Shown piece by piece: positions 1 to 64,000 of a stretch of 64,000 nt of DNA. The stretch's first letter is position 1. Every line of letters begins with the position of its first letter. Origin of the DNA: Marinomonas communis (GTDB lineage: Bacteria > Pseudomonadota > Gammaproteobacteria > Pseudomonadales > Marinomonadaceae); assembly GCF_004363305.1 (NCBI RefSeq), contig NZ_SNZA01000004.1, forward strand, positions 310,001 through 374,000, given 5' to 3'. The translations under genes and the position numbers were made by a program. A model generated the notes under the pieces. It did not search any database and was not told the DNA's origin. It saw nothing but the letters and a program-made list of their open reading frames with translations.

Positions 1-1381
1 ATTCAGCTGCGGCGGCGGAACCTTCTACCTTAACAGCACTGCGCTCAAGCATTTCCGCTTCATAGGTATTAAGTACTGCTTGTCGAAGCCCTTTGTTGCG
101 CCAAACGTCTTCAGACCAACAGCCATTAGTAATTTCTCGTGCCAAAGATAAGGCATCCAAAATCGCTTGGTTAGCGCCTTGACCTTTAAACGGTGTCATC
201 GGATGTGCGCCATCGCCAATTAACGTTGCTTTGGAGCTATTAGCAAAGTGCTCAGGCGTTAGCAGTTCACGATCATAAACGGGGTAACCGGATACCAGCT
301 CAGCTGGCGTAGCGGCTAATATCTCAGGGATTGGAGAATGCCAAGGTAAGCGTCGAATCGCCTCCGCTTTGAGGGCATCAGAACCTTGTTCACTGAGCGC
401 TTTGGCCTCATCATCGTCCATACGGAAACTGAGCTGCCACATAACGGACTCGGCATTAAACGGCATCATATAGATACGGTCATTACCATTGGCTGTTTGG
501 AACACGGTGGCACCGTCCAACAGTTCTGACTCTAAGTCTCCCAATAAAGATAGTGGGCAAATTCCCAAGACCACCATGCAATTCAGTGAGCGCAATGGCG
601 TCACCTCATCGCCTATGATGCTCTGGCGCACGACACTACGGATACCATCAGCACCAACCACTAAGTCTGCCTCAGCGTATTTTTGTTCACCGTTTACCAA
701 AAAAGTCAGCTGCACCTTATCCGATCTAATTTGATCAAACGAGACCAATTGGTGCCCCCAATGTACCTCTTCAGAACCGCCTAACTGTTCCATCATCTGA
801 AAACGCAAAGACTGGCGAGCAATATGAATATTGGAACGCTTCGGGATCGCACTCGGTTGCCCTTCAAGCCAGCGCCGCATTCCCCATTCAGCAACGACTT
901 TACCTTCAGTGTTGTGCACCATGTGTCTTGTCGAGACAACACCTTCCTCTAGCTCGGTAATACCTAATCCGGAAATAGCGCGACTGGCTTGTTGTAGGGT
1001 TAAGCCATACCCTTGCGATCGAGCATCAAAGCTGATGTCACGCTCGTAGAGCGTAAAAGGAATGCCGCGATGCTTACAGGCAACCGCTAAAGCCATACCG
1101 CCAATGCCTGCGCCAATAATAGCCACTTTAGGAAGACTTTCATTTACAGGGAGCGCCTCATCCGACAACACTATTCCCAAGCCAGAACAACTGGCACACA
1201 TTTCTAAATGACCTTTGGGCTTCACCGGCTCTGGATGCTTCGAACTGTCATTCCTAAACGCCTCTAATGCCTTTTGGTACTCTAGGCGAACCTTCTTACG
1301 AATACGGCGGCTTCTTTTGCCCCGTCCCAAACAGTCACTGCACATCACCCAAAATTTGGTTTGCTTATCTAAGTTACTCAA
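1..1381 (-). CDS. FAD-dependent monooxygenase with N-terminal CXXCXGXG zinc ribbon (3' end outside window)
   Basis: The frame is open from a TTG at 1381 to the window edge (460 codons), so the C-terminus is missing. The first ~75 residues hold two CXXCXGXG motifs (CSDCLGRG and CASCSGLG) separated by a basic helix, the pattern of a DnaJ-type zinc ribbon. A Rossmann fold follows with the FAD dinucleotide motif GAGIGG near residue 90, then a PF01494-like (FAD_binding_3) monooxygenase body. Such proteins hydroxylate small aromatic or related substrates with NAD(P)H and O2; no substrate can be read here. An in-frame stop lies nine codons before the TTG. The next in-frame starts are the GTG/ATG just before the first CXXC, so the exact start is uncertain. 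The gene runs away from the LysR gene at 1468-2370, on the same strand. The zinc ribbon is the odd part. Confidence 0.8.
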   Translation of the reverse strand, partial: MSNLDKQTKFWVMCSDCLGRGKRSRRIRKKVRLEYQKALEAFRNDSSKHPEPVKPKGHLEMCASCSGLGIVLSDEALPVNESLPKVAIIGAGIGGMALAVACKHRGIPFTLYERDISFDARSQGYGLTLQQASRAISGLGITELEEGVVSTRHMVHNTEGKVVAEWGMRRWLEGQPSAIPKRSNIHIARQSLRFQMMEQLGGSEEVHWGHQLVSFDQIRSDKVQLTFLVNGEQKYAEADLVVGADGIRSVVRQSIIGDEVTPLRSLNCMVVLGICPLSLLGDLESELLDGATVFQTANGNDRIYMMPFNAESVMWQLSFRMDDDEAKALSEQGSDALKAEAIRRLPWHSPIPEILAATPAELVSGYPVYDRELLTPEHFANSSKATLIGDGAHPMTPFKGQGANQAILDALSLAREITNGCWSEDVWRNKGLRQAVLNTYEAEMLERSAVKVEGSAAAAE

Positions 1382-1467
1382 CTCTAACTGCCCAATATCC
1401 AGATCATTTCATTAAACGCCTTAGCGTACCTCTTAAGCTTTATTAATAGAATGTGGTGAATCATGCT

Positions 1468-2370
1468 TTATCGCTCATGCATGGCTTTTACGGTGTCAGT
1501 TAACCAATCCATAAACACCACTACTCGTTTTGGCAGTAAACGCCTCGAAGGATACAACATAGAAATGGGCATAGAGGCTGGACGAAACTCTGGTAACACT
1601 TCAACAAGCTCACCACGGTCCAGCTCGTCTTGAACTCCGTGTTGTGGGATTTGAACGATCCCTAGCCCTTTTAAACAGCAGGCTCGATAAGCATCCGTAT
1701 TGGTCACTGTTATGGACGTCGGCATGGAAATAAACTGAACACATTCTTCATTAACATACTCAAAACCACGAGGTACATCACTGCCACCTGGTAAATACTC
1801 AATCAATTTATGCTGCGATAAATCATCCAGTGTTTCTGGTACACCAAACTGATCTCGATAGGAGGCACTGACGCAATTCAACATTTTAAATTGCCCTAAT
1901 GGCCGCGCCACTAGAGCACTGTCCGTCAGCTGTCCCGCACGAATTAAGCAATCAATACCATCTTTGATTGGATCAACTCTCTGATCGCTGGTTTGAACCT
2001 GTAAATCGATCAAAGGGTATTTATCTAAAAATTCAGGTAAACGCGGCAATACCACCGACATAAAAAAGCGGTTAGCCATGTCTACTTTTAAAACGCCACG
2101 TATGACCTCGTTTTCCGTTTGAAATTGATTTTCTAAGCAATCCAATTCATTCAGAATACGCAGGCACTCTGGATAATAGCTTTGCCCAGCAGAAGAAAGT
2201 GTTACCCGTCTGGTACTGCGGTGAAAAAGGCGAACACCTAAGCGTTTCTCCAAACGCTGAACCGAGCTTGAAATGGCAGATTTGGGTATATTTAACCGCT
2301 CAGCACTCTCGGTAAAACTCCCTGTCTCAGCCACCACAATAAAACGCCGCATGGCTTCAAGTGTATCCAT
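1468..2370 (-). CDS. LysR-family transcriptional regulator
   Basis: A 300-residue protein of normal LysR length. Residues 1-60 form the winged helix-turn-helix (MDTLEAMRRFIVVAETGSF start, then AERLNIPKSAISSSVQRLE), followed by a LysR substrate-binding domain from about residue 90. The N-terminal sequence style and the C-terminal region with LPKRVVVFMDWL resemble the CrgA/AaeR-like subgroup that often controls a divergent oxidoreductase. It is transcribed divergently from the short-chain dehydrogenase at 2487, with about 115 bp between the start codons. An inverted repeat in that interval is a candidate operator, so mutual control of the pair and autoregulation are likely. The effector is unknown. 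Family call is secure; target is inferred from position only. Confidence 0.93.
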   Translation of the reverse strand: MDTLEAMRRFIVVAETGSFTESAERLNIPKSAISSSVQRLEKRLGVRLFHRSTRRVTLSSAGQSYYPECLRILNELDCLENQFQTENEVIRGVLKVDMANRFFMSVVLPRLPEFLDKYPLIDLQVQTSDQRVDPIKDGIDCLIRAGQLTDSALVARPLGQFKMLNCVSASYRDQFGVPETLDDLSQHKLIEYLPGGSDVPRGFEYVNEECVQFISMPTSITVTNTDAYRACCLKGLGIVQIPQHGVQDELDRGELVEVLPEFRPASMPISMLYPSRRLLPKRVVVFMDWLTDTVKAMHER

Positions 2371-2385
2371 AGCATCTCACCAATT

Positions 2386-2402
2386 GTTCACATTGTACGA
2401 AC
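2386..2402. promoter_or_regulatory. Candidate LysR operator between divergent genes
   Basis: GTTC and GAAC arms flank a 9-bp centre (GTTCACATTGTACGAAC) 16 bp upstream of the LysR start codon. Dyads of this size in a LysR-divergent gene spacing are typical of the regulator's own binding site. The arms are short, so this is only a candidate. Confidence 0.4.
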
Positions 2403-2486
2403 AGTTAAATCAAATTTAACATGTTTATCAAGAACAAATTGATCTCTATTCTGAACACATCATTCAACGGAAAAGAGATTAAAGAA

Positions 2487-3242
2487 ATGAATAAATTAGC
2501 TTTAATTACTGGGGGTAGCCGAGGTATCGGAAGAGACTGTGCATTAGCACTGGCTAAAAATGGCATCGACATTGTGATTACCTATAACAGCCAATTTGAT
2601 ACGGCTCAAACTGTCGTGACTGAACTCAGAGAGCTTGGAGTAAAAGCATCAATGCTACAGTTAGACACCACTCAAACAGACAGCTTCCCTATGTTTGTGG
2701 ATCAATTGAAATCGGAACTGGCTTCTTACTTTAACCGCAACTCACTGGACTACTTATTGAACAATGCAGGTACTGGGTTAGGCAGCAGTATTGAAGCCAC
2801 CACTGAAGTCGAATTCGACACCATGTACCAAATACATTTAAAGGGCCCTTTTTTCTTAACCCAAGCTCTACTACCTTATATGGTTGAAGGTGGTTCCATT
2901 CTCAACGTTTCATCAGGCTTAACACGCTTCTCTTTACCAGGTAGCAGCGCTTACGCGATTATGAAAGGTGGCGTCGAAGTGATGAGTCGATACTTTGCCA
3001 AGGAATTTAGCCAGCGACAAATCACTGTCAATACGATCGCCCCTGGCGCCATTGCGACGGACTTTAGAGGTGGCGCTGTTAGAGATAACCCTGAGTACCA
3101 CAAGATGGTATCCAACATCACTTCTCTTGGCCGTCCCGGCCTGCCTGAAGACATTAGTGCAGTTGTTGCATTCCTGTTAAGTGATCAAGCCCATTGGATT
3201 ACCGGGCAAAGAATCGAAGCCTCTGGCGGAATGTTTTTGTAA
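2487..3242 (+). CDS. Short-chain dehydrogenase/reductase (SDR)
   Basis: A classical SDR of 251 residues: cofactor motif TGGSRGIG near residue 8, NNAG near residue 90, catalytic Ser in NVSSG and the YxxxK pair (YAIMK), then the PG motif (APGAIATDF). It is an NAD(P)(H)-dependent oxidoreductase acting on an unknown alcohol or carbonyl substrate. The frame could open 22 codons earlier at 2421, but the ATG at 2487 is preceded by AAAGAG and puts the Rossmann motif at its usual distance from the N-terminus, so it is preferred. It is divergent from a LysR regulator and probably controlled by it. Many SDRs with this sequence style are annotated as 3-oxoacyl-ACP reductase or glucose dehydrogenase; neither is supported here. 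Confidence 0.92.
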   Translation: MNKLALITGGSRGIGRDCALALAKNGIDIVITYNSQFDTAQTVVTELRELGVKASMLQLDTTQTDSFPMFVDQLKSELASYFNRNSLDYLLNNAGTGLGSSIEATTEVEFDTMYQIHLKGPFFLTQALLPYMVEGGSILNVSSGLTRFSLPGSSAYAIMKGGVEVMSRYFAKEFSQRQITVNTIAPGAIATDFRGGAVRDNPEYHKMVSNITSLGRPGLPEDISAVVAFLLSDQAHWITGQRIEASGGMFL

Positions 3243-3256
3243 CTGAGACGGTATTT

Positions 3257-3293
3257 AAATCAGGCTGATCGAATTGCAAGAGCAGCCTGATTT
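3257..3293. terminator. Hairpin between convergent genes
   Basis: A 10-bp stem (AAATCAGGCT with AGCCTGATTT) and a 17-nt loop lie between the SDR stop and the kinase stop. There are only three T after the stem on the plus strand, so it is a weak bidirectional terminator candidate. Confidence 0.5.
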
Positions 3294-3331
3294 CGAGGGC
3301 CTCGCTTTCATCTAGCATCATCCAAGTCGAA

Positions 3332-5344
3332 TTATGATAGGCGATCTGCCACCTTAAACTTAATAATGAACTCCACTCCTTTGCCTTCTTCGCTGTGACA
3401 AACAATGGAACCACCTAGGACATTAGTAATGATGTTATAGGTAATATTCAGCCCAAGACCTGTACCACCGGCGCCACGCTGGGTAGTAAAGAAAGGATCA
3501 AATATCTTTGAGATGTGTTCCTTGCTGATGCCTTTGCCATCGTCTTTGTAGTTCAACATCAACTCTTTTTCACCAACTGACGAGACCGCAATATGAATGC
3601 AGCCTGTTTCACGTTCTTTAAAACCATGATTAACCGAGTTCACGATTAAGTTCGTCAATACTTGGGAAAGCAATCCAGGGTTAGTCAATACAAACACATC
3701 CTCAGCACACTCAATCGTTACCTTCGCACTCGCTTTTCTGAGCACTGAGGCTAAGCTAAAGACCACTTCTTCAAAGTAATGCTTGATATTAACCTGTCGG
3801 TCTTCTTCACTTGTTTGGTCAACGGCGACTTGCTTGAAGCTTCGCACAAGGTGCGCAGTACGCTCCAAATTTTTCTCAACAATACCTGCAATTTCTTTAG
3901 CGCTATGGATAAAGTCTTCGAAGTCATTTTCCGTCAATGTGCCGTCTTGGTAACGTTGACTGATGCCATTACATTCTTCTACAAGCTGTGACACCCCTGT
4001 TAAACCAATGCCTACTGGTGTATTAATTTCGTGCGCAACACCTGCAACCAATGACCCCAAACTGGCCATTTTCTCTGATTCAACCAATTTATCTTGAGTT
4101 TGTTTAAGGTTTTCAATGGTTTCTTCCAGATGTGCATTTGAAGCATTCAACTGCACATTGCGCTCGCTTATTTCAAGCTGCAGAGCTTTCTTCTCTGAAA
4201 TATCTCGGGTAATGGCGTAGAGCACTTCTTTTTCATCCAACATAATTTTCGTCAGAATCACCTCGCCCCAGAACTCACTGCCGTCTTTTCTGAGATGATT
4301 CCACTCAAATCGCGCAGAGCCTTGTTCAAAGGCGCTCGATATACGACGCTCTGCCGCACGCTCGACTGGTTCATTGTCTTCTTGAAGACTTGCAGACACT
4401 TGGATGGGTGTCAGACCGACGACCTCTTGCTTATTGGCGTAACCAAAAAGCTCCAAGAAGGAGTTATTGCAATCCAAAAATAAACCATCTGCAATGATGC
4501 TTAGGCCGTCTTTAGACTCCTTAAATAACGTTTCAAAAGATTCTTTTTGCTTTGCAATCTCAAGTTGCAACGCTTTTTTCTCAGAAATATCTCGCGTAAT
4601 GGCATACAGTACGTCGGTGTCTTTGACGTTAATTTTGAACAAGATGATATCTGCCCAAAACTCACTGCCATCGAGCCTTCGGTGCATCCACTCAAAACGA
4701 ATGGTCCCTTTGGTAAACGCCGTATTGATGATTTCAACCGCTTTTTCGGCCGACGCCCTTCCATCTGGTTGATACTCTGGAGATAAGTCTATCGGCGTAA
4801 TACCAACGATTTCTTCTTTCGTAGCAGCACCAAATAAATGGGAAAATGCTTTATTACAATCGAAATAGCTCTCAGTGGTCAGCAAGCACAGACCATCTTC
4901 TGACTCGTTGAAGAGTGTTTCAAAGGTTTCTTTTTGGATTTTTGTTTCCAGTTCGAGAGATTTCTTTTCGGAAATATCCCGCCAACTTGTATGTATTACA
5001 ACTTCGCCATCCAGCACCATCTTGGTTAAAATCACTTCAACCCAAAACTCGTCGCCATTAAGCTTTTTATGGACCCACTCGAAGCGCACACTGCCATGGT
5101 CATAGCACTGCTGAATCATATCAATGCTTTTTTCTAAGGAAGTTCGACCATCTGGCTGCCGCTCTGGTGAGAATTGATCTGGAGTGCGATTGATAAACTG
5201 ATCTTTATGCTGTGCGCCGATCATATCTAGAATAGACTGATTGCAATCGACGAATACATCCCCTTTAAATATCGCTAAACCATCTTTTGAATCTCTAAAT
5301 ACCGTTTCAAAACCATTATTATGAGTAAACGTTTCTTTCATCAT
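3332..5344 (-). CDS. Soluble sensor histidine kinase with three PAS domains
   Basis: This protein of about 670 residues has three consecutive PAS-PAC units of about 128 residues (each starting ET(V/L)F..S.DGL and containing DCN, ending DISEKK), a short coiled coil, a phosphoacceptor helix with His438 in GVAHEINTP, and an HATPase domain with N box (NLIVNSVNHGF), G1 (DDGKGI) and G2 (GGTGLGL). No transmembrane segment is visible, so the sensor is cytoplasmic. The three PAS units are similar even at DNA level, which indicates tandem duplication inside the gene. There is no response-regulator gene beside it, so it is an orphan kinase. The frame opens at 5365, but GGAAG sits five bases before the ATGATG at 5344-5339, so 5344 is preferred. 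Signal and target are unknown. Confidence 0.9.
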   Translation of the reverse strand: MMKETFTHNNGFETVFRDSKDGLAIFKGDVFVDCNQSILDMIGAQHKDQFINRTPDQFSPERQPDGRTSLEKSIDMIQQCYDHGSVRFEWVHKKLNGDEFWVEVILTKMVLDGEVVIHTSWRDISEKKSLELETKIQKETFETLFNESEDGLCLLTTESYFDCNKAFSHLFGAATKEEIVGITPIDLSPEYQPDGRASAEKAVEIINTAFTKGTIRFEWMHRRLDGSEFWADIILFKINVKDTDVLYAITRDISEKKALQLEIAKQKESFETLFKESKDGLSIIADGLFLDCNNSFLELFGYANKQEVVGLTPIQVSASLQEDNEPVERAAERRISSAFEQGSARFEWNHLRKDGSEFWGEVILTKIMLDEKEVLYAITRDISEKKALQLEISERNVQLNASNAHLEETIENLKQTQDKLVESEKMASLGSLVAGVAHEINTPVGIGLTGVSQLVEECNGISQRYQDGTLTENDFEDFIHSAKEIAGIVEKNLERTAHLVRSFKQVAVDQTSEEDRQVNIKHYFEEVVFSLASVLRKASAKVTIECAEDVFVLTNPGLLSQVLTNLIVNSVNHGFKERETGCIHIAVSSVGEKELMLNYKDDGKGISKEHISKIFDPFFTTQRGAGGTGLGLNITYNIITNVLGGSIVCHSEEGKGVEFIIKFKVADRLS

Positions 5345-5609
5345 GAATACTTCCGCTCTGTTCATATGAAAAACGTACTCTGCATTCCTTAAACAATTTT
5401 CAAAGCTTAAAGTACGTTTCTAAAGACATAGAATTAAAGCTAGCAAAGACGTTCAAAAGTGCCAGAGACAAAGTCAATACCGAAACACAATAAGGTTATT
5501 GGTAAAAATTGAATTAGAACTAAAGTCGATGGCATGTCAGTAGGGATTTTCTTTACCTAGCCGTGTTAAAATATCCGAAACATCACCTCCCTCTAGTAAA
5601 GGATCGTCC

Positions 5610-6827
5610 ATGACTTCGCCGAGCAGCCAGTCACCTAACGTTATCGTTGTTAGCAACTCTTCTGACAACCCTTTTGCCATTGATGTCGCATATGCGATGG
5701 GCCAGCATGAAGATATCGCTGATATCATCAGCATGAAGCAATTTATGAACTCCGAATTTTGCCCGCGTTTTATCTCGGACGAAGCGGACTTCGAGAACAT
5801 CGGACGTAAGCTCGAAGGTAAGTCAGTGGTGATTGTCAGCACGACAAGCCATGTACAAAGCCGCCAAGAATTAGCTATGGCGAACTTCATCATTGCTCGT
5901 GCGGCAAAAGAAAACGGCGCAGCACGTGTTGTCCTAGTCGAGCCAGATTTGTTCTACAGCGCTCAAGACCGCGGTCCGAGCAAAGATCTGGGCAAAACTA
6001 GCTTTGAACGTGACATTAAGGACATCAAGAAATTTGATGGCCAACCATTCACTGCAAAGCTGTACGCACAAATGCTGAAGCTGTCTGGTGTTGATACGGT
6101 CATGACGATCCACAACCATTCAGACTCTGTACAGCAGATTTTCAATGAAGTGTTTGACGGTGATTTCCATAACCTAATCCCATATGGCATCTACGCTCAC
6201 TACCTTCTAAATTCTAACATCCTAAGTTACGGTGAAGAGGGTGAAGGCCTAGTACTGTGTGCACCGGATAAAGGTGCTCGTGATTTTGTTAAACAAATGT
6301 ATAACACGCTTGGTCTAACGAAAGCGAAGTTCATCATGTTGGACAAAGAGCGTACTGCTGAACGTAAAGTTGAAATCACGCTACACAAAGAGAGCGAGCA
6401 CACTTTTGAAGGCCTAGACGGTGCAAGCATCGTTCTGTTCGATGACATGGTGCGTACAGGTTCGACTATCATCAAATCTTGTCAGTTCCTGAAACAGATC
6501 AACCCAGAGCGCATGGTATTTGCTGTGTCACACTTCTACGCTAGTAACGAAGGCCGTGAGCGTATGGCGCACCCTGCACTAGGTGAAATCTTAACGCTGA
6601 ACACATTACCAACGATCCTAAACCGCGACGAGCAAGGCCGTCTACGTAAGAAGATGGTGGTTCTGAAAGTTGAGAAATGGCTTGGCCAAGAGCTTTGCAA
6701 AATCCTAGGTTTGCCGCAAAGTGAAGAGCTGAACCCATACAAGATCGACATGTCTTCTAAGAACCCACGCTTTAAGCGCAAAATTTGGTTCAGTGAAGAG
6801 CTTCACGACCTAAATAAAGACGACTAA
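5610..6827 (+). CDS. Divergent ribose-phosphate pyrophosphokinase homologue
   Basis: A 405-residue protein with the two-lobe phosphoribosyltransferase-type fold of PRPP synthetases. YSAQDR near residue 113 matches the conserved YARQDR segment, and FDDMVRTGSTI near residue 275 matches the PRPP-binding loop. It is about 90 residues longer than housekeeping Prs (~315), and the loop carries Arg where Prs usually has Asp, Glu or Asn (DDxxDTG). It may make PRPP from ribose 5-phosphate and ATP, or act on a related pentose phosphate. AAAGGA precedes the ATG by eight bases. It stands alone with its own terminator. Many codons resemble those of highly expressed genes (GGT, CGT, AAC rich). Because of the altered loop I do not assign prs. 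Confidence 0.75.
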   Translation: MTSPSSQSPNVIVVSNSSDNPFAIDVAYAMGQHEDIADIISMKQFMNSEFCPRFISDEADFENIGRKLEGKSVVIVSTTSHVQSRQELAMANFIIARAAKENGAARVVLVEPDLFYSAQDRGPSKDLGKTSFERDIKDIKKFDGQPFTAKLYAQMLKLSGVDTVMTIHNHSDSVQQIFNEVFDGDFHNLIPYGIYAHYLLNSNILSYGEEGEGLVLCAPDKGARDFVKQMYNTLGLTKAKFIMLDKERTAERKVEITLHKESEHTFEGLDGASIVLFDDMVRTGSTIIKSCQFLKQINPERMVFAVSHFYASNEGRERMAHPALGEILTLNTLPTILNRDEQGRLRKKMVVLKVEKWLGQELCKILGLPQSEELNPYKIDMSSKNPRFKRKIWFSEELHDLNKDD

Positions 6828-6840
6828 ATCCATCTCTTAC

Positions 6841-6870
6841 TAAGCCCGTTCTAAACGGGCTTAGTATTTT
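6841..6870 (+). terminator. Rho-independent terminator after the PRPP-synthetase homologue
   Basis: The stem TAAGCCCGTT/AACGGGCTTA closes on a short loop, followed by GTATTTT, 13 bp after the stop codon. Confidence 0.85.
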
Positions 6871-7109
6871 AGTGTGATATAAACTCCCTCAATCACGCTA
6901 TTTCAACCTTTCCCGAGAACAGCGCTGTTGCGCTATAGATATAATCAAAACTATATTTCATCCTCTTTATGTCTTTTTTTACAGATAAAAAGGCAAAAAT
7001 CAGCATTTATATTTGCGTGACCACCACGAAAGATAAACTCCAAATGGTTTGTGGTAGCTTACGTCATCGAAATCATTTGGTTAGCATCATTGTAAAAGGA
7101 GTCACCGAG

Positions 7110-7826
7110 GTGAATTTACGTTCTGGAATTATGGTGGGTATGTTATTGGCTACGAGCAGTCTACCCGCCCTTGCCGCTACATTTGAAGTCCCTAGAAACT
7201 TTGAAATCATGTATGTCGATCTTAAAAGCCCAGGCAGCTTTGGGGGAGACTTTAAAACCGACATCGAGGCTGGTAAGCGCCAAGTGGTCGTTCGCTTTAA
7301 CCAACGTATTGGTGGTGGCGGTAATGCTGAGCAGTTTCAGTCAGAACCTATGGTAATAGAGGTCGATGTTGCCCAAGATGCTGAAATCATGCTTGAAGCG
7401 CCCTACTTTTTCCGTAATAACGATGCAGCAGCCTTCGCAAAAAAACCTGAAATCACTTTGGTAAACGAAGCGAGCGATGCCAAACTCGATTACGAGGTAC
7501 GTATGTTACCAAAGCAGTCAGGCGTACAAATGCTGCGAGACTACAAGCGTGAGATCCGCGAGTTTTCAGCCACTTATAAAACTCCAGCAGTAGACACCCC
7601 TACACCAGCAAGTGAAACCGTTGCGGCAACAGAAGAACTAGAAATGTTGAAATTCTGGTATAACAAAGCAGATGCTAGCACGCGCAAAGACATGCGCATC
7701 TGGATGGTCGATCACTCTCATCAGGCAAAAACAGAGAGCACAGCTTTTGAAATGCTCGGATTCTGGTTTGAAAAGGCATCAAAGAATGACCAAAAAGCTT
7801 TCCAAATCTGGCTCCTAAACGAATAA
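7110..7826 (+). CDS. Exported DUF2057 (YccT-like) protein
   Basis: A 238-residue protein of the DUF2057/UPF0319 family, whose members are exported and poorly characterised. A signal peptide ends near LPALA-A at residue ~22. The frame is open back to 6969, but GTG at 7110 is preceded by AAGGAG with eight bases of spacing and starts exactly at the signal peptide, so GTG is chosen. The C-terminal ~60 residues contain two copies of a short unit (EMLKFWYNKA... and EMLGFWFEKA..., each ending in IWM/IWL), the Trp-rich repeat seen at the end of some marine members of the family. It sits alone between terminators. Role unknown, probably periplasmic or envelope associated. Confidence 0.85.
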   Translation: MNLRSGIMVGMLLATSSLPALAATFEVPRNFEIMYVDLKSPGSFGGDFKTDIEAGKRQVVVRFNQRIGGGGNAEQFQSEPMVIEVDVAQDAEIMLEAPYFFRNNDAAAFAKKPEITLVNEASDAKLDYEVRMLPKQSGVQMLRDYKREIREFSATYKTPAVDTPTPASETVAATEELEMLKFWYNKADASTRKDMRIWMVDHSHQAKTESTAFEMLGFWFEKASKNDQKAFQIWLLNE

Positions 7827-7840
7827 TCGTTTCCTTTAAA

Positions 7841-7876
7841 AGCCATGTGGACTGAATAAAATCGGCCCACATGGCT
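7841..7876. terminator. Hairpin after the DUF2057 gene
   Basis: A perfect 10-bp stem AGCCATGTGG/CCACATGGCT with a 16-nt loop starts 15 bp after the stop. There is no T run on the plus strand, so termination is plausible but not certain. Confidence 0.5.
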
Positions 7877-7952
7877 TCTCCCGCGACTTCTGTTTTCCGA
7901 CTGCAATATATTGCTCTTAGTAGAAAACCTTTCAAAACAAAATACAAAAATG

Positions 7953-7999
7953 ATTCTCAAATATTATTGAGAATTATTTACATATCAGATACTTATAAT
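7953..7999 (+). promoter_or_regulatory. Fur-like inverted repeat over a putative acnB promoter
   Basis: ATTCTCAA and TTGAGAAT form a perfect 8-bp inverted repeat with a 6-bp AT centre at 7953-7974; the right half reads ATTGAGAATTATT, close to the core AATGATAATCATT of Fur boxes. A TATAAT sequence follows at 7994-7999. A transcript from here would enter acnB (8173) after a leader of roughly 170 nt. The rest of the interval 7877-8172 holds only a doubtful 84-codon frame (7871-8125) ending in a hydrophobic stretch; I do not call it a gene. Confidence 0.4.
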
Positions 8000-8172
8000 A
8001 ACCTATCCTTTAAACGTGCATATTATTTCGATTCGCCTACTATAATTACGGGTTTATTTTTTTTAATGATGGTGGGTATTAACTTTGTGTCATTAGTTTC
8101 CATTGAGCTATTTGCCGCTTTTTAATATCTTGTTAATCAACCATAACCGGATCGGAATGAGAAATTGGCGCT

Positions 8173-10971
8173 ATGAGTTACTATACTGACTATTTAAAAG
8201 AAATTGAGGTTCGCAAGAACGAACTAGGTCTTGCACCAAAACCAATCGACGGTGCTGAATTGGTATCTGAAATCATTGAGCAGATTAAGGATACGGCTAA
8301 CGAACACCGTGAAGACTCTTTGAACTTCTTCATCTACAACACTCTGCCAGGTACCACACCAGCAGCGGTTGTAAAATCTGCTTTCCTTAAAGACATCGTT
8401 CTTGGTGACGAAGTAGTTGCTGAAATCTCTCCGGAGTTCGCTCTAGAACAGCTTTCTCACATGAAAGGCGGCCCTTCTGTTGCAGCACTACTAGACGTGG
8501 CTCTGTCTGATCACGCACAAGCAACAGCAGCAGGTGAAGTACTTAAATCTCAAGTATTCCTATACGACGCTGACTACGACCGTCTGTCAGCTGCTTACAA
8601 AGCTGGTAACGCCATTGCAAAAGACGTTCTTGAAAGCTACGCGAAAGCAGAGTTCTTCACGAAACTTGACGATATCCCAGAAAAAATCGACGTAGTGACT
8701 TACATCGCAGCGGAAGGTGATATCTCTACTGACTTGTTATCTCCTGGTAATCAGTCACACTCTCGTGCTGACCGTGAACTGCACGGCCTATGCATGATCA
8801 GCCCAGAAGCTCAAAAAGACATCGTTGAGCTAGGCAAAAAACACCCGAACGCTAAAGTGATGCTAATCGCTGAGAAAGGCACAATGGGCGTAGGTTCTTC
8901 ACGTATGTCTGGTGTAAACAACGTTGCACTTTGGGCGGGTGAAAAGACTTCTCCATACATCCCATTCGTTAACAACCGTCCAGTGGTTGCTGGTACGAAC
9001 GGTATTGCTCCGATCTTCCTAACGACTGTTGGCGTAACTGGTGGTATCGGTCTTGACCTTAAAAACTGGGTTAAGAAAACTGACGAGAACGGTAATGTGG
9101 TTCGTGACGAAAACGGCGACCCAGTCCTAGAAGAAGCTTACTCTGTTGCAACGGGCACTGTTCTTACTATCGATACTAAAGCTAAGAAGCTTTACAACGG
9201 TGACAAAGAGCTTGTTGACGTATCTTCTGCGTTCACACCACAAAAAGTGGAATTCATGAAAGCAGGTGGTTCTTACGCGGTAACATTCGGTAAGAAACTA
9301 CAAACATTCGCAGCAGAAACACTAGGTATCGAAGCGCCAGCTGTTTACGCACAAAACAAAGAGATCTCTATTGAAGGCCAAGGTCTAACGGCAGTAGAGA
9401 AAATCTTTAACCGCAATGCGGTAGGTGTGAAATCTAAAACACCACTTCACACTGGTTCTGACGTTCGCGTTAAAGTGAACATCGTAGGTTCTCAGGACAC
9501 AACTGGCCCAATGACTTGCCAAGAGCTTGAGTCTATGGCGGCTTCTGTGATCTCTCCTACTGTTGACGGTGCTTACCAGTCAGGCTGTCACACTGCGTCT
9601 GTATGGGACAAAAAAGCTCAGGCAAACATTCCTAAGCTAATGTCTTTCATGAACAACTTTGGTGTTATCACTGCACGTGATCCTAAAGGTGTTTACGCGC
9701 CAATGACTGACGTAATCCACAAAGTATTGAACGACATCACAGTTGACGATCGTGCGATCATCATCGGTGGTGACTCTCACACTCGTATGTCTAAGGGTGT
9801 CGCGTTCGGTGCTGACTCGGGTACGGTTGCCGTTGCTCTAGCAACAGGTGAAGCAGAAATGCCAATCCCTGAGTCTGTTAAAGTAACCTTCAAAGGCCAA
9901 ATGAAGCCATACATGGACTTCCGTGACATCGTACACGCAACTCAAGCGCAGATGTTGAAGCAGTTCCAAGGCGAAAACGTATTCCAAGGCCGTGTCATCG
10001 AAGTGCAAATCGGTACATTGCTTGCTGACCAAGCCTTCACATTCACAGACTGGACTGCAGAAATGAAAGCGAAAGCTTCTATCTGTATCTCAACTGATGA
10101 AACAATGATCGAATCTCTAGAACTTGCTAAGTCTCGTATCCAGATCATGATCAACAAAGGCATGGATAACGAAGCAAACATGCTTCAAGGTCTGATCGCT
10201 CTTGCTGACAAGCGTATCGCTGAAATCAAGTCTGGCGACGCGCCAGCGCTTGCTCCAGATGACAACGCTAAATACTACGCAGAAGTTGTGGTTGATCTAG
10301 ACGCAATCGATGAGCCAATGATTGCAGACCCAGATGTAAACAACGAAGACGTATCTAAGCGCTACACGCACGATGTGATCCGTCCGACTTCTTACTACGA
10401 TGGCCGTAAAGTTGACCTAGGCTTCGTCGGTTCTTGTATGGTGCACAAAGGCGATATTCAAATCATCGCTGCCATGCTACGTAACCTTGAGAAGAAAGGC
10501 CCTATCACATTCAAAGCACCGCTAGTTGTTGCGCCACCAACGTACAACATCGTTGATGAGCTAAAAGCTGAAGGCGATTGGGCAGTACTTGAGAAATACT
10601 CTGGCTTCCAGTTTGACGATGTGAACCCTAAAGAAGCAGCTCGTAAGCAATACGAGAACATCATGTACCTAGAGCGTCCAGGATGTAACCTATGTATGGG
10701 TAACCAAGAGAAAGCAGCACCTGGTGACACGGTTCTAGCAACTTCTACTCGTCTGTTCCAAGGTCGTGTAGTAGAAGATACTGCTGAGAAGAAAGGTGAG
10801 TCACTACTAGGTTCCACACCTATGGTAGTTCTATCTTGTATCCTAGGTCGTTTCCCATCTCTAGATGAGTACAAAGAAGCGGTTGCTGGCATTAACCTAA
10901 CGTCTTTCGCTCCACCAAGCGAAGATCTAAGCGTTAAAGGCGGCGACATCGCGATCACGCCAGTAGCGTAA
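8173..10971 (+). CDS. acnB: Aconitate hydratase B, long form
   Basis: AcnB interconverts citrate and isocitrate in the TCA cycle and usually also hydrates 2-methylaconitate. At 932 residues it is longer than E. coli AcnB (865). The N-terminal HEAT-like domain (about 1-160), the swivel domain and the catalytic core are all present. The [4Fe-4S] ligands are visible as Cys755 (GSCMVH), Cys838 and Cys841 (GCNLCMGNQEK); GGDSHTRMS is the substrate-binding segment. Extra sequence lies around residues 325-370 and between Cys755 and Cys838. From memory, this length and the N-terminal style (YTDYLKEIE, KPIDGAELVSEII) resemble the Bacteroidetes-type AcnB more than the enterobacterial one. Codon use is that of a highly expressed gene. 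A strong terminator follows, and a Fur-like dyad lies about 200 bp upstream. Confidence 0.96.
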   Translation: MSYYTDYLKEIEVRKNELGLAPKPIDGAELVSEIIEQIKDTANEHREDSLNFFIYNTLPGTTPAAVVKSAFLKDIVLGDEVVAEISPEFALEQLSHMKGGPSVAALLDVALSDHAQATAAGEVLKSQVFLYDADYDRLSAAYKAGNAIAKDVLESYAKAEFFTKLDDIPEKIDVVTYIAAEGDISTDLLSPGNQSHSRADRELHGLCMISPEAQKDIVELGKKHPNAKVMLIAEKGTMGVGSSRMSGVNNVALWAGEKTSPYIPFVNNRPVVAGTNGIAPIFLTTVGVTGGIGLDLKNWVKKTDENGNVVRDENGDPVLEEAYSVATGTVLTIDTKAKKLYNGDKELVDVSSAFTPQKVEFMKAGGSYAVTFGKKLQTFAAETLGIEAPAVYAQNKEISIEGQGLTAVEKIFNRNAVGVKSKTPLHTGSDVRVKVNIVGSQDTTGPMTCQELESMAASVISPTVDGAYQSGCHTASVWDKKAQANIPKLMSFMNNFGVITARDPKGVYAPMTDVIHKVLNDITVDDRAIIIGGDSHTRMSKGVAFGADSGTVAVALATGEAEMPIPESVKVTFKGQMKPYMDFRDIVHATQAQMLKQFQGENVFQGRVIEVQIGTLLADQAFTFTDWTAEMKAKASICISTDETMIESLELAKSRIQIMINKGMDNEANMLQGLIALADKRIAEIKSGDAPALAPDDNAKYYAEVVVDLDAIDEPMIADPDVNNEDVSKRYTHDVIRPTSYYDGRKVDLGFVGSCMVHKGDIQIIAAMLRNLEKKGPITFKAPLVVAPPTYNIVDELKAEGDWAVLEKYSGFQFDDVNPKEAARKQYENIMYLERPGCNLCMGNQEKAAPGDTVLATSTRLFQGRVVEDTAEKKGESLLGSTPMVVLSCILGRFPSLDEYKEAVAGINLTSFAPPSEDLSVKGGDIAITPVA

Positions 10972-11000
10972 CCCAAGCCTTAGTTTCGCTAACTAAATAA

Positions 11001-11034
11001 AAAGCCCTGACTCAATTGAGTCAGGGCTTTTTTA
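11001..11034 (+). terminator. Rho-independent terminator of acnB
   Basis: A perfect palindrome with arms AAAGCCCTGACTCAA and TTGAGTCAGGGCTTT is followed by more T, 29 bp after the acnB stop. Confidence 0.95.
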
Positions 11035-11079
11035 TTGTTGTCGGCAATGACATTAATCATTACCCAAGATCATATGGAA

Positions 11080-11643
11080 TTATTGCTGACGTGGTTGCAG
11101 CGATAACTTGCCCTGTTCAATCGCCATATTAAGCGGCACACTTGACAACAAACGCACTACGTCGTTGCTAGTATCTAAGGTATAAACTGGGTTTGATGCT
11201 AAGTAACCATTAATCAACATCATCACTTCATTGCTCAACGGAGCAAGGTTGCCTTTATAACCACCCGCATCAATAGTGCTGTCTAACAGTGCTAACGAAC
11301 GTACGAAGATCGCTTTTTTCTCACTGTCGTAATACGGCGTCCCTTCCAGCTCTAAATTTAACTTCGCAGGATATTGAAAGCCAAATACGCTGATATTTGC
11401 CGTTGCCTCTGTGCCAAGCTGCACCACATCACGCCCTTCTGGGCCGATGTCTACAGACATATCATCCACTGTTAAGGTCAAAGGAATGCCACCAATATTG
11501 GCATTGGTTTGAAGTTTAGCCAGTTGGCTGTCTAATGCCTGCTCTAACTCTGAGTTAGAAATAGAGTAAGTGGAAAGTTGTGAGAGAGTGGCACAACCAC
11601 TCAAAATAAGTGTGCAACACACTGCTAGAATTGCTTTCATCAT
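11080..11643 (-). CDS. DUF1439 lipoprotein (YceB-like)
   Basis: A small lipoprotein of about 187 residues. The N-terminus MMKAILAVCC..LILSGC is a lipoprotein signal peptide with the lipidated Cys at position 17. The mature part matches the DUF1439/YceB pattern (TYSISNSELEQAL, then alternating beta strands, as in lipid-binding TULIP-like folds). The E. coli homologue YceB is an envelope lipoprotein of uncertain function. The frame is open to 11670, but the double ATG at 11643/11640 puts the signal peptide at the N-terminus. It is convergent with acnB across the acnB terminator. No partner gene is beside it. Confidence 0.82.
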   Translation of the reverse strand: MMKAILAVCCTLILSGCATLSQLSTYSISNSELEQALDSQLAKLQTNANIGGIPLTLTVDDMSVDIGPEGRDVVQLGTEATANISVFGFQYPAKLNLELEGTPYYDSEKKAIFVRSLALLDSTIDAGGYKGNLAPLSNEVMMLINGYLASNPVYTLDTSNDVVRLLSSVPLNMAIEQGKLSLQPRQQ

Positions 11644-11768
11644 AAGCTCATTATTAGTAATTGAAACCATCAGTGTAGCGTGTAATCCGGCCCTCGAAAA
11701 ACGAAGACTCCGATCATTTCCAGCTTTTACTCGATATTTTCATAGAAAGATAACCGTAGGGCATTTCG

Positions 11769-11905
11769 GATTCATCAGGGGGCAGATCCCTATAGGTAAT
11801 TCAGTTTCCCATCACTGATATCTGGCAAGGCGATTCATCAGGGGTCAGATCCCTGTACGTAATTAAGGTGCCTATCACTGCTATCTGGCAAGGGATCTGA
11901 CCCCT
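11769..11905. repeat. Two 62-bp tandem units ending in an inverted-repeat element
   Basis: GATTCATCAGGGG starts at 11769 and again at 11832, and TCTGGCAAGG ends both units (11821-11830, 11884-11893), giving a period of 63 bp with some divergence between copies. The second unit is bounded by perfect 15-bp inverted ends AGGGGTCAGATCCCT (11840-11854) and AGGGATCTGACCCCT (11891-11905). The first unit has the left end with one mismatch (AGGGGGCAGATCCCT) and no right end. The rest of the interval 11644-11980 holds only the mqo terminator. A related element lies at 16780-16856. Confidence 0.85.
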
Positions 11906-11920
11906 TTATTGATTGGATAC

Positions 11921-11949
11921 AAAAAAGCCCCACTCATTTGAGCAGGGCT
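11921..11949 (-). terminator. Terminator of mqo
   Basis: Read on the minus strand, AGCCCTGCTC pairs with GAGTGGGGCT (one mismatch) and is followed by six T, 32 bp after the mqo stop. Confidence 0.85.
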
Positions 11950-11980
11950 GTCGTTTTTTCGTGTGAAGATCGATTAGCGC

Positions 11981-13618
11981 TTAAAGCTCAATGTTAGCGA
12001 TATCGTCTTGCTTAGGCATGGTCACAGATTCATCACCCGCTGGCGCAACGGTTTGCGGCGCCTGAGGTAAATGAAGCTTCAGCGATTGGCTTGTATAAGT
12101 CAGCTCTTGATGAGTCGCTTCAACATTGCCGTTTAGCTTAGTGCCGTATGAAGGAATGATTTCTTTCAGTTTCGCATTCCACTCACCTGCTACTTTATCG
12201 GCAAACACTTCTTCTAGAACATTCAACATAATTGGCGCCGCCGTCGAAGCACCTGGAGAAGCACCTAATAGCGCAGCAAGGCTAGAGTCCGCAGACGATA
12301 CAACTTCTGTACCAAACTGTAAGCGACCACCCTTTTCTGGATCTTTCTTGATGATCTGTACACGCTGCCCAGCTGTGATCAGTTTCCAGTCTTCTTGTTT
12401 AGCCGTTGGGTAGTACTTTTTAAGCTCAGCGAAACGATCTTCATCCGTCAGCATCACTTGCTCAATCAAGTATTGAACCAAGTTGAAATTATCTAGGCCT
12501 ACTTGCATCATTGGCACAACATTGTCAGTAGTCGTCGCACCCAAGAGATCCCATAGGGAACCATTTTTCAGGAATTTCGTAGAGAACGTGGCAAATGGGC
12601 CAAACAGCAACACTTCTTTACCATCGATACGACGTGCATCCAGGTGCGGCACAGACATCGGAGGAGCTCCGACTTCGGCTTGTCCGTATGCTTTATTCAC
12701 ATGCTGCTTAACAACCTCTGGGTTGTCTGTTACTAGGAACTGACCGCCGACAGGGAAGCCACCGTATACATCACCTTCTGGAATGCCTGAAGCTTGCAGC
12801 AGTGGCAATGACGCACCACCTGCGCCGATAAAGACAAACTTAGCATCAACCGTACGTTCTTTCTCACCGTTCGCTAAATCTGCAATAGTAACCGTCCAGC
12901 TCTTATCTGCATTCTGCTTAAGACCGCGCACTTCACTGCTTAATTGCAGATCAAAATTATCTTTCGTCGTAAGGCTTTGAACCAGCTGACGTGTGATCTC
13001 ACCAAAATTCACATCCGTACCGATAACAGAGTGAGTCGCAGCAACCAACTGGTTAGGATCACGCCCCTCAATCAGCAAAGGTGCCCACTCAGCGATTTGA
13101 GCTGGATCTTCGCTGTAATCCATACTCTGGAACAAACTATGTTTTTGCAATTCGGCATAACGCTTACGTAGGAAGTTTACGTTTTTATCACCCCATACAA
13201 AACTCATGTGGTTCACAGAACGAATAAAGGATTCTGGATCATGCATAACACCGTTATTCACTTGATACGCCCAGAACTGGCGGCTGATTTGAAACGCTTC
13301 ATTTACCTTAATGGCTTTATCAACATTGATGCTACCATCTGGCATTTCAGGCGTGTAGTTCAGCTCCATTAACGCAGAATGGCCTGTACCAGCATTGTTC
13401 CAACCATTCGAACTTTCTTGCGCCACACCATCAAGACGCTCAATCATCGCCATTGACCAGTTTGGCTCAAGCTCTTGTAAATAAGTGCCTAACGTTGCAC
13501 TCATGATGCCGCCACCGATCAGTAACACGTCTACTTGTTCATCTTCCGCGTGTGCTGGCGTCAGTACAGTTGCCACACTTACCCATAAGGTTAGCAGGGC
13601 TAATTTGATTTTCTTCAT
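11981..13618 (-). CDS. mqo: Malate:quinone oxidoreductase
   Basis: This FAD-dependent, membrane-associated enzyme oxidises malate to oxaloacetate and passes electrons to the quinone pool, bypassing NAD-linked malate dehydrogenase. The 545-residue length and sequence closely follow E. coli Mqo: FAD motif [12 protein letters not shown] near residue 33, [20 protein letters not shown] near 70, and a C-terminal GASPGAST segment. A hydrophobic signal-like leader ([25 protein letters not shown]) precedes the FAD domain, as it does in the E. coli protein. With acnB three kilobases away this makes two TCA-cycle genes in the region, but they are separate transcripts on opposite strands. Confidence 0.96.
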
Positions 13619-14217
13619 TTAGATTTGGCTCTATGGTAATTATTGAGCGAGAGATGCGAGCATCAAGAAATCACGCATCCAGTGCTGATAGATATAGGAA
13701 CTCAGCCCAGCTGACAGTCATGAAGACCGAGCTGAAAGCTTGGGGGCTATAAATCGACGCTAAACTAACATTGCGTTAGATCAGTGAAAATCTTTGGTAA
13801 GAAGAGAAGGTTTTGAGCATTTTAATTGGTTATGTAAGTTTTTGTAATGAAAAAATCTCGCTAATTCCCCTGATCGATTTTATCCATCGACGACTTAGAC
13901 TCCGGCTATACGCGACATCTTTTTAGGCCACACTATCTACTGTCACAAGGTCGTTAATACATACTCCCCTCAAGGTATACGAGCTGGTAAGATTTAGTCG
14001 AAAAAACGAAAAACCTCTAAAAACAATAAAAGTGACGTCAAAATCATAGAAAAAATCATTAAAAACTACTCTAAAAATCGATCTAAATCTCGCATCAAAA
14101 ACAGCTTCGGTAAACTCAACCGCCTCTATCTTCCTTTACTAAAAGCGCTCTGGTATGTCGTTTTTGGGAAAAGCTGATTTTCCCCATCGTTGAAATCTAT
14201 TTACTCATCTTATAGTC
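13619..14217. other. Intergenic region without a recognisable gene
   Basis: About 600 bp between the divergent mqo and BCCT genes. No open frame with coding character, no tRNA and no repeat was seen; the sequence is AT-rich, especially 13990-14110. It probably holds the promoters of both genes. Confidence 0.6.
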
Positions 14218-14247
14218 TTTTTTTAATTAAACGTTTAATTAAAAAAA
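14218..14247. promoter_or_regulatory. 30-bp perfect palindrome, probable BetI-type (TetR) operator
   Basis: The sequence is T7, then AATTAAACGTTTAATT, then A7: a perfect palindrome with 15-bp arms. The centre TTAAACGTTTAA is close to the TTGAACGTTCAA core of BetI operators, the TetR-family choline sensor. It ends 11 bp before the start codon of a BCCT-type (betaine/choline/carnitine) transporter, which fits control by such a repressor. No betI gene is in the window. Confidence 0.65.
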
Positions 14248-14258
14248 CTGGTGGGTGT

Positions 14259-15476
14259 ATGAATCTCCTTTTATCGTCCGGTCTGATTTTCTCTTTTGCC
14301 GCTATCGCGGTCATTCTACTGAAATGGTGGAATATAAAATGTGTTGGCGTGACGCCAGTGCATACTCTGACCTTTATCGCAATCCTGTTCACATCCGGCT
14401 TAGATGTGGGCTTGATCATGTTTCCCCTTACTGAGTTTGCAGGCTATGCAAACCTAACAGAGAGTCCTGAATACAGTTTCGCCAATCCGCTAGCGATTGA
14501 GTTCGGCTATTGGGCCTTTTTGATCTGGGGCTTCTACTTCTTAACTTGCTTTTACTTCTGCATCATCGAGCCAAGAGTGAAATTCTTTGAACTACCACTG
14601 GTGAAGCTGATCAATAACATCGTCATCATTGGCACCTGTGCATTCACCGCTTACTTACTACTTGTGAACTTGCCTTGGTATTTGCCTCAAATTGGCGATG
14701 GTGAATCTGTGGTACCCACCTTCTACTTGATCGTTTTGGCTTCGATTGCTTTGGCAGTGTATTCAAGCAGTAGTATGAAACTGTTACGACTCTTAAGCTT
14801 AGGCTCTAGCTTTCTGTTTATCGCATTAATCGTGATTATGTGGTTTAGAGCTTATATGACCGATAATGGCCATCCAGAAGATTTCCTTAGCAATGCAGGA
14901 TTGATCAGTGAATACTTCACGAACATTTATCAATTTATGTTACCGCTAAATGACTACCACGCGTTCTACCTATTCTGGTGGTTCTCTTGGAGCATCATGA
15001 TTGGACAGTTCACAGCACGTTTTGTCAGCGGCATTCGCACTTGGCAATTACTGTTGGCGATGATGGTCTTCCCATCCATTGCCATCGGGGTCTGGTTCAC
15101 CATCCTTTATCACTATTACACAGAAGGGTTACAGATCGCTGGCTTTATCAATGTCATGATGATTGTAGTGGGAATTTTAATGGTGGTGAACTCATTGGAT
15201 TCACTGATCCGTCTCTACACTGATAACCTAAACCTAACCGTAGAACGCTTTGGTCTAATCCCTTATATCTTAGGTAACTTGGTTCTGATGTGTGCCTTAA
15301 CACTTTTATTCCAACTCGACTTCCTGAAAATCGAGTGGGTGGGTGCCCTAGTGATCGGCCTATACTTTAGCTGCTTTATCTACATCATGTTGAAAAAGCG
15401 CCATGAAGTGGCAAGCATTAAAGGGCCTTGTGAAGAAAATACTCTAGACTTTGAGAAAGTGGAATTGACACGTTAA
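14259..15476 (+). CDS. BCCT-family-like transporter, short form
   Basis: A protein of 405 residues, almost entirely transmembrane, with about 10-12 hydrophobic helices. Two segments match the betaine/choline/carnitine transporter family: SGLDVGLIMFPLTEFAGY (the family's GxGxG-type segment before the VAEP-like motif) and FYLFWWFSWSIMIGQFTARF (the conserved Trp-rich helix followed by GxFxAR). Classical BCCT members have 500-680 residues, so this is a shortened or divergent member lacking the usual tails. The frame opens at 14190, but that would translate the operator palindrome at 14218-14247, so the ATG at 14259 is preferred. The likely role is uptake of a quaternary ammonium compatible solute; substrate not determined. 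Confidence 0.75.
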   Translation: MNLLLSSGLIFSFAAIAVILLKWWNIKCVGVTPVHTLTFIAILFTSGLDVGLIMFPLTEFAGYANLTESPEYSFANPLAIEFGYWAFLIWGFYFLTCFYFCIIEPRVKFFELPLVKLINNIVIIGTCAFTAYLLLVNLPWYLPQIGDGESVVPTFYLIVLASIALAVYSSSSMKLLRLLSLGSSFLFIALIVIMWFRAYMTDNGHPEDFLSNAGLISEYFTNIYQFMLPLNDYHAFYLFWWFSWSIMIGQFTARFVSGIRTWQLLLAMMVFPSIAIGVWFTILYHYYTEGLQIAGFINVMMIVVGILMVVNSLDSLIRLYTDNLNLTVERFGLIPYILGNLVLMCALTLLFQLDFLKIEWVGALVIGLYFSCFIYIMLKKRHEVASIKGPCEENTLDFEKVELTR

Positions 15477-15517
15477 GCTTCGTAGCTCCCTGCTAAGCCT
15501 AGTTTATAGGGCAGGCA

Positions 15518-15540
15518 CATAGCCTGCCCTACTCAACGAA
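15518..15540. terminator. Hairpin between convergent BCCT and SLATT genes
   Basis: A 9-bp perfect stem AGGGCAGGC/GCCTGCCCT with loop ACATA. No T run follows on either strand, so efficiency is uncertain. Confidence 0.45.
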
Positions 15541-15588
15541 TTGTTCACTATAGTCATAAGTCGCTCTTGCTCTATTGCTGTAGTCTAA

Positions 15589-16239
15589 TTAACTCCCCAC
15601 ATACGTAAAAATCACCCATCCCAGACTGGCAAGTACAACTGGATAGGAAATGAAATTCAAGCAATTCCAAAAGATAGCTTTTGCATTCAAGGCAAGCCAC
15701 TTATGTACTTCAACATCATAAAATTCTGGGAGTTCTAATTGCGCTCGATAGTAGTCACCACGGAACTTATAAATCGCGCTTTCCTCATAAAGCTTTAACA
15801 AAGAGTTATATTCATCCTCATACTTAAGGTAATTTTTCTCCTCCAGTTGCTCTAGCTTGTTGTAGTAATCCTCAAAAAGACGATCAATGACCTTCATTTC
15901 TAATTCAAAGAACTGTGACGAATATGCGTCCATCTTCGCAGAAAAACCTGCATAATCCTTTTTATATAATAAAAAAGAGTAAACCATCACAACACACAAG
16001 TAGAAAGACTGTATAAGCCCAATGTCTTTGGCGTCAAAGCCCCCACCAACTGAATAGGCCTGCATTAATGATAAAGCAAGCACCCCCAGACAAACGAGAA
16101 TAATCGTATAAGCCGAATACTTTGCATGCACCTTTAAGCGCGTAGAAGCATGAAAACTAGTCTTTGAAATCGTCCGCATCTTATTGCGAAGATCTCCGAA
16201 GCGATCACATAGGTTATCAAAACGCTCTTCCGTATCCAT
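15589..16239 (-). CDS. SLATT-like two-helix membrane protein (putative defence effector)
   Basis: A 216-residue protein with a charged N-terminal helix (residues 1-40), two membrane helices at about 42-62 and 75-92, a long helical cytoplasmic part rich in Tyr, Glu and Lys (95-175), and a further hydrophobic C-terminal helix. The order of a short Arg/Lys-rich helix, HAS.RL, and paired membrane helices followed by helical repeats matches SLATT domains, predicted pore-forming effectors of nucleotide-signalling and reverse-transcriptase defence systems. No nucleotidyltransferase, SLOG, or reverse transcriptase gene is beside it, so it is an orphan. The sequence is more AT-rich than its neighbours, which suggests acquisition. 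The family call comes from pattern recognition only. Confidence 0.55.
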   Translation of the reverse strand: MDTEERFDNLCDRFGDLRNKMRTISKTSFHASTRLKVHAKYSAYTIILVCLGVLALSLMQAYSVGGGFDAKDIGLIQSFYLCVVMVYSFLLYKKDYAGFSAKMDAYSSQFFELEMKVIDRLFEDYYNKLEQLEEKNYLKYEDEYNSLLKLYEESAIYKFRGDYYRAQLELPEFYDVEVHKWLALNAKAIFWNCLNFISYPVVLASLGWVIFTYVGS

Positions 16240-16448
16240 TACAGCTCCAGTACATCAAGTGAAGGGCTAATTTACCATAGCTCTCAAAGCATTCTATATT
16301 TAAAAAGATATATAAATTAATAACCTACGTAAAACTTGGCCGTCTGAAACATTCGATTTATGGCGGATCTGAGGCTGTACTATGATCGAACTGGAGTAGA
16401 TATTAAGAGTTTCAGGCTTTTAATGGACAATGCTTTCTTTGCTGCGAA

Positions 16449-16661
16449 CTAGCTAAACGTTTGAACATACAAAGCCTCGACTTTGTCTCTAGCCCACTGG
16501 GTCTTGCGCAAAAACTTCAACGCAGACTTTATCGAAGGGTCATTCGCAAAACAGTTCACGCGAATGCGATCGTAAAGACCATTCCAGCCATAGTGCTCGA
16601 CTAAGCGCGTCAGCACTTTTTCTAATGACAGACCGTGCAATGGGTTGTTAGGTTGGTTCAT
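16449..16661 (-). CDS. VF530-family small protein (DUF2132)
   Basis: A 70-residue protein matching the VF530 family over its full length: [20 protein letters not shown] near the N-terminus, then [22 protein letters not shown]. The family has a DNA-binding-like fold and no firm function. AGGAA lies six bases before the ATG. It stands alone between the SLATT gene and the inverted-repeat element. The 209 bp to the SLATT gene holds nothing recognisable. Confidence 0.88.
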
Positions 16662-16779
16662 TGGGGATTCCTGATTTGAGTAGGGAGGGAGTTTAGCAGT
16701 TTTTTAGGGAAGTGGGGGTTGCAAGTTGGATCGCCGATGCAATCGCCTCGTACAAGGGCTTCAGTTAAGGGATCCACTC

Positions 16780-16856
16780 AAGGGGTCAGATTCCTTCTAC
16801 GACGATATTACTCGTGTCTATCTGCCGATTTTTATAGGTAAGGAATCTGACCCCTT
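16780..16856. repeat. 77-bp miniature inverted-repeat element
   Basis: Perfect 17-bp terminal inverted repeats AAGGGGTCAGATTCCTT (16780-16796) and AAGGAATCTGACCCCTT (16840-16856) enclose 43 bp that encode nothing. The ends share the GGGGTCAGAT core with the element at 11840-11905. It resembles the non-autonomous REPIN/MITE elements common in gammaproteobacterial intergenic DNA; no transposase is present in the window. Confidence 0.85.
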
Positions 16857-16892
16857 TCTCTACAAAAGCAGCCAGCAAAAACCGCGGGCAAT

Positions 16893-16920
16893 AAAAAAGG
16901 AGCACCGAGGTGCTCCTTTT
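16893..16920 (-). terminator. Terminator of pnp
   Basis: On the minus strand a 12-bp stem AAAAGGAGCACC/GGTGCTCCTTTT continues into a T run, 24 bp after the pnp stop. It closes the long housekeeping transcript. Confidence 0.9.
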
Positions 16921-16943
16921 AGGAAGTTAATGCGAAGTTAAGA

Positions 16944-19055
16944 TTAGCCAGCTACGAATGCTGCTTTTTCTTCTTCAGTTACTTCTTTGATAGATAGCTT
17001 GATACGGCCACGTGCGTCTACGTCAAGAACCTTAACGATTACGTCTTGGCCTTCTTCTAGTACGTCTGCAACTGCACGGATGCGCTCTTCAGCGATCTGA
17101 GAGATGTGTACTAGGCCATCTTTGCCTGGAAGAATGTTCACGAAAGCACCGAATTCAGCTAGGCGAACCACTTTACCTTGGTAAAGTTTGTCGACTTCTG
17201 CTTCTGCAGTGATTTCATGAATACGAAGCATTGCCGCATCAGACGCTGCTTTATCAGGCGCGTAAATACGTACAGTACCGTCGTCGTCTAGGTCGATAGA
17301 AGCGCCTGTGTCTTCAGTGATAGAACGGATAGTTGCGCCGCCTTTACCGATAACTTCACGGATCTTCTCTGGATCGATCTTGAATGTCGCCATAGATGGT
17401 GCATTCGGAGATACTTCTGGACGAGCGTAACCAATTACTTGAGCCATTTCACGTAGGATGTGCTTACGTGCTTCCATCGCTTGAGTTAGAGCGATGTCCA
17501 TGATCTCTTCGTTGATACCTTCGATCTTGATGTCCATCTGTAGCGCTGTGATACCTTCTTCAGTACCCGCTACTTTGAAGTCCATGTCACCTAGGTGGTC
17601 TTCGTCACCTAGGATGTCAGTTAGGACTGCAAAGCCGTCGTCTTCTTTAACAAGACCCATTGCGATACCCGCAACTGGCGCTTTAAGAGGAACACCAGCG
17701 TCCATCATAGATAGAGACGCACCACATACAGACGCCATTGAGCTTGAACCGTTTGATTCAGTGATCTCAGATACGACACGGATTGTGTATGGGAATTCGT
17801 CTTCAGAAGGAAGAACCGCTTGTACACCACGACGTGCTAGACGACCGTGACCGATTTCACGACGACCTACACCGCCCATACGACCACACTCACCTACAGA
17901 GTAAGGAGGGAAGTTGTAGTGCAGCATGAAGCTGTCTTTAGATTCGCCCGCTAGACCGTCAGCGATCTGTGCGTCACGGCTTGTACCTAGTGTACAAGTA
18001 GCGATGGCTTGTGTTTCACCACGTGTGAACAAAGCAGAACCGTGAGTTTTCTTAAGCATGCCCACTTCAACGTTGATGCCACGAACAGTTTTGTTGTCAC
18101 GGCCGTCGATACGTGGTTTGCCGTCGATTACGCGACGACGTACGATGTTTTTCTCAAGCTTGCCGAATACTGCAGACACTTCGCCTTCTGAGTATGGGCC
18201 TTCTTCAGTAACAAGCGCTTCGATTGCTGCTTGACGAACTTCGCCAAGTTTCGCGTAACGGTCCATTTTCTCAGAGATGGTGTACGCTTCTTCGATTTGC
18301 GCAGCGAAACCAGATTTAACCGCTTCAACTAGGTCAGCGTTTGCTTGTTCAGCAGACCATTCCCAACGTGGTTTGCCAGCTTCTGCTGCAAATTCGTTGA
18401 TCGCTTGAACTGCTGTTTGCATTTCTTTGTGTGCGTAAAGAACTGCACCTAGCATTTCATCTTCAGTCAGCTCTTGTGCTTCAGACTCAACCATTAGTAC
18501 TGCGTCTTTAGTACCCGCAACCACCATGTCTAGTAGAGATTCTGCTAGCTCAGAGTTTAGTGGGTTAAGCATGTAACCAGACTCATCGTTGAAGCCTACA
18601 CGTGCTGCACCGATTGGACCGTTAAATGGGATGCCAGACACAGCTAGTGCTGCAGAGGTTGCAAGCATTGCTGGAATGTCAGCGTCTAGGTCAGTGTTAG
18701 TCGACATTACTGTACAAACAACTTGTACTTCGTTCATGAAGCCTTTAGGGAACAGTGGACGAATTGGACGGTCGATTAGTCGAGACGTTAGGGTTTCTTT
18801 TTCAGAAGGACGGCCTTCACGCTTTAGGAAACCACCTGGGATTTTACCTACTGCGTAAGTACGCTCTTGGTAGTGTACAGATAGAGGGAAGAAGTCTTGA
18901 CCAGCGTTAGCGCTTTTTGCGCCTACCACTGTTGCAAGTACTTGTGCATCGCCCATTGTACATAGAACAGCACCTGTCGCTTGACGTGCGATACGGCCTG
19001 TTTCTAGGGTAACTTCTTGATTTCCGTATTGGAAAGTTTTAGTCGTAATACTCAC
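16944..19055 (-). CDS. pnp: Polynucleotide phosphorylase
   Basis: PNPase is a phosphorolytic 3'-5' exoribonuclease and a subunit of the RNA degradosome. The 703 residues show the two RNase PH domains (about 1-225 and 310-545) joined by the alpha-helical linker, a KH domain ([16 protein letters not shown] near residue 565) and an S1 domain ([21 protein letters not shown] near 625). Length is normal for the family. It lies directly downstream of rpsO in the classic order, with its own 5' leader hairpin that is probably cut by RNase III. The rpsO terminator separates the two genes, so part of the pnp transcription probably comes from read-through. Confidence 0.98.
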
Positions 19056-19086
19056 TCGTATTCCTTAACTTATTTTTTGTAACTTT

Positions 19087-19190
19087 CTCCCAAAGACAAT
19101 CTTTAGTAGCCAGTACTCAGATGTATTCTTTTGGCTTCGTTTGAGTGTACGAAGAAAAATACATGTGAAGTACAGGCTGTCCCTTGGGAG
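19087..19190 (-). promoter_or_regulatory. Long stem-loop in the pnp leader (probable RNase III site)
   Basis: Arms CTCCCAAAGACA... (from 19087) and ...TGTCCCTTGGGAG (to 19190) pair, with further pairing of AGCC/GGCT, GTACT/AGTAC, GATGTATT/AATACAT and CTTCG/CGAAG towards a 10-nt apex. The imperfect hairpin of about 100 nt begins some 30 nt before the pnp start codon. In E. coli an RNase III-cleaved hairpin at this place mediates PNPase autoregulation; the same role is inferred here. Confidence 0.75.
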
Positions 19191-19199
19191 GCCTTTAAG

Positions 19200-19228
19200 A
19201 AAAAAGGGCCATATCTCTATGGCCCTTT
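19200..19228 (-). terminator. Terminator of rpsO
   Basis: On the minus strand AAAGGGCCAT pairs with ATGGCCCTTT (loop 6) and a T run follows, eight bases after the rpsO stop. Confidence 0.9.
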
Positions 19229-19235
19229 CTCTGTC

Positions 19236-19505
19236 TTAGCGACGTAGACCTAGCTTTTTGATCAAGCTAGTGTAACGTGCTGCGTCTTTACGCTTTAGGT
19301 AGTCCAGCAGCTTACGGCGCTGGTTTACCATGCGGATTAGACCGCGACGAGAATGGTGGTCGCCTTTGTTTGCTTTGAAGTGACCTTGTAGACCTTCGAT
19401 GTTCTTAGTTAGCAATGCAACTTGAACTTCTGGTGAACCAGTGTCGCCTTCTTTAGTTTGAAACTCTGCAACCAATGCTGCTTTTTGTTCTGCAGACAAT
19501 GCCAT
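19236..19505 (-). CDS. rpsO: Small ribosomal subunit protein uS15
   Basis: Protein S15 binds 16S rRNA in the central domain and helps assemble the 30S platform. All 89 residues match the family, including HHSRRGL and [12 protein letters not shown]. It lies between truB and pnp in the universal gammaproteobacterial order. Codon use is strongly biased, as expected of a ribosomal gene. Confidence 0.98.
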
Positions 19506-19592
19506 AATCTGTATCTCCGATAATAATATGCAATTAAAAATTCAGGGTGGCCGAGCATATTTTCAGTCATCCTAAGGCTGAGTATTCTAGCA

Positions 19593-20522
19593 CTATTTTT
19601 TGGCTAACTCACTCGTATTTACCAATCGATGCGGCTTAATTTTGCCTTTTTTCACTTCGCCTAAGCCCATGAAAGCACGTGTGCCATCCACGTATAGACG
19701 CAGTAATTGACCTTCATCAAAACCACGTGTGTCGTTTAGTAATCTACCAAATACTATATCTTTGGATTCTTGCACTGACATGACAACTTCAGGCAAATGC
19801 AGCACAGCTGTATCAGAGCCCATCAGTTGTTGGTCAAGAATACCCTCACCTTGCTCAGCTAAGGCTTCAAACTCTTCAATGGTCAACATATCCGCTGGAT
19901 CATAGCCCGCTGTCGACACTCGATGCAGAGTCTTAAGGTGCGCACCGCAGCCCATCGCTTCACCGATATCCTCACCAATGGTGCGAATATAAGTCCCCTT
20001 GGAGCAGCTAATGTCCAAAGTTAAGGTGTTTTCACTGCGCTCTAGCACCTGCAAGTTTGAGATAACCACTTTGCGGCGTTTACGCTCAATGGTGATGCCT
20101 TGGCGTGCGTATTCATACAAAGGTTTACCTTCATGCTTCAACGCAGAGTACATCGGTGGAACTTGCTCAATCTCACCACGGAAACGGTTCAGTAGCGTCT
20201 CTAATTCATCATCAGAAAGCTGCGGTACGGTTTCGTTAGTCAGAATGTCACCTTCTTTATCACCTGTGGTGGTACGAATACCCAGCTCAATACAAGTGAT
20301 GTAACGCTTGTCGGCGTCGAGAAGGAATTGCGAGAATTTTGTGGCTTCGCCTAAGCACAGTGGAAGCATGCCAGTGGCAAGTGGGTCAAGTGCCCCCGTG
20401 TGTCCGGCTTTGGCAGCACGGAACACACGGCGAACTTTTTGTAACGCTTGGTTAGAGCTAAGACCCAGAGGTTTGTTTAGTAGCACAACGCCATCAATGG
20501 CGCGCCATTGCGTTTTACCCAT
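19593..20522 (-). CDS. truB: tRNA pseudouridine-55 synthase
   Basis: TruB makes pseudouridine 55 in the T loop of tRNAs. The 309-residue protein has the catalytic Asp46 in GHTGALDPLATGML, the conserved Y in MYSALKHEG(KPLYEYAR), and a C-terminal PUA-like region. It follows rbfA by nine bases and precedes rpsO, in the usual operon order. Confidence 0.98.
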   Translation of the reverse strand: MGKTQWRAIDGVVLLNKPLGLSSNQALQKVRRVFRAAKAGHTGALDPLATGMLPLCLGEATKFSQFLLDADKRYITCIELGIRTTTGDKEGDILTNETVPQLSDDELETLLNRFRGEIEQVPPMYSALKHEGKPLYEYARQGITIERKRRKVVISNLQVLERSENTLTLDISCSKGTYIRTIGEDIGEAMGCGAHLKTLHRVSTAGYDPADMLTIEEFEALAEQGEGILDQQLMGSDTAVLHLPEVVMSVQESKDIVFGRLLNDTRGFDEGQLLRLYVDGTRAFMGLGEVKKGKIKPHRLVNTSELAKK

Positions 20523-20531
20523 GGTAAGCGC

Positions 20532-20924
20532 TTACTCTTCTTCTGAATCTTGGTTCTTACGCTGATCTTTCTGAACAGCTTCTTCAATCAATGCAGACAT
20601 CCGTGCACCGTTTACAACGCTTGCGTCGTAATGGAAGCGCAGGTGCGGCATCACACGAAGCTTAACTTCTTTCGCCAGACGATGACGTAAGAAGTTTTTC
20701 GCGCTGTCCAAAGCCGCTTGGTTTTCCGCCAAGCGCTCTGCATTGTCATCCAAGCCTAATACGGTGTAGTAGATATCCGCGTAGCCCAAGTCTTTTGCGA
20801 CTCGGACTTCGTTGATCGTTACCATGCCTAGGCGTGGATCTTTCACTTCAAATTGAATAAGGGAGGCCAGCTCCTTTTGGAGCTGATCACCAATACGACT
20901 AGTACGACTAAATTCGCCTGCCAT
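20532..20924 (-). CDS. rbfA: 30S ribosome-binding factor A
   Basis: RbfA is a KH-fold protein that matures the 30S subunit near the 5' helix of 16S rRNA. The 130 residues cover the whole family: EFSRTSRIGDQLQKELASLI, the strand VTINEVRV, and the LRFHYDASVV segment. It sits 14 bp after infB and 9 bp before truB, inside the nusA-infB operon. Confidence 0.97.
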   Translation of the reverse strand: MAGEFSRTSRIGDQLQKELASLIQFEVKDPRLGMVTINEVRVAKDLGYADIYYTVLGLDDNAERLAENQAALDSAKNFLRHRLAKEVKLRVMPHLRFHYDASVVNGARMSALIEEAVQKDQRKNQDSEEE

Positions 20925-20938
20925 CTTGCTGCCCTATA

Positions 20939-23518
20939 TTAAAGTGTACGAGCGACTTCGATAGTCTTGAAGACCTCGATCTTATCGCCTTCTTTCACGT
21001 CGTTGTAGTTCTTAACGCCGATACCACATTCCATACCTTGACGGACTTCGTTCACAGCGTCTTTGAAACGACGTAGAGACTCTAGTTCACCTTCGAAGAT
21101 AACCACGTTGTCACGTAGGACACGGATCTTCTCGTTACGGTAAACCGTACCTTCAACCACCATACAACCTGCAACCAGACCGAACTTAGGTGAACGGAAT
21201 ACGTCACGTACTTCAGCCGTACCTACGATTTCTTCACGAAGGTCTGGTGTCAACATGCCTGATAGGGCTTGTTTCACATCGTCGATGATGTTGTAGATAA
21301 CGCTGTAGTAACGAAGGTCTACGTTTTCACGCTCGATAAACTGTTTCGCTGAACTGTCTGCACGAACGTTGAAACCGAAGATTACTGCGTTAGAAGCAAG
21401 CGCTAGCGTCGCGTCAGTTTCAGTGATACCACCAACACCGCTTGATACTACGTTTACTTTTACTTCGTCGGTGCTCAGTTCAGTCAAAGACTTGATCAAA
21501 GCTTCCAAAGAACCACGAACGTCGGCTTTTAGTACGATGTTTAGTGTGCCAACTTCGTCTTGGCCCATGCTAGAGAATAGGTTCTCAAGCTTAGCAGAGT
21601 GCTGACGAGCAAAGCGTACTTCACGGTATTTACCTTGACGGAAGTTAGCTACTTCACGAGCTTTACGCTCGTCGGCTACTACGATGAACTCTTCACCCGC
21701 ATCAGGCGTACCGTCAAGACCTAGGATCTCAACCGGGATAGATGGGCCAGCTTCGTTGACTGTCTTACCGTTTTCATCAAGTAACGCACGCACACGACCC
21801 ATTTGTAGGCCAGCTAGCACGATGTCACCTTTCTTCAGTGTACCGTTCTGTACAAGAACAGTTGCTACTGAACCACGACCACGATCTAGACGAGACTCAA
21901 CAACCACACCTTTACCTGGTGCACTTGGTACAGCTGTAAGCTCAAGTACTTCTGCTTGCAGTAGAACGGCTTCTAGAAGCTCGTCGATACCTTGGCCAGA
22001 TTTCGCTGATACACCAACGAATTGAACGTCACCGCCCCACTCTTCAGGAACCACTTCTTGTGCAACCAATTCGTTCTTAACGCGGTCCACATCAGCAGCT
22101 TCTTTATCGATCTTAGTCATAGCAACAACCATTGGAACGCCCGCTGCACGAGAGTGCTGGATCGCTTCAATAGTTTGTGGCATTACACCGTCGTCTGCCG
22201 CACACACTAGGATTACGATATCCGTCGCTTGTGCACCACGAGCACGCATCGATGTAAACGCAGCGTGTCCAGGTGTATCAAGGAAACTTACCATACCGTG
22301 GTCAGTTTCTACGTGGTAAGCACCGATGTGCTGCGTGATACCACCAGATTCGCCCGCTGCAACGCGAGTTGTACGAATGTAGTCAAGTAACGATGTTTTA
22401 CCATGGTCAACGTGACCCATTACCGTTACAACTGGTGCACGCTTGATCGCTTCACCTTCGTAATCGATAGAGTCGATCATGTCGTTCTCTAGGGCGTTTT
22501 CATCGATGTACTTAACTTTGTGACCCATTTCTTCAACCACTAGAGTGGCTGTATCACGATCGATCGTTTGGTTAATGGTCGCCATTGCGCCCATTTTGAA
22601 CATTACCTTGATCACTTCTGCTGCTTTGATGGCCATTTTCTCAGCCAATTCTGCAACCGTGATGCTCTCAGGTAGTGCTACTTCGTGAATGATTGGAGCC
22701 GTTGGCTTCTGGAAGCCGTGCTCTTGTTTAGAAGGCTTCTTAAGCTTGCGCTTACCGCCGCGACGAGAAAACTCATCATCGTCATTCATTGAAATACGAC
22801 CACCACGCTTCTGATCAGCGCGACCACGTGGCTTATTATCATCTTTACGATCGTTGTGCTTAGGCGCAGCTTTTTTGCCTTTTGGTGCAGGGCTGTTTGA
22901 CTTGCCTTCACCAGCTGCTGGAGAAACCTTACGATTGGTTTTGGTCTCTTTCGAATTATCCACGAGTTTATCCGCTCCCATATCGGAGTCGTTTGGCTCC
23001 GTTTGCTGTGCCGCTCGTTCCGCTGCTTCACGCTCTTGCTTCAAGCGCTCTGCTTCTTTGCGAGCTTTTTCTTCAGCTTCAGCTTTCGCTTTCGCTGCCT
23101 GTTCGGCTTCAAGTTTTGCCGCCTCTTCGCGAGCTTTCTCAGCCTCAATACGTGCCTGTTCTTCTGCTGCGCGCTGCTCTGCTAGCATTTCTTGCTGGCG
23201 TTTAAGCTCATCATCAGCATCCGTACGTTTCACGTATGTGCGTTTTTTCTTTACCGCAACATTGACTGTCTTGCTGCCTGCGCCGCTAGATAGCGTACTT
23301 TTAGTACGACGTTGAAGGGTAATGCGTTGCTCGCCCTCTCCTTCCGTCGATTCACCATGTTGGCGCTTTAGGTAGTTTAACAGTATTTGCTTCTCAACAT
23401 CAGATACTTCTTGGTCCGCACTGCTATGTGGTAGACCAGCATCTTTCATCTGAGCTAATAGTTTCTCGACTGGTGTGTTAACCAGTTCAGATAATATCTT
23501 AACGGTTTGAACTGTCAT
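20939..23518 (-). CDS. infB: Translation initiation factor IF-2
   Basis: IF-2 is the GTPase that brings initiator tRNA to the 30S subunit and promotes subunit joining. In the 859 residues one sees the IF2_N helical domain at 1-52, a long charged linker rich in Lys, Glu and Ala (about 95-280), a second IF2_N-like domain near 290-345, the G domain with GHVDHGKTS near residue 370, DTPGHAAF and TKID, and the C-terminal domains binding fMet-tRNA. The linker is low complexity and produces long spurious frames on the opposite strand. It lies between nusA and rbfA. Confidence 0.98.
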
Positions 23519-23543
23519 TAAGTTCCCCCTTTTTACTCAGATT

Positions 23544-25034
23544 TTATTCAGATTCAGCAAACCATGGTGCACGCGCCGTCAAAATTAATGCTGCAGCACG
23601 TTCTTCGTCCATGCCATCAATCTCAAGTAACTCATCAACTGATTGCTCTGCTAAGTCTTCCATTGTTACAACGCCTTTCGACGCTAGAACCAGCGCTAGG
23701 TGATTATCCATGCCTTCCATCTCTAGCAAGTCTTGTGCAGGTTGAGCACTCTCTAACTGCTCTTCCGCTTGCAGTGCTTGGTTCAACAACGCTTCTTTAG
23801 CTCGTGTGCGTAGTTCGTTTACTAAATCTTCATCAAATCCGTCGATATCTAACATTTCTTCCATCGGCACATATGCAACTTCTTCAATTGTTGCAAAGCC
23901 TTCTTCTACTAGCTGAATCGCTAGATCGTCATCGATGTCCAATGCAGAAACAAACAAGTCAATCAGTTTCTGAGACTCTTCCTGTTGCTTCGCTTGAGCA
24001 TCTTCAGCAGTCATTACGTTCAAAGTCCAGCCAGTTAAAGCTGATGCTAGGCGAACGTTCTGACCATTACGACCAATCGCTTGAGCTAAGTTGTCGCTCT
24101 TCACAGCTACGTCCATAGCATGAGAATCTTCGTCAATCACGATTGAGTCAACTTCAGCAGGTGCCATAGCATTGATAACAAGTTGCGCTGGGTTATCATC
24201 CCAAAGCACGATATCAACACGCTCACCATTCATTTCGTTAGAAACAGCTTGTACACGTGCACCACGCATACCAACACAAGCACCGATCGGGTCAATACGA
24301 CGGTCGCTTGTCTTCACAGCGATTTTCGCGCGTAGACCAGGATCACGGGCTGCGCCACGAATTTCGATCACTTCTTCAGCGATTTCAGGCACTTCAAGAC
24401 GGAACAATTCCACCATGAACTCCGGAGAAGTACGTGAAAGCACCAACTGTGAACCACGGTTGTCTTCACGAATTTCCTGTAGCAACGCGCGAATACGATC
24501 ATTTAGACGGAATGTTTCACGGTTGATAAGGGCGTCTTTTGGTAAAGATGCTTCAGCATTTTCACCTAGGTCGATGATCAGGCTGTCACGAGTCACTTTC
24601 TTAACTTGGCCGTGAACTAGCTTGCCAACTTTGTCGCTGTACATTGCAACCATTTTTGCACGTTCAGCTTCACGTACTTTTTGTACGATTACTTGCTTCG
24701 CAGTTTGCGCAGCGATACGACCAAACTCTTCTGATTCGATCTCTTCCTCGAAGATTTCACCTGCACCTAGTGCAAGTCCCATCTCTTCCATATCATCTGT
24801 TGTTAATTCAGAGTCTGGTGCAGAGTAGTCTTCATCAGCAACGATATCCCACTGACGGAATGTCTTGTAATCACCTGTACGCTGATCAATGGATACACGT
24901 ACTTTTGCTTCGCCTTCAAAACGACGTTTTGCAGCGCTTGCTAATGCAGTTTCTACGGCTTCAAAGATCACCTGTTTTGGCACATCTTTTTCGTTTGATA
25001 CCGCTTCTACTACCAAAAGAATCTCTTTGCTCAT
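23544..25034 (-). CDS. nusA: Transcription termination/antitermination factor NusA
   Basis: NusA binds RNA polymerase and nascent RNA, modulates pausing and termination and takes part in antitermination complexes. The 496 residues contain the N-terminal polymerase-binding domain (1-125), an S1 domain (about 135-200, [11 protein letters not shown]), two KH domains (to about 345; [15 protein letters not shown] and [12 protein letters not shown]) and two C-terminal acidic helix-hairpin-helix repeats ([20 protein letters not shown] and a degenerate second copy), as in other gammaproteobacteria. It follows rimP by 31 bp and precedes infB. Confidence 0.98.
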
Positions 25035-25065
25035 CCTTTTAGCCTCTCTTCAAAGGTTGAATAAA

Positions 25066-25527
25066 TTAAAACTGAGGAACAATGTTTGCTTTTTCAATCA
25101 ACTCGATTGGCAGCAAGTACTCTTCGTTATCTACGAGCAGCACCACTTCATCACCTTCAATGCCGGTGAGCTGACCTTTAAATTTGCGGCGCCCGTCGAA
25201 CGGCACACGCAAGCGTAATGACACAACCGATCCCATAAAGCGCTGGTACTGGCTGAGTTCAAATAGTGGGCGATCTAAACCAGGAGATGACACCTCAAGG
25301 TTATATTCACCAGAAATAGGATCTTCAACATCCATGATCGCACTGACTTGGCGGCTCACGGCTGCGCAATCTTCTACATCAATACCTTTCTCGGCGTCTG
25401 TTTCGATAAACACACGTAGAACAGAGTCCTTGCCAAGAGAAAGATATTCAAGCCCCCAGAATTCAAAGCCCAAACCCTCTACTACAGGCCTGATAAGCTC
25501 TTCTAGTTGTGCAAACTTAGTAGACAA
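25066..25527 (-). CDS. rimP: Ribosome maturation factor RimP
   Basis: RimP is needed for maturation of the 30S subunit. The 153-residue product matches the family (LEELIRPVVEGLGFEFWGLEY, VEVSSPGLDRPLF). The frame is open to 25578, but those codons lie over a terminator-like hairpin. TTG at 25527 is preceded by GGAG with good spacing and gives the normal length of about 150 residues, so TTG is chosen. It heads the rimP-nusA-infB group, downstream of two tRNA genes. Confidence 0.95.
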   Translation of the reverse strand: MSTKFAQLEELIRPVVEGLGFEFWGLEYLSLGKDSVLRVFIETDAEKGIDVEDCAAVSRQVSAIMDVEDPISGEYNLEVSSPGLDRPLFELSQYQRFMGSVVSLRLRVPFDGRRKFKGQLTGIEGDEVVLLVDNEEYLLPIELIEKANIVPQF

Positions 25528-25556
25528 ATGACTTCTCCGATAAAAAGCGTAGAAAC

Positions 25557-25619
25557 AAAAAACGGGCACTAGGCCCATTTAACTGGAGTTCAGATAGCAA
25601 AAAACCCCATATAGGGGCC
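25557..25619 (-). terminator. Two tandem intrinsic terminator-like hairpins between tRNA-fMet and rimP
   Basis: On the minus strand, GGCCCCTATATGGGGTT runs into six T (25619-25599), and GGGCCTAGTGCCCG runs into a second T run (25576-25557). Both stems are short, which suits partial termination or attenuation. In E. coli the metY-nusA leader also contains terminators that NusA influences; the same is inferred. Confidence 0.6.
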
Positions 25620-25681
25620 ATCCAAACTCTAAGATCTTTTCAGACCTCAATCTCACCCATAAAAACTGAATAAGATTAGGT

Positions 25682-25758
<77 letters not shown>

Positions 25759-25805
25759 TCAACAATGCGACATATTCTACTACAATAATGCGCCGCACTC
25801 AAGAA

Positions 25806-25891
25806 TGGTGCCGATGGCCGGACTCGAACCGGCACAGCCGTAGGCCACCACCCCCTCAAGATGGCGTGTCTACCAATTCCACCACATCGGC
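25806..25891 (-). tRNA. tRNA-Leu (GAG)
   Basis: An 86-nt class II tRNA with encoded CCA, a long variable arm and the anticodon loop TTGAGGG (anticodon GAG). D-loop TGGAATTGGTAGACACG is typical of tRNA-Leu. It lies 18 bp after secG, the place of leuU in E. coli. Confidence 0.96.
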
Positions 25892-25909
25892 AAATTTCTA
25901 GATGTAGAG

Positions 25910-26266
25910 TTAATCTACAGAAGGAATATCCTGATTAGCTGAAGACTCACCTGCATCAATCTCAGGCATATCCACAGTTTCTTCAACTTGTGATGCATTT
26001 GGAACGTATTCCAAACCACCGCTAACCGTTTTAGCTTGCTCGCTTGCAAAAAACGCCAAACCAAAACTAGTTATAAAGAATACTAATGCAAACACTGCAG
26101 TCAACTTACCAAAGAAGCTACCGCCACCTTGACTACCAAACACTGTTTGCGATGCACCGCCACCAAAGGAAGCGCCAGCATCAGCACCTTTACCCTGCTG
26201 TATCAACACCAACCCGATGATAGCAACAGCCGCTAATACATGAACAACTAAAACTAAAGCTTCCAT
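25910..26266 (-). CDS. secG: Protein translocase subunit SecG
   Basis: SecG is the small accessory subunit of the SecYEG translocon. The 118 residues show two membrane helices (about 3-22 and 53-73) joined by the conserved GADAGASFGGGASQTVFGS loop, and an acidic, poorly conserved C-terminal tail. It follows tpiA by five bases and precedes tRNA-Leu, as in E. coli. Confidence 0.96.
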   Translation of the reverse strand: MEALVLVVHVLAAVAIIGLVLIQQGKGADAGASFGGGASQTVFGSQGGGSFFGKLTAVFALVFFITSFGLAFFASEQAKTVSGGLEYVPNASQVEETVDMPEIDAGESSANQDIPSVD

Positions 26267-26271
26267 TTTAT

Positions 26272-27015
26272 TTACTTCGCAGACTCTATAATCGAATTAA
26301 ATTCTTTAGCATCTAAAGACGCACCACCAACTAGGGCACCGTCTATATCAGGCTGAGCAAACAACTCAGCACTATTTGATGCTTTAACACTGCCGCCATA
26401 TAGAATTGCAACCTTTTGTGCAATCTCTAAGGATTTCTCAGCAATGTTATCTCGAATACCTTTATGCACTTCTTGAGCCTGTTCTGATGTTGCCGATTTA
26501 CCCGTACCAATTGCCCAAACAGGCTCGTACGCAATAACAACTTTATCGAACATCTCTACGCCGACCAATTCAAGTACAGCGTCCACTTGAGCGTTACAGA
26601 CATCAAGTGTAGTGCCAGCTTCACGCTGTTCCAGCGTTTCACCAACACATAAAATAGGTGTTAGTCCTACTTCAAGCGTTGCCAAAACTTTCTTAGCCAC
26701 TTGCGCATCCGTCTCTAGGAATAGAGAACGTCGCTCAGAATGCCCCAAAATCACATGCGAAACAGAAAAGTCTTTTAGCATAGCTAGACTTACTTCGCCT
26801 GTGTAAGCACCTGAAGCGAACTCCGAAACTGTTTGCGCTGCCAGCTTTATCTCTGAACCTTTTAGGGCATCTGAGACAACAGGCAAATACACAAATGTTG
26901 GAGCAATCACCACATCAACGGCATCGTTAGACTTTAAGCCTTTAACCAGTTCAACAACCGACTCAGATGAGCCATTCATTTTCCAGTTACCTGCGACGAT
27001 CTTACGACGTGTCAT
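26272..27015 (-). CDS. tpiA: Triose-phosphate isomerase
   Basis: TpiA interconverts glyceraldehyde 3-phosphate and dihydroxyacetone phosphate in glycolysis. The 247-residue TIM barrel has the substrate Lys in GNWKMNG, catalytic His in ILGHSERR, catalytic Glu in AYEPVWAIGTGKSA and the phosphate loop GGSVKASN/GGASL. It lies between glmM and secG on the same strand. Confidence 0.98.
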   Translation of the reverse strand: MTRRKIVAGNWKMNGSSESVVELVKGLKSNDAVDVVIAPTFVYLPVVSDALKGSEIKLAAQTVSEFASGAYTGEVSLAMLKDFSVSHVILGHSERRSLFLETDAQVAKKVLATLEVGLTPILCVGETLEQREAGTTLDVCNAQVDAVLELVGVEMFDKVVIAYEPVWAIGTGKSATSEQAQEVHKGIRDNIAEKSLEIAQKVAILYGGSVKASNSAELFAQPDIDGALVGGASLDAKEFNSIIESAK

Positions 27016-27103
27016 AACGATACCCCTGATTTAGAGGCGCTTATTCTAGGGAATTGTCCATACTAGATCAAGCGCTATTTCCTGTTTTTAATTTAAGAAT
27101 CAG

Positions 27104-28450
27104 CTAATTGCCATTCTTTTCTTTTGCAACTCGTTCCACTTCAGCGGCCAAATAATCAACTAACTCATCGACCATTTCTTGATCACGACCTTCCACCATC
27201 ACACGAATTAATGGCTCTGTACCTGATGCCCTCAGCAGAACTCGACCAAGGCCATTTAACTTCTCATTTGCCATGGCAATCGCTTTTTGCAAAGCAGGCT
27301 CCTCTGCTGGAGCAAAGCGAGCTGCGACACGGACATTTTTAAGCTTTTGCGGGAACTTGATTAAGCCTTTGAGCAGCTCATGCAAGCCTTTACCTTCTTC
27401 AACCATGGCACGCAAAACTTGTAGAGCAGCAATAATGCCATCTCCCGTTGTCGTGATATCTCGACATACAATGTGTCCTGATGGCTCACCACCTAACACC
27501 CAGCCATGCTGAATAAGCTTTTCATTAACGTAGCGGTCGCCCACTTTGGCTCGACTAAAGCCGATACCATTTTCTGAAAATGCCAACTCCAAACCAAAGT
27601 TACTCATGAGCGTGCCGACAACACCACCATTGAAACGGCCCGTATCCATTAGGTGATTAGCAATGATGTATAGGACATCATCACCATCACAAACTTTGCC
27701 AAAACGGTCAACTAGGATTAGACGATCGCCGTCACCGTCTAGAGCAATACCAATATCCGCTTCTTCAGCTAAGACATTCTTGCGCAGCAACTCAGGCTTG
27801 GTCGCACCACTAAATTCATTGATATTAAGCCCATCAGGGTTAACCCCCACCTCAACAACTTCAGCACCTAACTCAGAAAAAACACGAGGTGCCACGTGGT
27901 AGGTTGCACCATCTGCACAGTCCACAACAATCTTAAGTCCTGTTAACTGCATTCCAATTGGAAATGTCCCTTTACAGTACTCGATATAACGTCCAGCGGC
28001 GTCATCAATGCGTCGCGCTCGCCCAATCAGACTAGACTCTACAACTTGCATCGGCTGATCTAAGTAGTATTCAATTTTCTCTTCTAGCTCATCAGATAAC
28101 TTACCACCTTGAGCCGAGAAAAATTTAATACCATTGTCAGTATATGGGTTGTGTGAAGCACTGATCACAATACCAGCACTCGCCCGAAACGTACGCGTCA
28201 AATAAGCGATAGCAGGCGTAGGCATCGGCCCAACCAAGCGAACATCAGCTCCAGCAGCCACAATGCCCGACTCTAGAGCAGACTCAAACATGTAACCCGA
28301 AATACGAGTATCCTTACCAATCAGGATTTTTTTATCGTGTTCTTTGAATACTTGGCCTGCCGCCCAGCCCAATTTGAGCATGAACTCAGGAGTAATAGGG
28401 CCTTCACCAACTGCCCCGCGAATACCATCAGTCCCAAAATATTTACGCAT
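27104..28450 (-). CDS. glmM: Phosphoglucosamine mutase
   Basis: GlmM converts glucosamine 6-phosphate to glucosamine 1-phosphate for UDP-GlcNAc, and so for peptidoglycan and LPS. The 448 residues carry the phosphoserine loop ([15 protein letters not shown]), the metal loop DGDGDR and the sugar-binding GGEPSGH. The frame extends five codons further to 28465, but ATG at 28450 begins the family-typical [12 protein letters not shown] and has GAGAG upstream. It overlaps the end of folP by eight bases, so the two are translationally coupled. Confidence 0.97.
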
Positions 28451-29282
28451 TATTACTCTCTTCAATTTGATGCATGACCTTCAACATATCCACATGAGGT
28501 TTCACATCGTGGACACGGAAGATTCGAGCGCCCTTTTGATAGGTAGAAGCATTTGCTCCCATGGTGCCAAACAAACGCTCAGAAACAGGCACCCCTAAAA
28601 TGTCACCAATCATAGTTTTACGCGACACACCAATCAGCACTTCATGACCTAACGCCAATAAACGCTCCGTGTGCTTCAGTAAGGTCGTATTATGGACGAG
28701 AGTTTTACCAAAACCGATACCAGGATCCAAAATAATTTGCTCTTTCTGAATACCATTGGCGACACAAGCTTCGATGCGTTCAATTAAGTATCGCTCGACA
28801 TCCAGCACCAAATCTTCATAAGCTGGTGATTCTTGCATTGTTTGCGGTGTTCCGCGCATATGCATTAAGCAAACAGGCAGCCCAGTCGCCGCAGCGGCTG
28901 CAAGCGCGCCATCCCGTTCTAGAGCTCTAACATCATTGATAAAGCCAGCACCCAGACTTGCAGATCCCGTGATGACAGAAGGCGTACTGGTATCAACAGA
29001 CACAATGGTATCAAAGCGCTGCTTAATTGCTTCCACTACCGGTAGCACTCGATCTAACTCTTCTTGCTCGCCCACTACCGCCGCACCTGGGCGTGTCGAC
29101 TCCCCGCCCACATCGATAAAGTCAGCGCCGTCTGCAATCATGGACTCAACCTGACGCATTGCGGCATCAAAGCTGTTGTGCTTGCCACCATCGGAGAAGG
29201 AGTCTGGGGTTACGTTTAAAATCCCCATAACGCGAGGAAGCGATAAGTCCAAAGACTTATCGCCAAAAACCATTACTGACAT
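28443..29282 (-). CDS. folP: Dihydropteroate synthase
   Basis: FolP condenses p-aminobenzoate with dihydropterin pyrophosphate in folate synthesis; it is the sulfonamide target. The 279-residue TIM barrel shows [14 protein letters not shown] near residue 20, [11 protein letters not shown] near 57, and the [17 protein letters not shown] and GVSRKTMIG segments. It sits 38 bp after ftsH and overlaps glmM. Confidence 0.98.
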
Positions 29283-29320
29283 GAATGTATCACTTAGCTG
29301 AAAAACAACACTGACGAAGC

Positions 29321-31309
29321 TTACGCTTCGCCAGTTGGTTTTTGAGGAATTGGAGTTTCGTCTGAAGAATCAGAAGAATCCGTCATGGTGTCATTTGAAC
29401 CAGAAGCTTGTTCATCAGAAGTTTGTGCCACTTCTTCAGCCTCAGGGTTTGAGCTGCTTCCACCCGCAGATGGATCAGACCAACCAGCCGGTGGGCTTGG
29501 TTTTTTACCATCCATGATTTCTTTGATTTGCTTAGCATCGATTGTTTCATAAACCATCAAAGCTTCAGCCATCATGTCTAGTTTAGAACGGTTTTCAATC
29601 AAGATATCCGTTGCCTTTTTGTAGCAACGATCAATGATGTCACGTACTTCAGCATCGATCTTCTTACCTGTTTCTGGCGAGAAGTAGTTTGCTTTAGCAC
29701 CAGTACCACCACCTAAGTAACCGCCTTGTTCTTCCTCTTCATAAGCGAAAGCACCAAGCTCCTCAGAAAGCCCCCATTTGGTGACCATGTTACGAGCAAT
29801 ACTTGATGCACGCTCAATATCATTTGATGCACCAGTTGAAACACCATCAAAGCCATGGATTAGCTCTTCGGCAATACGGCCACCATATAAACTACACACC
29901 TGTGATTCAAGGCCACGCTTGCTTAAGCTGTACTTGTCTTCTTCAGGTAGGTACATCGTCACACCCAAGGCACGACCACGCGGAATAATGGTCACCTTGT
30001 AAACAGGATCATGCTCTGGCATTAGGTAGCCTACAATAGCGTGACCTGCTTCATGATAAGCCGTGTTACGTTTCTCTTCTTCCTTCATCACCATGGACTT
30101 GCGCTCTGCACCCATCAGGATTTTATCCTTGGCAAGCTCAAGCAACTCCATGTTAACTAGACGACGGTTTGAACGGGCAGCAAACAACGCCGCTTCGTTT
30201 ACAAGGTTGGCAAGGTCTGCACCCGAGAATCCAGGCGTACCACGAGCAATGTTCTTTGGCTCAACATCGTCAGCCACTGGCACTTTGCGCAGGTGAACTT
30301 TTAGAATCTGCTCACGACCGCGAATATCCGGCAAGCCCACGGTCACCTGGCGGTCAAAACGGCCTGGACGCAACAACGCTGGGTCCAACACATCCGGACG
30401 GTTCGTTGCGGCAATTACGATAATACCTTCATTACCTTCGAAGCCATCCATCTCTACCAACAACTGGTTTAGCGTTTGCTCACGCTCGTCGTTACCACCG
30501 CCCATACCAGAGCCACGGTTACGACCTACCGCATCGATCTCATCAATAAAGATGATGCATGGTGCATGCTTTTTCGCCTGCTCGAACATGTCACGCACAC
30601 GAGAAGCACCGACACCGACAAACATTTCTACGAAGTCAGAACCAGAAATCGTGAAAAATGGCACTTTAGCCTCACCAGCGATGGCTTTAGCAAGTAATGT
30701 TTTACCTGTACCTGGAGGTCCACACATCAAGATACCACGCGGAATTTTACCGCCCAAGCGCTGGAACTTACCCGGTTCACGTAGGAAGTCTACTAGCTCT
30801 TCAACGTCTTCTTTGGCTTCATCACAACCCGCCACATCAGCGAATGTTGTTTTAATCTGGTCTTCAGGCAGTAAGCGAGCCTTCGACTTACCGAAAGACA
30901 TTGGACCACCTTTACCACCGCCACCGCCTTGCATCTGACGCATGAAGAAAATAAAAATCGCCAGAATCAGCAATATCGGGAAGCTTGCTACCAGTAATTG
31001 AGTCCAGATGCTTTGTTGCTCTGGCATACGGCCTTCAACGACAACATTATTGCTCAGCAAATCGTCCATAATCTTAGGATCGGCTGCTGCAGGACGCACG
31101 GTCTCAAAAGTATCACCACTGGTACGAGAACCACTGATGGTGTAGCCATCCACTACCACTTTTGCGATACGTCCATCATGAACCTCTTGTACAAATTCAG
31201 AGTAAGAGATTCGATTAGTATCCGCAGAGGTATTAAAGTTGTTAAACACTGTCAGTAACACGGCAGCGATCACCAACCACAATAAAATATTTTTAAGCAT
31301 ATCGTTCAA
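29321..31309 (-). CDS. ftsH: ATP-dependent zinc metalloprotease FtsH
   Basis: FtsH is a hexameric membrane AAA+ protease that degrades misassembled membrane proteins and regulators such as RpoH and LpxC. The 662-residue product has a membrane helix near residues 5-22, a periplasmic domain, a second helix near 100-120, Walker [18 protein letters not shown], the SRH region [19 protein letters not shown], and the zinc motif HEAGH. The C-terminal ~50 residues are a Ser/Asp-rich tail. TTG at 31309 (AGAGG seven bases upstream) gives the typical [11 protein letters not shown] start; a GTG two codons earlier and an ATG three codons later are alternatives. rlmE is not upstream of it, which is unusual. 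Confidence 0.97.
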
Positions 31310-31921
31310 GAGCACACCTCTTAACGGTTAGAAGGCCAGATGTTGACATAACACAGGCGATATAACCTTTAATTTGTCGTCCTAGTAGTTGCTTTAACGC
31401 CAATACATCAAAGCGTAAAGTTTACGGGTGACATCAGAACCGAATGGCTCTGTATCGCTTCAAGCCCCTACTAATGATTCTTTTACATGGAACCTTAGCA
31501 GGAAATCATTCTGGGCGTAATACCGTCTTAACTATGTCAAGCAAAGAGACGGCATAGCCGCATCAAAAAGACACTTACACACTTACTATTGGGGCCTCAT
31601 CTGAAATTACAAGATCTGACACCAGGTTTCCATTCAGTCAAAGTAGTTTTTCGTTATCTATGCGGCTTTTCAGTTCTAGCGCAGACGAATTTCATTAATA
31701 TATCAAAAGCTACGTCTTAACGGATACATCCGATCACTGTAGAATTCGCTCAGCGGACCTTTGGACAAAGGTCTATCTGAAATGTTCCACATTTAAAATC
31801 GCATTTCCATACATTCATACGCGCTTTCATCATACCTAATTGCACCGATATTCCGCTATAATATCGCTTAACCGCTGAAGCCTCCAATAGCGAGGATCAA
31901 CCAAGATGAGAAATTTTAATT
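31310..31921. other. 612-bp intergenic region where rlmE is expected
   Basis: In many gammaproteobacteria rlmE (ftsJ, ~620 bp) lies between the divergent yhbY and ftsH. Here neither strand has a coding frame of useful length, and I could not see RlmE motifs in the minus-strand translation of the parts I checked. A 6-bp stem CCGTCT/AGACGG lies at about 31523-31551, with TTGACA within it on the minus strand, a possible promoter element for ftsH. Otherwise nothing recognisable. Confidence 0.6.
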
Positions 31922-32224
31922 ATGAGTTTGACAAACGTACAAAAAAAGCAATACCGAAATATCGGTCACACGCTTAACCCTGTTGTGACGGTTGCTGGTA
32001 ACGGCTTAACTGAATCAGTGCTAACTGAGATCGATCGCGCCCTAGAAGACCACGAACTAATCAAAGTTCGCTACAGCGTTACAGATCGTGAAGCACGTTA
32101 CGAACTGATCGAAGAAACAAGCAAAGTATTGAAAGCACAGATTGTTCAAACCATCGGTAAAGTGGCACTTTTCCACCGCGCAGCAATTGAGCCAAATCCG
32201 AAGCTTTCTAACCTGCTTCGCTAA
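31922..32224 (+). CDS. yhbY: YhbY-family ribosome assembly RNA-binding protein
   Basis: A 100-residue CRM-domain protein, the size and sequence of YhbY (QYRNIGHTLNPVVTVAGNGLTE, then VRYSVTDREARYELI and the GKVALFHRA ending, a variant of the usual G.v.vLYR). YhbY associates with pre-50S particles. It is divergent from ftsH, the position it has in E. coli relative to rlmE-ftsH. Confidence 0.96.
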   Translation: MSLTNVQKKQYRNIGHTLNPVVTVAGNGLTESVLTEIDRALEDHELIKVRYSVTDREARYELIEETSKVLKAQIVQTIGKVALFHRAAIEPNPKLSNLLR

Positions 32225-32234
32225 GAACGAAATC

Positions 32235-32265
32235 ATTAAGGTCAGCCCTCCACACTGGCCTTAAT
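32235..32265 (+). terminator. Hairpin and C-rich tract after yhbY
   Basis: An 11-bp stem ATTAAGGTCAG/CTGGCCTTAAT (one G-T pair, 9-nt loop) is followed not by T but by a pyrimidine tract with runs of eight and five C (about 32268-32286). Probably a terminator of unusual form. Confidence 0.5.
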
Positions 32266-32359
32266 ACTCCCCCCCCTCCCCCTCCTGTATAGCAACGCAA
32301 CACTAAACTATTGAACTTATACGTCGATAACTGTTTCTAAGTAGGAAAGAGACGACGCT

Positions 32360-33160
32360 ATGATTTTTATCGACACGATTAACAAGCTAACACAGCTACC
32401 TGAGCGTGAAGAGCAAACCCATTTCCGTCGCAGGCGGAGCAAAGCTTCTCAGGATAGCCTTACCTTGAGCGAAGCCGCATCACATGTGCAGCAAATCAAC
32501 CTATCCTATGAATATGCAACCGCTTTAACCCCAACAGACAGCATCATTGCCAATATGCTAGAAGCTGTTTTACAACAACTTGAACACCAACACGTTCATG
32601 TCGAGGCGTTAAGCCAGTTCGCACCAAGGGATAGCTCTTGGCAACTAACACTACAAACACCACCACTCAGCCAGAATGACAACACTCCGAGTTATGCTGA
32701 CAGCGCCAAAGATTTAAAACATGAGAAGCAATTTAAGCGTATTGAACTGCATTTGCTGGGCAGTGACGGCACAGATAAACCCTGTTTATTAACTTTTATC
32801 CCTCATCACTTATCAGCGCCATTGCGGCAGGCATTATTCACTCTCAATCCAATGCAGAGCCTAACAACCCCCTACACTTCCAATGAACTGGATTCACTAC
32901 CACAACACTGGCTGTTCGAAATTGATCAGGACGGCGAAAGTGAGCCGTTGACATCGCTTCATACCTCCGCCAAAGCTCAAACAATCCAGTACAACGGCTT
33001 ACAGATTTGGTTTGAGAGACAACAGGATTCACTTCCATTGCTGATCAGCGACCAACAACTAGGCTACATTTACATAGGAAATTACGAGACTTACAGTGCT
33101 AGAGAAGATGAGCCCGAGGAACACGTTAACACCTCAGGCTCGTTAGATCTAAACGCTTAA
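32360..33160 (+). CDS. Protein of unknown function (266 aa)
   Basis: I do not recognise this protein. It has no signal peptide or membrane segment. The N-terminus has a basic patch (HFRRRRSK, residues 21-28), followed by a mixed alpha/beta sequence rich in Gln, His, Ser and Thr, and an acidic C-terminal end (REDEPEEH). It could be a regulatory or cell-surface-assembly accessory protein, but nothing supports a specific role. GGAAAGAG stands 10 bases before the ATG. Codon use looks like that of its neighbours. It is convergent with potI, with only four bases between the stops, so no terminator separates them. Confidence 0.75.
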   Translation: MIFIDTINKLTQLPEREEQTHFRRRRSKASQDSLTLSEAASHVQQINLSYEYATALTPTDSIIANMLEAVLQQLEHQHVHVEALSQFAPRDSSWQLTLQTPPLSQNDNTPSYADSAKDLKHEKQFKRIELHLLGSDGTDKPCLLTFIPHHLSAPLRQALFTLNPMQSLTTPYTSNELDSLPQHWLFEIDQDGESEPLTSLHTSAKAQTIQYNGLQIWFERQQDSLPLLISDQQLGYIYIGNYETYSAREDEPEEHVNTSGSLDLNA

Positions 33161-33164
33161 ATGA

Positions 33165-33980
33165 CTAAAGCGCTTGGTTATCACGTTTTAACTTGCGTCG
33201 AGATAACCACCAAACAGACAAAGTGAACAGAGACACGATCAAGATAATGATCGTCGCCAGGGCATTGATTTTAGGGGACACCCCTAATCGTACCGAACTG
33301 AATACTTCAATCGGCAATGTCGTGGAGCCAGGGCCAGAGACAAAGCTTGCAATCACTACGTCATCCAAAGACAACGTAAAAGACAACAACCACGCTGATA
33401 CCAAGGCAGGCATAATGATTGGCAAAGTCACCTGAATAAACGCCTTTAGCGGTGTCGCCCCCAGATCCATTGCGGCCTCCAGATAGGAACGATCCAACTC
33501 TTTCAAACGTGAGCTAATCACGACCGTTGCATACGCTGTACAAAACGTCGCATGGGCAATCCAAATGGTAAGCAGACCACGCTGCTGGGGCCAACCAATC
33601 ACATCCGTCATAGAGACAAATAGCAGCAACAACGATAAGCCAATGATGACATCCGGCATAACCAGCGGTGCAGCCACTAAACTGTGTAGCAGTGAACGAC
33701 CGCGAAAGCGACCAAAACGCGTTAACGCTACCGATGCCATGACACCGAGCAATACTGCCGTGTTCGCACTCCAAAAGGCTACCTCAAGACTGCGCCATAC
33801 CGCCATCATGAGTCCCTCATCGCGAAACAGTTCGCCATACCATTTCGTTGACCAACCAGCCCAAACCGTTACGAGGCGCGACTCATTAAAGGAGTAGACG
33901 ATCAAGCTCAGCATTGGCAGATACAAGAACGCCATACCAAGCCAGAACATAACCCCAGAAAAGCGAAACGACATTTTCAT
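33165..33980 (-). CDS. potI: Putrescine ABC transporter permease PotI
   Basis: Second inner-membrane permease of the putrescine importer. The 271 residues have six membrane helices and the EAA loop (YLEAAMDLGATPLKAFIQVTLPIIMPAL) that contacts the ATPase. The frame is open to 33995, but ATG at 33980 overlaps the potH stop (ATGA) and has GGGAGG upstream, so it is the start. Last gene of potFGHI. PotC of the spermidine system is the alternative, but the operon with PotF/PotG-like partners favours PotI. Confidence 0.93.
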   Translation of the reverse strand: MKMSFRFSGVMFWLGMAFLYLPMLSLIVYSFNESRLVTVWAGWSTKWYGELFRDEGLMMAVWRSLEVAFWSANTAVLLGVMASVALTRFGRFRGRSLLHSLVAAPLVMPDVIIGLSLLLLFVSMTDVIGWPQQRGLLTIWIAHATFCTAYATVVISSRLKELDRSYLEAAMDLGATPLKAFIQVTLPIIMPALVSAWLLSFTLSLDDVVIASFVSGPGSTTLPIEVFSSVRLGVSPKINALATIIILIVSLFTLSVWWLSRRKLKRDNQAL

Positions 33981-34891
33981 TTGCTGTCCTCCCACTCTTT
34001 CTCTTGATGCTTTCTAAACAAATGAATCGGAATCATTAGAATCAGAAGCATAATCAAAGCCAACGAAGAGGCTAAAGGCCAATCCCGGTTATTGAAAAAC
34101 TCCTGCCACATGACTTTACCAATGACGATCGAGTTCGTGCCGCCCAGCAACTCAGGAATAACATATTCCCCCACCACCGGAATAAACACCAACATGCTAC
34201 CAGCCACGATGCCATTTCGAGAAAGTGGGAAGGTAATATTCCAAAACGATTTTAAACGGCGTGCACCTAAGTCTTGAGACGCCTCAATCAAGCTGTAGTC
34301 ATGTTTCACCAGATTGGCATAAAGAGGCAGCACCATAAAAGGCAAGTAGGCATAAACAATACCGATGTAGACCGCAATGTTCGTATTCAGAATCGCCAGC
34401 GGCTGATCAATGACCCCCAACCACAGCAGCACGTTATTCAACACACCGTTGCTTTTTAAGATGCCGATCCAAGCGTAGATTCTAATCAGAAAAGAAGTCC
34501 AAGAAGGCAACAGTATCAACAGCAATAAAATAGACTGCGTGCTCGATTTTGCTCTGGCGATGTAATATGCCATAGGATAACCCACCAGCAAACACAGCAA
34601 TGTCGACAAAGCCGCCATTTTAAGGCTGTTTAAGTAGGCCGTAAGGTACAGGCTATCTTCCGTAAGGAATACGAAGTTGCCAAAGTAGACATGCAAATCA
34701 AACGCTTGATCCGCCATAGACAACAAAGCGGTATAGGGCGGAATCGCAATATCGGCTTCAGCAAAGGCTATTTTCAAGACGATCAGAAACGGCAAAGCAA
34801 AGAACAAACCCAACCACAGCGTTGGGACTGCAATCACCCATTTCTTTCCAGCGTCAGCATGCAGAGATAAACGAGCGAACAATTTCTTCAT
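33977..34891 (-). CDS. potH: Putrescine ABC transporter permease PotH
   Basis: First permease of the importer, 304 residues, six membrane helices, EAA loop SLIEASQDLGARRLKSFWNITFPLS. ATG at 34891 overlaps the TGA of potG by four bases (ATGA); the frame open further upstream to 34948 lies inside potG and is not used. Longer N-terminus than PotI, as in E. coli PotH. Confidence 0.94.
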   Translation of the reverse strand: MKKLFARLSLHADAGKKWVIAVPTLWLGLFFALPFLIVLKIAFAEADIAIPPYTALLSMADQAFDLHVYFGNFVFLTEDSLYLTAYLNSLKMAALSTLLCLLVGYPMAYYIARAKSSTQSILLLLILLPSWTSFLIRIYAWIGILKSNGVLNNVLLWLGVIDQPLAILNTNIAVYIGIVYAYLPFMVLPLYANLVKHDYSLIEASQDLGARRLKSFWNITFPLSRNGIVAGSMLVFIPVVGEYVIPELLGGTNSIVIGKVMWQEFFNNRDWPLASSLALIMLLILMIPIHLFRKHQEKEWEDSK

Positions 34892-36009
34892 GGGCGCAAT
34901 ACCAGACCACTGTCCGCAGACCAATGCACGTAAACAGATTCTTCCCAAGTGGGCAGATCCGCAAAACGATCTGAGTTGATCATAAACGAATATACGATTT
35001 TACCGTTGTCTAAACGGATATGGTAAACCGAGTGCCCGCCCAAGTAGGCAATGTCATGCACGACGCCGTGACACCAATTGTACTGGCTATCAGGCTGCTC
35101 TCGAGAAATCATGGTTTTTTCAGGGCGCACAGCAAACACTACTTGCTTATCTTCAATCGCCGTTGTGACACCGTAAGAAACGTACATCGGCGTTGCCACC
35201 TCTGTCGTTTGAATGACTGCATGGTCCTGAGCATCTACCGTGATCGTGCCATGAAACAGGTTCATGCTGCCGATAAATTCCGCCGCTTGGAGACTGTTTG
35301 GTGCTTCGTAAATATCACGAGGGGTACCCGCTTGCACGATACGACCTTCTTCCATGATGGCAATGCGATTGGCCATGGTCATTGCTTCTTCTTGGTCATG
35401 GGTCACCATCACACAAGTCACGCCAACACTTTCAAGGATATCAACCACTTCTAATTGCATGCGGTTACGTAGCTTTTTGTCCAATGCCCCCATCGGTTCA
35501 TCGAGTAACAAAAGCTTAGGTGACTTTGCCAAACTGCGGGCCAAAGCGACTCGCTGGCGCTGGCCACCCGACAGTTGCTCAGGTTTGCGTTTGGCGTATT
35601 TTTCCATGTGCACCAAGCGCAGCATTTGCACCACTTTGTCAGCGATTAGATTTTTCGGCATACGGTCTTGTTTCAAGCCGTAAGCAATATTCTGCTCCAC
35701 CGTCATATGCGGAAATAAAGCATAGGATTGGAACATCATATTAATAGGTCGGCGGTAAGGTGCCAGCGAGACGATGTCCTCACCATCGAGGATGATTTGC
35801 CCTGAGTTCGGGGTTTCAAAGCCCGCGAGCATTCGCAATAGAGTGGATTTACCTGAACCTGAAGCTCCGAGCAAGGCAAAAATATCGCCTTTAGCAATAT
35901 CCAATGAGACATCGTTCACAGCGACGACGTCATCATAGGTTTTAACAATACTTTTTATCTGAAGAAAATGGCCATCAGCACTGTCGCGCGAAAGACTCGG
36001 CTCAATCAT
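34888..36009 (-). CDS. potG: Putrescine ABC transporter ATPase PotG
   Basis: Cytoplasmic ATPase subunit, 373 residues: Walker A GASGSGKST near residue 50, signature LSGGQRQRVALARS, Walker B LLLLDEP, switch His in THDQEEAMTMA, and a C-terminal TOBE domain (about 285-370) typical of the polyamine/spermidine MOI family. GAGGG precedes the ATG. It lies 84 bp after potF and is coupled to potH. Confidence 0.95.
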   Translation of the reverse strand: MIEPSLSRDSADGHFLQIKSIVKTYDDVVAVNDVSLDIAKGDIFALLGASGSGKSTLLRMLAGFETPNSGQIILDGEDIVSLAPYRRPINMMFQSYALFPHMTVEQNIAYGLKQDRMPKNLIADKVVQMLRLVHMEKYAKRKPEQLSGGQRQRVALARSLAKSPKLLLLDEPMGALDKKLRNRMQLEVVDILESVGVTCVMVTHDQEEAMTMANRIAIMEEGRIVQAGTPRDIYEAPNSLQAAEFIGSMNLFHGTITVDAQDHAVIQTTEVATPMYVSYGVTTAIEDKQVVFAVRPEKTMISREQPDSQYNWCHGVVHDIAYLGGHSVYHIRLDNGKIVYSFMINSDRFADLPTWEESVYVHWSADSGLVLRP

Positions 36010-36093
36010 TAAGTACCCTCAAGGCATGCATGCCTAGCAAATGTTTGCATTGAAAGAGCAGCCAGTACAGTAGATACGCACTGGCCTTTCCCA

Positions 36094-37191
36094 TTATTGA
36101 CCGGTTTTAATTCGGTTCCAAGCACGTGTTACAGTGCGTGTAGTACGCTGATCCAAAACCTTTGGTAGCCAAAGTTTCTGCATCACTTCTTGCGGTGGGA
36201 AAATACTTTCGTCACCCGCAATCTCTGGGTCAACCATCGTCATAGATTCAGGGTTCGCGTTCGCATACCAAACGTAATTGGTAATGTTCGCGGTGATGTC
36301 AGGGCGCATTAAGAAGTTCATCAAGGCCATGGCACCTTCTGGGTTCTTAGCATCACGTGGAATCGCAAGCATATCGAACCACATCAAAGCGCCTTCTTTT
36401 GGAATGATGTACTGCACAGAGACACCGTTATCCGCTTCTTCTGCACGAGCTGCCGCCTGAGCAATATCACCAGACCAACCAATAACGACACAGATATCAC
36501 CGTTTGCCAAGTCATTGATGTATTTAGAGCTGTGGAAATAACGGTAATAAGGACGAACCGACAACATCAGATCTGTCGCTTTTTCCAAATCGCCTTTATC
36601 TGTGCTGTTTGGATCAAGCCCTAGGTAATTCAATGCTGAGCTTAGCACCTCTGTCGGCGCATCCAACGCCACTACGCCACAAGATTGCAGTTTTTCTAGG
36701 TATTCTTTTTCAAACACCAAAGACCAGCTGTTAAGCGGTGCATCATCGCCAAGCGCCTGCTCAACTTTTTCAACGTTAATACCGATCCCCGTGGTACCCC
36801 ACATGTAAGGCACCGCGTATTGGTTGCCAGGGTCCACATCTTCTAGCAACTTCATCATATGCGGATCTAGATTAGACCAATTTGGTAAAGCCGCACGATC
36901 TAGGGGCATAAAAGCACCTGCTTTGATTTGCTTACCAAGGAAGTCGTTCGTTGGCACCACTAAATCAAAACCAGACTGTCCTGAAAGCAATTTCGCCTCC
37001 AACACCTCATTACTGTCGAATACATCGTATACAACAGAAGTCCCCGTTTCTTTTTCAAAACTAGGTAAGGTTTCTTCGTCAATGTAGTCTGACCAGTTAT
37101 AAAAATGCACTACCTCTTCTGCCTGAGCAGAAAGCGACACCACGGAGGTGGCCGCTACGGCCAAAGCCGACACGCAAGACTTCAATTTCAT
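36094..37191 (-). CDS. potF: Putrescine-binding periplasmic protein PotF
   Basis: Periplasmic binding protein that hands putrescine to PotGHI. Of 365 residues the first ~24 are a signal peptide (ending LSAQA-EEV). The mature start VHFYNWSDYIDEETLPSFEKETG and the WGTTGIG and VIGWSGDIAQA segments are typical of PotF/PotD; YNWSDYI favours PotF. The frame is open to 37215, but AGGGGA lies before the ATG at 37191. It is preceded by the erpA terminator, so it has its own promoter. Confidence 0.94.
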   Translation of the reverse strand: MKLKSCVSALAVAATSVVSLSAQAEEVVHFYNWSDYIDEETLPSFEKETGTSVVYDVFDSNEVLEAKLLSGQSGFDLVVPTNDFLGKQIKAGAFMPLDRAALPNWSNLDPHMMKLLEDVDPGNQYAVPYMWGTTGIGINVEKVEQALGDDAPLNSWSLVFEKEYLEKLQSCGVVALDAPTEVLSSALNYLGLDPNSTDKGDLEKATDLMLSVRPYYRYFHSSKYINDLANGDICVVIGWSGDIAQAAARAEEADNGVSVQYIIPKEGALMWFDMLAIPRDAKNPEGAMALMNFLMRPDITANITNYVWYANANPESMTMVDPEIAGDESIFPPQEVMQKLWLPKVLDQRTTRTVTRAWNRIKTGQ

Positions 37192-37270
37192 AGAATGTCC
37201 CCTAGTCTGAATCATTTAAAAAGCGGGCTATCATACGCATCCGCATTGATGAGATAAAGATGATGCCATA

Positions 37271-37297
37271 AAAAAACCCCCGCTGCGAAGCGAGGGT
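37271..37297 (-). terminator. Terminator of erpA
   Basis: On the minus strand ACCCTCGC-TTCG-CAGCGGGGGT forms an imperfect stem with a TTCG loop and runs into six T, 37 bp after the erpA stop. Confidence 0.85.
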
Positions 37298-37333
37298 CTT
37301 GAACAGAAATAATCTGTCGCGTTTAGGCCGCCC

Positions 37334-37675
37334 TTAAATACTAAAACTCGCCCCACAACCACAGGTTGATGTGGCATTAGGGTTGGTCACAGTAAAGCGC
37401 GCGCCTTCTAAGTTTTCTTGATAATCCACTTCCGAGCCAACCAAATATTGGAAGCTCAATGGATCCACCACTAATTTAACACCATCACGAATGACTTCAG
37501 TGTCATCTTCTTGGTGTTCTTCATCAAATGTGAATCCATACTGGAAGCCCGAACAACCGCCGCCTGTCACATAGACACGCAACATTAAGCGTTCGTTTTC
37601 TTCTTCCTCAATCAATGACTGCAACTTGGCTGCTGCCGATTGCGTCATGGAAATCGGATCCGCTGATTCCACCAT
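37334..37675 (-). CDS. erpA: Iron-sulfur cluster insertion protein ErpA
   Basis: A-type carrier that delivers [4Fe-4S] or [2Fe-2S] clusters to apoproteins, such as IspG. The 113 residues contain the three conserved cysteines, one in [11 protein letters not shown] and two in TCGCGASF near the C-terminus. The sequence ([20 protein letters not shown]) is closer to ErpA than to IscA, which is usually inside an isc operon; no isc genes are here. It lies between prfC and the pot operon with its own terminator. Confidence 0.95.
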
Positions 37676-37764
37676 TACTTACTCCACCAATCATTAAATC
37701 GTCATAGACGATTGGAACATGACCAGAATTATCCTCTTAACCGAGTAAATCAGTCAAGTATTGA

Positions 37765-39354
37765 TCAGTGTTCACGTGTCGCGCGGAACTCAACTTCTGG
37801 GTAACGTTCTTTCGCTAGGTTCAAGTTCACCATTGTTGGTGCAATGTAAGTTAGGTTATCACCACCGTCTAGGGCCAAGTTTGCTTCGTTCTTACGCTTG
37901 AACTCTTCAAATTTCTTGCCTTCTTCCGCTTCCACCCAACGCGCCGTGGCAACGTTGACACTTTCGTAGATCGCTTCCACGTTGTATTCAGCTTTCAAGC
38001 GAGCTACGACAACGTCAAACTGAAGAACACCAACAGCACCAACAATCAGATCGTTATTATGCAGTGGGCGGAAAACCTGTACTGCACCTTCTTCTGACAA
38101 CTGAACCAGACCTTTTAAAAGCTGCTTCTGCTTTAATGGATCTTTTAGACGAATACGACGGAACAATTCAGGGGCAAAGTTCGGGATACCTGCGAACTTC
38201 AAGCTCTCACCTTGTGTAAACGTATCACCGATCTGGATAGTACCGTGGTTGTGCAAACCAATGATGTCACCGGCAAAGGCTTCTTCTGCACGGGAACGGT
38301 CACCCGCCATAAACGTCACTGCATCTGAAATGCTGATCTGCTTGCCAATACGCACGTGATTCATTTTCATGCCTTGGCTGTAAGTACCAGACACCACACG
38401 CATAAATGCAATACGGTCACGGTGTTTCGGGTCCATGTTGGCTTGAATCTTAAATACGAAACCTGAGAACTTCTCTTCCGTTGCAGCCACTTCACGCTCG
38501 TTGGTTTGGCGTGGCAGAGGTGCTGGCGCCCACTGAGTCAGGCCATCCAGCATATGGTCAACACCAAAGTTACCTAAGGCTGTACCAAAGTAAACGGGCG
38601 TCAATTCACCTTCTAGGAACAACTCTTGATCAAACTCATTGGATGCACCCAATACCAGCTCAAGCTCTTCACGCAACTGCTCGGCAAGCTCTTCACCCAC
38701 CGCTTCGTCTAGCTCAGGATTATCAAGACCTTTAACAATGCGAACGTCTTGGATCGTGTGACCTTTACCAGTTGAGTACAAGATCGTTTCATCACGATGA
38801 ATATGGTAAACCCCTTTGAACAACTTACCGCAACCGATCGGCCACGTGATCGGAGCACACATGATGTTCAGCTCGTTCTCAACTTCGTCCATCAACTCCA
38901 TTGGATCACGGATATCACGGTCCAACTTGTTCATAAAGGTTACGATGGGCGTATCACGTAGACGGGTAACTTCCATCAATTTACGAGTACGATCCTCGAC
39001 ACCTTTCGCAGCGTCGATCACCATCAAACAAGAGTCCACCGCCGTCAACGTACGGTAAGTATCTTCCGAGAAATCTTCGTGTCCAGGGGTGTCCAGCAGG
39101 TTAACCAAGCAATCGTTGTATGGGAACTGCATTACAGACGTGGTGATCGAGATACCACGCTCTTTCTCCATATCCATCCAGTCAGACTTGGCATGCTGAT
39201 TGGAGCCACGACCTTTCACCGTACCCGCGGATTGAATCGCACGTCCGAACAACAATACTTTTTCAGTAATGGTTGTCTTACCGGCGTCAGGGTGGGAAAT
39301 AATCGCAAACGTACGGCGTTTGCCTACTTGATCAAGAAATTGCTGGTCAGCCAT
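37765..39354 (-). CDS. prfC: Peptide chain release factor 3
   Basis: RF3 is the GTPase that recycles RF1 and RF2 after peptide release. The 529 residues show G1 SHPDAGKTT near residue 18, switch [16 protein letters not shown], the MNKLDRD motif and the EF-G-like domains II and III. The frame is open 28 codons further to 39438, but [27 protein letters not shown] is the usual family start and AAGAG precedes that ATG, so 39354 is chosen. Confidence 0.97.
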
Positions 39355-39529
39355 TGGGCACTCTTTTAAATGGTCACAAACTTGGACATAAGAAAAGCCC
39401 CAAACAAGGAGCTTCTCATCCAAATTTATATCGGTCATAAGGAATGGGCGCTATTTTCGCTTATCTTAGAGATTTAGACAATCTTAGTCTCAAGCGCAAA
39501 ACTGATATATATTGCGGCGCTAGCCAATT

Positions 39530-40261
39530 TTAGTTACTCGAGTTATTGCCAAATTCGTTTAGGGCTTTCTGTAAATCTGAAGTACTTAGGGATGATCCAT
39601 GCTGATCCAACCATTGGCCGAGTTCCATCTTTTGACAAGGCGCCAATGTTTCAAAATGAAATGCCATCATAAAGGCGCGATTACCTTTCGGCAAAACCGA
39701 ACCTAATGTCTGGTAAAAGGCAAACTCAGAATGGGGCTCAAGCGGTTCACAATGAGATATGAAATCAACGGAGTTGGCTTGTATTTTCGCTGCGTCTCGA
39801 TCGAGATACTGATGGTACTTTTCAATTAATGCGTTAGATGATCGGTATTGTTGAGCATAACGAAACAGCAACAGTTTGTTTCTTACTTGCTCTACTGCGG
39901 GATCAGTCTCAATATCCATGGTGTGCCAACCAATCACCCGTCCCACTTCTTTGCCATATGAGGCTGCAATGCCCGCATCCCAAGTACGCGCTGCATACTT
40001 CAACATAGCTTTACGCATGCCAAAATAAATCGTCTCGGTATCTTCTTTATCCATCTCTGAAACACCAAGTAATGTAGGAACATCCTGTTCTTGAATGTTA
40101 AAGCCGATTTCATTATCGACCGCCATCAGAAAGTAGGTTTTTGAGGCGAAAACACGATCATTTTGAGGGGAGGAGTTTAGATTTTCAGCGAGAAGAGACG
40201 ACGAGGCAACAGTGAAAGGTAACAGGCACGTTAGGGGCCAATACATCGACTTTTTTGGCAT
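39530..40261 (-). CDS. Exported protein of unknown function (243 aa)
   Basis: I do not recognise this protein. A signal peptide (MPKKSMYWPLTCLLPF...) appears to be cleaved after LLA near residue 25. The mature part is mostly alpha-helical and soluble, rich in Gln, Glu and Tyr, with two Cys (CEPLEP and APCQKM) about 40 residues apart that might form a disulfide in the periplasm. It stands alone between prfC and the phosphatase gene with no operon partner. AAGAGA lies close before the ATG. Confidence 0.75.
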   Translation of the reverse strand: MPKKSMYWPLTCLLPFTVASSSLLAENLNSSPQNDRVFASKTYFLMAVDNEIGFNIQEQDVPTLLGVSEMDKEDTETIYFGMRKAMLKYAARTWDAGIAASYGKEVGRVIGWHTMDIETDPAVEQVRNKLLLFRYAQQYRSSNALIEKYHQYLDRDAAKIQANSVDFISHCEPLEPHSEFAFYQTLGSVLPKGNRAFMMAFHFETLAPCQKMELGQWLDQHGSSLSTSDLQKALNEFGNNSSN

Positions 40262-40460
40262 GAGAATCTCTTAAAGCTGGGTTATTTTTGTAACATTCAA
40301 ATCCGAATGAGTAACGCTATCGAATACGTAAAAGCCTTGCAATGGCTGTCAGGCCAAGCTTTTTGCAAAAAACATGAATTAATTTTACGTTGTCATACAC
40401 TGTTTGACGTTTTCATTCGGTAGGATAATAAGGCACAACACTAACCATTGGAGTGAATAC

Positions 40461-42368
40461 ATGAGTACAGAGGCCGTTTCGCAGGCTTTAACCCCTATCA
40501 TTGCAGGCCCTTTATTAAGAAAGCTGGACTCTGACTCATTGCATCTTTGGCTCGCCACCAGTTGTGACAGCGCTATAGACGTTACCATTTTCGAGAACGA
40601 GGCTGCCCTCTCTCAAAAAGCTGATATACAAACTGTCCATCTAGGAAGAAAACTGTACTTAAAATTCATTAAGGTGGACTTTGAGAAGCCTTTACCTGCC
40701 GACACACCTCTGGCCTACGAACTAAATTTAGACGGCGCGCCTATCTCCCAAATACTTGAGCATGACTTAAATTATGCAGCGGAGTCCACTAAGACTGAGT
40801 TCATTTGGCGCCCTAAAGTTAACTCGGTTTTGCATGGTTCCTGTCGCAAAGCACACTATGGCTATCATATTCAGGATGCGAGTCGTAAAGCGGGTGATGG
40901 CCTAGTCGAAGCGGACCATCATCTTAATAACACTCAAATCGAACAGTGGCCCTCCCTTATGGTGCTATCAGGCGATCAGATATACGCCGATGATGTGGCA
41001 GGCCCGATGTTACATGCGATCCGACAAGCTATTACTCTATTAGGCATAGAGGAAGAAGCTATTCCCAATGCGGAGCAGCCACTTTCCGAACAACCCTACT
41101 TTTATCAGCGAGAAGCATTATTACCCCAGAGCGATCAAAACGATGAGCTCAATAAACAGTTCTTCAAAGGTAAGAAAAAGCCCGTTTTCACAACGGATAC
41201 CGCGCATAACCATTTAATGAGTTTTGCTGAAGTCATTTGCATGTACCTACTCGTGTGGTCTCCGACACTTTGGCGCCATATTTCTCTTGAGCGCCCAGAC
41301 AGCATCAATAAAGAAGAGCATCGCCTCCGCTATGACAAAGAACGTAAAGCCATAGAAGAGTTCGTGGAAGGGCTTCCGCAAGTACAACGTGTGCTGGCGC
41401 ACATCCCTAGTGCGATGATGTTTGACGATCACGATGTGACGGATGACTGGAACCTCACTGCAGAGTGGGAGCAAACCGCCTTTGGACACCCGTTATCAAA
41501 ACGCATCATCGGCAATGCTTTATTTGGTTACTTGCTTTGTCAGGGCTGGGGAAACAATCCGGCACAATACGATCATGCTTTTATAAAACAGGCCGAGACA
41601 GCTGCACTTACTCAAGAAGCGCAAGTGCGGGATACATTTATTGATGAGCTACTTGCCTACGACCAATGGCATTACCACTGGGACACCCAACCAAAGCTTG
41701 TTGTTCTAGATACCCGCACACGTCGTTGGCGCTCAGAAAAAAGCTTTAGCAATCCATCAGGTCTTATGGATTGGGAAGCCATCACTGATCTGCAGCAAGA
41801 CATCAAAAACCTAGACTCCGTGATCTTGGTGTCTCCTGCGCCCATGTTCGGTGTAAAGTTGATCGAAGCGATTCAGAAAGTCTTCACTTGGATTGGTAAA
41901 CCCTTAATGGTGGATGCAGAAAACTGGATGGCACACCCGGGCTCAGCTTATGCATTAATGAACCTATTTACCCATGCCAAAACACCAACAAATTTCGTGA
42001 TTTTATCAGGTGATGTACACTACTCGTTTGCCTACGACATCAAGTTAAGAGGCCATAAAAGCAGTCCGAATATTTGGCAAATCACAAGTAGTGGCCTGCG
42101 TAACGAATTCCCACACGATCTTCTGGAGTGGTTTGACCGACTCAACCGTTGGCTGTACGCGCCTTGGTCCCCTTTAAACCTATTTACGAAACGACGCTCA
42201 TTACGGATATCGCCACGCAAACCCGATAACGCAGATCACGGCGAGCGCTTACTGAATCACTCCGGTATTGGTTTGGTTCACTTTGATGATCAAGGTCGCC
42301 CTTCTGAAATCGCACAACTCTGTAAACAGAATGAGCGTGTTACGTTTCTCAGCACTAAGCGCTCTTAG
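40461..42368 (+). CDS. PhoD-like metallophosphatase
   Basis: A calcineurin-like (PhoD-type) phosphatase of 635 residues. Metal-ligand motifs are visible in order: GSCRKAHYG, SGDQIYADDVAGP, MFDDHDVTDDWN and LSGDVHYSF. Unlike classical PhoD there is no Tat or Sec signal peptide, so it is probably cytoplasmic; this matches the subgroup of large PhoD-like proteins without a leader found in many proteobacteria. The frame is open to 40404, but ATG at 40461 has GGAG seven bases upstream and is preferred. Substrate (phosphodiester or phosphomonoester) unknown. A weak Pho-box-like match upstream was not accepted. Confidence 0.85.
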   Translation: MSTEAVSQALTPIIAGPLLRKLDSDSLHLWLATSCDSAIDVTIFENEAALSQKADIQTVHLGRKLYLKFIKVDFEKPLPADTPLAYELNLDGAPISQILEHDLNYAAESTKTEFIWRPKVNSVLHGSCRKAHYGYHIQDASRKAGDGLVEADHHLNNTQIEQWPSLMVLSGDQIYADDVAGPMLHAIRQAITLLGIEEEAIPNAEQPLSEQPYFYQREALLPQSDQNDELNKQFFKGKKKPVFTTDTAHNHLMSFAEVICMYLLVWSPTLWRHISLERPDSINKEEHRLRYDKERKAIEEFVEGLPQVQRVLAHIPSAMMFDDHDVTDDWNLTAEWEQTAFGHPLSKRIIGNALFGYLLCQGWGNNPAQYDHAFIKQAETAALTQEAQVRDTFIDELLAYDQWHYHWDTQPKLVVLDTRTRRWRSEKSFSNPSGLMDWEAITDLQQDIKNLDSVILVSPAPMFGVKLIEAIQKVFTWIGKPLMVDAENWMAHPGSAYALMNLFTHAKTPTNFVILSGDVHYSFAYDIKLRGHKSSPNIWQITSSGLRNEFPHDLLEWFDRLNRWLYAPWSPLNLFTKRRSLRISPRKPDNADHGERLLNHSGIGLVHFDDQGRPSEIAQLCKQNERVTFLSTKRS

Positions 42369-42391
42369 CTTAGTCTCAAGCATTTCAGCAT

Positions 42392-42420
42392 AAAAAAAGG
42401 AGCCAAGTTTGGCTCCTTTT
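42392..42420. terminator. Bidirectional terminator between phosphatase and RND pump
   Basis: A 12-bp stem AAAAGGAGCCAA/TTGGCTCCTTTT with A/T runs on both sides lies between the two convergent stops and can serve either strand. Confidence 0.9.
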
Positions 42421-42441
42421 ACTTTTTCACTTAAGTTCTTA

Positions 42442-45400
42442 TCAATCTTCAATCGGGCGCTTAGGGAATAAGCGACGAATCAAGACAAAGAACAACGGTA
42501 CAAAGAAGATCGCCAATAACGTTGCCGTTAAGGTTCCCCCCACAATACCAGTACCGATTGAGATTCGGCTGTTAGCACCCGCACCAGAAGACAGTGCCAG
42601 TGGCAATGTACCAACGATAAAGGCAAGCGATGTCATGATAATCGGACGAAGACGTAAACGTGCGCCTTCCGTTGCCGCATGCCACACATTTTCACCTCGA
42701 CGATAGGCCGCTTCAGCAAACTCAACGATCAAAATGGCGTTCTTCGACGACAGACCTATGATGGTCAATAGGGCGACCTGGAAGTACACATCATTTTGTA
42801 GATCACGCAAGTAGATAGCCCCCGCTGCACCGATCACCCCAAGTGGGATAACCATGATTACCGAGAACGGTACCGTCCAACTTTCATACAAAGCAGCAAG
42901 ACATAAGAAAACCACTAAGATAGAAACCGCATACAAGAAGTACGTTTGACCGCCCGATTGCTGCTCTTGGTAGGACAAACCACTCCAAGCATAAGAAGTA
43001 CCTTGCGGTAAGCCTTCAGCGATACGAGCCATTTCAGTCATGGCATCGCCAGAACTTAGACCCGCTGCAGCCGAACCTTGGATCTCATAAGAAGGTAAGC
43101 CATTGAAGCGCGCAAGTGTTTTAGGACCATACGTCCACTCACTGTCAGCAAACGCGGAGAATGGCGTCATTTTGTCACCGTCACCACGTACGTACCAGTG
43201 CTGTAAATCTGATGGCGCACCACGGTATTCCGCGTCACCTTGAACATACACACTCTTCACACGACCACGGTCGACAAAGTCATTCACGTAGTTACCTGCC
43301 CAAGCGTAAGACAATGTACTACTGATGTCTGCCATGGAGAGTCCTAATGCCGAGGCTTTTTCTTGGTCGATGTCGATATGAAGTTGTGGGGTTTCCCCTT
43401 GTCCACCCATACGAACACCACTCAAGATCTGACTCGCACGAGCATCGCTTAATAACTTATCACGCATCTCAAGCAAGGTTTCACGGCTCGTATTACCCGC
43501 AGCCTGAAGCTCGAAGGTAAAGCCATTACTTTGGCCAAGACCACGAATTGAAGGCGGTAACAATGAGAAGATCTGCGCATCACGAATACCCGCTAAACCT
43601 GGGTAAGAACGCGCAACGATATCCGCCGCAGAACTTCCAGGCTCGGTACGCTCATCCCAATGTTTGAGCAATACGAATGCCATACCCGCGTTTTGGCCTG
43701 TTCCCATAAAGCTGAAGCCAGAGATGGTAAAGATAGAGTCCACATAGTCTTTTTCATTGTTCAAGAAATGATCTTGGACTTTATCCATAACCTCTTCAGT
43801 ACGAGCCATCGAAGCCCCTTCCGGCAAGGATACGATGACCATGACGTTACCTTGGTCTTCAGTCGGTAAGAAGCCCGTTGGCGTGTTGATCATCAAGTAA
43901 CTCATACCAGCAATGATCACCAAGTAACCTGCTAACCAACGTACTGGTTGCTTGATAAGCGTCGCCACTCGACCACTGTAACGTTCCGTCCAACGGTCAA
44001 AAGTACGGTTAAACCAACCACCTAAGCCACGCTTTTCTTTGTGGTGACTTGGTTTCAAAAGCGTGGCACAAAGGGCTGGCGACAAGGTCAATGCCACGAT
44101 CACCGACAACACCATAGACGACACAATGGTGATAGAGAATTGGCGATAAATTACCCCAGTTGAACCACTGAAGAAGGCCATCGGTACGAATACCGCGGAC
44201 AGAACTACCGCGATACCAATCAATGCGCTGGTGATTTCTTTCATCGACTTGATGGTGGCTTCACGAGCTGACAGTTTCTCTTCTTCCATTACCCGTTCAA
44301 CGTTTTCCACCACAACGATGGCATCGTCCACAAGTAGACCAATCGAGAGCACTAAACCAAACATGGTCAAGGTATTGATTGAGTAACCAAACGCCTGCAA
44401 AACACCAAAAGTACCTAGCAAGACAACAGGTACTGCGATCGCAGGGATTAAGGTTGCACGCCAGCTTTGTAGGAACACAAACATCACGATGACAACCAGA
44501 ACAATCGCCTCAAACAGTGTTTTCACCACCTCTTCAATAGAGATCTTGATGAACTCTGTTGAGTCTAGTGGAAGAGCTGTTTTATAGCCTTCAGGTAAGC
44601 CTCGCTTCAATTCTTCTATGGCTGCTTTTACACGCTCAGAGGTTTCCAATGCGTTCGCACTAGGCGCCAGCATCACCGCCATACCTGTAGAAGGGTGGCC
44701 ATTTAAGCGTGGAGTAAAGTTGTAGTTCTCACTACCTAACTCAACCGTCGCTACATTTTTCAGACGAACCGTCGCACCATTGTCATCATAGTTAAGGATG
44801 ATGTTCTCAAACTCTTCCGGTGTTTCTAGCTTTGACTGAGCCGTTACCGTCGCATTTAGCTCTTGGCCGTTTGCGATGGGGTAACTCCCCAAGCTACCGG
44901 CTGCTACTTGAACGTTTTGCGCCTCAATGGCATTCGCAATATCTGATGGTATTAAGTTATAAGTCGCTAATTTAAGTGGATCTAACCAAATACGCATAGC
45001 GTAAGACGAGCCGAATACCTGAACACTACCTACCCCTTCAAGTCGAGAAATAGGGTCCTGCATATTCGATACTAGGTAGTCAGATAAGTCGCTAGCGTTA
45101 TCCTGATCGGTTTCATCATAAAGTGCCATGATCAACAGGAAGTCAGACTGAGACTTGGTCACAGTCACCCCTTGTTGCTGCACAGAAGACGGCAGGTTTG
45201 ACGTGATCTGCTGAACTTTATTCTGAACTTGTACCTGAGCGGTATCCGCATCGGTTCCTTGCTCAAAGGTCACATCAATACTGGCACGACCAGTAGAGCT
45301 ACTGCTTGAAGAGAAGTACAGTAAGCCATCTAGACCAGTAAGCTGCTGCTCAATAATTTGTGTAACACTGTTTTCAACCGTTTCCGCCGATGCACCGTTG

Positions 45401-45549
45401 TAGGTAGCAGAAATTCGGATAGAAGGCGGTGCTACATTCGGATATTGGGAAATAGGCAATTGTGTGATGGCAAGAATACCTGCCAACATGATGACAATTG
45501 ATATTACCCAAGCAAAGACTGGGCGCTTAACAAAAAACTGCGCAATCAT
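42442..45549 (-). CDS. RND efflux pump inner-membrane transporter (AcrB/MexB-like)
   Basis: A 1035-residue HAE1-type RND pump. Proton-relay residues are visible as the DD pair in GLLVDDAIVVVENVER (helix 4) and Lys in SSKNAILIVEFAE (helix 10). Twelve membrane helices and two large periplasmic loops are in the usual places; the N-terminus FFVKRPVFAWVISI is canonical. It exports hydrophobic drugs, detergents or similar compounds with a proton antiport. Partner is the lipoprotein 18 bp upstream; no outer-membrane channel gene is in the operon, so a TolC encoded elsewhere is presumed. Confidence 0.96.
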   Translation of the reverse strand: MIAQFFVKRPVFAWVISIVIMLAGILAITQLPISQYPNVAPPSIRISATYNGASAETVENSVTQIIEQQLTGLDGLLYFSSSSSSTGRASIDVTFEQGTDADTAQVQVQNKVQQITSNLPSSVQQQGVTVTKSQSDFLLIMALYDETDQDNASDLSDYLVSNMQDPISRLEGVGSVQVFGSSYAMRIWLDPLKLATYNLIPSDIANAIEAQNVQVAAGSLGSYPIANGQELNATVTAQSKLETPEEFENIILNYDDNGATVRLKNVATVELGSENYNFTPRLNGHPSTGMAVMLAPSANALETSERVKAAIEELKRGLPEGYKTALPLDSTEFIKISIEEVVKTLFEAIVLVVIVMFVFLQSWRATLIPAIAVPVVLLGTFGVLQAFGYSINTLTMFGLVLSIGLLVDDAIVVVENVERVMEEEKLSAREATIKSMKEITSALIGIAVVLSAVFVPMAFFSGSTGVIYRQFSITIVSSMVLSVIVALTLSPALCATLLKPSHHKEKRGLGGWFNRTFDRWTERYSGRVATLIKQPVRWLAGYLVIIAGMSYLMINTPTGFLPTEDQGNVMVIVSLPEGASMARTEEVMDKVQDHFLNNEKDYVDSIFTISGFSFMGTGQNAGMAFVLLKHWDERTEPGSSAADIVARSYPGLAGIRDAQIFSLLPPSIRGLGQSNGFTFELQAAGNTSRETLLEMRDKLLSDARASQILSGVRMGGQGETPQLHIDIDQEKASALGLSMADISSTLSYAWAGNYVNDFVDRGRVKSVYVQGDAEYRGAPSDLQHWYVRGDGDKMTPFSAFADSEWTYGPKTLARFNGLPSYEIQGSAAAGLSSGDAMTEMARIAEGLPQGTSYAWSGLSYQEQQSGGQTYFLYAVSILVVFLCLAALYESWTVPFSVIMVIPLGVIGAAGAIYLRDLQNDVYFQVALLTIIGLSSKNAILIVEFAEAAYRRGENVWHAATEGARLRLRPIIMTSLAFIVGTLPLALSSGAGANSRISIGTGIVGGTLTATLLAIFFVPLFFVLIRRLFPKRPIED

Positions 45550-45567
45550 AAACTTGGCTCCTTTAAT

Positions 45568-46761
45568 TTACTGGCCAGTGGTCGCAGCATTTGCTTCAAC
45601 AATTCGACCCGTTTGTGGATCACGTTGCAGTTCCACCGCATTCACTTCAGCACCTGGGCGAATTTTCAAACTGCCTTGAACGACGACACGATCACCCGCT
45701 TTGATACCGTCCGTCACATACCATTGATTACCAATGGAACGCTCAGTCTCTAGAATGCGCTGCTCAACTTTGTTATCAGCATTGACAACGTATGCAATGG
45801 CATTGCCTTTCACATCGCGGGAAACGCCCTGTTGAGGCACTAGAATCGCTTCGCTGTCATTCAGATCGTTAATCTGTCCGCGGACAAACATCCCTGGCAA
45901 CAGTAGACCATCAGGGTTATCAAACTCCGCACGTAAGGTAACACTGCCGGTCATCTCATCTACGTTCACTTCACGAGTTTTCAAACGACCTTTGTAAGGG
46001 TACTCAGAGCCATCTTCTAAAGTTAAGGTAACGCTTTGATCTCCTAAGCTGACGTGATCTAGGCTCAATAGCGTTCTCTGACGAAGCTGTTCAACACTGG
46101 TTTGAGCCAAGTCAACGAACATAGGGTCCATGGCACGGATAGTGGTCATCGCCGTCGATTGACCAGCTGTCACCAAGGCACCTACTGTGACATCTGAGAT
46201 GCCAATTTTGCCATCGATTGGGGCGGTGATTTTCGTGTAAGCCAAATCAATCTTGGCGCTGTTTAATGCCGCAACTGCACGTTTTTCATCCGCAACTGCA
46301 GATAGATAGGCAACGTTTGCATCATCTAAGTTTTGCTGAGAAACGTTGTTACGTTCTTTAAGCTGACGGTAACGCTCGTATGTTTGCTTCGTCGAGGTTA
46401 GCGTGGCACGAGCGCTGTCTAGGTCTGCCTGTGCCTGCTCTAAATTGGATTCATATACTGAGTCATCTAGCTGATAAAGTAGGTCTCCCGCCGATACAGT
46501 CTGCCCCTCTTCAAACAAGCGCTTTTCCACGATACCGCCTACCTGTGGACGAATTTCTGCTTCAAGGCTAGATTTGGTACGGCCAGGCAATTCAGACGTT
46601 AGCTTTACTTCTTGCTTTTCAATGGTGATGACACCTACTTGAGTTTTTGGTGCTTGCTGAGCTGGCGCGCTCGCTGCGGCACTGCTTTCGCTTTCTTGAC
46701 AACCCGCCAAAATCGCCGAGGCCAGTACAACCCCTGTAATCAATATGTTCCTAGACAGCAT
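45568..46761 (-). CDS. RND efflux periplasmic adaptor lipoprotein (AcrA/MexA-like)
   Basis: The membrane fusion protein of the pump, 397 residues. Lipobox ASAILAGC puts the lipidated Cys at position 21. The protein then has a split lipoyl domain (EIRPQVGGIVEKRLFEEG... and APIDGKIGISDVTVG), a helical hairpin between them, and the beta-barrel and membrane-proximal domains (GMFVRGQI, VPQQGVSRDVKGNA). The ATG at 46761 is chosen over an upstream in-frame TTG because it starts the signal peptide; its Shine-Dalgarno (GGAG) is 12 bases away, somewhat far. Transcribed with the pump gene and divergently from its TetR repressor. Confidence 0.95.
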   Translation of the reverse strand: MLSRNILITGVVLASAILAGCQESESSAAASAPAQQAPKTQVGVITIEKQEVKLTSELPGRTKSSLEAEIRPQVGGIVEKRLFEEGQTVSAGDLLYQLDDSVYESNLEQAQADLDSARATLTSTKQTYERYRQLKERNNVSQQNLDDANVAYLSAVADEKRAVAALNSAKIDLAYTKITAPIDGKIGISDVTVGALVTAGQSTAMTTIRAMDPMFVDLAQTSVEQLRQRTLLSLDHVSLGDQSVTLTLEDGSEYPYKGRLKTREVNVDEMTGSVTLRAEFDNPDGLLLPGMFVRGQINDLNDSEAILVPQQGVSRDVKGNAIAYVVNADNKVEQRILETERSIGNQWYVTDGIKAGDRVVVQGSLKIRPGAEVNAVELQRDPQTGRIVEANAATTGQ

Positions 46762-46777
46762 ATACTGTGGTGACTCC

Positions 46778-46809
46778 AATAATTATCATTTGAGAATGAG
46801 CGTTCATTC
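46778..46809. promoter_or_regulatory. Operator region of the RND pump: TetR-type dyad and Fur-like sequence
   Basis: GAATGA and TCATTC (46794-46809, centre GCGT) form a dyad midway between the divergent pump and TetR genes and are a candidate site for the repressor. Immediately beside it, 46778-46791 read on the minus strand is AAATGATAATTATT, differing in one base from the core AATGATAATCATT of Fur boxes. Confidence 0.5.
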
Positions 46810-46862
46810 ACACTATAATCCAGCTTGGTTACAGTTCCCATCTTTCAATCGTGTAAATATTT

Positions 46863-47435
46863 ATGAAAAAAACTCCGGTAAATGAGCAAGAACGCCGCCA
46901 GCAGATTATGAATGCATTTATCGTGCACGTTGTGGAAAAAGGCTTTCATAAGGCCAGTATGGCCGACATCGCGAAAACAGCTGAACTCAGTGTAGGCCAA
47001 ATTTATCGTTATTTTGCCCACAAAGAGGACATTATCCGCGCTGTTGTGGAGCAGAAAACCGAAGAGTACCTTCTAATGATGGAGGAGTTTCTCGAAAAGA
47101 AAGGCTGGCTGGCACGAATGTTCGAGCCGGAGCACGAACAAGAATTCCACACAGAACGCATTTTAAACATGGAAATCAAAGCTGAGGCGAATCGCTCAGC
47201 GGCATTAGCCAAAATCCAGTACGATGCGGATCACCGCCTGACCGAGCACGCGGTGAAGTTGGTGCGTCAACGTTATGCCCTAGACGACGAAACGGACATC
47301 CGCGCTAGAGTCCAGTTTTTGGTAGCGCTAACCGATGGTTTATTCCATCGTAGAGGCTTTTTTGCAGGGCCTTTTGATGCAGCATCTCACCAACTATTTC
47401 AGCATATGCTGAACCAACTTTTCCCCGATAATTAA
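46863..47435 (+). CDS. TetR-family transcriptional regulator of the RND pump
   Basis: A 190-residue protein with an N-terminal TetR helix-turn-helix (residues 10-58, KASMADIAKTAELSVGQIYRYF) and a helical ligand-binding domain. It is divergent from the pump operon, an AcrR-like arrangement, and so probably represses it and itself until a pump substrate binds. The last four bases overlap those of the convergent EamA gene. Confidence 0.93.
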   Translation: MKKTPVNEQERRQQIMNAFIVHVVEKGFHKASMADIAKTAELSVGQIYRYFAHKEDIIRAVVEQKTEEYLLMMEEFLEKKGWLARMFEPEHEQEFHTERILNMEIKAEANRSAALAKIQYDADHRLTEHAVKLVRQRYALDDETDIRARVQFLVALTDGLFHRRGFFAGPFDAASHQLFQHMLNQLFPDN

Positions 47436-48322
47436 GCGGTTTTGCGCCTCAGAAAAGCGCGGACCTGACTCCACTTACTGACCAGCATAGCGGAGAAAAT
47501 AAGCGCACATCCTATGAGTTGAAGACTGGTCATGGTTTCACTAAACCAAATAGCCGCTAACAGCGCTGTCCAGACAGGCTCTAAGTTCATGATCACTGCC
47601 GCATGGCTAGCAGGCGTTAAGCTCTGGCCGTAAGTTTGCAGCAAGAAACGTAAACTGGTGGCGATCAGTGTGCTAGCTAAAAACCAGCCTACGATGGGCA
47701 ATGATACGGAGTGAGGCACCTCTTCAATGGTCGGAGACACCATCAACATAACGACACCCGCAGTAAACAGCTGTATCGCAGTCAACACCAGCACATGCAG
47801 TTTCGTCGACATGCGAGTTAGCAGATTAAATTGAAAAGCAAAGGTAATCGCAGACACAAGAAAGAAGCCCTGCGCCCACTCAAAGCTCACGCCATTACCT
47901 AACGCCAAACATCCTAAGCCAATCACGGCAATGGGGAGCGCAACCCAGATACTGCGAGCAGGACGCTCCTTGAACATAAAGCGCGCGAAAACGGGCACTA
48001 AAATGACGCCCAAGCTGTTAATAAAGGCTCCAACGCCAATATTGCTCACTTGATCGAGCCCCACAATCCAAAACATCATGGCAATGCTCATGACAGCACC
48101 AACCAGGGTCGCGCCTTTTAAGTCTTGCCAACGAATCCCTTTAAAGAAACGAGCGCCAACAAAAAAAAGTACTATCCCAGCGATGACAAAGCGCACTCCG
48201 AGAAAGAAAATGGGTGGCAACTCCGCCAACGCTTCTTTGGAGAAAATCCAACCAAACGCGGCGATAATGGTGACTGAAACTAAAATCAGTTCAGCTTTTA
48301 GCAAAGATGGCGACGTGCTCAA
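47432..48322 (-). CDS. EamA-family (DMT) transporter
   Basis: A 296-residue membrane protein with ten helices in two EamA repeats (first LVSVTIIAAFGWIFSKEAL..., second from about residue 150). Such proteins usually export amino acids or metabolites, but the substrate cannot be read. The stop overlaps that of the TetR gene. It precedes the FAD monooxygenase by 34 bp in the chromosome but is transcribed downstream of it on the same strand, so the two may form an operon. Confidence 0.9.
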   Translation of the reverse strand: MSTSPSLLKAELILVSVTIIAAFGWIFSKEALAELPPIFFLGVRFVIAGIVLFFVGARFFKGIRWQDLKGATLVGAVMSIAMMFWIVGLDQVSNIGVGAFINSLGVILVPVFARFMFKERPARSIWVALPIAVIGLGCLALGNGVSFEWAQGFFLVSAITFAFQFNLLTRMSTKLHVLVLTAIQLFTAGVVMLMVSPTIEEVPHSVSLPIVGWFLASTLIATSLRFLLQTYGQSLTPASHAAVIMNLEPVWTALLAAIWFSETMTSLQLIGCALIFSAMLVSKWSQVRAFLRRKTA

Positions 48323-48356
48323 AACATCATCCTTTTATTAATGCACGGCCTGATCA

Positions 48357-49562
48357 CTATAGGCGTAGCGCGGTGACATCATGCCCATAAATGCTATCAA
48401 GCTTACTTTGAATAATTCCATTGGCGTATTTAGAGGCCACTCCCAGCGCTTCGAGTTTTAGACGCCCCTGCCAACCACCGTGCATATGATATAACGAGGC
48501 GTTATCTCGTGACTGCTTCTGTACAGCTGTTGCACGAGGTTTACGCAATTTCTCATACTTCATAAAAGCATATTCGTAATCATACTTTTCCAATGTACCG
48601 GATAGCACGAAGGCATCTTCAATGGCCATCGCCGCACCTTGTGCCATAAACGGCAACATGGGATGACATGCATCACCAAGCAAAACCACTCGATCATCAT
48701 GCCACGTTGGTAACACTGGTCGACCATTCAAGGCCCACAAAAACGTTGACTCACAACCATCCAAAACAGCAGTGACTTCAGGGTGCCAACCATGGAATTT
48801 ACTGCGCAAGACTTCAGTGTCGCCCTCTTCACGCCAAGATTCGTAGCGCCAGCTAGCCTGCTCTTCTACCGCAATAAAATTGACAAACTCACCGCCTCGA
48901 AGGTAGTAAGTCACCATATGCTGATGCGGCCCAGCCCACACCGTAGCATTTGGCTGAACCGATGCGCCTTTGATATTGGCAATGGGCACCGTGCCACGCC
49001 AAGCAACTTGCCCAGTAAAGATTGGCGCTTGCGCCCCCAACATTAGTTCACGAATTTGGGAATGAACGCCATCGGCCCCAATCAATAAATCGGTTCTCAG
49101 CGTTTGTTTTTCCAGCAGGACTTTGACATGGTCCTTCTCGTTTCGATAGCCCATCACTCGCTGATTGAGCTGAATATCGACCCCGTGTTGCTGGCAGGCT
49201 CGCACTAATTCTTGATGCAAGTCGGCGCGATGAATATGCCAATACTGAGCGCCGTAACGCTTCACCATCTCCCGTCCCAGTGGCATATCAAGGTAATGAC
49301 GACCACTGCGATGATCACGAATGCAGGCACGCTGAGGAGTAAAGCAATGGGGTTCAATGGCATCTGCCACACCGAATGCTTGCAGTACTTTGACGGCATT
49401 GGGGCTAAGCTGCAAACCCGCTCCCACTTCGCTCAGTTCGGGGGCTTGCTCTAACACAACCACAGTAAAGCCTTGTTTCGCCAACCCCAAAGCAGCGGTC
49501 AACCCGCCAATGCCTGCGCCGACAACAATAATGTGCTCAGCCAATTTTACCTGCTCCACCAT
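48357..49562 (-). CDS. FAD-dependent aromatic monooxygenase (salicylate-hydroxylase-like)
   Basis: A 401-residue flavoprotein monooxygenase: GAGIGG near residue 15, the DG motif (IGADGVHSQIR) near 165 and the GD motif (LLGDACHPMLPFMAQGAAMAIED) near 295. It resembles salicylate 1-hydroxylase and 3-hydroxybenzoate 6-hydroxylase, which use NAD(P)H and O2 to hydroxylate aromatic acids. No ring-cleavage or gentisate genes are beside it, so the substrate is open. A EamA transporter gene follows 34 bp downstream on the same strand and may be co-transcribed. Confidence 0.9.
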   Translation of the reverse strand: MVEQVKLAEHIIVVGAGIGGLTAALGLAKQGFTVVVLEQAPELSEVGAGLQLSPNAVKVLQAFGVADAIEPHCFTPQRACIRDHRSGRHYLDMPLGREMVKRYGAQYWHIHRADLHQELVRACQQHGVDIQLNQRVMGYRNEKDHVKVLLEKQTLRTDLLIGADGVHSQIRELMLGAQAPIFTGQVAWRGTVPIANIKGASVQPNATVWAGPHQHMVTYYLRGGEFVNFIAVEEQASWRYESWREEGDTEVLRSKFHGWHPEVTAVLDGCESTFLWALNGRPVLPTWHDDRVVLLGDACHPMLPFMAQGAAMAIEDAFVLSGTLEKYDYEYAFMKYEKLRKPRATAVQKQSRDNASLYHMHGGWQGRLKLEALGVASKYANGIIQSKLDSIYGHDVTALRL

Positions 49563-49683
49563 TTATTCCTTTGTTCATGCCCTAACCACAAAATCATAAC
49601 AAAAACCGACTATTTAAACCTGATTTAAGTTCTTCTCCATCCTAGATTCTCTTGAAAGAAGTTTCAGTAAAACGCCTCTTTTT

Positions 49684-49699
49684 TGGCTCAATAATTGCT
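49684..49699 (+). promoter_or_regulatory. Putative sigma-54 promoter of the ATP-grasp/alpha-E/transglutaminase cluster
   Basis: TGGCTCAATAATTGCT differs from the sigma-54 consensus TGGCACR-N4-TTGCW only at position 5. The invariant GG and GC are separated by the required 10 bases. Transcription would start near 49710, about 115 nt before the first gene. No clear NtrC site was seen in the short upstream interval. Confidence 0.6.
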
Positions 49700-49824
49700 C
49701 TTCATTAGTAAAAGCTAAGTTTCGCTTGCCAACAGCTCTATTTTGGTTCATCAATAACCAATACCGCGCACGAGAATGAACTGTGATAGTGCAGTCCTCA
49801 GCCGTTAAAGGGGATAATTTGAAT

Positions 49825-51279
49825 ATGGATACACTCACTAATAACTATAACGCTGGCGTTTTTTTCGATGAGTTAATTGACGCTCAAGGGAAAGCCAGAA
49901 AACCGGCAAAAGAATTGCTAGATTATCTAGAAAGCCTCCCTACTGAAGAACTTGAGAAGCGGCGCCTAACCGCCGAAGCAACGGTTCAGGAAATGGGAAT
50001 TAGCTTTACCGTTTACACTGAGGAAGGCAACATTGACCGAGCCTGGCCATTTGATATCGTTCCTCGCACCATCGACGCTAAAGACTGGAAAATCACCGCA
50101 GAAGGATTAAAGCAACGACTCACCGCCCTCAATCGCTTCATCGACGACCTCTACCACGATCAACGCTGTATCAAAGATGGCATCATCCCAGAACACATCA
50201 TCAAAGATTCAAAAAACTTCCGCCCAGAATGCGTTGGCGTCTCACCCAAGTACGGTGTTTGGGCGCATATTTGTGGCACAGATTTAGTGCGCGATGAGCA
50301 CGGAGACTTTTACGTTCTGGAGGATAATTTAAGAGTGCCATCTGGTGTCTCTTACATGCTTGAAAACCGTGCCATTACCAAACGTGTTCTACCTGAATTA
50401 TTTGAAAACGACGAAATTTTACCTGTTGGGTCGTACACCTCTGACTTGTTTGACACCCTCGCGGCTTTGTCTCCACGAGACATTGAATGTCCAGAAATCG
50501 TTGTCCTAACACCAGGGATCTACAACTCAGCGTATTTTGAACATGCGTTTCTCGCACAGCAGATGGGGGTTGAGTTACTCGAAGGTGCGGATTTATTTGT
50601 GGACGAGGACGACTGCGTTTACATGAAGACCATTTACGGTCCTGAACGCGTGGATGTGATCTATCGCCGTATTGACGACTTATTCCTTGATCCAGAAGCG
50701 TTCCACCCTGACTCCGTACTCGGTGTTCCAGGGTTAATGCGCGCTTGGAAAGCCGGCAACGTCGCTTTGGCCAATGCACCAGGTGCTGGTGTTGCAGACG
50801 ACAAGGTAGTCTACGCCTATGTACCTGACTTGATCCGTTATTACCTTGACGAAGAACCTATTCTTAAAAACGTAAAAACCTATCTTTGCGATAACGAAGA
50901 AGATCGCGAATACGTGCTAGCACATCTGGATGAGTTAGTGGTCAAGCCTGCTAATGAATCAGGCGGCTATGGCATGCTTGTTGGCCCCCATTCGACTAAG
51001 AAAGAGCAACAGATCTTTGCCGAGCTGATCAAAGAAAACCCGCGCAACTATATTGCTCAGCCAACCCTTAAGCTTTCTACGGCGCCAACCTTGATCGGTA
51101 AAGGCTCTCTGGAACCGCGTCATTTGGATTTACGTCCGTTTATTTTACAAAGCAACGAAACTTACGTGACCACAGGTGGCTTGACACGAGTAGCGATGAA
51201 AAAAGGTTCTCTCGTCGTCAATTCGTCACAAGGCGGTGGTAGTAAAGATACTTGGATTGTGGACACAAAAGGAGCTTAA
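49825..51279 (+). CDS. Circularly permuted ATP-grasp protein (COG2308-type)
   Basis: First gene of a five-gene peptide-modification-type cluster. ATP-grasp ligases join a carboxylate to an amine with ATP; in this family the strand order is circularly permuted. The 484 residues keep the motifs expected for nucleotide and metal binding: VLEDNLRVPSG (E166-D167-N168), the glycine-rich VKPANESGGYGM loop at K374, and LDLRPF near 430. It looks catalytically complete. The ATG at 49825 stands 11 bases after AAAGGGG; TTG two codons earlier is possible, and the frame remains open to 49783. It is followed two bases later by an alpha-E protein. The natural substrate is unknown. Confidence 0.92.
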   Translation: MDTLTNNYNAGVFFDELIDAQGKARKPAKELLDYLESLPTEELEKRRLTAEATVQEMGISFTVYTEEGNIDRAWPFDIVPRTIDAKDWKITAEGLKQRLTALNRFIDDLYHDQRCIKDGIIPEHIIKDSKNFRPECVGVSPKYGVWAHICGTDLVRDEHGDFYVLEDNLRVPSGVSYMLENRAITKRVLPELFENDEILPVGSYTSDLFDTLAALSPRDIECPEIVVLTPGIYNSAYFEHAFLAQQMGVELLEGADLFVDEDDCVYMKTIYGPERVDVIYRRIDDLFLDPEAFHPDSVLGVPGLMRAWKAGNVALANAPGAGVADDKVVYAYVPDLIRYYLDEEPILKNVKTYLCDNEEDREYVLAHLDELVVKPANESGGYGMLVGPHSTKKEQQIFAELIKENPRNYIAQPTLKLSTAPTLIGKGSLEPRHLDLRPFILQSNETYVTTGGLTRVAMKKGSLVVNSSQGGGSKDTWIVDTKGA

Positions 51280-51281
51280 TC

Positions 51282-52229
51282 ATGCTTTCAAGAGTTGCAG
51301 AACGCCTATACTGGAGTGCTCGCTACCTAGAGCGCGTGGAAAATACGGCTCGCCTGGTCAGTGTATACGACGATTTATTATTCGATTTACCCCACAACGT
51401 GGTACAAATTTCTTGGTACAACCTTATCGAGATCAACAGCGGCGTTGAAGCGTTTAATAACCGCTATAAAGTTCGTGATGAACGCAACGTGGTGAAGTTT
51501 CTTTTATCAGACGATGACAACCCAAGCTCCCTACTATCATCATTAAAAATGGCCCGTGAAAACATCCGTACAACTCGAGATGTCTTGCCCAATGAAATGT
51601 GGGAGTTAGTGAATGAGTTGGACTTATTTGCCAAACAAAATATTAAACAAGGCATCAACCGCTCTGCCCGCCATGCTTACCTCAATACCATTATTGAAGG
51701 TTGCCAGAAAATCATTGGCTTGTTAGCAGCAACCATGGACCGTGATGCAGGCTGGCAGTTCTTGATCTTAGGACGTTATCTAGAACGAGTTGATATGAAC
51801 ACTCGTATTATTGATGCGGCGACCTCCTTGATGAGTCAATCGCAAGCCGAGCAAGATATGGAGTTGGGCCAAGTCGTTTGGTCCAAGGTGTTAAAGTCAC
51901 AAAGTGCTTACTTAAGTTTCCGTCGCACCATGCGCAGTTCTATTCGCGGCGCCAAGGCGGTGACCTTCTTATTGAATGATAAATACTTCCCGCGCTCACA
52001 GCGATACTGCCTAGAGCAGATCAAGCTGGCAGCAGCGGAACTGCCTCGCTCTGGCCTCGTTATTCTGAGCGCAGACAAATTATTGGAAAATACCAAAGCA
52101 GTGGAGCATTCAAGCGATTTGAACAGTGAGTTCAGTGATTATTTGAACGATATTCAGCTTGATATCATTACCCTGCATCACCAGATCACGGAAAACTGGT
52201 TTAACTTCCAGAAAGGAGAAGCGGCATGA
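51282..52229 (+). CDS. Alpha-E domain protein (COG2307-type)
   Basis: A helical protein of 315 residues made of the alpha-E domain, a family known from gene clusters with permuted ATP-grasp enzymes and of unknown biochemical role. The start MLSRVAERLYWSARYLERVENTARL is typical (Arg/Glu-rich helix 1) and RYLERVDMNTRI near residue 167 is a second copy of the same motif. GGAG is nine bases before the ATG at 51282. Two bases separate it from the ATP-grasp gene and it overlaps the next gene by four bases, so the three are translationally coupled. It probably works with the ATP-grasp enzyme as a physical partner. Confidence 0.93.
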   Translation: MLSRVAERLYWSARYLERVENTARLVSVYDDLLFDLPHNVVQISWYNLIEINSGVEAFNNRYKVRDERNVVKFLLSDDDNPSSLLSSLKMARENIRTTRDVLPNEMWELVNELDLFAKQNIKQGINRSARHAYLNTIIEGCQKIIGLLAATMDRDAGWQFLILGRYLERVDMNTRIIDAATSLMSQSQAEQDMELGQVVWSKVLKSQSAYLSFRRTMRSSIRGAKAVTFLLNDKYFPRSQRYCLEQIKLAAAELPRSGLVILSADKLLENTKAVEHSSDLNSEFSDYLNDIQLDIITLHHQITENWFNFQKGEAA

Positions 52230-55200
52230 CCATCCGCGTAGCGATTCAGCATAAAACCACTTATGAGTTTGATCGCTTTATTAATGTTTCGCCGCACATT
52301 TTACGTCTGCGTCCGGCACCTCATTCACGTACCCATATTCATGGTTATTCATTAAAAGTGCTGCCAGAAGATCATTTTATCAACTGGCAACAAGACCCTT
52401 ATGGTAACTACCAAGCGCGTTTGGTATTTCCAGAGAAAATGAAAAAACTGGAATTTGCGGTCGAAGTGATCGCCGACATGACGGTCATTAATCCGTTCGA
52501 CTTCTTTATCGAAGAGTACGCGGAGCACTTTCCATTTAAATACGACAAGCAATTACTAGAAGAGCTCACGCCTTATTTACATAAGTCAGAAGACTGCCCG
52601 GAGCTGCAAGCTTGGCTAAAGACGGTTGATCTTAAGAGCACACCCATTGTCGACTTTTTGGTGAGTTTGAACACTCGCCTGTCCAATGAAATTGATTACG
52701 GCATTCGCTTAGAACCCGGTGTGCAAACCTGTGAAGAAACGCTCACACTTAAAAAAGGTTCATGCCGCGACACCTCTTGGCTGTTGGTTCAGATCCTGCG
52801 CCATTTAGGCTTAGCAGCACGTTTTGCTTCGGGTTACTTAGTACAGCTGACATCTGATATCAAAGCGTTAGACGGTCCTTCTGGACCAGAGGAAGACTTC
52901 ACCGACTTACACGCTTGGTGTGAAGTATACTTACCCGGTGCGGGCTGGGTGGGTCTTGATCCGACCAGCGGCTTGTTTGCCGGTGAAGGACATATTCCAT
53001 TGGCCTGTACCGCAGAGCCAGTCTCTGCAGCGCCAATTACTGGCTTTACGGATGAATGTGAATGCGAATTTAGCTACACCAACATCGTTACTCGTATCCA
53101 CGAAGACCCGCGCGTTACTAAGCCTTACAGTGATGACGAATGGGAGAACATCAAAGCCCTTGGTCATGCAGTGGATAAACGTCTAGAACAAGGCGATGTA
53201 CGCCTAACCATGGGCGGCGAGCCAACCTTTGTCTCCATTGATGATATGGACTCTGAACAATGGAACACTGGCGCCCTGGGGGCTGACAAGCTGCGCCTTG
53301 CGAAAGATCTCTTGTTGCGCATGAAGGCTAAGTTTGGTACCAACGGCCTACTGCATTACGGCCAAGGCAAATGGTATCCAGGCGAAGAAGTGCCACGCTG
53401 GGCGCTAGGTTGCTTCTGGCGTACTGATGGCGAAGCTCTGTGGCAGGACCCAAAATACCTTGCCCGAGTCGACAAAGACTACGGCTTTGATGAAAGTCAT
53501 GCAGGCAAATTTGGCCAAGCTCTATGTGAATACTTGGGTTTGGAGTCTCAGTATCTACAGCCTACTTACGAAGACACACTCTATTACCTATGGTTAGAGC
53601 GCTCTTTGCCTGACGATGTGAACCCACGCAAAGCATCACTCAAAGATGATTTAGAACGCCGCCGCTTGGCGAAACTGCTAAACCGTGGCCTTGAGCGCGT
53701 CAGTGGTTATGTCTTACCGATCGAGTTTAATGGTTCCCAATGGCAAAGTAGCCTCTGGCCAATGCGTTCTGATGTGATCACGCTTATCCCTGGCGATAGT
53801 CCAATGGGTTACCGTTTGCCGCTAAACTCGTTACCGGCGATCAGTGAAGAAGAGCAAACTCCTGAGCGTGATCCATTTGCACCACGTGAACCACTGCCTG
53901 TTTACAGCCAATCCGCTTCGACAGCGGGTTCTGCTCAGACACAAACCAAGCAAAAATTGACGGATACAGACGAGGCAAGCAGTACGATCCTCAAAAACGT
54001 TATTCGAACAGCACTTTGTATCGAAGCGCGCGATGGTCGATTGCATGCGTTCTTACCGCCAGTGAGCTTCCTTGAACATTATGTTGCGTTAATCAATGCC
54101 ATTGAAACTGTGGCAAAACAATTGCAAATGCCGATTGTTATCGAAGGCTATGAGCCACCAAAAGATTACCGTTTGCAAAAGTTCTTGATCACCCCGGACC
54201 CTGGCGTTATCGAGGTCAACATTCACCCAGCGAAGAATTGGAAAGAGCTTTTATACAACACAGAAACATTGTACGAGGAAGCCTATCAATCTCGTTTGGG
54301 CACAGAGAAGTTTATGCTGGATGGTCGTCATACTGGGACGGGCGGTGGTAACCACGTCACCCTTGGTGGCGTAACGCCAGCTGACAGTCCGCTGTTACGT
54401 CGCCCTGACCTACTTCGCAGTTTGGTGACGTTCTGGCAGCACCACCCAGGATTATCTTATTTATTCTCAGGCATGTTTATTGGCTCAACCAGCCAAGCGC
54501 CACGTCCAGACGAAGGCCGTGATGAAGCCTTGTACGAAATGGAAATTGCTTTCCAGAATATCCCGACGGGTTTGGTAGACGAGCCGTGGTTGGTGGATCG
54601 TCTGATGCGTAACTTACTGGTAGACATTACCGGTAATACACACCGCTCTGAATTCTGTATCGACAAACTCTATGCCGCAGGTTCAAGCAGTGGCCGCCAA
54701 GGCTTGCTTGAATTCCGTGGTTTTGAAATGCCGCCCCATGCACGTATGTCGCTCGTACAAATGCTACTGCTACGTTGTTTAGTCGCACGCTTCTGGCACG
54801 AGCCTTACCACAAACCTTTGGTTCGTTGGGGCACATCATTACACGACAAATTTATGATGCCGCACTTTGTTTGGCAGGACATCAAAGAAGTCGTGGATGA
54901 TCTTCAAGCTCATGGTTTGCCATTTAAACTTGAATGGTTAGCACCGTTTGAAGAATTCCGCTTCCCGCATTATGGCCGTCAGCAAATTGATGATATTGAG
55001 CTTGAACTGCGTTGGGCGATTGAGCCTTGGCATGTACTCGGTGAAGAAATCACTCAATCAGGTACAGCACGCTATGTGGACTCGTCGGTGGAACGTTTGC
55101 AAGTACGTCTAAGTGGTCTAACTGAAGGACGCTATGTTCTGTCTTGTAACGGTCGTCGTGTCCCACTGCGTAGCACGGGACGTAAAGGTGAAGCGGTTGG

Positions 55201-55579
55201 TGCGGTACGCTACAAGGCGTGGGCACCACCGTCTGCATTGCACCCAACGCTGGGCACAGACACTCCGTTAGTGTTTGATTTAATCGATACATGGAACGGT
55301 GTTTCTATTGGTGGTTGTACTTATCATGTTAGCCACCCAGGTGGCCGTAACTATGACACCTTGCCGGTCAACAGCAACGAAGCCGAAGCGCGTCGCGTTA
55401 ACCGTTTCTGGGATCATGGCTTCACACAAGGTGCGTTAGTTCCACCTCCGGAATACAGTGCGCTTCGCAGCGTGACAGAGCATGACAAGGCCACTAGACC
55501 CATGTCACCGCCACAGGAAGAGATATGTCATGAATATCCGCATACGCTCGACCTAAGGAAGAGGTATACTAGGCTCTAA
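52226..55579 (+). CDS. Transglutaminase-like protein fused to DUF2126
   Basis: A 1117-residue two-part protein. The N-terminal ~280 residues are a bacterial transglutaminase-like cysteine protease fold with an intact triad: Cys180 (GSCRDTSW), His229 (DLHAWCEVYLPG) and Asp245 (GLDPTSG). The remainder, from about residue 325 (MGGEPTFVSIDDMD), is DUF2126, which is known in this fusion and looks like a carboxylate-amine-ligase-type domain by literature prediction. Residues ~545-575 are a low-complexity linker (QSASTAGSAQTQT). It overlaps alpha-E by four bases. The transglutaminase part may hydrolyse or transfer an amide of the product made by the ATP-grasp enzyme; this is inference from co-occurrence. 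Confidence 0.92.
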   Translation: MTIRVAIQHKTTYEFDRFINVSPHILRLRPAPHSRTHIHGYSLKVLPEDHFINWQQDPYGNYQARLVFPEKMKKLEFAVEVIADMTVINPFDFFIEEYAEHFPFKYDKQLLEELTPYLHKSEDCPELQAWLKTVDLKSTPIVDFLVSLNTRLSNEIDYGIRLEPGVQTCEETLTLKKGSCRDTSWLLVQILRHLGLAARFASGYLVQLTSDIKALDGPSGPEEDFTDLHAWCEVYLPGAGWVGLDPTSGLFAGEGHIPLACTAEPVSAAPITGFTDECECEFSYTNIVTRIHEDPRVTKPYSDDEWENIKALGHAVDKRLEQGDVRLTMGGEPTFVSIDDMDSEQWNTGALGADKLRLAKDLLLRMKAKFGTNGLLHYGQGKWYPGEEVPRWALGCFWRTDGEALWQDPKYLARVDKDYGFDESHAGKFGQALCEYLGLESQYLQPTYEDTLYYLWLERSLPDDVNPRKASLKDDLERRRLAKLLNRGLERVSGYVLPIEFNGSQWQSSLWPMRSDVITLIPGDSPMGYRLPLNSLPAISEEEQTPERDPFAPREPLPVYSQSASTAGSAQTQTKQKLTDTDEASSTILKNVIRTALCIEARDGRLHAFLPPVSFLEHYVALINAIETVAKQLQMPIVIEGYEPPKDYRLQKFLITPDPGVIEVNIHPAKNWKELLYNTETLYEEAYQSRLGTEKFMLDGRHTGTGGGNHVTLGGVTPADSPLLRRPDLLRSLVTFWQHHPGLSYLFSGMFIGSTSQAPRPDEGRDEALYEMEIAFQNIPTGLVDEPWLVDRLMRNLLVDITGNTHRSEFCIDKLYAAGSSSGRQGLLEFRGFEMPPHARMSLVQMLLLRCLVARFWHEPYHKPLVRWGTSLHDKFMMPHFVWQDIKEVVDDLQAHGLPFKLEWLAPFEEFRFPHYGRQQIDDIELELRWAIEPWHVLGEEITQSGTARYVDSSVERLQVRLSGLTEGRYVLSCNGRRVPLRSTGRKGEAVGAVRYKAWAPPSALHPTLGTDTPLVFDLIDTWNGVSIGGCTYHVSHPGGRNYDTLPVNSNEAEARRVNRFWDHGFTQGALVPPPEYSALRSVTEHDKATRPMSPPQEEICHEYPHTLDLRKRYTRL

Positions 55580-55601
55580 TCTTTATTAGAACGTCTTATT
55601 T

Positions 55602-58172
55602 ATGACCGAATCCACCATTGCAAAACTAGCGGCGCAGGATCAAGCGCCGCTGACTGCTCCGTATGTTGCACCGGATCGTGCTTACGATGAAGCCTTTTCT
55701 GAAACCAGACAACCACGTTTGCCTTGGCAACCTGTGATGTCGGCAGTGCATCAATTAGGAACAGAAGGGATGCAGGATAGGCACCTTCGTGCGCAACGTA
55801 TTTTGCGTGACGACGGTGCCACGTATAATTTGAAAAGTGACCCTTTATCACCGAATGTTTGGTCACTCGATATCATTCCAAACGTCATAGATAAATCAGA
55901 GTGGCTCAATCTAGAAACTGCGCTCAAACAAAGAGCTCATTTATTTGATCTGATTTATAAAGACCTTTATGGCGAGCAAAGACTGCTGAAAGAAGGTGTC
56001 TTGCCTTCTGAAATCGTTTTCTCTCATCCTGGTTTTCTTAGACAGTGCCACGGTATGCATTGGCCGAGCGAAACTGCGCTTACTTTCCACGCAGTAGATC
56101 TTGTCAGAGATCAGTCGGGACAGTTCATAGCCACAGGCGATCGAACTCAAGCCCCGAGTGGTGCAGGATACGCCCTTGAAAACCGCACGGTGGTCTCAAG
56201 AGTGCTGCCGTCTTTGTTTCGTGATAGCCAAACCATGCGCTTGGCAGGCTTTTTCCAGACTGTCCGCGAAACCCTGAGCCAGCTCGCCAGTGATCTAACC
56301 GACTCCCCTCGTATTGTTGTGCTAACCCCTGGAGCGTATAGCTCGACTTACTTCGAGCAAGCTTACTTGGCTAACCACTTAGGCTATCCACTGGTTCAAG
56401 GTGGTGATTTGACGGTACGCAATGGCAAAGTTTGGATGAAGTCATTAAACGGTTTGTCACGTGTTGATGTCATTCTGCGTCGTGTTGAAGACGCCTACTG
56501 TGATCAGGCTGAGTTGCGCTCGGACTCGACTTTAGGGGTTCCGGGGTTATTGGAAGTTGCCCGTCAAGGCAATGTGATTATTGCAAACCCTTTGGGTACA
56601 GGACTTCTTGAAACGCCAGCGCTGCTAGCTTTTCTGCCACAGATTAGCCAAACCCTACTCGACGAACCTCTGTTGCTGCCATCCGTCACCAGCTATTGGT
56701 GTGGTGAGCAAGAGCATTTGGCTTATGTGCTGAATAACCTTCACCAGTTAATCATCAAACCGGCTTTTCGAAGCATTGATAACAAGAGTATCTATTGTCA
56801 TCAGCTTGACGAGAAAGCGTTATCAGAAGTGCGCGCAAAAATCCTCGCAGATCCAGTAGCGTATGTTGCCCAAGACTATATTCCTGGTTCTGTGACACCG
56901 GTTTGGGACAATGGCGAAATGCTTGCTCGTCCTTGTATTTTACGAACCTTCAGCGTCGCTAATGAAAGCGGTTACTGTGTGATGCCAGGTGGATTGTCTC
57001 GCGTAGCAGAATCCACCGCTGAAGCCATTGTTAGTAAAAACCTGTCTGGCTCGCGAAGCAAAGACATGTGGGTACTCAGTGACACCACTGAAACCGATAT
57101 AGACGTACCACTGGACAACTTACCAATCAGCCAAGCACAAGTGGCCAACCTCCCAAGCCGAGTAATCGAAAACTTATTCTGGTTTGGTCGCTACGCAGAA
57201 CGCGCGGAAATGAGTTTGCGTTTGATGCGAACGATCTTTAAACAGCTTAACGGTATTGATCATTTCCCAATCGAAAGTCGTGAAGTTCTGCTAGGTGCCA
57301 TGTCTGAAATCAGTGGTTCACAGCCCGGCTTTATAGAGCAGCCAGAACTTTTGATGCAACCAAATGATGAGCTAGCGGCACTGGTTTCTGACGGTCAACG
57401 AGTTGGCTCAATCAAGTCTAACTTACAACTGATGCTGGCTTGTGCTGAACAAGTTAAAGAAATGCTGTCTGCGGACACTCGTATCATTTTGAATGAGCTG
57501 CGCGACCACATCCACAGTGTCGACCGTGCATACGTCAATGGCTTACCTGCTGTTCCAGAAGAATCTTTAGACGGTTTAGTCACCTCTTTATTGGCGATTT
57601 CAGGTTTGAACCATGAGAGCATGCTGCGCGGTATGGACTGGATGTTCCAAGAAATTGGACGTCGTACTGAGCGTGCGTTATTGACTGCTAATTTATTGAA
57701 AACGACCTTATCAAAACCTCTACCAAGCTTGCAGCAACAGCAAGTGCTTGAATCGGTCTTATTAAGTGTCGAAGCACTGATCTCGTTCAGACGTCGCTAC
57801 CGCACTCGGGCACGAGTGTCCTACGGTTTAGATCTATTAATGATTGACCGAAGTAACCCTCGTTCTTTGATTTATCAAGTGGATCAGCTGCGTAAATACT
57901 TAGAAGAATTGCCGCAATCTGACCAAGTATCATTGGGGCTTTCTCGAGAGAAGCGGCTCATTATTAAGTCACTAAACGATATCCAATTAGCAGACTTAGA
58001 GTCGCTTGCGCAAATCGAAGAAAGTACTCAAACCCGCGCTCAATTGACCGAATTGATGGGCCAAGTGATCGAGCAGTTAGAACAACTGACCACGATTATC
58101 AGTGATAAGTACTTTGATCATACCGCTGGGCCGCAACAGCTCATCAAAGCGAAATGGAAGAATAATGTATGA
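55602..58172 (+). CDS. Permuted ATP-grasp :: alpha-E fusion protein
   Basis: An 856-residue fusion: ATP-grasp-like part up to about residue 500, alpha-E part from about 520 (VIENLFWFGRYAERAEMSLR) to the end. It is paralogous to the products of the first two genes. In the ATP-grasp part, the position of E166-D167-N168 reads G-D-R (ATGDRTQAPSG, D180), and the glycine-rich loop after K386 is replaced by PAFRSIDNKSIYC. Other structural motifs (VLTPGAYSSTYFE, STLGVPGLLE) are kept. It may be a non-catalytic partner or use another nucleotide mode. It begins 22 bp after the DUF2126 gene and overlaps the next gene by four bases. Confidence 0.9.
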   Translation: MTESTIAKLAAQDQAPLTAPYVAPDRAYDEAFSETRQPRLPWQPVMSAVHQLGTEGMQDRHLRAQRILRDDGATYNLKSDPLSPNVWSLDIIPNVIDKSEWLNLETALKQRAHLFDLIYKDLYGEQRLLKEGVLPSEIVFSHPGFLRQCHGMHWPSETALTFHAVDLVRDQSGQFIATGDRTQAPSGAGYALENRTVVSRVLPSLFRDSQTMRLAGFFQTVRETLSQLASDLTDSPRIVVLTPGAYSSTYFEQAYLANHLGYPLVQGGDLTVRNGKVWMKSLNGLSRVDVILRRVEDAYCDQAELRSDSTLGVPGLLEVARQGNVIIANPLGTGLLETPALLAFLPQISQTLLDEPLLLPSVTSYWCGEQEHLAYVLNNLHQLIIKPAFRSIDNKSIYCHQLDEKALSEVRAKILADPVAYVAQDYIPGSVTPVWDNGEMLARPCILRTFSVANESGYCVMPGGLSRVAESTAEAIVSKNLSGSRSKDMWVLSDTTETDIDVPLDNLPISQAQVANLPSRVIENLFWFGRYAERAEMSLRLMRTIFKQLNGIDHFPIESREVLLGAMSEISGSQPGFIEQPELLMQPNDELAALVSDGQRVGSIKSNLQLMLACAEQVKEMLSADTRIILNELRDHIHSVDRAYVNGLPAVPEESLDGLVTSLLAISGLNHESMLRGMDWMFQEIGRRTERALLTANLLKTTLSKPLPSLQQQQVLESVLLSVEALISFRRRYRTRARVSYGLDLLMIDRSNPRSLIYQVDQLRKYLEELPQSDQVSLGLSREKRLIIKSLNDIQLADLESLAQIEESTQTRAQLTELMGQVIEQLEQLTTIISDKYFDHTAGPQQLIKAKWKNNV

Positions 58173-59050
58173 GATATCGAGTTAGACACTTAACGGAATA
58201 CCTGTACGGAGCGCCTGTTACCTTGTGTTATAACATGGCTCACCTGCTGCCGCGCGATACTCATAATCAACGTTGCTTAAGCCGACGCATTGCGGTTACA
58301 CCAACCCCTGTTTATCAAACAGAAGGGGTGGATTACTTCGGCAACCCAACGTTTTATTTTTCCGTCCAAGAACCTCATAAGAAGCTGGCCATCGATGTCG
58401 AATGTTATTTTGAGATCGAGCAGAACGACTTGTCTAATCAACTAACTCTGCACGACCTTAGCTGCGCGGAGCTGCGCGCCCTCATTCAAGCATCCCAGTC
58501 ACCTGAACTACGCATGGTTAAGGAGTACACGTTAGACTCCGTGCATATCCATCGATCAAAAGAACTGGGCGAATATGCACGCCGCTGCTTCACCGATGAC
58601 ACCCCTGTTCTACAAGCCTGCATGGATTTTACTCATCAAATTTTTGAAGAGTTTACCTTTGACCCTGCTGCAACCAGCGTCAGCACACCACCGGAACAAG
58701 TGTTAAAAGATAAGCGTGGTGTTTGTCAGGATTTTGCCCACTTGGCCATTGCCTGCATTCGCTCTCTTGGACTGCCTGCGCGCTATATGAGTGGCTACTT
58801 GGAAACGCTGCCACCGCCAGGGCAAGAGAAATTAGTCGGTGCCGATGCATCCCACGCTTGGTTTGCCGTTTTCATTCCTGATCTCGGCTGGGTAGAATTC
58901 GATCCGACCAATGATTTAATGCCTAATGAGCAGCATATCGTAACCGCATGGGGCCGAGACTACGCCGATGTCACGCCACTACAAGGCGTTATCTTTGATG
59001 GTGGCGACAGCCAAGCACTTAACGTATCAGTTGATGTGCAGCGTGTGTAA
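58169..59050 (+). CDS. Transglutaminase-like protein (COG1305-type)
   Basis: A 293-residue stand-alone transglutaminase-like protein with an N-terminal bacterial transglutaminase N domain (MRYRVRHLTEYLYGAPV...) and an intact triad: Cys186 (GVCQDFAH), His229 (ASHAWFAVFIPD) and Asp245 (EFDPTNDL). It has no signal peptide, so it acts in the cytoplasm. It overlaps the fusion gene by four bases and ends the cluster. In this gene neighbourhood the family is predicted to process peptides or amides made by the ATP-grasp partner. Confidence 0.94.
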   Translation: MRYRVRHLTEYLYGAPVTLCYNMAHLLPRDTHNQRCLSRRIAVTPTPVYQTEGVDYFGNPTFYFSVQEPHKKLAIDVECYFEIEQNDLSNQLTLHDLSCAELRALIQASQSPELRMVKEYTLDSVHIHRSKELGEYARRCFTDDTPVLQACMDFTHQIFEEFTFDPAATSVSTPPEQVLKDKRGVCQDFAHLAIACIRSLGLPARYMSGYLETLPPPGQEKLVGADASHAWFAVFIPDLGWVEFDPTNDLMPNEQHIVTAWGRDYADVTPLQGVIFDGGDSQALNVSVDVQRV

Positions 59051-59082
59051 GCGCTCACATTTTCGATCAATTTGGTAATACA

Positions 59083-60378
59083 ATGACTTTTGCAAAACTT
59101 GGTCTATCTAAGGCCATTACTCACACGCTTGATGAACTTGGCTACGAAAAACCTACGCCGATTCAAACCCAAGCTATCCCCCTGATCCTGTCAAAAAAAG
59201 ATGTCTTGGCAGCTGCCCAGACAGGCACAGGAAAAACAGCGGCTTTCACACTACCTTTGCTAGAACAGCTCAAAGACGGTGATCGTGCGGACTCGAAACA
59301 AGTTCGAGCCCTGATATTGGCCCCGACTCGCGAGCTTGCCAGCCAAATCGGTGAAAGTGTTCGCAGCTACAGCCGCGGACTCGGTTTACGCAGCCAAACC
59401 ATTTTTGGTGGCGTGAAGGCTTTCCCTCAAATTAATGGACTGCAACGTGGTGCAGACATTTTGGTTGCGACCCCTGGACGCTTAATAGATCTCGTTAAAC
59501 AAGACGCCGTGCTATTCGATTCACTACAATTCTTAGTGCTCGATGAAGCTGACCGTATGCTGGACCTCGGGTTTGAAGAAGCCCTAAATGAGTTGCTGAC
59601 ACTGCTGCCTAAAAGCCGCCAAACCATGATGTTCTCAGCGACTTATTCGGATGCGGTCAAGACACTTTCAGCGCTATGGCTGAATAACCCTGAAGAGGTC
59701 GCCGCGAAACAAAGCAACCGCGTCGCAGCCACAGTCCGTCACCAAATTTATACCGTGGATAAGGTACGTAAGCCTGAACTGTTAGCGGAATTATTAAACC
59801 GCCAACATTGGCAACAAGCACTGATTTTTACCAAGACAAAACGCGGTGCTGACGAAATCACAGATATTCTACAAGCGGAAGGGTTTTCGGCCCTAGCGAT
59901 GCATGGTGACAAGCCACAATACGCTCGCCTAGCGGCTTTTAACGCCTTTAAGTCGGGGGAATTAGCGTATCTTGTTGCCACAGATGTAGCGGCTCGAGGT
60001 TTGGATATTGAAGGGCTACCCGTTGTGATTAATATGGATCTGCCGCACGTTGCGGAGGACTATATACACCGCATTGGACGAACCGGTCGAGCGGGTCAAG
60101 ACGGTCGTGCTGTATCGTTGGTCTGTGCCGATGAAGCCGAGAACCTACGCGCCATTGAAGCACTCCTAAAACAGCGCGTTCCACGTAAAGAAATACCCGG
60201 CTTTGAAGCTGAACATAGAGTGCCTGATACGCATCCACGCAGCCAAAAGAAGTCAAAAGGTGCAGCCCCAGAGACGCATAAAACAAAAGCCAAAGGGAAA
60301 GTAGAACCACCAAAGCCAGATGTGACGAAAGGTCCTGGTCTTCGTAGCAACCCATTTGCTAAGGCCAAAAAGAAGTAG
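59083..60378 (+). CDS. DEAD-box RNA helicase (RhlE-like)
   Basis: A 431-residue ATP-dependent RNA helicase: Q motif (GYEKPTPIQTQAIP), Walker A AAQTGTGKT, PTRELA, TPGR, DEAD, SAT, then ARGLDIEG and HRIGRTGR. The C-terminal 60 residues are a basic, Lys-rich tail, as in RhlE, which acts in ribosome assembly and RNA decay. It starts 32 bp after the transglutaminase gene on the same strand and could be co-transcribed, but its function is not obviously linked. RhlE is the closest match; I leave the symbol empty. Confidence 0.94.
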   Translation: MTFAKLGLSKAITHTLDELGYEKPTPIQTQAIPLILSKKDVLAAAQTGTGKTAAFTLPLLEQLKDGDRADSKQVRALILAPTRELASQIGESVRSYSRGLGLRSQTIFGGVKAFPQINGLQRGADILVATPGRLIDLVKQDAVLFDSLQFLVLDEADRMLDLGFEEALNELLTLLPKSRQTMMFSATYSDAVKTLSALWLNNPEEVAAKQSNRVAATVRHQIYTVDKVRKPELLAELLNRQHWQQALIFTKTKRGADEITDILQAEGFSALAMHGDKPQYARLAAFNAFKSGELAYLVATDVAARGLDIEGLPVVINMDLPHVAEDYIHRIGRTGRAGQDGRAVSLVCADEAENLRAIEALLKQRVPRKEIPGFEAEHRVPDTHPRSQKKSKGAAPETHKTKAKGKVEPPKPDVTKGPGLRSNPFAKAKKK

Positions 60379-60411
60379 CATTGATCCTGGCGCTTTCTTC
60401 CTAAAATTATT

Positions 60412-60450
60412 AAAACCACCATCACCTAAAGCAAATGATGGTGGTTTTTT
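60412..60450 (+). terminator. Terminator of the DEAD-box helicase gene
   Basis: A 13-bp stem AAAACCACCATCA/TGATGGTGGTTTT with an 11-nt loop is followed by T, 33 bp after the stop. The A run before it allows use on the minus strand too. Confidence 0.93.
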
Positions 60451-60475
60451 CTCTGCCTTATATTGAGCTATTCAT

Positions 60476-62473
60476 TTAGCGCAAGCGGTATGACGACACC
60501 TCTGTTAAAACTTCATCGAAACGGTCTTGCGCCCGCTTTGCTTCAGTCTCGGTTAAATCCACTACCTCAGAGATATGACTTGAGCGATCACGAACCATTT
60601 GTACGTTCTGGTTAATGTCTTCTGTCACTTGAGACTGCTCCTCTGCTGCGGTTGCAACCCTTTCAATCGTCATATTAATGGCATCCACCGATTCCAGTAA
60701 GGATTCTATCATTTCAGCATTCTTCACCACTTCTTCAGCCGTGCCCGTTGCCATCGTTGAGCAGCTCTCCATAGACGTCAGTGCGCTTTTACTAGAATGA
60801 ATCAAGGTCTCAATCATTGAACGAATTTCTTCTGTTGAATCTTGGGTACGTTGCGCCAAACTGCGCACCTCATCCGCTACCACAGCAAAACCACGCCCCT
60901 GCTCACCTGCACGAGCCGCTTCAATGGCTGCGTTCAAAGCCAGCAAATTGGTTTGCTCTGCAATCGACTCGATGGTCTGTAAGATACTGGCAATCTGCTC
61001 AGTTTGCCCCGTCACTTGTTGCACTGAGTCAAAGCCACCGCGCACCTCTCTAGTCAAAGTCTCAATTGAGCTTTGAATAGAATGCACTCCAGCTCGACCT
61101 TCCGATGCGCGACTTTGGATAGTTTCCGTTGCTTGAGCGGCTTCCTGCATATCGACAGAAATCGTGCCGCTGGTTAGAGACATTTCTTCTATGGAGGCAG
61201 CAATTTGGTCGGTACGTGCTTGCTGTTCTTGGGTCTCCTTAACCGCGATTCGAGCTTGAGCGATCAAGTCGTCCATACTGCTTTTGGATTCATTCGATTT
61301 CGACACTAACATGCCAAAAGTAGAGGACAGATGATTCAAGTGACGATTCAACTCATGCATGATTTGACCTAGCTCATCATTAGAACCGACGGTTAAATTC
61401 ACCGTAAAGTCCTTTTGCTCACCCACAGATGTTAGTGCTTTATGAACCATCGCCACACGGGAGGAAACTGACGACATAACTTTTTGCATCAAAAAGAGCA
61501 CAAACGCGACCACAACAAGAATTACCGTGATTACCGTAATAAATATCGTATTGTCACGAGCTTCTTTTTCTTCTGCATGATCGTGCACAGTCAAACCGAT
61601 TTGATCGGACAGCTTCTTAACTAAACCGATTTTTGCCGTGGCCATCTTGAACCAATTAGGTGGGCCTTGAATTTGATCTAGGTTCTCTGTTTGCTGAAAA
61701 CGCATCAATACAGAGTCCACTGCTTTCCACTCAGGGGTTTGCTTAAGCGCTTGTAACTGCACACGGTATTCAGCCGAGGCCATGTCTTGAAAATAGTGTT
61801 CCCATACTTTTTCATCGGCTAGATAGCCATTAATCTCAACGAAACGCTTTTCACTACTTTTTCCTGCGCCAAATACCCCATTTAACGCTCCGCGATACTG
61901 ACCAATACGTTCCTTCATCCAAAGTAACGCCAAGCGCATAGACAGCTCTTGGTCAATCTCAGTACTTCTAACCAAGGTAATTGAACGTTGGATACCTCTA
62001 AGCGCAGTATCATTTAGTTTAGAATAATAGGCGAACGCACCATTATCCGGCTCCAAGGCATCCACTTTCTGACGAATTGAGGCTTTATCGTTTAAAAGAT
62101 TCAACGTTGGTTGCACTAAGCTCGTCAACTCAGCCTCAGTCAACTGCTGAAAGTCCGTGGGCTTAACGTCTCTTAAAGCCTGCTCCATCTGATCGGCCAC
62201 AACACGCTGCTTCGCTACTGCATCACGCCCCTGTTCCCCTTTCGAGCCCAAAAAACCAGCACTTAAACCTCGCTCCACCGCGAAGTTATGCGCAATACCA
62301 TCCAGCTTCTCCGTTAATCGAACAATATCATTCGCTTTTTGAGTATCTCGAATACTGTCCAATAACCCTGAGCCAAGAAAGAAAGCCAACACCAACACTA
62401 ATAAAAGCGGTAATAACCCCACCACAGCAATAGCATGTGACACTTTAAGATTCTTCAACACAGGCTTCTCCAT
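60476..62473 (-). CDS. Methyl-accepting chemotaxis protein with NIT sensor domain
   Basis: A 665-residue chemoreceptor. A membrane helix at about 15-35 leads into a periplasmic sensor of about 260 residues with [14 protein letters not shown] near residue 65, typical of the NIT (nitrate/nitrite-sensing) domain. The second membrane helix ([17 protein letters not shown]) is near 310-330, followed by a HAMP domain and a signalling hairpin ([38 protein letters not shown]). It signals through CheW/CheA to the flagellar motor. No C-terminal CheR-tethering pentapeptide is present. Nitrate or nitrite as ligand is only a family-based suggestion. Confidence 0.9.
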
Positions 62474-62607
62474 AAGGTTCCAATGCAGTCAAATAAGCAT
62501 GGTATATAGATGGCATGTAAGCAAATGTGAATAGAAGGGATAGGTATAAAAAAATAGAAATACGTCTAAGAAGACTGATCTAAATGCAGTATGTGTGTAG
62601 CACCAAC

Positions 62608-62643
62608 AAAAAAGCCCTAGCAAGTAATCACCTGCTAGGGCTT
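62608..62643 (-). terminator. Terminator of the tRNA gene
   Basis: On the minus strand AAGCCCTAGCA/TGCTAGGGCTT forms an 11-bp stem (10-nt loop) and runs into six T, just after the tRNA. Confidence 0.9.
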
Positions 62644-62651
62644 ATTTTGTA

Positions 62652-62728
62652 TGGTGGCCCCACCCTGACTTGAACAGGGGACCTGCCGATTATGAGTCGG
62701 ATGCTCTAACCAACTGAGCTATGGGGCC
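62652..62728 (-). tRNA. tRNA with CAT anticodon, probably tRNA-Ile2
   Basis: A 77-nt cloverleaf with encoded CCA and anticodon loop CTCATAA. The acceptor stem GGCCCCA/TGGGGCC and the base-paired 5' G rule out the initiator. The GGCCCC acceptor resembles E. coli ileX (tRNA-Ile2, whose C34 is changed to lysidine by TilS) more than elongator tRNA-Met (GGCTACG). Elongator Met remains possible. Confidence 0.9.
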
Positions 62729-62825
62729 TTTAAACGGCGCCCATTATAGCTAGGGCGCAGCGCTTTGCCAATACAGGAAGTTAAAATTCTGCCGTGAAAT
62801 CAAGTAGCTAAGATTAGCCAACGGG

Positions 62826-63563
62826 TTACTTCATCTCGAAGCCTTGCGAAATTAAGAAGTCTCGCATGTGCGGGCGCAGTTTACCGCTAAACATCGGTGC
62901 CATGCTTTCTGACCAGTTAGAGACTTTATTACTACCTGCTCGTTGCTGGTAATACTCATCCATTTCCGAGTCATATTTTGCAACCAAGGCTATATCGTGT
63001 TCACTATCGTAGTAATCCTGTTTTAAAACCGTCGCAATAGGTAAACGTGGCTTAACGTCAGGATGGTGTTCTGGGTAGCCTACACACATGCCAAATACTG
63101 GATAAACATGCTTTGGTAGTTTTAACAGATCGCTGATTTCTTGCGGATTATTACGTACACCACCTATGTACACTACGCCTAGGCCTTCTGATTCTGCTGC
63201 GATGGCAAAGTTCTGCGCCACCAATGCCGTATCGATGGTTGAAACAAGAAGTTGCTCTGTCATACCAAGCGTCGGTTCAATACCTGTACGAGCCGCTGCT
63301 TCCGTATTGCGCTTCATATCAGCGCAGAAGACTAAAAACTCTGCCGCCTGAGAGATATAAACTTGATTCCCTGCTAACTCCTGTAAGCGTGCTCTGTTGT
63401 TTTTATCACTCACACGGATGATGCTGTAGGCCTGAACATTGTTGCTTGAGGAGGCATACTGTGCAGCACTTACGAGTTGCTCAAGCAGTCCATCAGGAAG
63501 TGGTTGATCGCGGTATTTTCGAATTGAACGGTGAGATTGTAAGAGCTCAATGACATCATTCAT
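62826..63563 (-). CDS. NfsA-type NADPH nitroreductase
   Basis: A 245-residue flavoprotein of the oxygen-insensitive NfsA/FRP group. HRSIRKYRDQPL near residue 11 is the FMN-phosphate-binding start, SSNNVQAYSIIRV follows near 40, and GGVRNNPQEISDLLKLP near 135 is characteristic. It probably reduces nitro compounds, quinones or flavins with NADPH. No regulator lies beside it. NfsA is a family-level match; the symbol is left empty. Confidence 0.9.
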   Translation of the reverse strand: MNDVIELLQSHRSIRKYRDQPLPDGLLEQLVSAAQYASSSNNVQAYSIIRVSDKNNRARLQELAGNQVYISQAAEFLVFCADMKRNTEAAARTGIEPTLGMTEQLLVSTIDTALVAQNFAIAAESEGLGVVYIGGVRNNPQEISDLLKLPKHVYPVFGMCVGYPEHHPDVKPRLPIATVLKQDYYDSEHDIALVAKYDSEMDEYYQQRAGSNKVSNWSESMAPMFSGKLRPHMRDFLISQGFEMK

Positions 63564-63736
63564 GATGACTCCTTAATAATTCATTAGATCCTATTGGAAT
63601 GGTCCCATTATGAAGCGCGCCCTAGCCTCACTCCAATAGGCTCTCAAAAAATCCATGGGGAAATCTTTTTTGAATAATCCTCATCCAACGGTGGTCGAAT
63701 CACGTAAAATTTATATTTACCTGCTAGGAGAGCCTT

Positions 63737-64000
63737 ATCAAAATCAGGAACTCGTTAATCGCCATTGGCGCATTACTCAGCGCGGGATGTACTCAGATAG
63801 GGTTACAAGTTGCCAATCTACCTACTCTGATTGACTCCACAAAACGTTATCAAGACATCGCTTACGGGCAGTTAGCAAATCAAACTTTGGATATTTACGT
63901 GCCTTCTACTGCGAAGGCAAATCAAGCTCCGGTCTTGGTATTCTTCTACGGTGGACGCTGGACTGATGGTTCAAAAGAGATGTACCCATTTGTAGCGAAG
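63737..64000 (+). CDS. Lipoprotein alpha/beta hydrolase, 5' part, apparent ATC start (3' end outside window)
   Basis: Only the first 88 codons are present. The frame has TAG at 63725-63727 upstream and no ATG, GTG or TTG in the lipoprotein leader. ATC at 63737 stands six bases after AGGAG (63726-63730) and would give M-KIRNSLIAIGALLSAGC, a complete lipoprotein signal peptide with the lipidated Cys at 18. The mature part reads QDIAYGQLANQTLDIYVP and then VLVFFYGGRWTDGSKEMY, the oxyanion-hole strand (GG after a His-to-Tyr change) of carboxylesterase-like alpha/beta hydrolases. A start further downstream would lose the lipobox. Family call is moderate, based on 70 residues. Confidence 0.7.
   Translation, partial: MKIRNSLIAIGALLSAGCTQIGLQVANLPTLIDSTKRYQDIAYGQLANQTLDIYVPSTAKANQAPVLVFFYGGRWTDGSKEMYPFVAK

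What the first reader, a model, noticed from the sequence alone, without database searches (positions are those of the whole stretch)
49825..59050. Duplicated peptide-modification cluster: ATP-grasp, alpha-E, transglutaminase-DUF2126, fusion, transglutaminase
Five coupled genes (4-bp overlaps at 52226 and 58169) encode two full sets of ligase, alpha-E and transglutaminase-like proteins, both transglutaminase triads being intact. Comparative genomics literature predicts such clusters make or process peptide or amide conjugates, often with the proteasome-like Anbu protease; no Anbu or other NTN-hydrolase gene is in this window. Substrate and product are unknown to me, so this is the best candidate for an undescribed biochemical system here.
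Basis: partly seen in the sequence, partly recalled or inferred. Interest (0 to 1): 0.75.

Follow-up and report, generated by a model that had tools for sequence, protein, structure and literature searches.

The report
Nitrogen-stress ligase cluster with pseudoenzyme
Five neighbouring genes in a marine bacterium encode a widespread but still unexplained set of proteins that look able to join and cut peptide-like bonds, and the one that looks like a second joining enzyme has lost its catalytic parts in every relative examined, so it is probably a helper and not an enzyme.

Summary
The five genes are real, intact and as placed: P1 circularly permuted ATP-grasp, P2 alpha-E, P3 transglutaminase-like (TGase) domain fused to DUF2126, P4 ATP-grasp/alpha-E fusion, P5 TGase. 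They are not two full ligase sets. P4 belongs to an ancient sister family of P1: 0 of 81 P4 proteins keep the E-x-N pair or the glycine loop, against 64 and 63 of 64 P1 proteins; P4's alpha-E half lost P2's REN motif too (0 of 79 versus 55 of 63). P4 is still conserved: a pseudoenzyme. DUF2126 may be the second ligase: its model resembles glutamine synthetase weakly, but a profile test failed. The genome has no Anbu, but has an unlinked zinc peptidase (Peptidase_Mx) found in 34 of 39 DUF2126 species of the genus and 0 of 9 others. A sigma-54-type promoter element precedes P1 and recurs in relatives; published data on related operons support nitrogen-limitation control, though one P. putida rpoN mutant still induced them. 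The cluster type is known and common; substrate and product remain unknown. New, as far as my searches reached: the pseudoenzyme result, the two-module structure and the peptidase coupling.

The parts
49684..49699 (+). sigma-54-type -24/-12 element TGGCTC-N5-TTGCT, starting 141 bases before the P1 start codon
   Evidence: One mismatch to the recalled consensus; aligned in 4 of 5 congeneric upstream regions; similar sites before 30 of 51 P1-first units (shuffled 2.5%, background 30 of 698).
49825..51279 (+). P1: circularly permuted ATP-grasp (484 aa), intact signature residues
   Evidence: PF14403 549 bits; PDB 3n6x 9e-162; residue conservation.
50320..50328 (+). P1 E166-D-N168, predicted Mg-ATP ligands (role recalled from glutathione synthetase / GspS)
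   Evidence: 64 of 64 P1 rows keep E and N.
50962..50973 (+). P1 glycine-rich loop GGYG (380-383)
   Evidence: 63 of 64 P1 rows; the last has an X.
51282..52229 (+). P2: alpha-E protein (315 aa) with ER motifs and RENxRxxR motif
   Evidence: PF04168 258.6 bits; motif counts.
52226..55579 (+). P3: TGase-like domain (C180/H229/D245) fused to DUF2126 (residues 276-1111), possible GS-like amidoligase
   Evidence: PF09899 1328 bits, PF01841 60 bits; AlphaFold2 model mean pLDDT 77; Foldseek; profile test negative.
55602..58172 (+). P4: fused pseudo-ATP-grasp + alpha-E (856 aa)
   Evidence: PF14403 487.8 and PF04168 221 bits; degeneracy; AlphaFold2 model mean pLDDT 84.
56136..56150 (+). P4 residues 179-183 G-D-R-T-Q in place of P1's E-D-N-L-R
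   Evidence: D-R-x-Q in 67 of 81 P4 rows, 0 of 64 P1 rows.
56757..56786 (+). P4 residues 386-395: position of the lost glycine-rich loop
   Evidence: GGYG in 0 of 81 P4 rows.
58169..59050 (+). P5: TGase-like protein (293 aa), C186/H229/D245
   Evidence: PF01841 79 bits; triad.

Best explanation
This is an Anbu-less copy of a widespread nitrogen-limitation-induced peptide or amide-conjugation system made of two linked modules. Module 1 (P1+P2) is the ATP-grasp ligase with its alpha-E partner: P1 activates a carboxylate as acyl phosphate and forms an amide bond. Module 2 (P3+P4+P5) has its own probable ligase, the glutamine-synthetase-like DUF2126 half of P3, plus two Cys-His-Asp TGase-fold enzymes that transfer or cleave amide bonds. 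P4 is a fused, catalytically dead copy of the P1-P2 pair that binds and positions or regulates the other subunits or the substrate. Turnover of the product falls to a hydrolase: Anbu in many relatives, and here probably the unlinked zinc peptidase Peptidase_Mx. Transcription starts from a sigma-54 promoter when nitrogen is short. Shown here: gene anatomy, triads, the loss of ATP-grasp residues in P4, the ancient P1/P4 split, the promoter-like site and its recurrence, the absence of Anbu and the Peptidase_Mx co-occurrence. Published for relatives: nitrogen-limitation induction, NtrC dependence in B. cenocepacia, and phosphate release from ATP by a P1 homologue. Inferred: the P1-P2 complex, the chemistry of DUF2126, the scaffold role of P4, the role of Peptidase_Mx, sigma-54 use in this organism, and any product.
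For: P4 degeneracy: E166 and N168 both kept in 64 of 64 P1 and 0 of 81 P4 rows; DDK 64/64 vs 0/81; GGYG 63/64 vs 0/81; NSSQGGG 63/64 vs 0/81; alpha-E REN 55/63 in P2 vs 0/79 in P4. P4 is still constrained: replacement D-R-x-Q in 67 of 81 rows, pN 0.147 vs pS 0.82 against Marinomonas atlantica, P4 and P1 on two sides of one branch, SH-aLRT 100. Modules: all 120 DUF2126 genomes have alpha-E; 111 of 123 genomes with two or more alpha-E have DUF2126, against 9 of 89 with one. Peptidase_Mx: 58 of its 72 carriers among 398 genomes have DUF2126; odds ratio 6.2 within alpha-E genomes (p 3e-8), 6.3 with one genome a genus (p 3e-5); in the genus 34 of 39 vs 0 of 9 (p 1.2e-6, kinship not corrected). Promoter. 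DUF2126 fold: five GS entries at Foldseek probability 0.82-0.98. ATP use by a P1 homologue: PMC6376114 section 8. Nitrogen control in relatives.
Against: DUF2126: hhalign against glutamine synthetases of the order found nothing (probability 0.1), and the Foldseek E-values for GS are only 0.014-0.07. Regulation: in P. putida PP_2686-2688 still rose 14-20 fold on nitrogen limitation in an rpoN mutant, as in the wild type (PMC7801951 Table 2; urtA also still rose there); no NtrC-like site above chance lies upstream of P1; 1 of 5 congeneric upstream regions lacks the element; 21 of 51 P1-first and 46 of 73 P3-first units have none. Peptidase_Mx: unlinked here, no sigma-54-like site before it or before the gene upstream, missing from 5 of 39 DUF2126 species of the genus; of 120 DUF2126 genomes 27 have neither Anbu nor Peptidase_Mx and 40 have both. 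Over all 398 genomes Anbu is also associated with DUF2126 (odds ratio 5.0), though not within alpha-E genomes (0.66, p 0.19). Mx-first, Anbu-first and P4-first units have no sigma-54-like site (0 of 5, 0 of 9, 0 of 10). The Y. bercovieri study saw no Anbu-operon protein complex and no stimulation by glutamine or glutamate. The roles of E166/N168 are recalled by analogy.
Confidence: 0.47

Rival explanations
1. P4 is still an enzyme: its remodelled site (D-R-x-Q, kept K374 and K474-D-x-W equivalents) binds another nucleotide or acyl donor, so there really are two working ATP-grasp-fold ligases with different chemistry.
For: P4 keeps the equivalents of D153 (74 of 81), K374 (68), R182, E239, D256, N317, D475, W477 (81 each), R437 and K474 (80 each); the replacement motif is itself conserved (67 of 81); its model is a glutathione-synthetase-like fold (3n6x, 8fbz, 2io7).
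Against: The E-x-N pair and the GGYG loop are gone in 81 of 81, with loop lengths varying; P4 evolves faster than P1.
Confidence: 0.15
2. The cluster is mainly a nitrogen-scavenging proteolysis or deamidation system: the TGase-fold proteins act as proteases or amidases on protein glutamine or isopeptide bonds, and the ligases recycle the fragments.
For: Nitrogen-limitation induction of relatives; the nearest solved TGase is annotated as a putative cysteine protease (3isr); Anbu and Peptidase_Mx are hydrolases by family; PMC6376114 lists a version of this hypothesis (passages).
Against: It does not by itself explain two ligase-like families and two alpha-E copies; no peptidase activity was seen for Anbu on the substrates tested (PMC6376114, passages).
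Confidence: 0.2
3. The cluster makes one secreted or storage small molecule (a modified peptide or amide), a biosynthetic gene cluster not tied to protein turnover.
For: ATP-grasp, GS-like and TGase-fold enzymes occur in peptide natural-product pathways (recalled); no protein substrate is known.
Against: No small precursor family was seen to recur, but only ORFs of 80 aa or more in 30 loci were compared, so a short precursor would be missed. Spread over at least eight named phyla (P4 rows) suggests housekeeping.
Confidence: 0.15

Closest known systems
Anbu operon (ATP-grasp, alpha-E, transglutaminase, Anbu), predicted peptide-modification system of Iyer et al. 2009
   Same: Intact CP ATP-grasp P1, alpha-E P2 and a TGase gene together; published nitrogen-limitation induction of that operon in P. 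putida (PMC8050072, PMC7801951, passages)
   Different: No Anbu in the cluster or genome; adds DUF2126, the pseudo-ATP-grasp/alpha-E fusion and a second TGase
Methylobacillus flagellatus putative glutathionylspermidine synthase, PDB 3n6x (CP_ATPgrasp_2)
   Same: P1 aligns over almost its whole length, E 9e-162, with the E-D-N, GGYG and NSSQGGG blocks present in the alignment
   Different: P4 shares the fold (Foldseek E 3.9e-29, 31% identity) but not these residues
Glutamine synthetase family (e.g. 4hpp) for DUF2126
   Same: Five GS entries at Foldseek probability 0.82-0.98 among the 50 rows shown; Pfam calls DUF2126 a putative amidoligase
   Different: No sequence-profile similarity; weak Foldseek E-values
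Peptidase_Mx (PF15887 with PF10005 zinc ribbon)
   Same: Genome copy matches at 2.5e-101 and carries HEIGH; co-occurs with DUF2126
   Different: Unlinked here and outside the window; function untested

Membership tests
Anbu operon / Anbu peptide-modification system | CP ATP-grasp, alpha-E and TGase genes adjacent | tested here: met
Anbu operon / Anbu peptide-modification system | Anbu gene in the operon or genome | tested here: not met
   Only HslV found; Anbu profile no match in G000
Catalytically active CP ATP-grasp (P1) | E-x-N predicted metal ligands and glycine-rich loop | tested here: met
   residue roles recalled
Catalytically active CP ATP-grasp (P4) | E-x-N predicted metal ligands and glycine-rich loop | tested here: not met
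   0 of 81 rows, window included
Glutamine-synthetase-like amidoligase (DUF2126) | GS fold and sequence relationship to GS | tested here: inconclusive
   Foldseek probability 0.82-0.98 but E 0.014-0.07; hhalign negative
TGase-fold Cys-His-Asp enzymes (P3 N-terminus, P5) | Catalytic triad | tested here: met
   110 of 110 and 79 of 79 rows; P3 model matches 3isr, E 7.4e-13
sigma-54 / NtrC regulon | -24/-12 promoter element | tested here: met
   a consensus match, not proof of use
sigma-54 / NtrC regulon | NtrC binding site upstream | tested here: inconclusive
   No match above chance; recalled consensus only
sigma-54 / NtrC regulon | Nitrogen-limitation induction dependent on rpoN and ntrC in this organism | not testable with these tools
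   Relatives only, and mixed: NtrC-dependent and sigma-54 target in B. cenocepacia (PMC5491218); still induced in an rpoN mutant of P. putida (PMC7801951)

The most novel reading that the evidence does not exclude
Module 2 is an undescribed ligase holoenzyme in which a universally dead ATP-grasp/alpha-E fusion acts as an obligate scaffold or allosteric subunit for a glutamine-synthetase-like DUF2126 ligase and two TGases. Together with Peptidase_Mx it forms a reversible, Anbu-independent, nitrogen-starvation peptide-conjugation cycle found across several bacterial phyla.
Probability: 0.2. Interest if true: 0.75.

Novelty: new member of a known kind. Interest (0 to 1): 0.45.

Why it matters
The gene set is common in bacteria and related operons are strongly induced by nitrogen limitation in the few species tested, yet I found no published substrate or product for it. 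Knowing that only one of the two ATP-grasp copies can be an ordinary ligase, that the DUF2126 protein is the candidate second ligase, and that a particular zinc peptidase travels with it turns a vague five-gene prediction into a short list of experiments. A pseudoenzyme kept across several phyla usually marks a regulated multi-subunit machine.

Tried and rejected
Anbu elsewhere in the genome: rejected. A recent local duplication: rejected by the P1/P4 tree. P4 as a decaying pseudogene: rejected on pN far below pS (Ks is saturated, so no exact ratio is claimed) and a conserved replacement motif; the 81 P4 rows are open frames by construction, so broken copies would not have been counted. Glutamine-synthetase homology by profile: not found. 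GCS2 relatives in the order were only weak hits and were not used further. Recurring neighbours in 30 loci of the order: besides Anbu (3 loci) and Peptidase_Mx (3 loci), clusters of an ABC-ATPase type (7 loci), a response-regulator type (4 loci) and three others (3 loci each) appeared; the labels are mine by eye, they are loose superfamily clusters and I did not follow them. NtrC sites: none above chance. The NCBIfam scan gave no useful model. Literature searches for a defined activity (listings, with passages read from some papers) found none in the held open library. Iyer et al. 2009 and Hervas et al. 2009 are not held, so whether Iyer et al. already noted the P4 degeneracy or the Peptidase_Mx link is unknown to me. 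Caulobacter hvyA (PMC10274813, passage) is a transglutaminase homologue with no shown link to this cluster. Foldseek rows for diphtheria toxin (probability 0.13 or less) are chance and were not pursued.

Limits: the named loci were found through P3, so they say nothing about P4 without P3. The sigma-54 weights are my own from a recalled consensus and the threshold was chosen on the first 30 loci; the 80 later loci (19 of 31 P1-first, 17 of 58 P3-first, background 27 of 532) are the fair test. Counts use one P1 and one P4 per locus with short fragments dropped (64 P1 and 81 P4 rows from 110 loci plus the window). The within-genus co-loss of DUF2126 and Peptidase_Mx rests on few events: in the 13 of 48 species with a marker tree only 2 independent pairs exist, too few for significance. 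Genome searches of order and phylum were even samples, not all genomes.
Full report
What is there. The window holds five intact genes on the + strand: P1 49825-51279, P2 51282-52229, P3 52226-55579, P4 55602-58172 and P5 58169-59050, with two 4-base overlaps. Pfam gives CP_ATPgrasp for P1, Alpha-E for P2, Bact_transglu_N + Transglut_core + DUF2126 for P3, CP_ATPgrasp + Alpha-E for P4 and Bact_transglu_N + Transglut_core for P5, all far above cut-off. The genome (G000, 3.85 Mb, 100% complete) has two alpha-E matches, both in this cluster. The closest named locus is from Marinomonas atlantica (P3 87% identical); the window is probably from a Marinomonas species.

The second ATP-grasp is a pseudoenzyme. 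In 30 loci of the order, P1 is 55-85% identical to the window and P4 31-66%. Many residues invariant in 27 of 27 P1 proteins are lost in P4. Over 110 loci plus the window, with one copy per locus and fragments dropped, E166 and N168 are both kept in 64 of 64 P1 and 0 of 81 P4 rows (E166 alone in 1 of 81); DDK 325-327 in 64 versus 0; GGYG in 63 (one X) versus 0; NSSQGGG in 63 versus 0. The alpha-E half shows the same: the REN of P2 is kept in 55 of 63 P2 rows and 0 of 79 P4 rows, whereas the first ER motif persists in 63 of 63 and 75 of 79. No ATP-grasp fused to alpha-E was classed with P1, so the split does not come from sorting degenerate copies into P4. A tree puts all 64 P1 and all 81 P4 rows on two sides of one branch (SH-aLRT 100; quick method, with several long P4 branches). 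P4 rows come from eight named phyla, with 29 rows not assigned by name. P4 is not decaying: pN 0.147 against pS 0.82 to M. atlantica, and a replacement D-R-x-Q signature in 67 of 81 rows. Its AlphaFold2 model (mean pLDDT 84) matches 3n6x, eukaryotic glutathione synthetases and GspS; the rows shown with high probability are all ATP-grasp structures, so none points to a known fold for the alpha-E half. That E-x-N and the glycine loop bind Mg-ATP is recalled from glutathione synthetase and GspS, not tested here.

P3 and the TGases. The Cys-His-Asp triads are complete in 110 of 110 P3 and 79 of 79 P5-type domain rows. The AlphaFold2 model of P3 (mean pLDDT 77) matches the TGase-like 3isr and TgpA best. 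In the 50 rows shown, the confident hits are TGases, enzymes that I place in the same papain-like/TGase fold from recall (1w4t, 8z4f, 3kd4, 9crn), and glutamine synthetases (4hpp, 11zs, 4s17, 5dm3, 1hto; probability 0.82-0.98, E 0.014-0.07). The output gives no residue ranges; that the GS hits fall on DUF2126 is inferred. A profile comparison of DUF2126 with glutamine synthetases of the order gave nothing. The GS-like reading agrees with Pfam's 'putative amidoligase' label but is not proven.

Two modules. Among 398 sampled genomes of the phylum, DUF2126 is in 120, alpha-E in 212, Anbu in 144 and Peptidase_Mx in 72. All 120 DUF2126 genomes have alpha-E; 111 of 123 genomes with two or more alpha-E copies have DUF2126, against 9 of 89 with one. 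In gene order P3-P4-P5 often travel together, while P1-P2 lie before, after, divergent or outside the fetched stretch. P3 occurs without P4 in the fetched stretch in 29 of 110 loci, some of them contig ends; 12 of these have P1 nearby and 7 both P1 and Anbu. Anbu lies near in 16 of 110 loci and Peptidase_Mx in 9 of 110.

A peptidase partner. This genome lacks Anbu but encodes a zinc-ribbon Peptidase_Mx with an HEIGH motif on another contig. Of 72 Peptidase_Mx carriers among 398 genomes 58 have DUF2126; within alpha-E genomes the odds ratio is 6.2 (p 3e-8), and with one genome per genus 6.3 (p 3e-5). Anbu is associated with DUF2126 over all 398 genomes (odds ratio 5.0) but not within alpha-E genomes (0.66, p 0.19; one per genus 0.57, p 0.22). 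Of the 120 DUF2126 genomes 40 have both peptidases, 35 Anbu only, 18 Peptidase_Mx only and 27 neither, so neither is indispensable. In 48 genomes of the genus, 34 of 39 DUF2126 carriers and 0 of 9 non-carriers have Peptidase_Mx (p 1.2e-6, not corrected for kinship), although the genes are far apart in single-contig genomes such as G551 (1.1 Mb) and G097 (122 kb). On a marker tree of 13 of these species only two independent pairs exist; Peptidase_Mx mostly goes the same way as DUF2126 and never the other. This is suggestive, not proof.

Regulation. A -24/-12 element (TGGCTC-N5-TTGCT) lies at 49684-49699 (47 such matches with up to 2 mismatches in the whole window are no more than chance) and aligns in 4 of 5 congeneric upstream regions. 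With my own weights, sites scoring 14 or more precede 30 of 51 P1-first and 27 of 73 P3-first units, against 2.1-2.5% in shuffles and 30 of 698 other genes; on the 80 loci not used to choose the threshold it is 19 of 31 and 17 of 58, against 27 of 532. P5-first units show 2 of 7; Anbu-first, Mx-first and P4-first units none (0 of 9, 0 of 5, 0 of 10). No NtrC-like site stands out. In print for relatives (passages and table rows seen): P. putida PP_2685 and PP_2688 are higher on nitrate than on ammonium and the PP_2688 promoter responds 3.7-fold to nitrogen depletion (PMC8050072); PP_2686-2688 rise 11-15 fold on nitrogen limitation in the wild type but also 14-20 fold in an rpoN mutant (PMC7801951), which speaks against a strict sigma-54 need there; PP2685-2687 rise in PMC3325844. 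In B. cenocepacia I35_5080-5083 fall 6.0-9.4 log2 units in an ntrC mutant and are listed among common targets of NtrC and sigma-54 (PMC5491218); their described domains (DUF404/407, DUF403, a TGase and a 'large' TGase protein) look like P1, P2, P5 and P3, which is my inference.

Mechanism and rivals. The most likely picture is one intact ATP-grasp ligase with alpha-E, a second GS-like ligase in P3, a dead fused paralogue as scaffold or regulator, two TGase-fold enzymes and an unlinked peptidase, acting together in nitrogen limitation. A P1 homologue from Yersinia bercovieri releases phosphate from ATP with no known substrate, and no complex with Anbu was seen (PMC6376114, passages and section 8). 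Rivals are an altered but active P4, a mainly proteolytic nitrogen-scavenging role, and a small-molecule pathway.

Novelty. The families, the conjugation prediction and the nitrogen link are known, and the cluster type is widespread. I found no paper in the held library that states the P4 degeneracy or the Peptidase_Mx link, but the founding paper is not held. I therefore call this locus a new member of a known kind, with results that sharpen an open question.

Noticed in passing
L095:7609-8694 (G000:C7:111608-112693): Peptidase_Mx gene starts 16 bases after a Nudix ORF that looks like nudC (6768-7592; label by eye, not scanned); whether this pairing is conserved in the genus was not examined.
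   Followed up: partly
window 59083-60378: A DEAD-box helicase gene starts 32 bases after P5 on the same strand. An 85% identical gene follows equally closely in M. atlantica (L104); in L105, L049 and L050 a helicase of only about 50% identity follows P5 after roughly 180-200 bases.
   Followed up: partly
L048, L062 and 15 other loci: 17 of 110 loci carry P3 with no P1, P2, P4 or P5 gene in the fetched stretch; several are short contigs, but L048 and L062 (one genus code) are 20 kb stretches inside longer contigs.
   Followed up: no
L034, L045, L047, L061, L114, L118, L119, L122, L152, L159, L160, L169, L171: 13 of 110 loci have more than one P5-type TGase domain besides P3's; in L045, L047 and L061 the extra one matches the window P5 only over its core (33-36% identity).
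   Followed up: no
window 42442-46779: AcrB-type efflux pump and membrane-fusion protein genes next to an ORF at 46863-47435 that looks like a TetR regulator (label by eye, not scanned).
   Followed up: no
G532, G535, G528, G545, G065, G557, G525, G125, G561: Nine of 48 genomes of the genus lack DUF2126 (one of them only 77% complete), so the cluster is dispensable there.
   Followed up: partly
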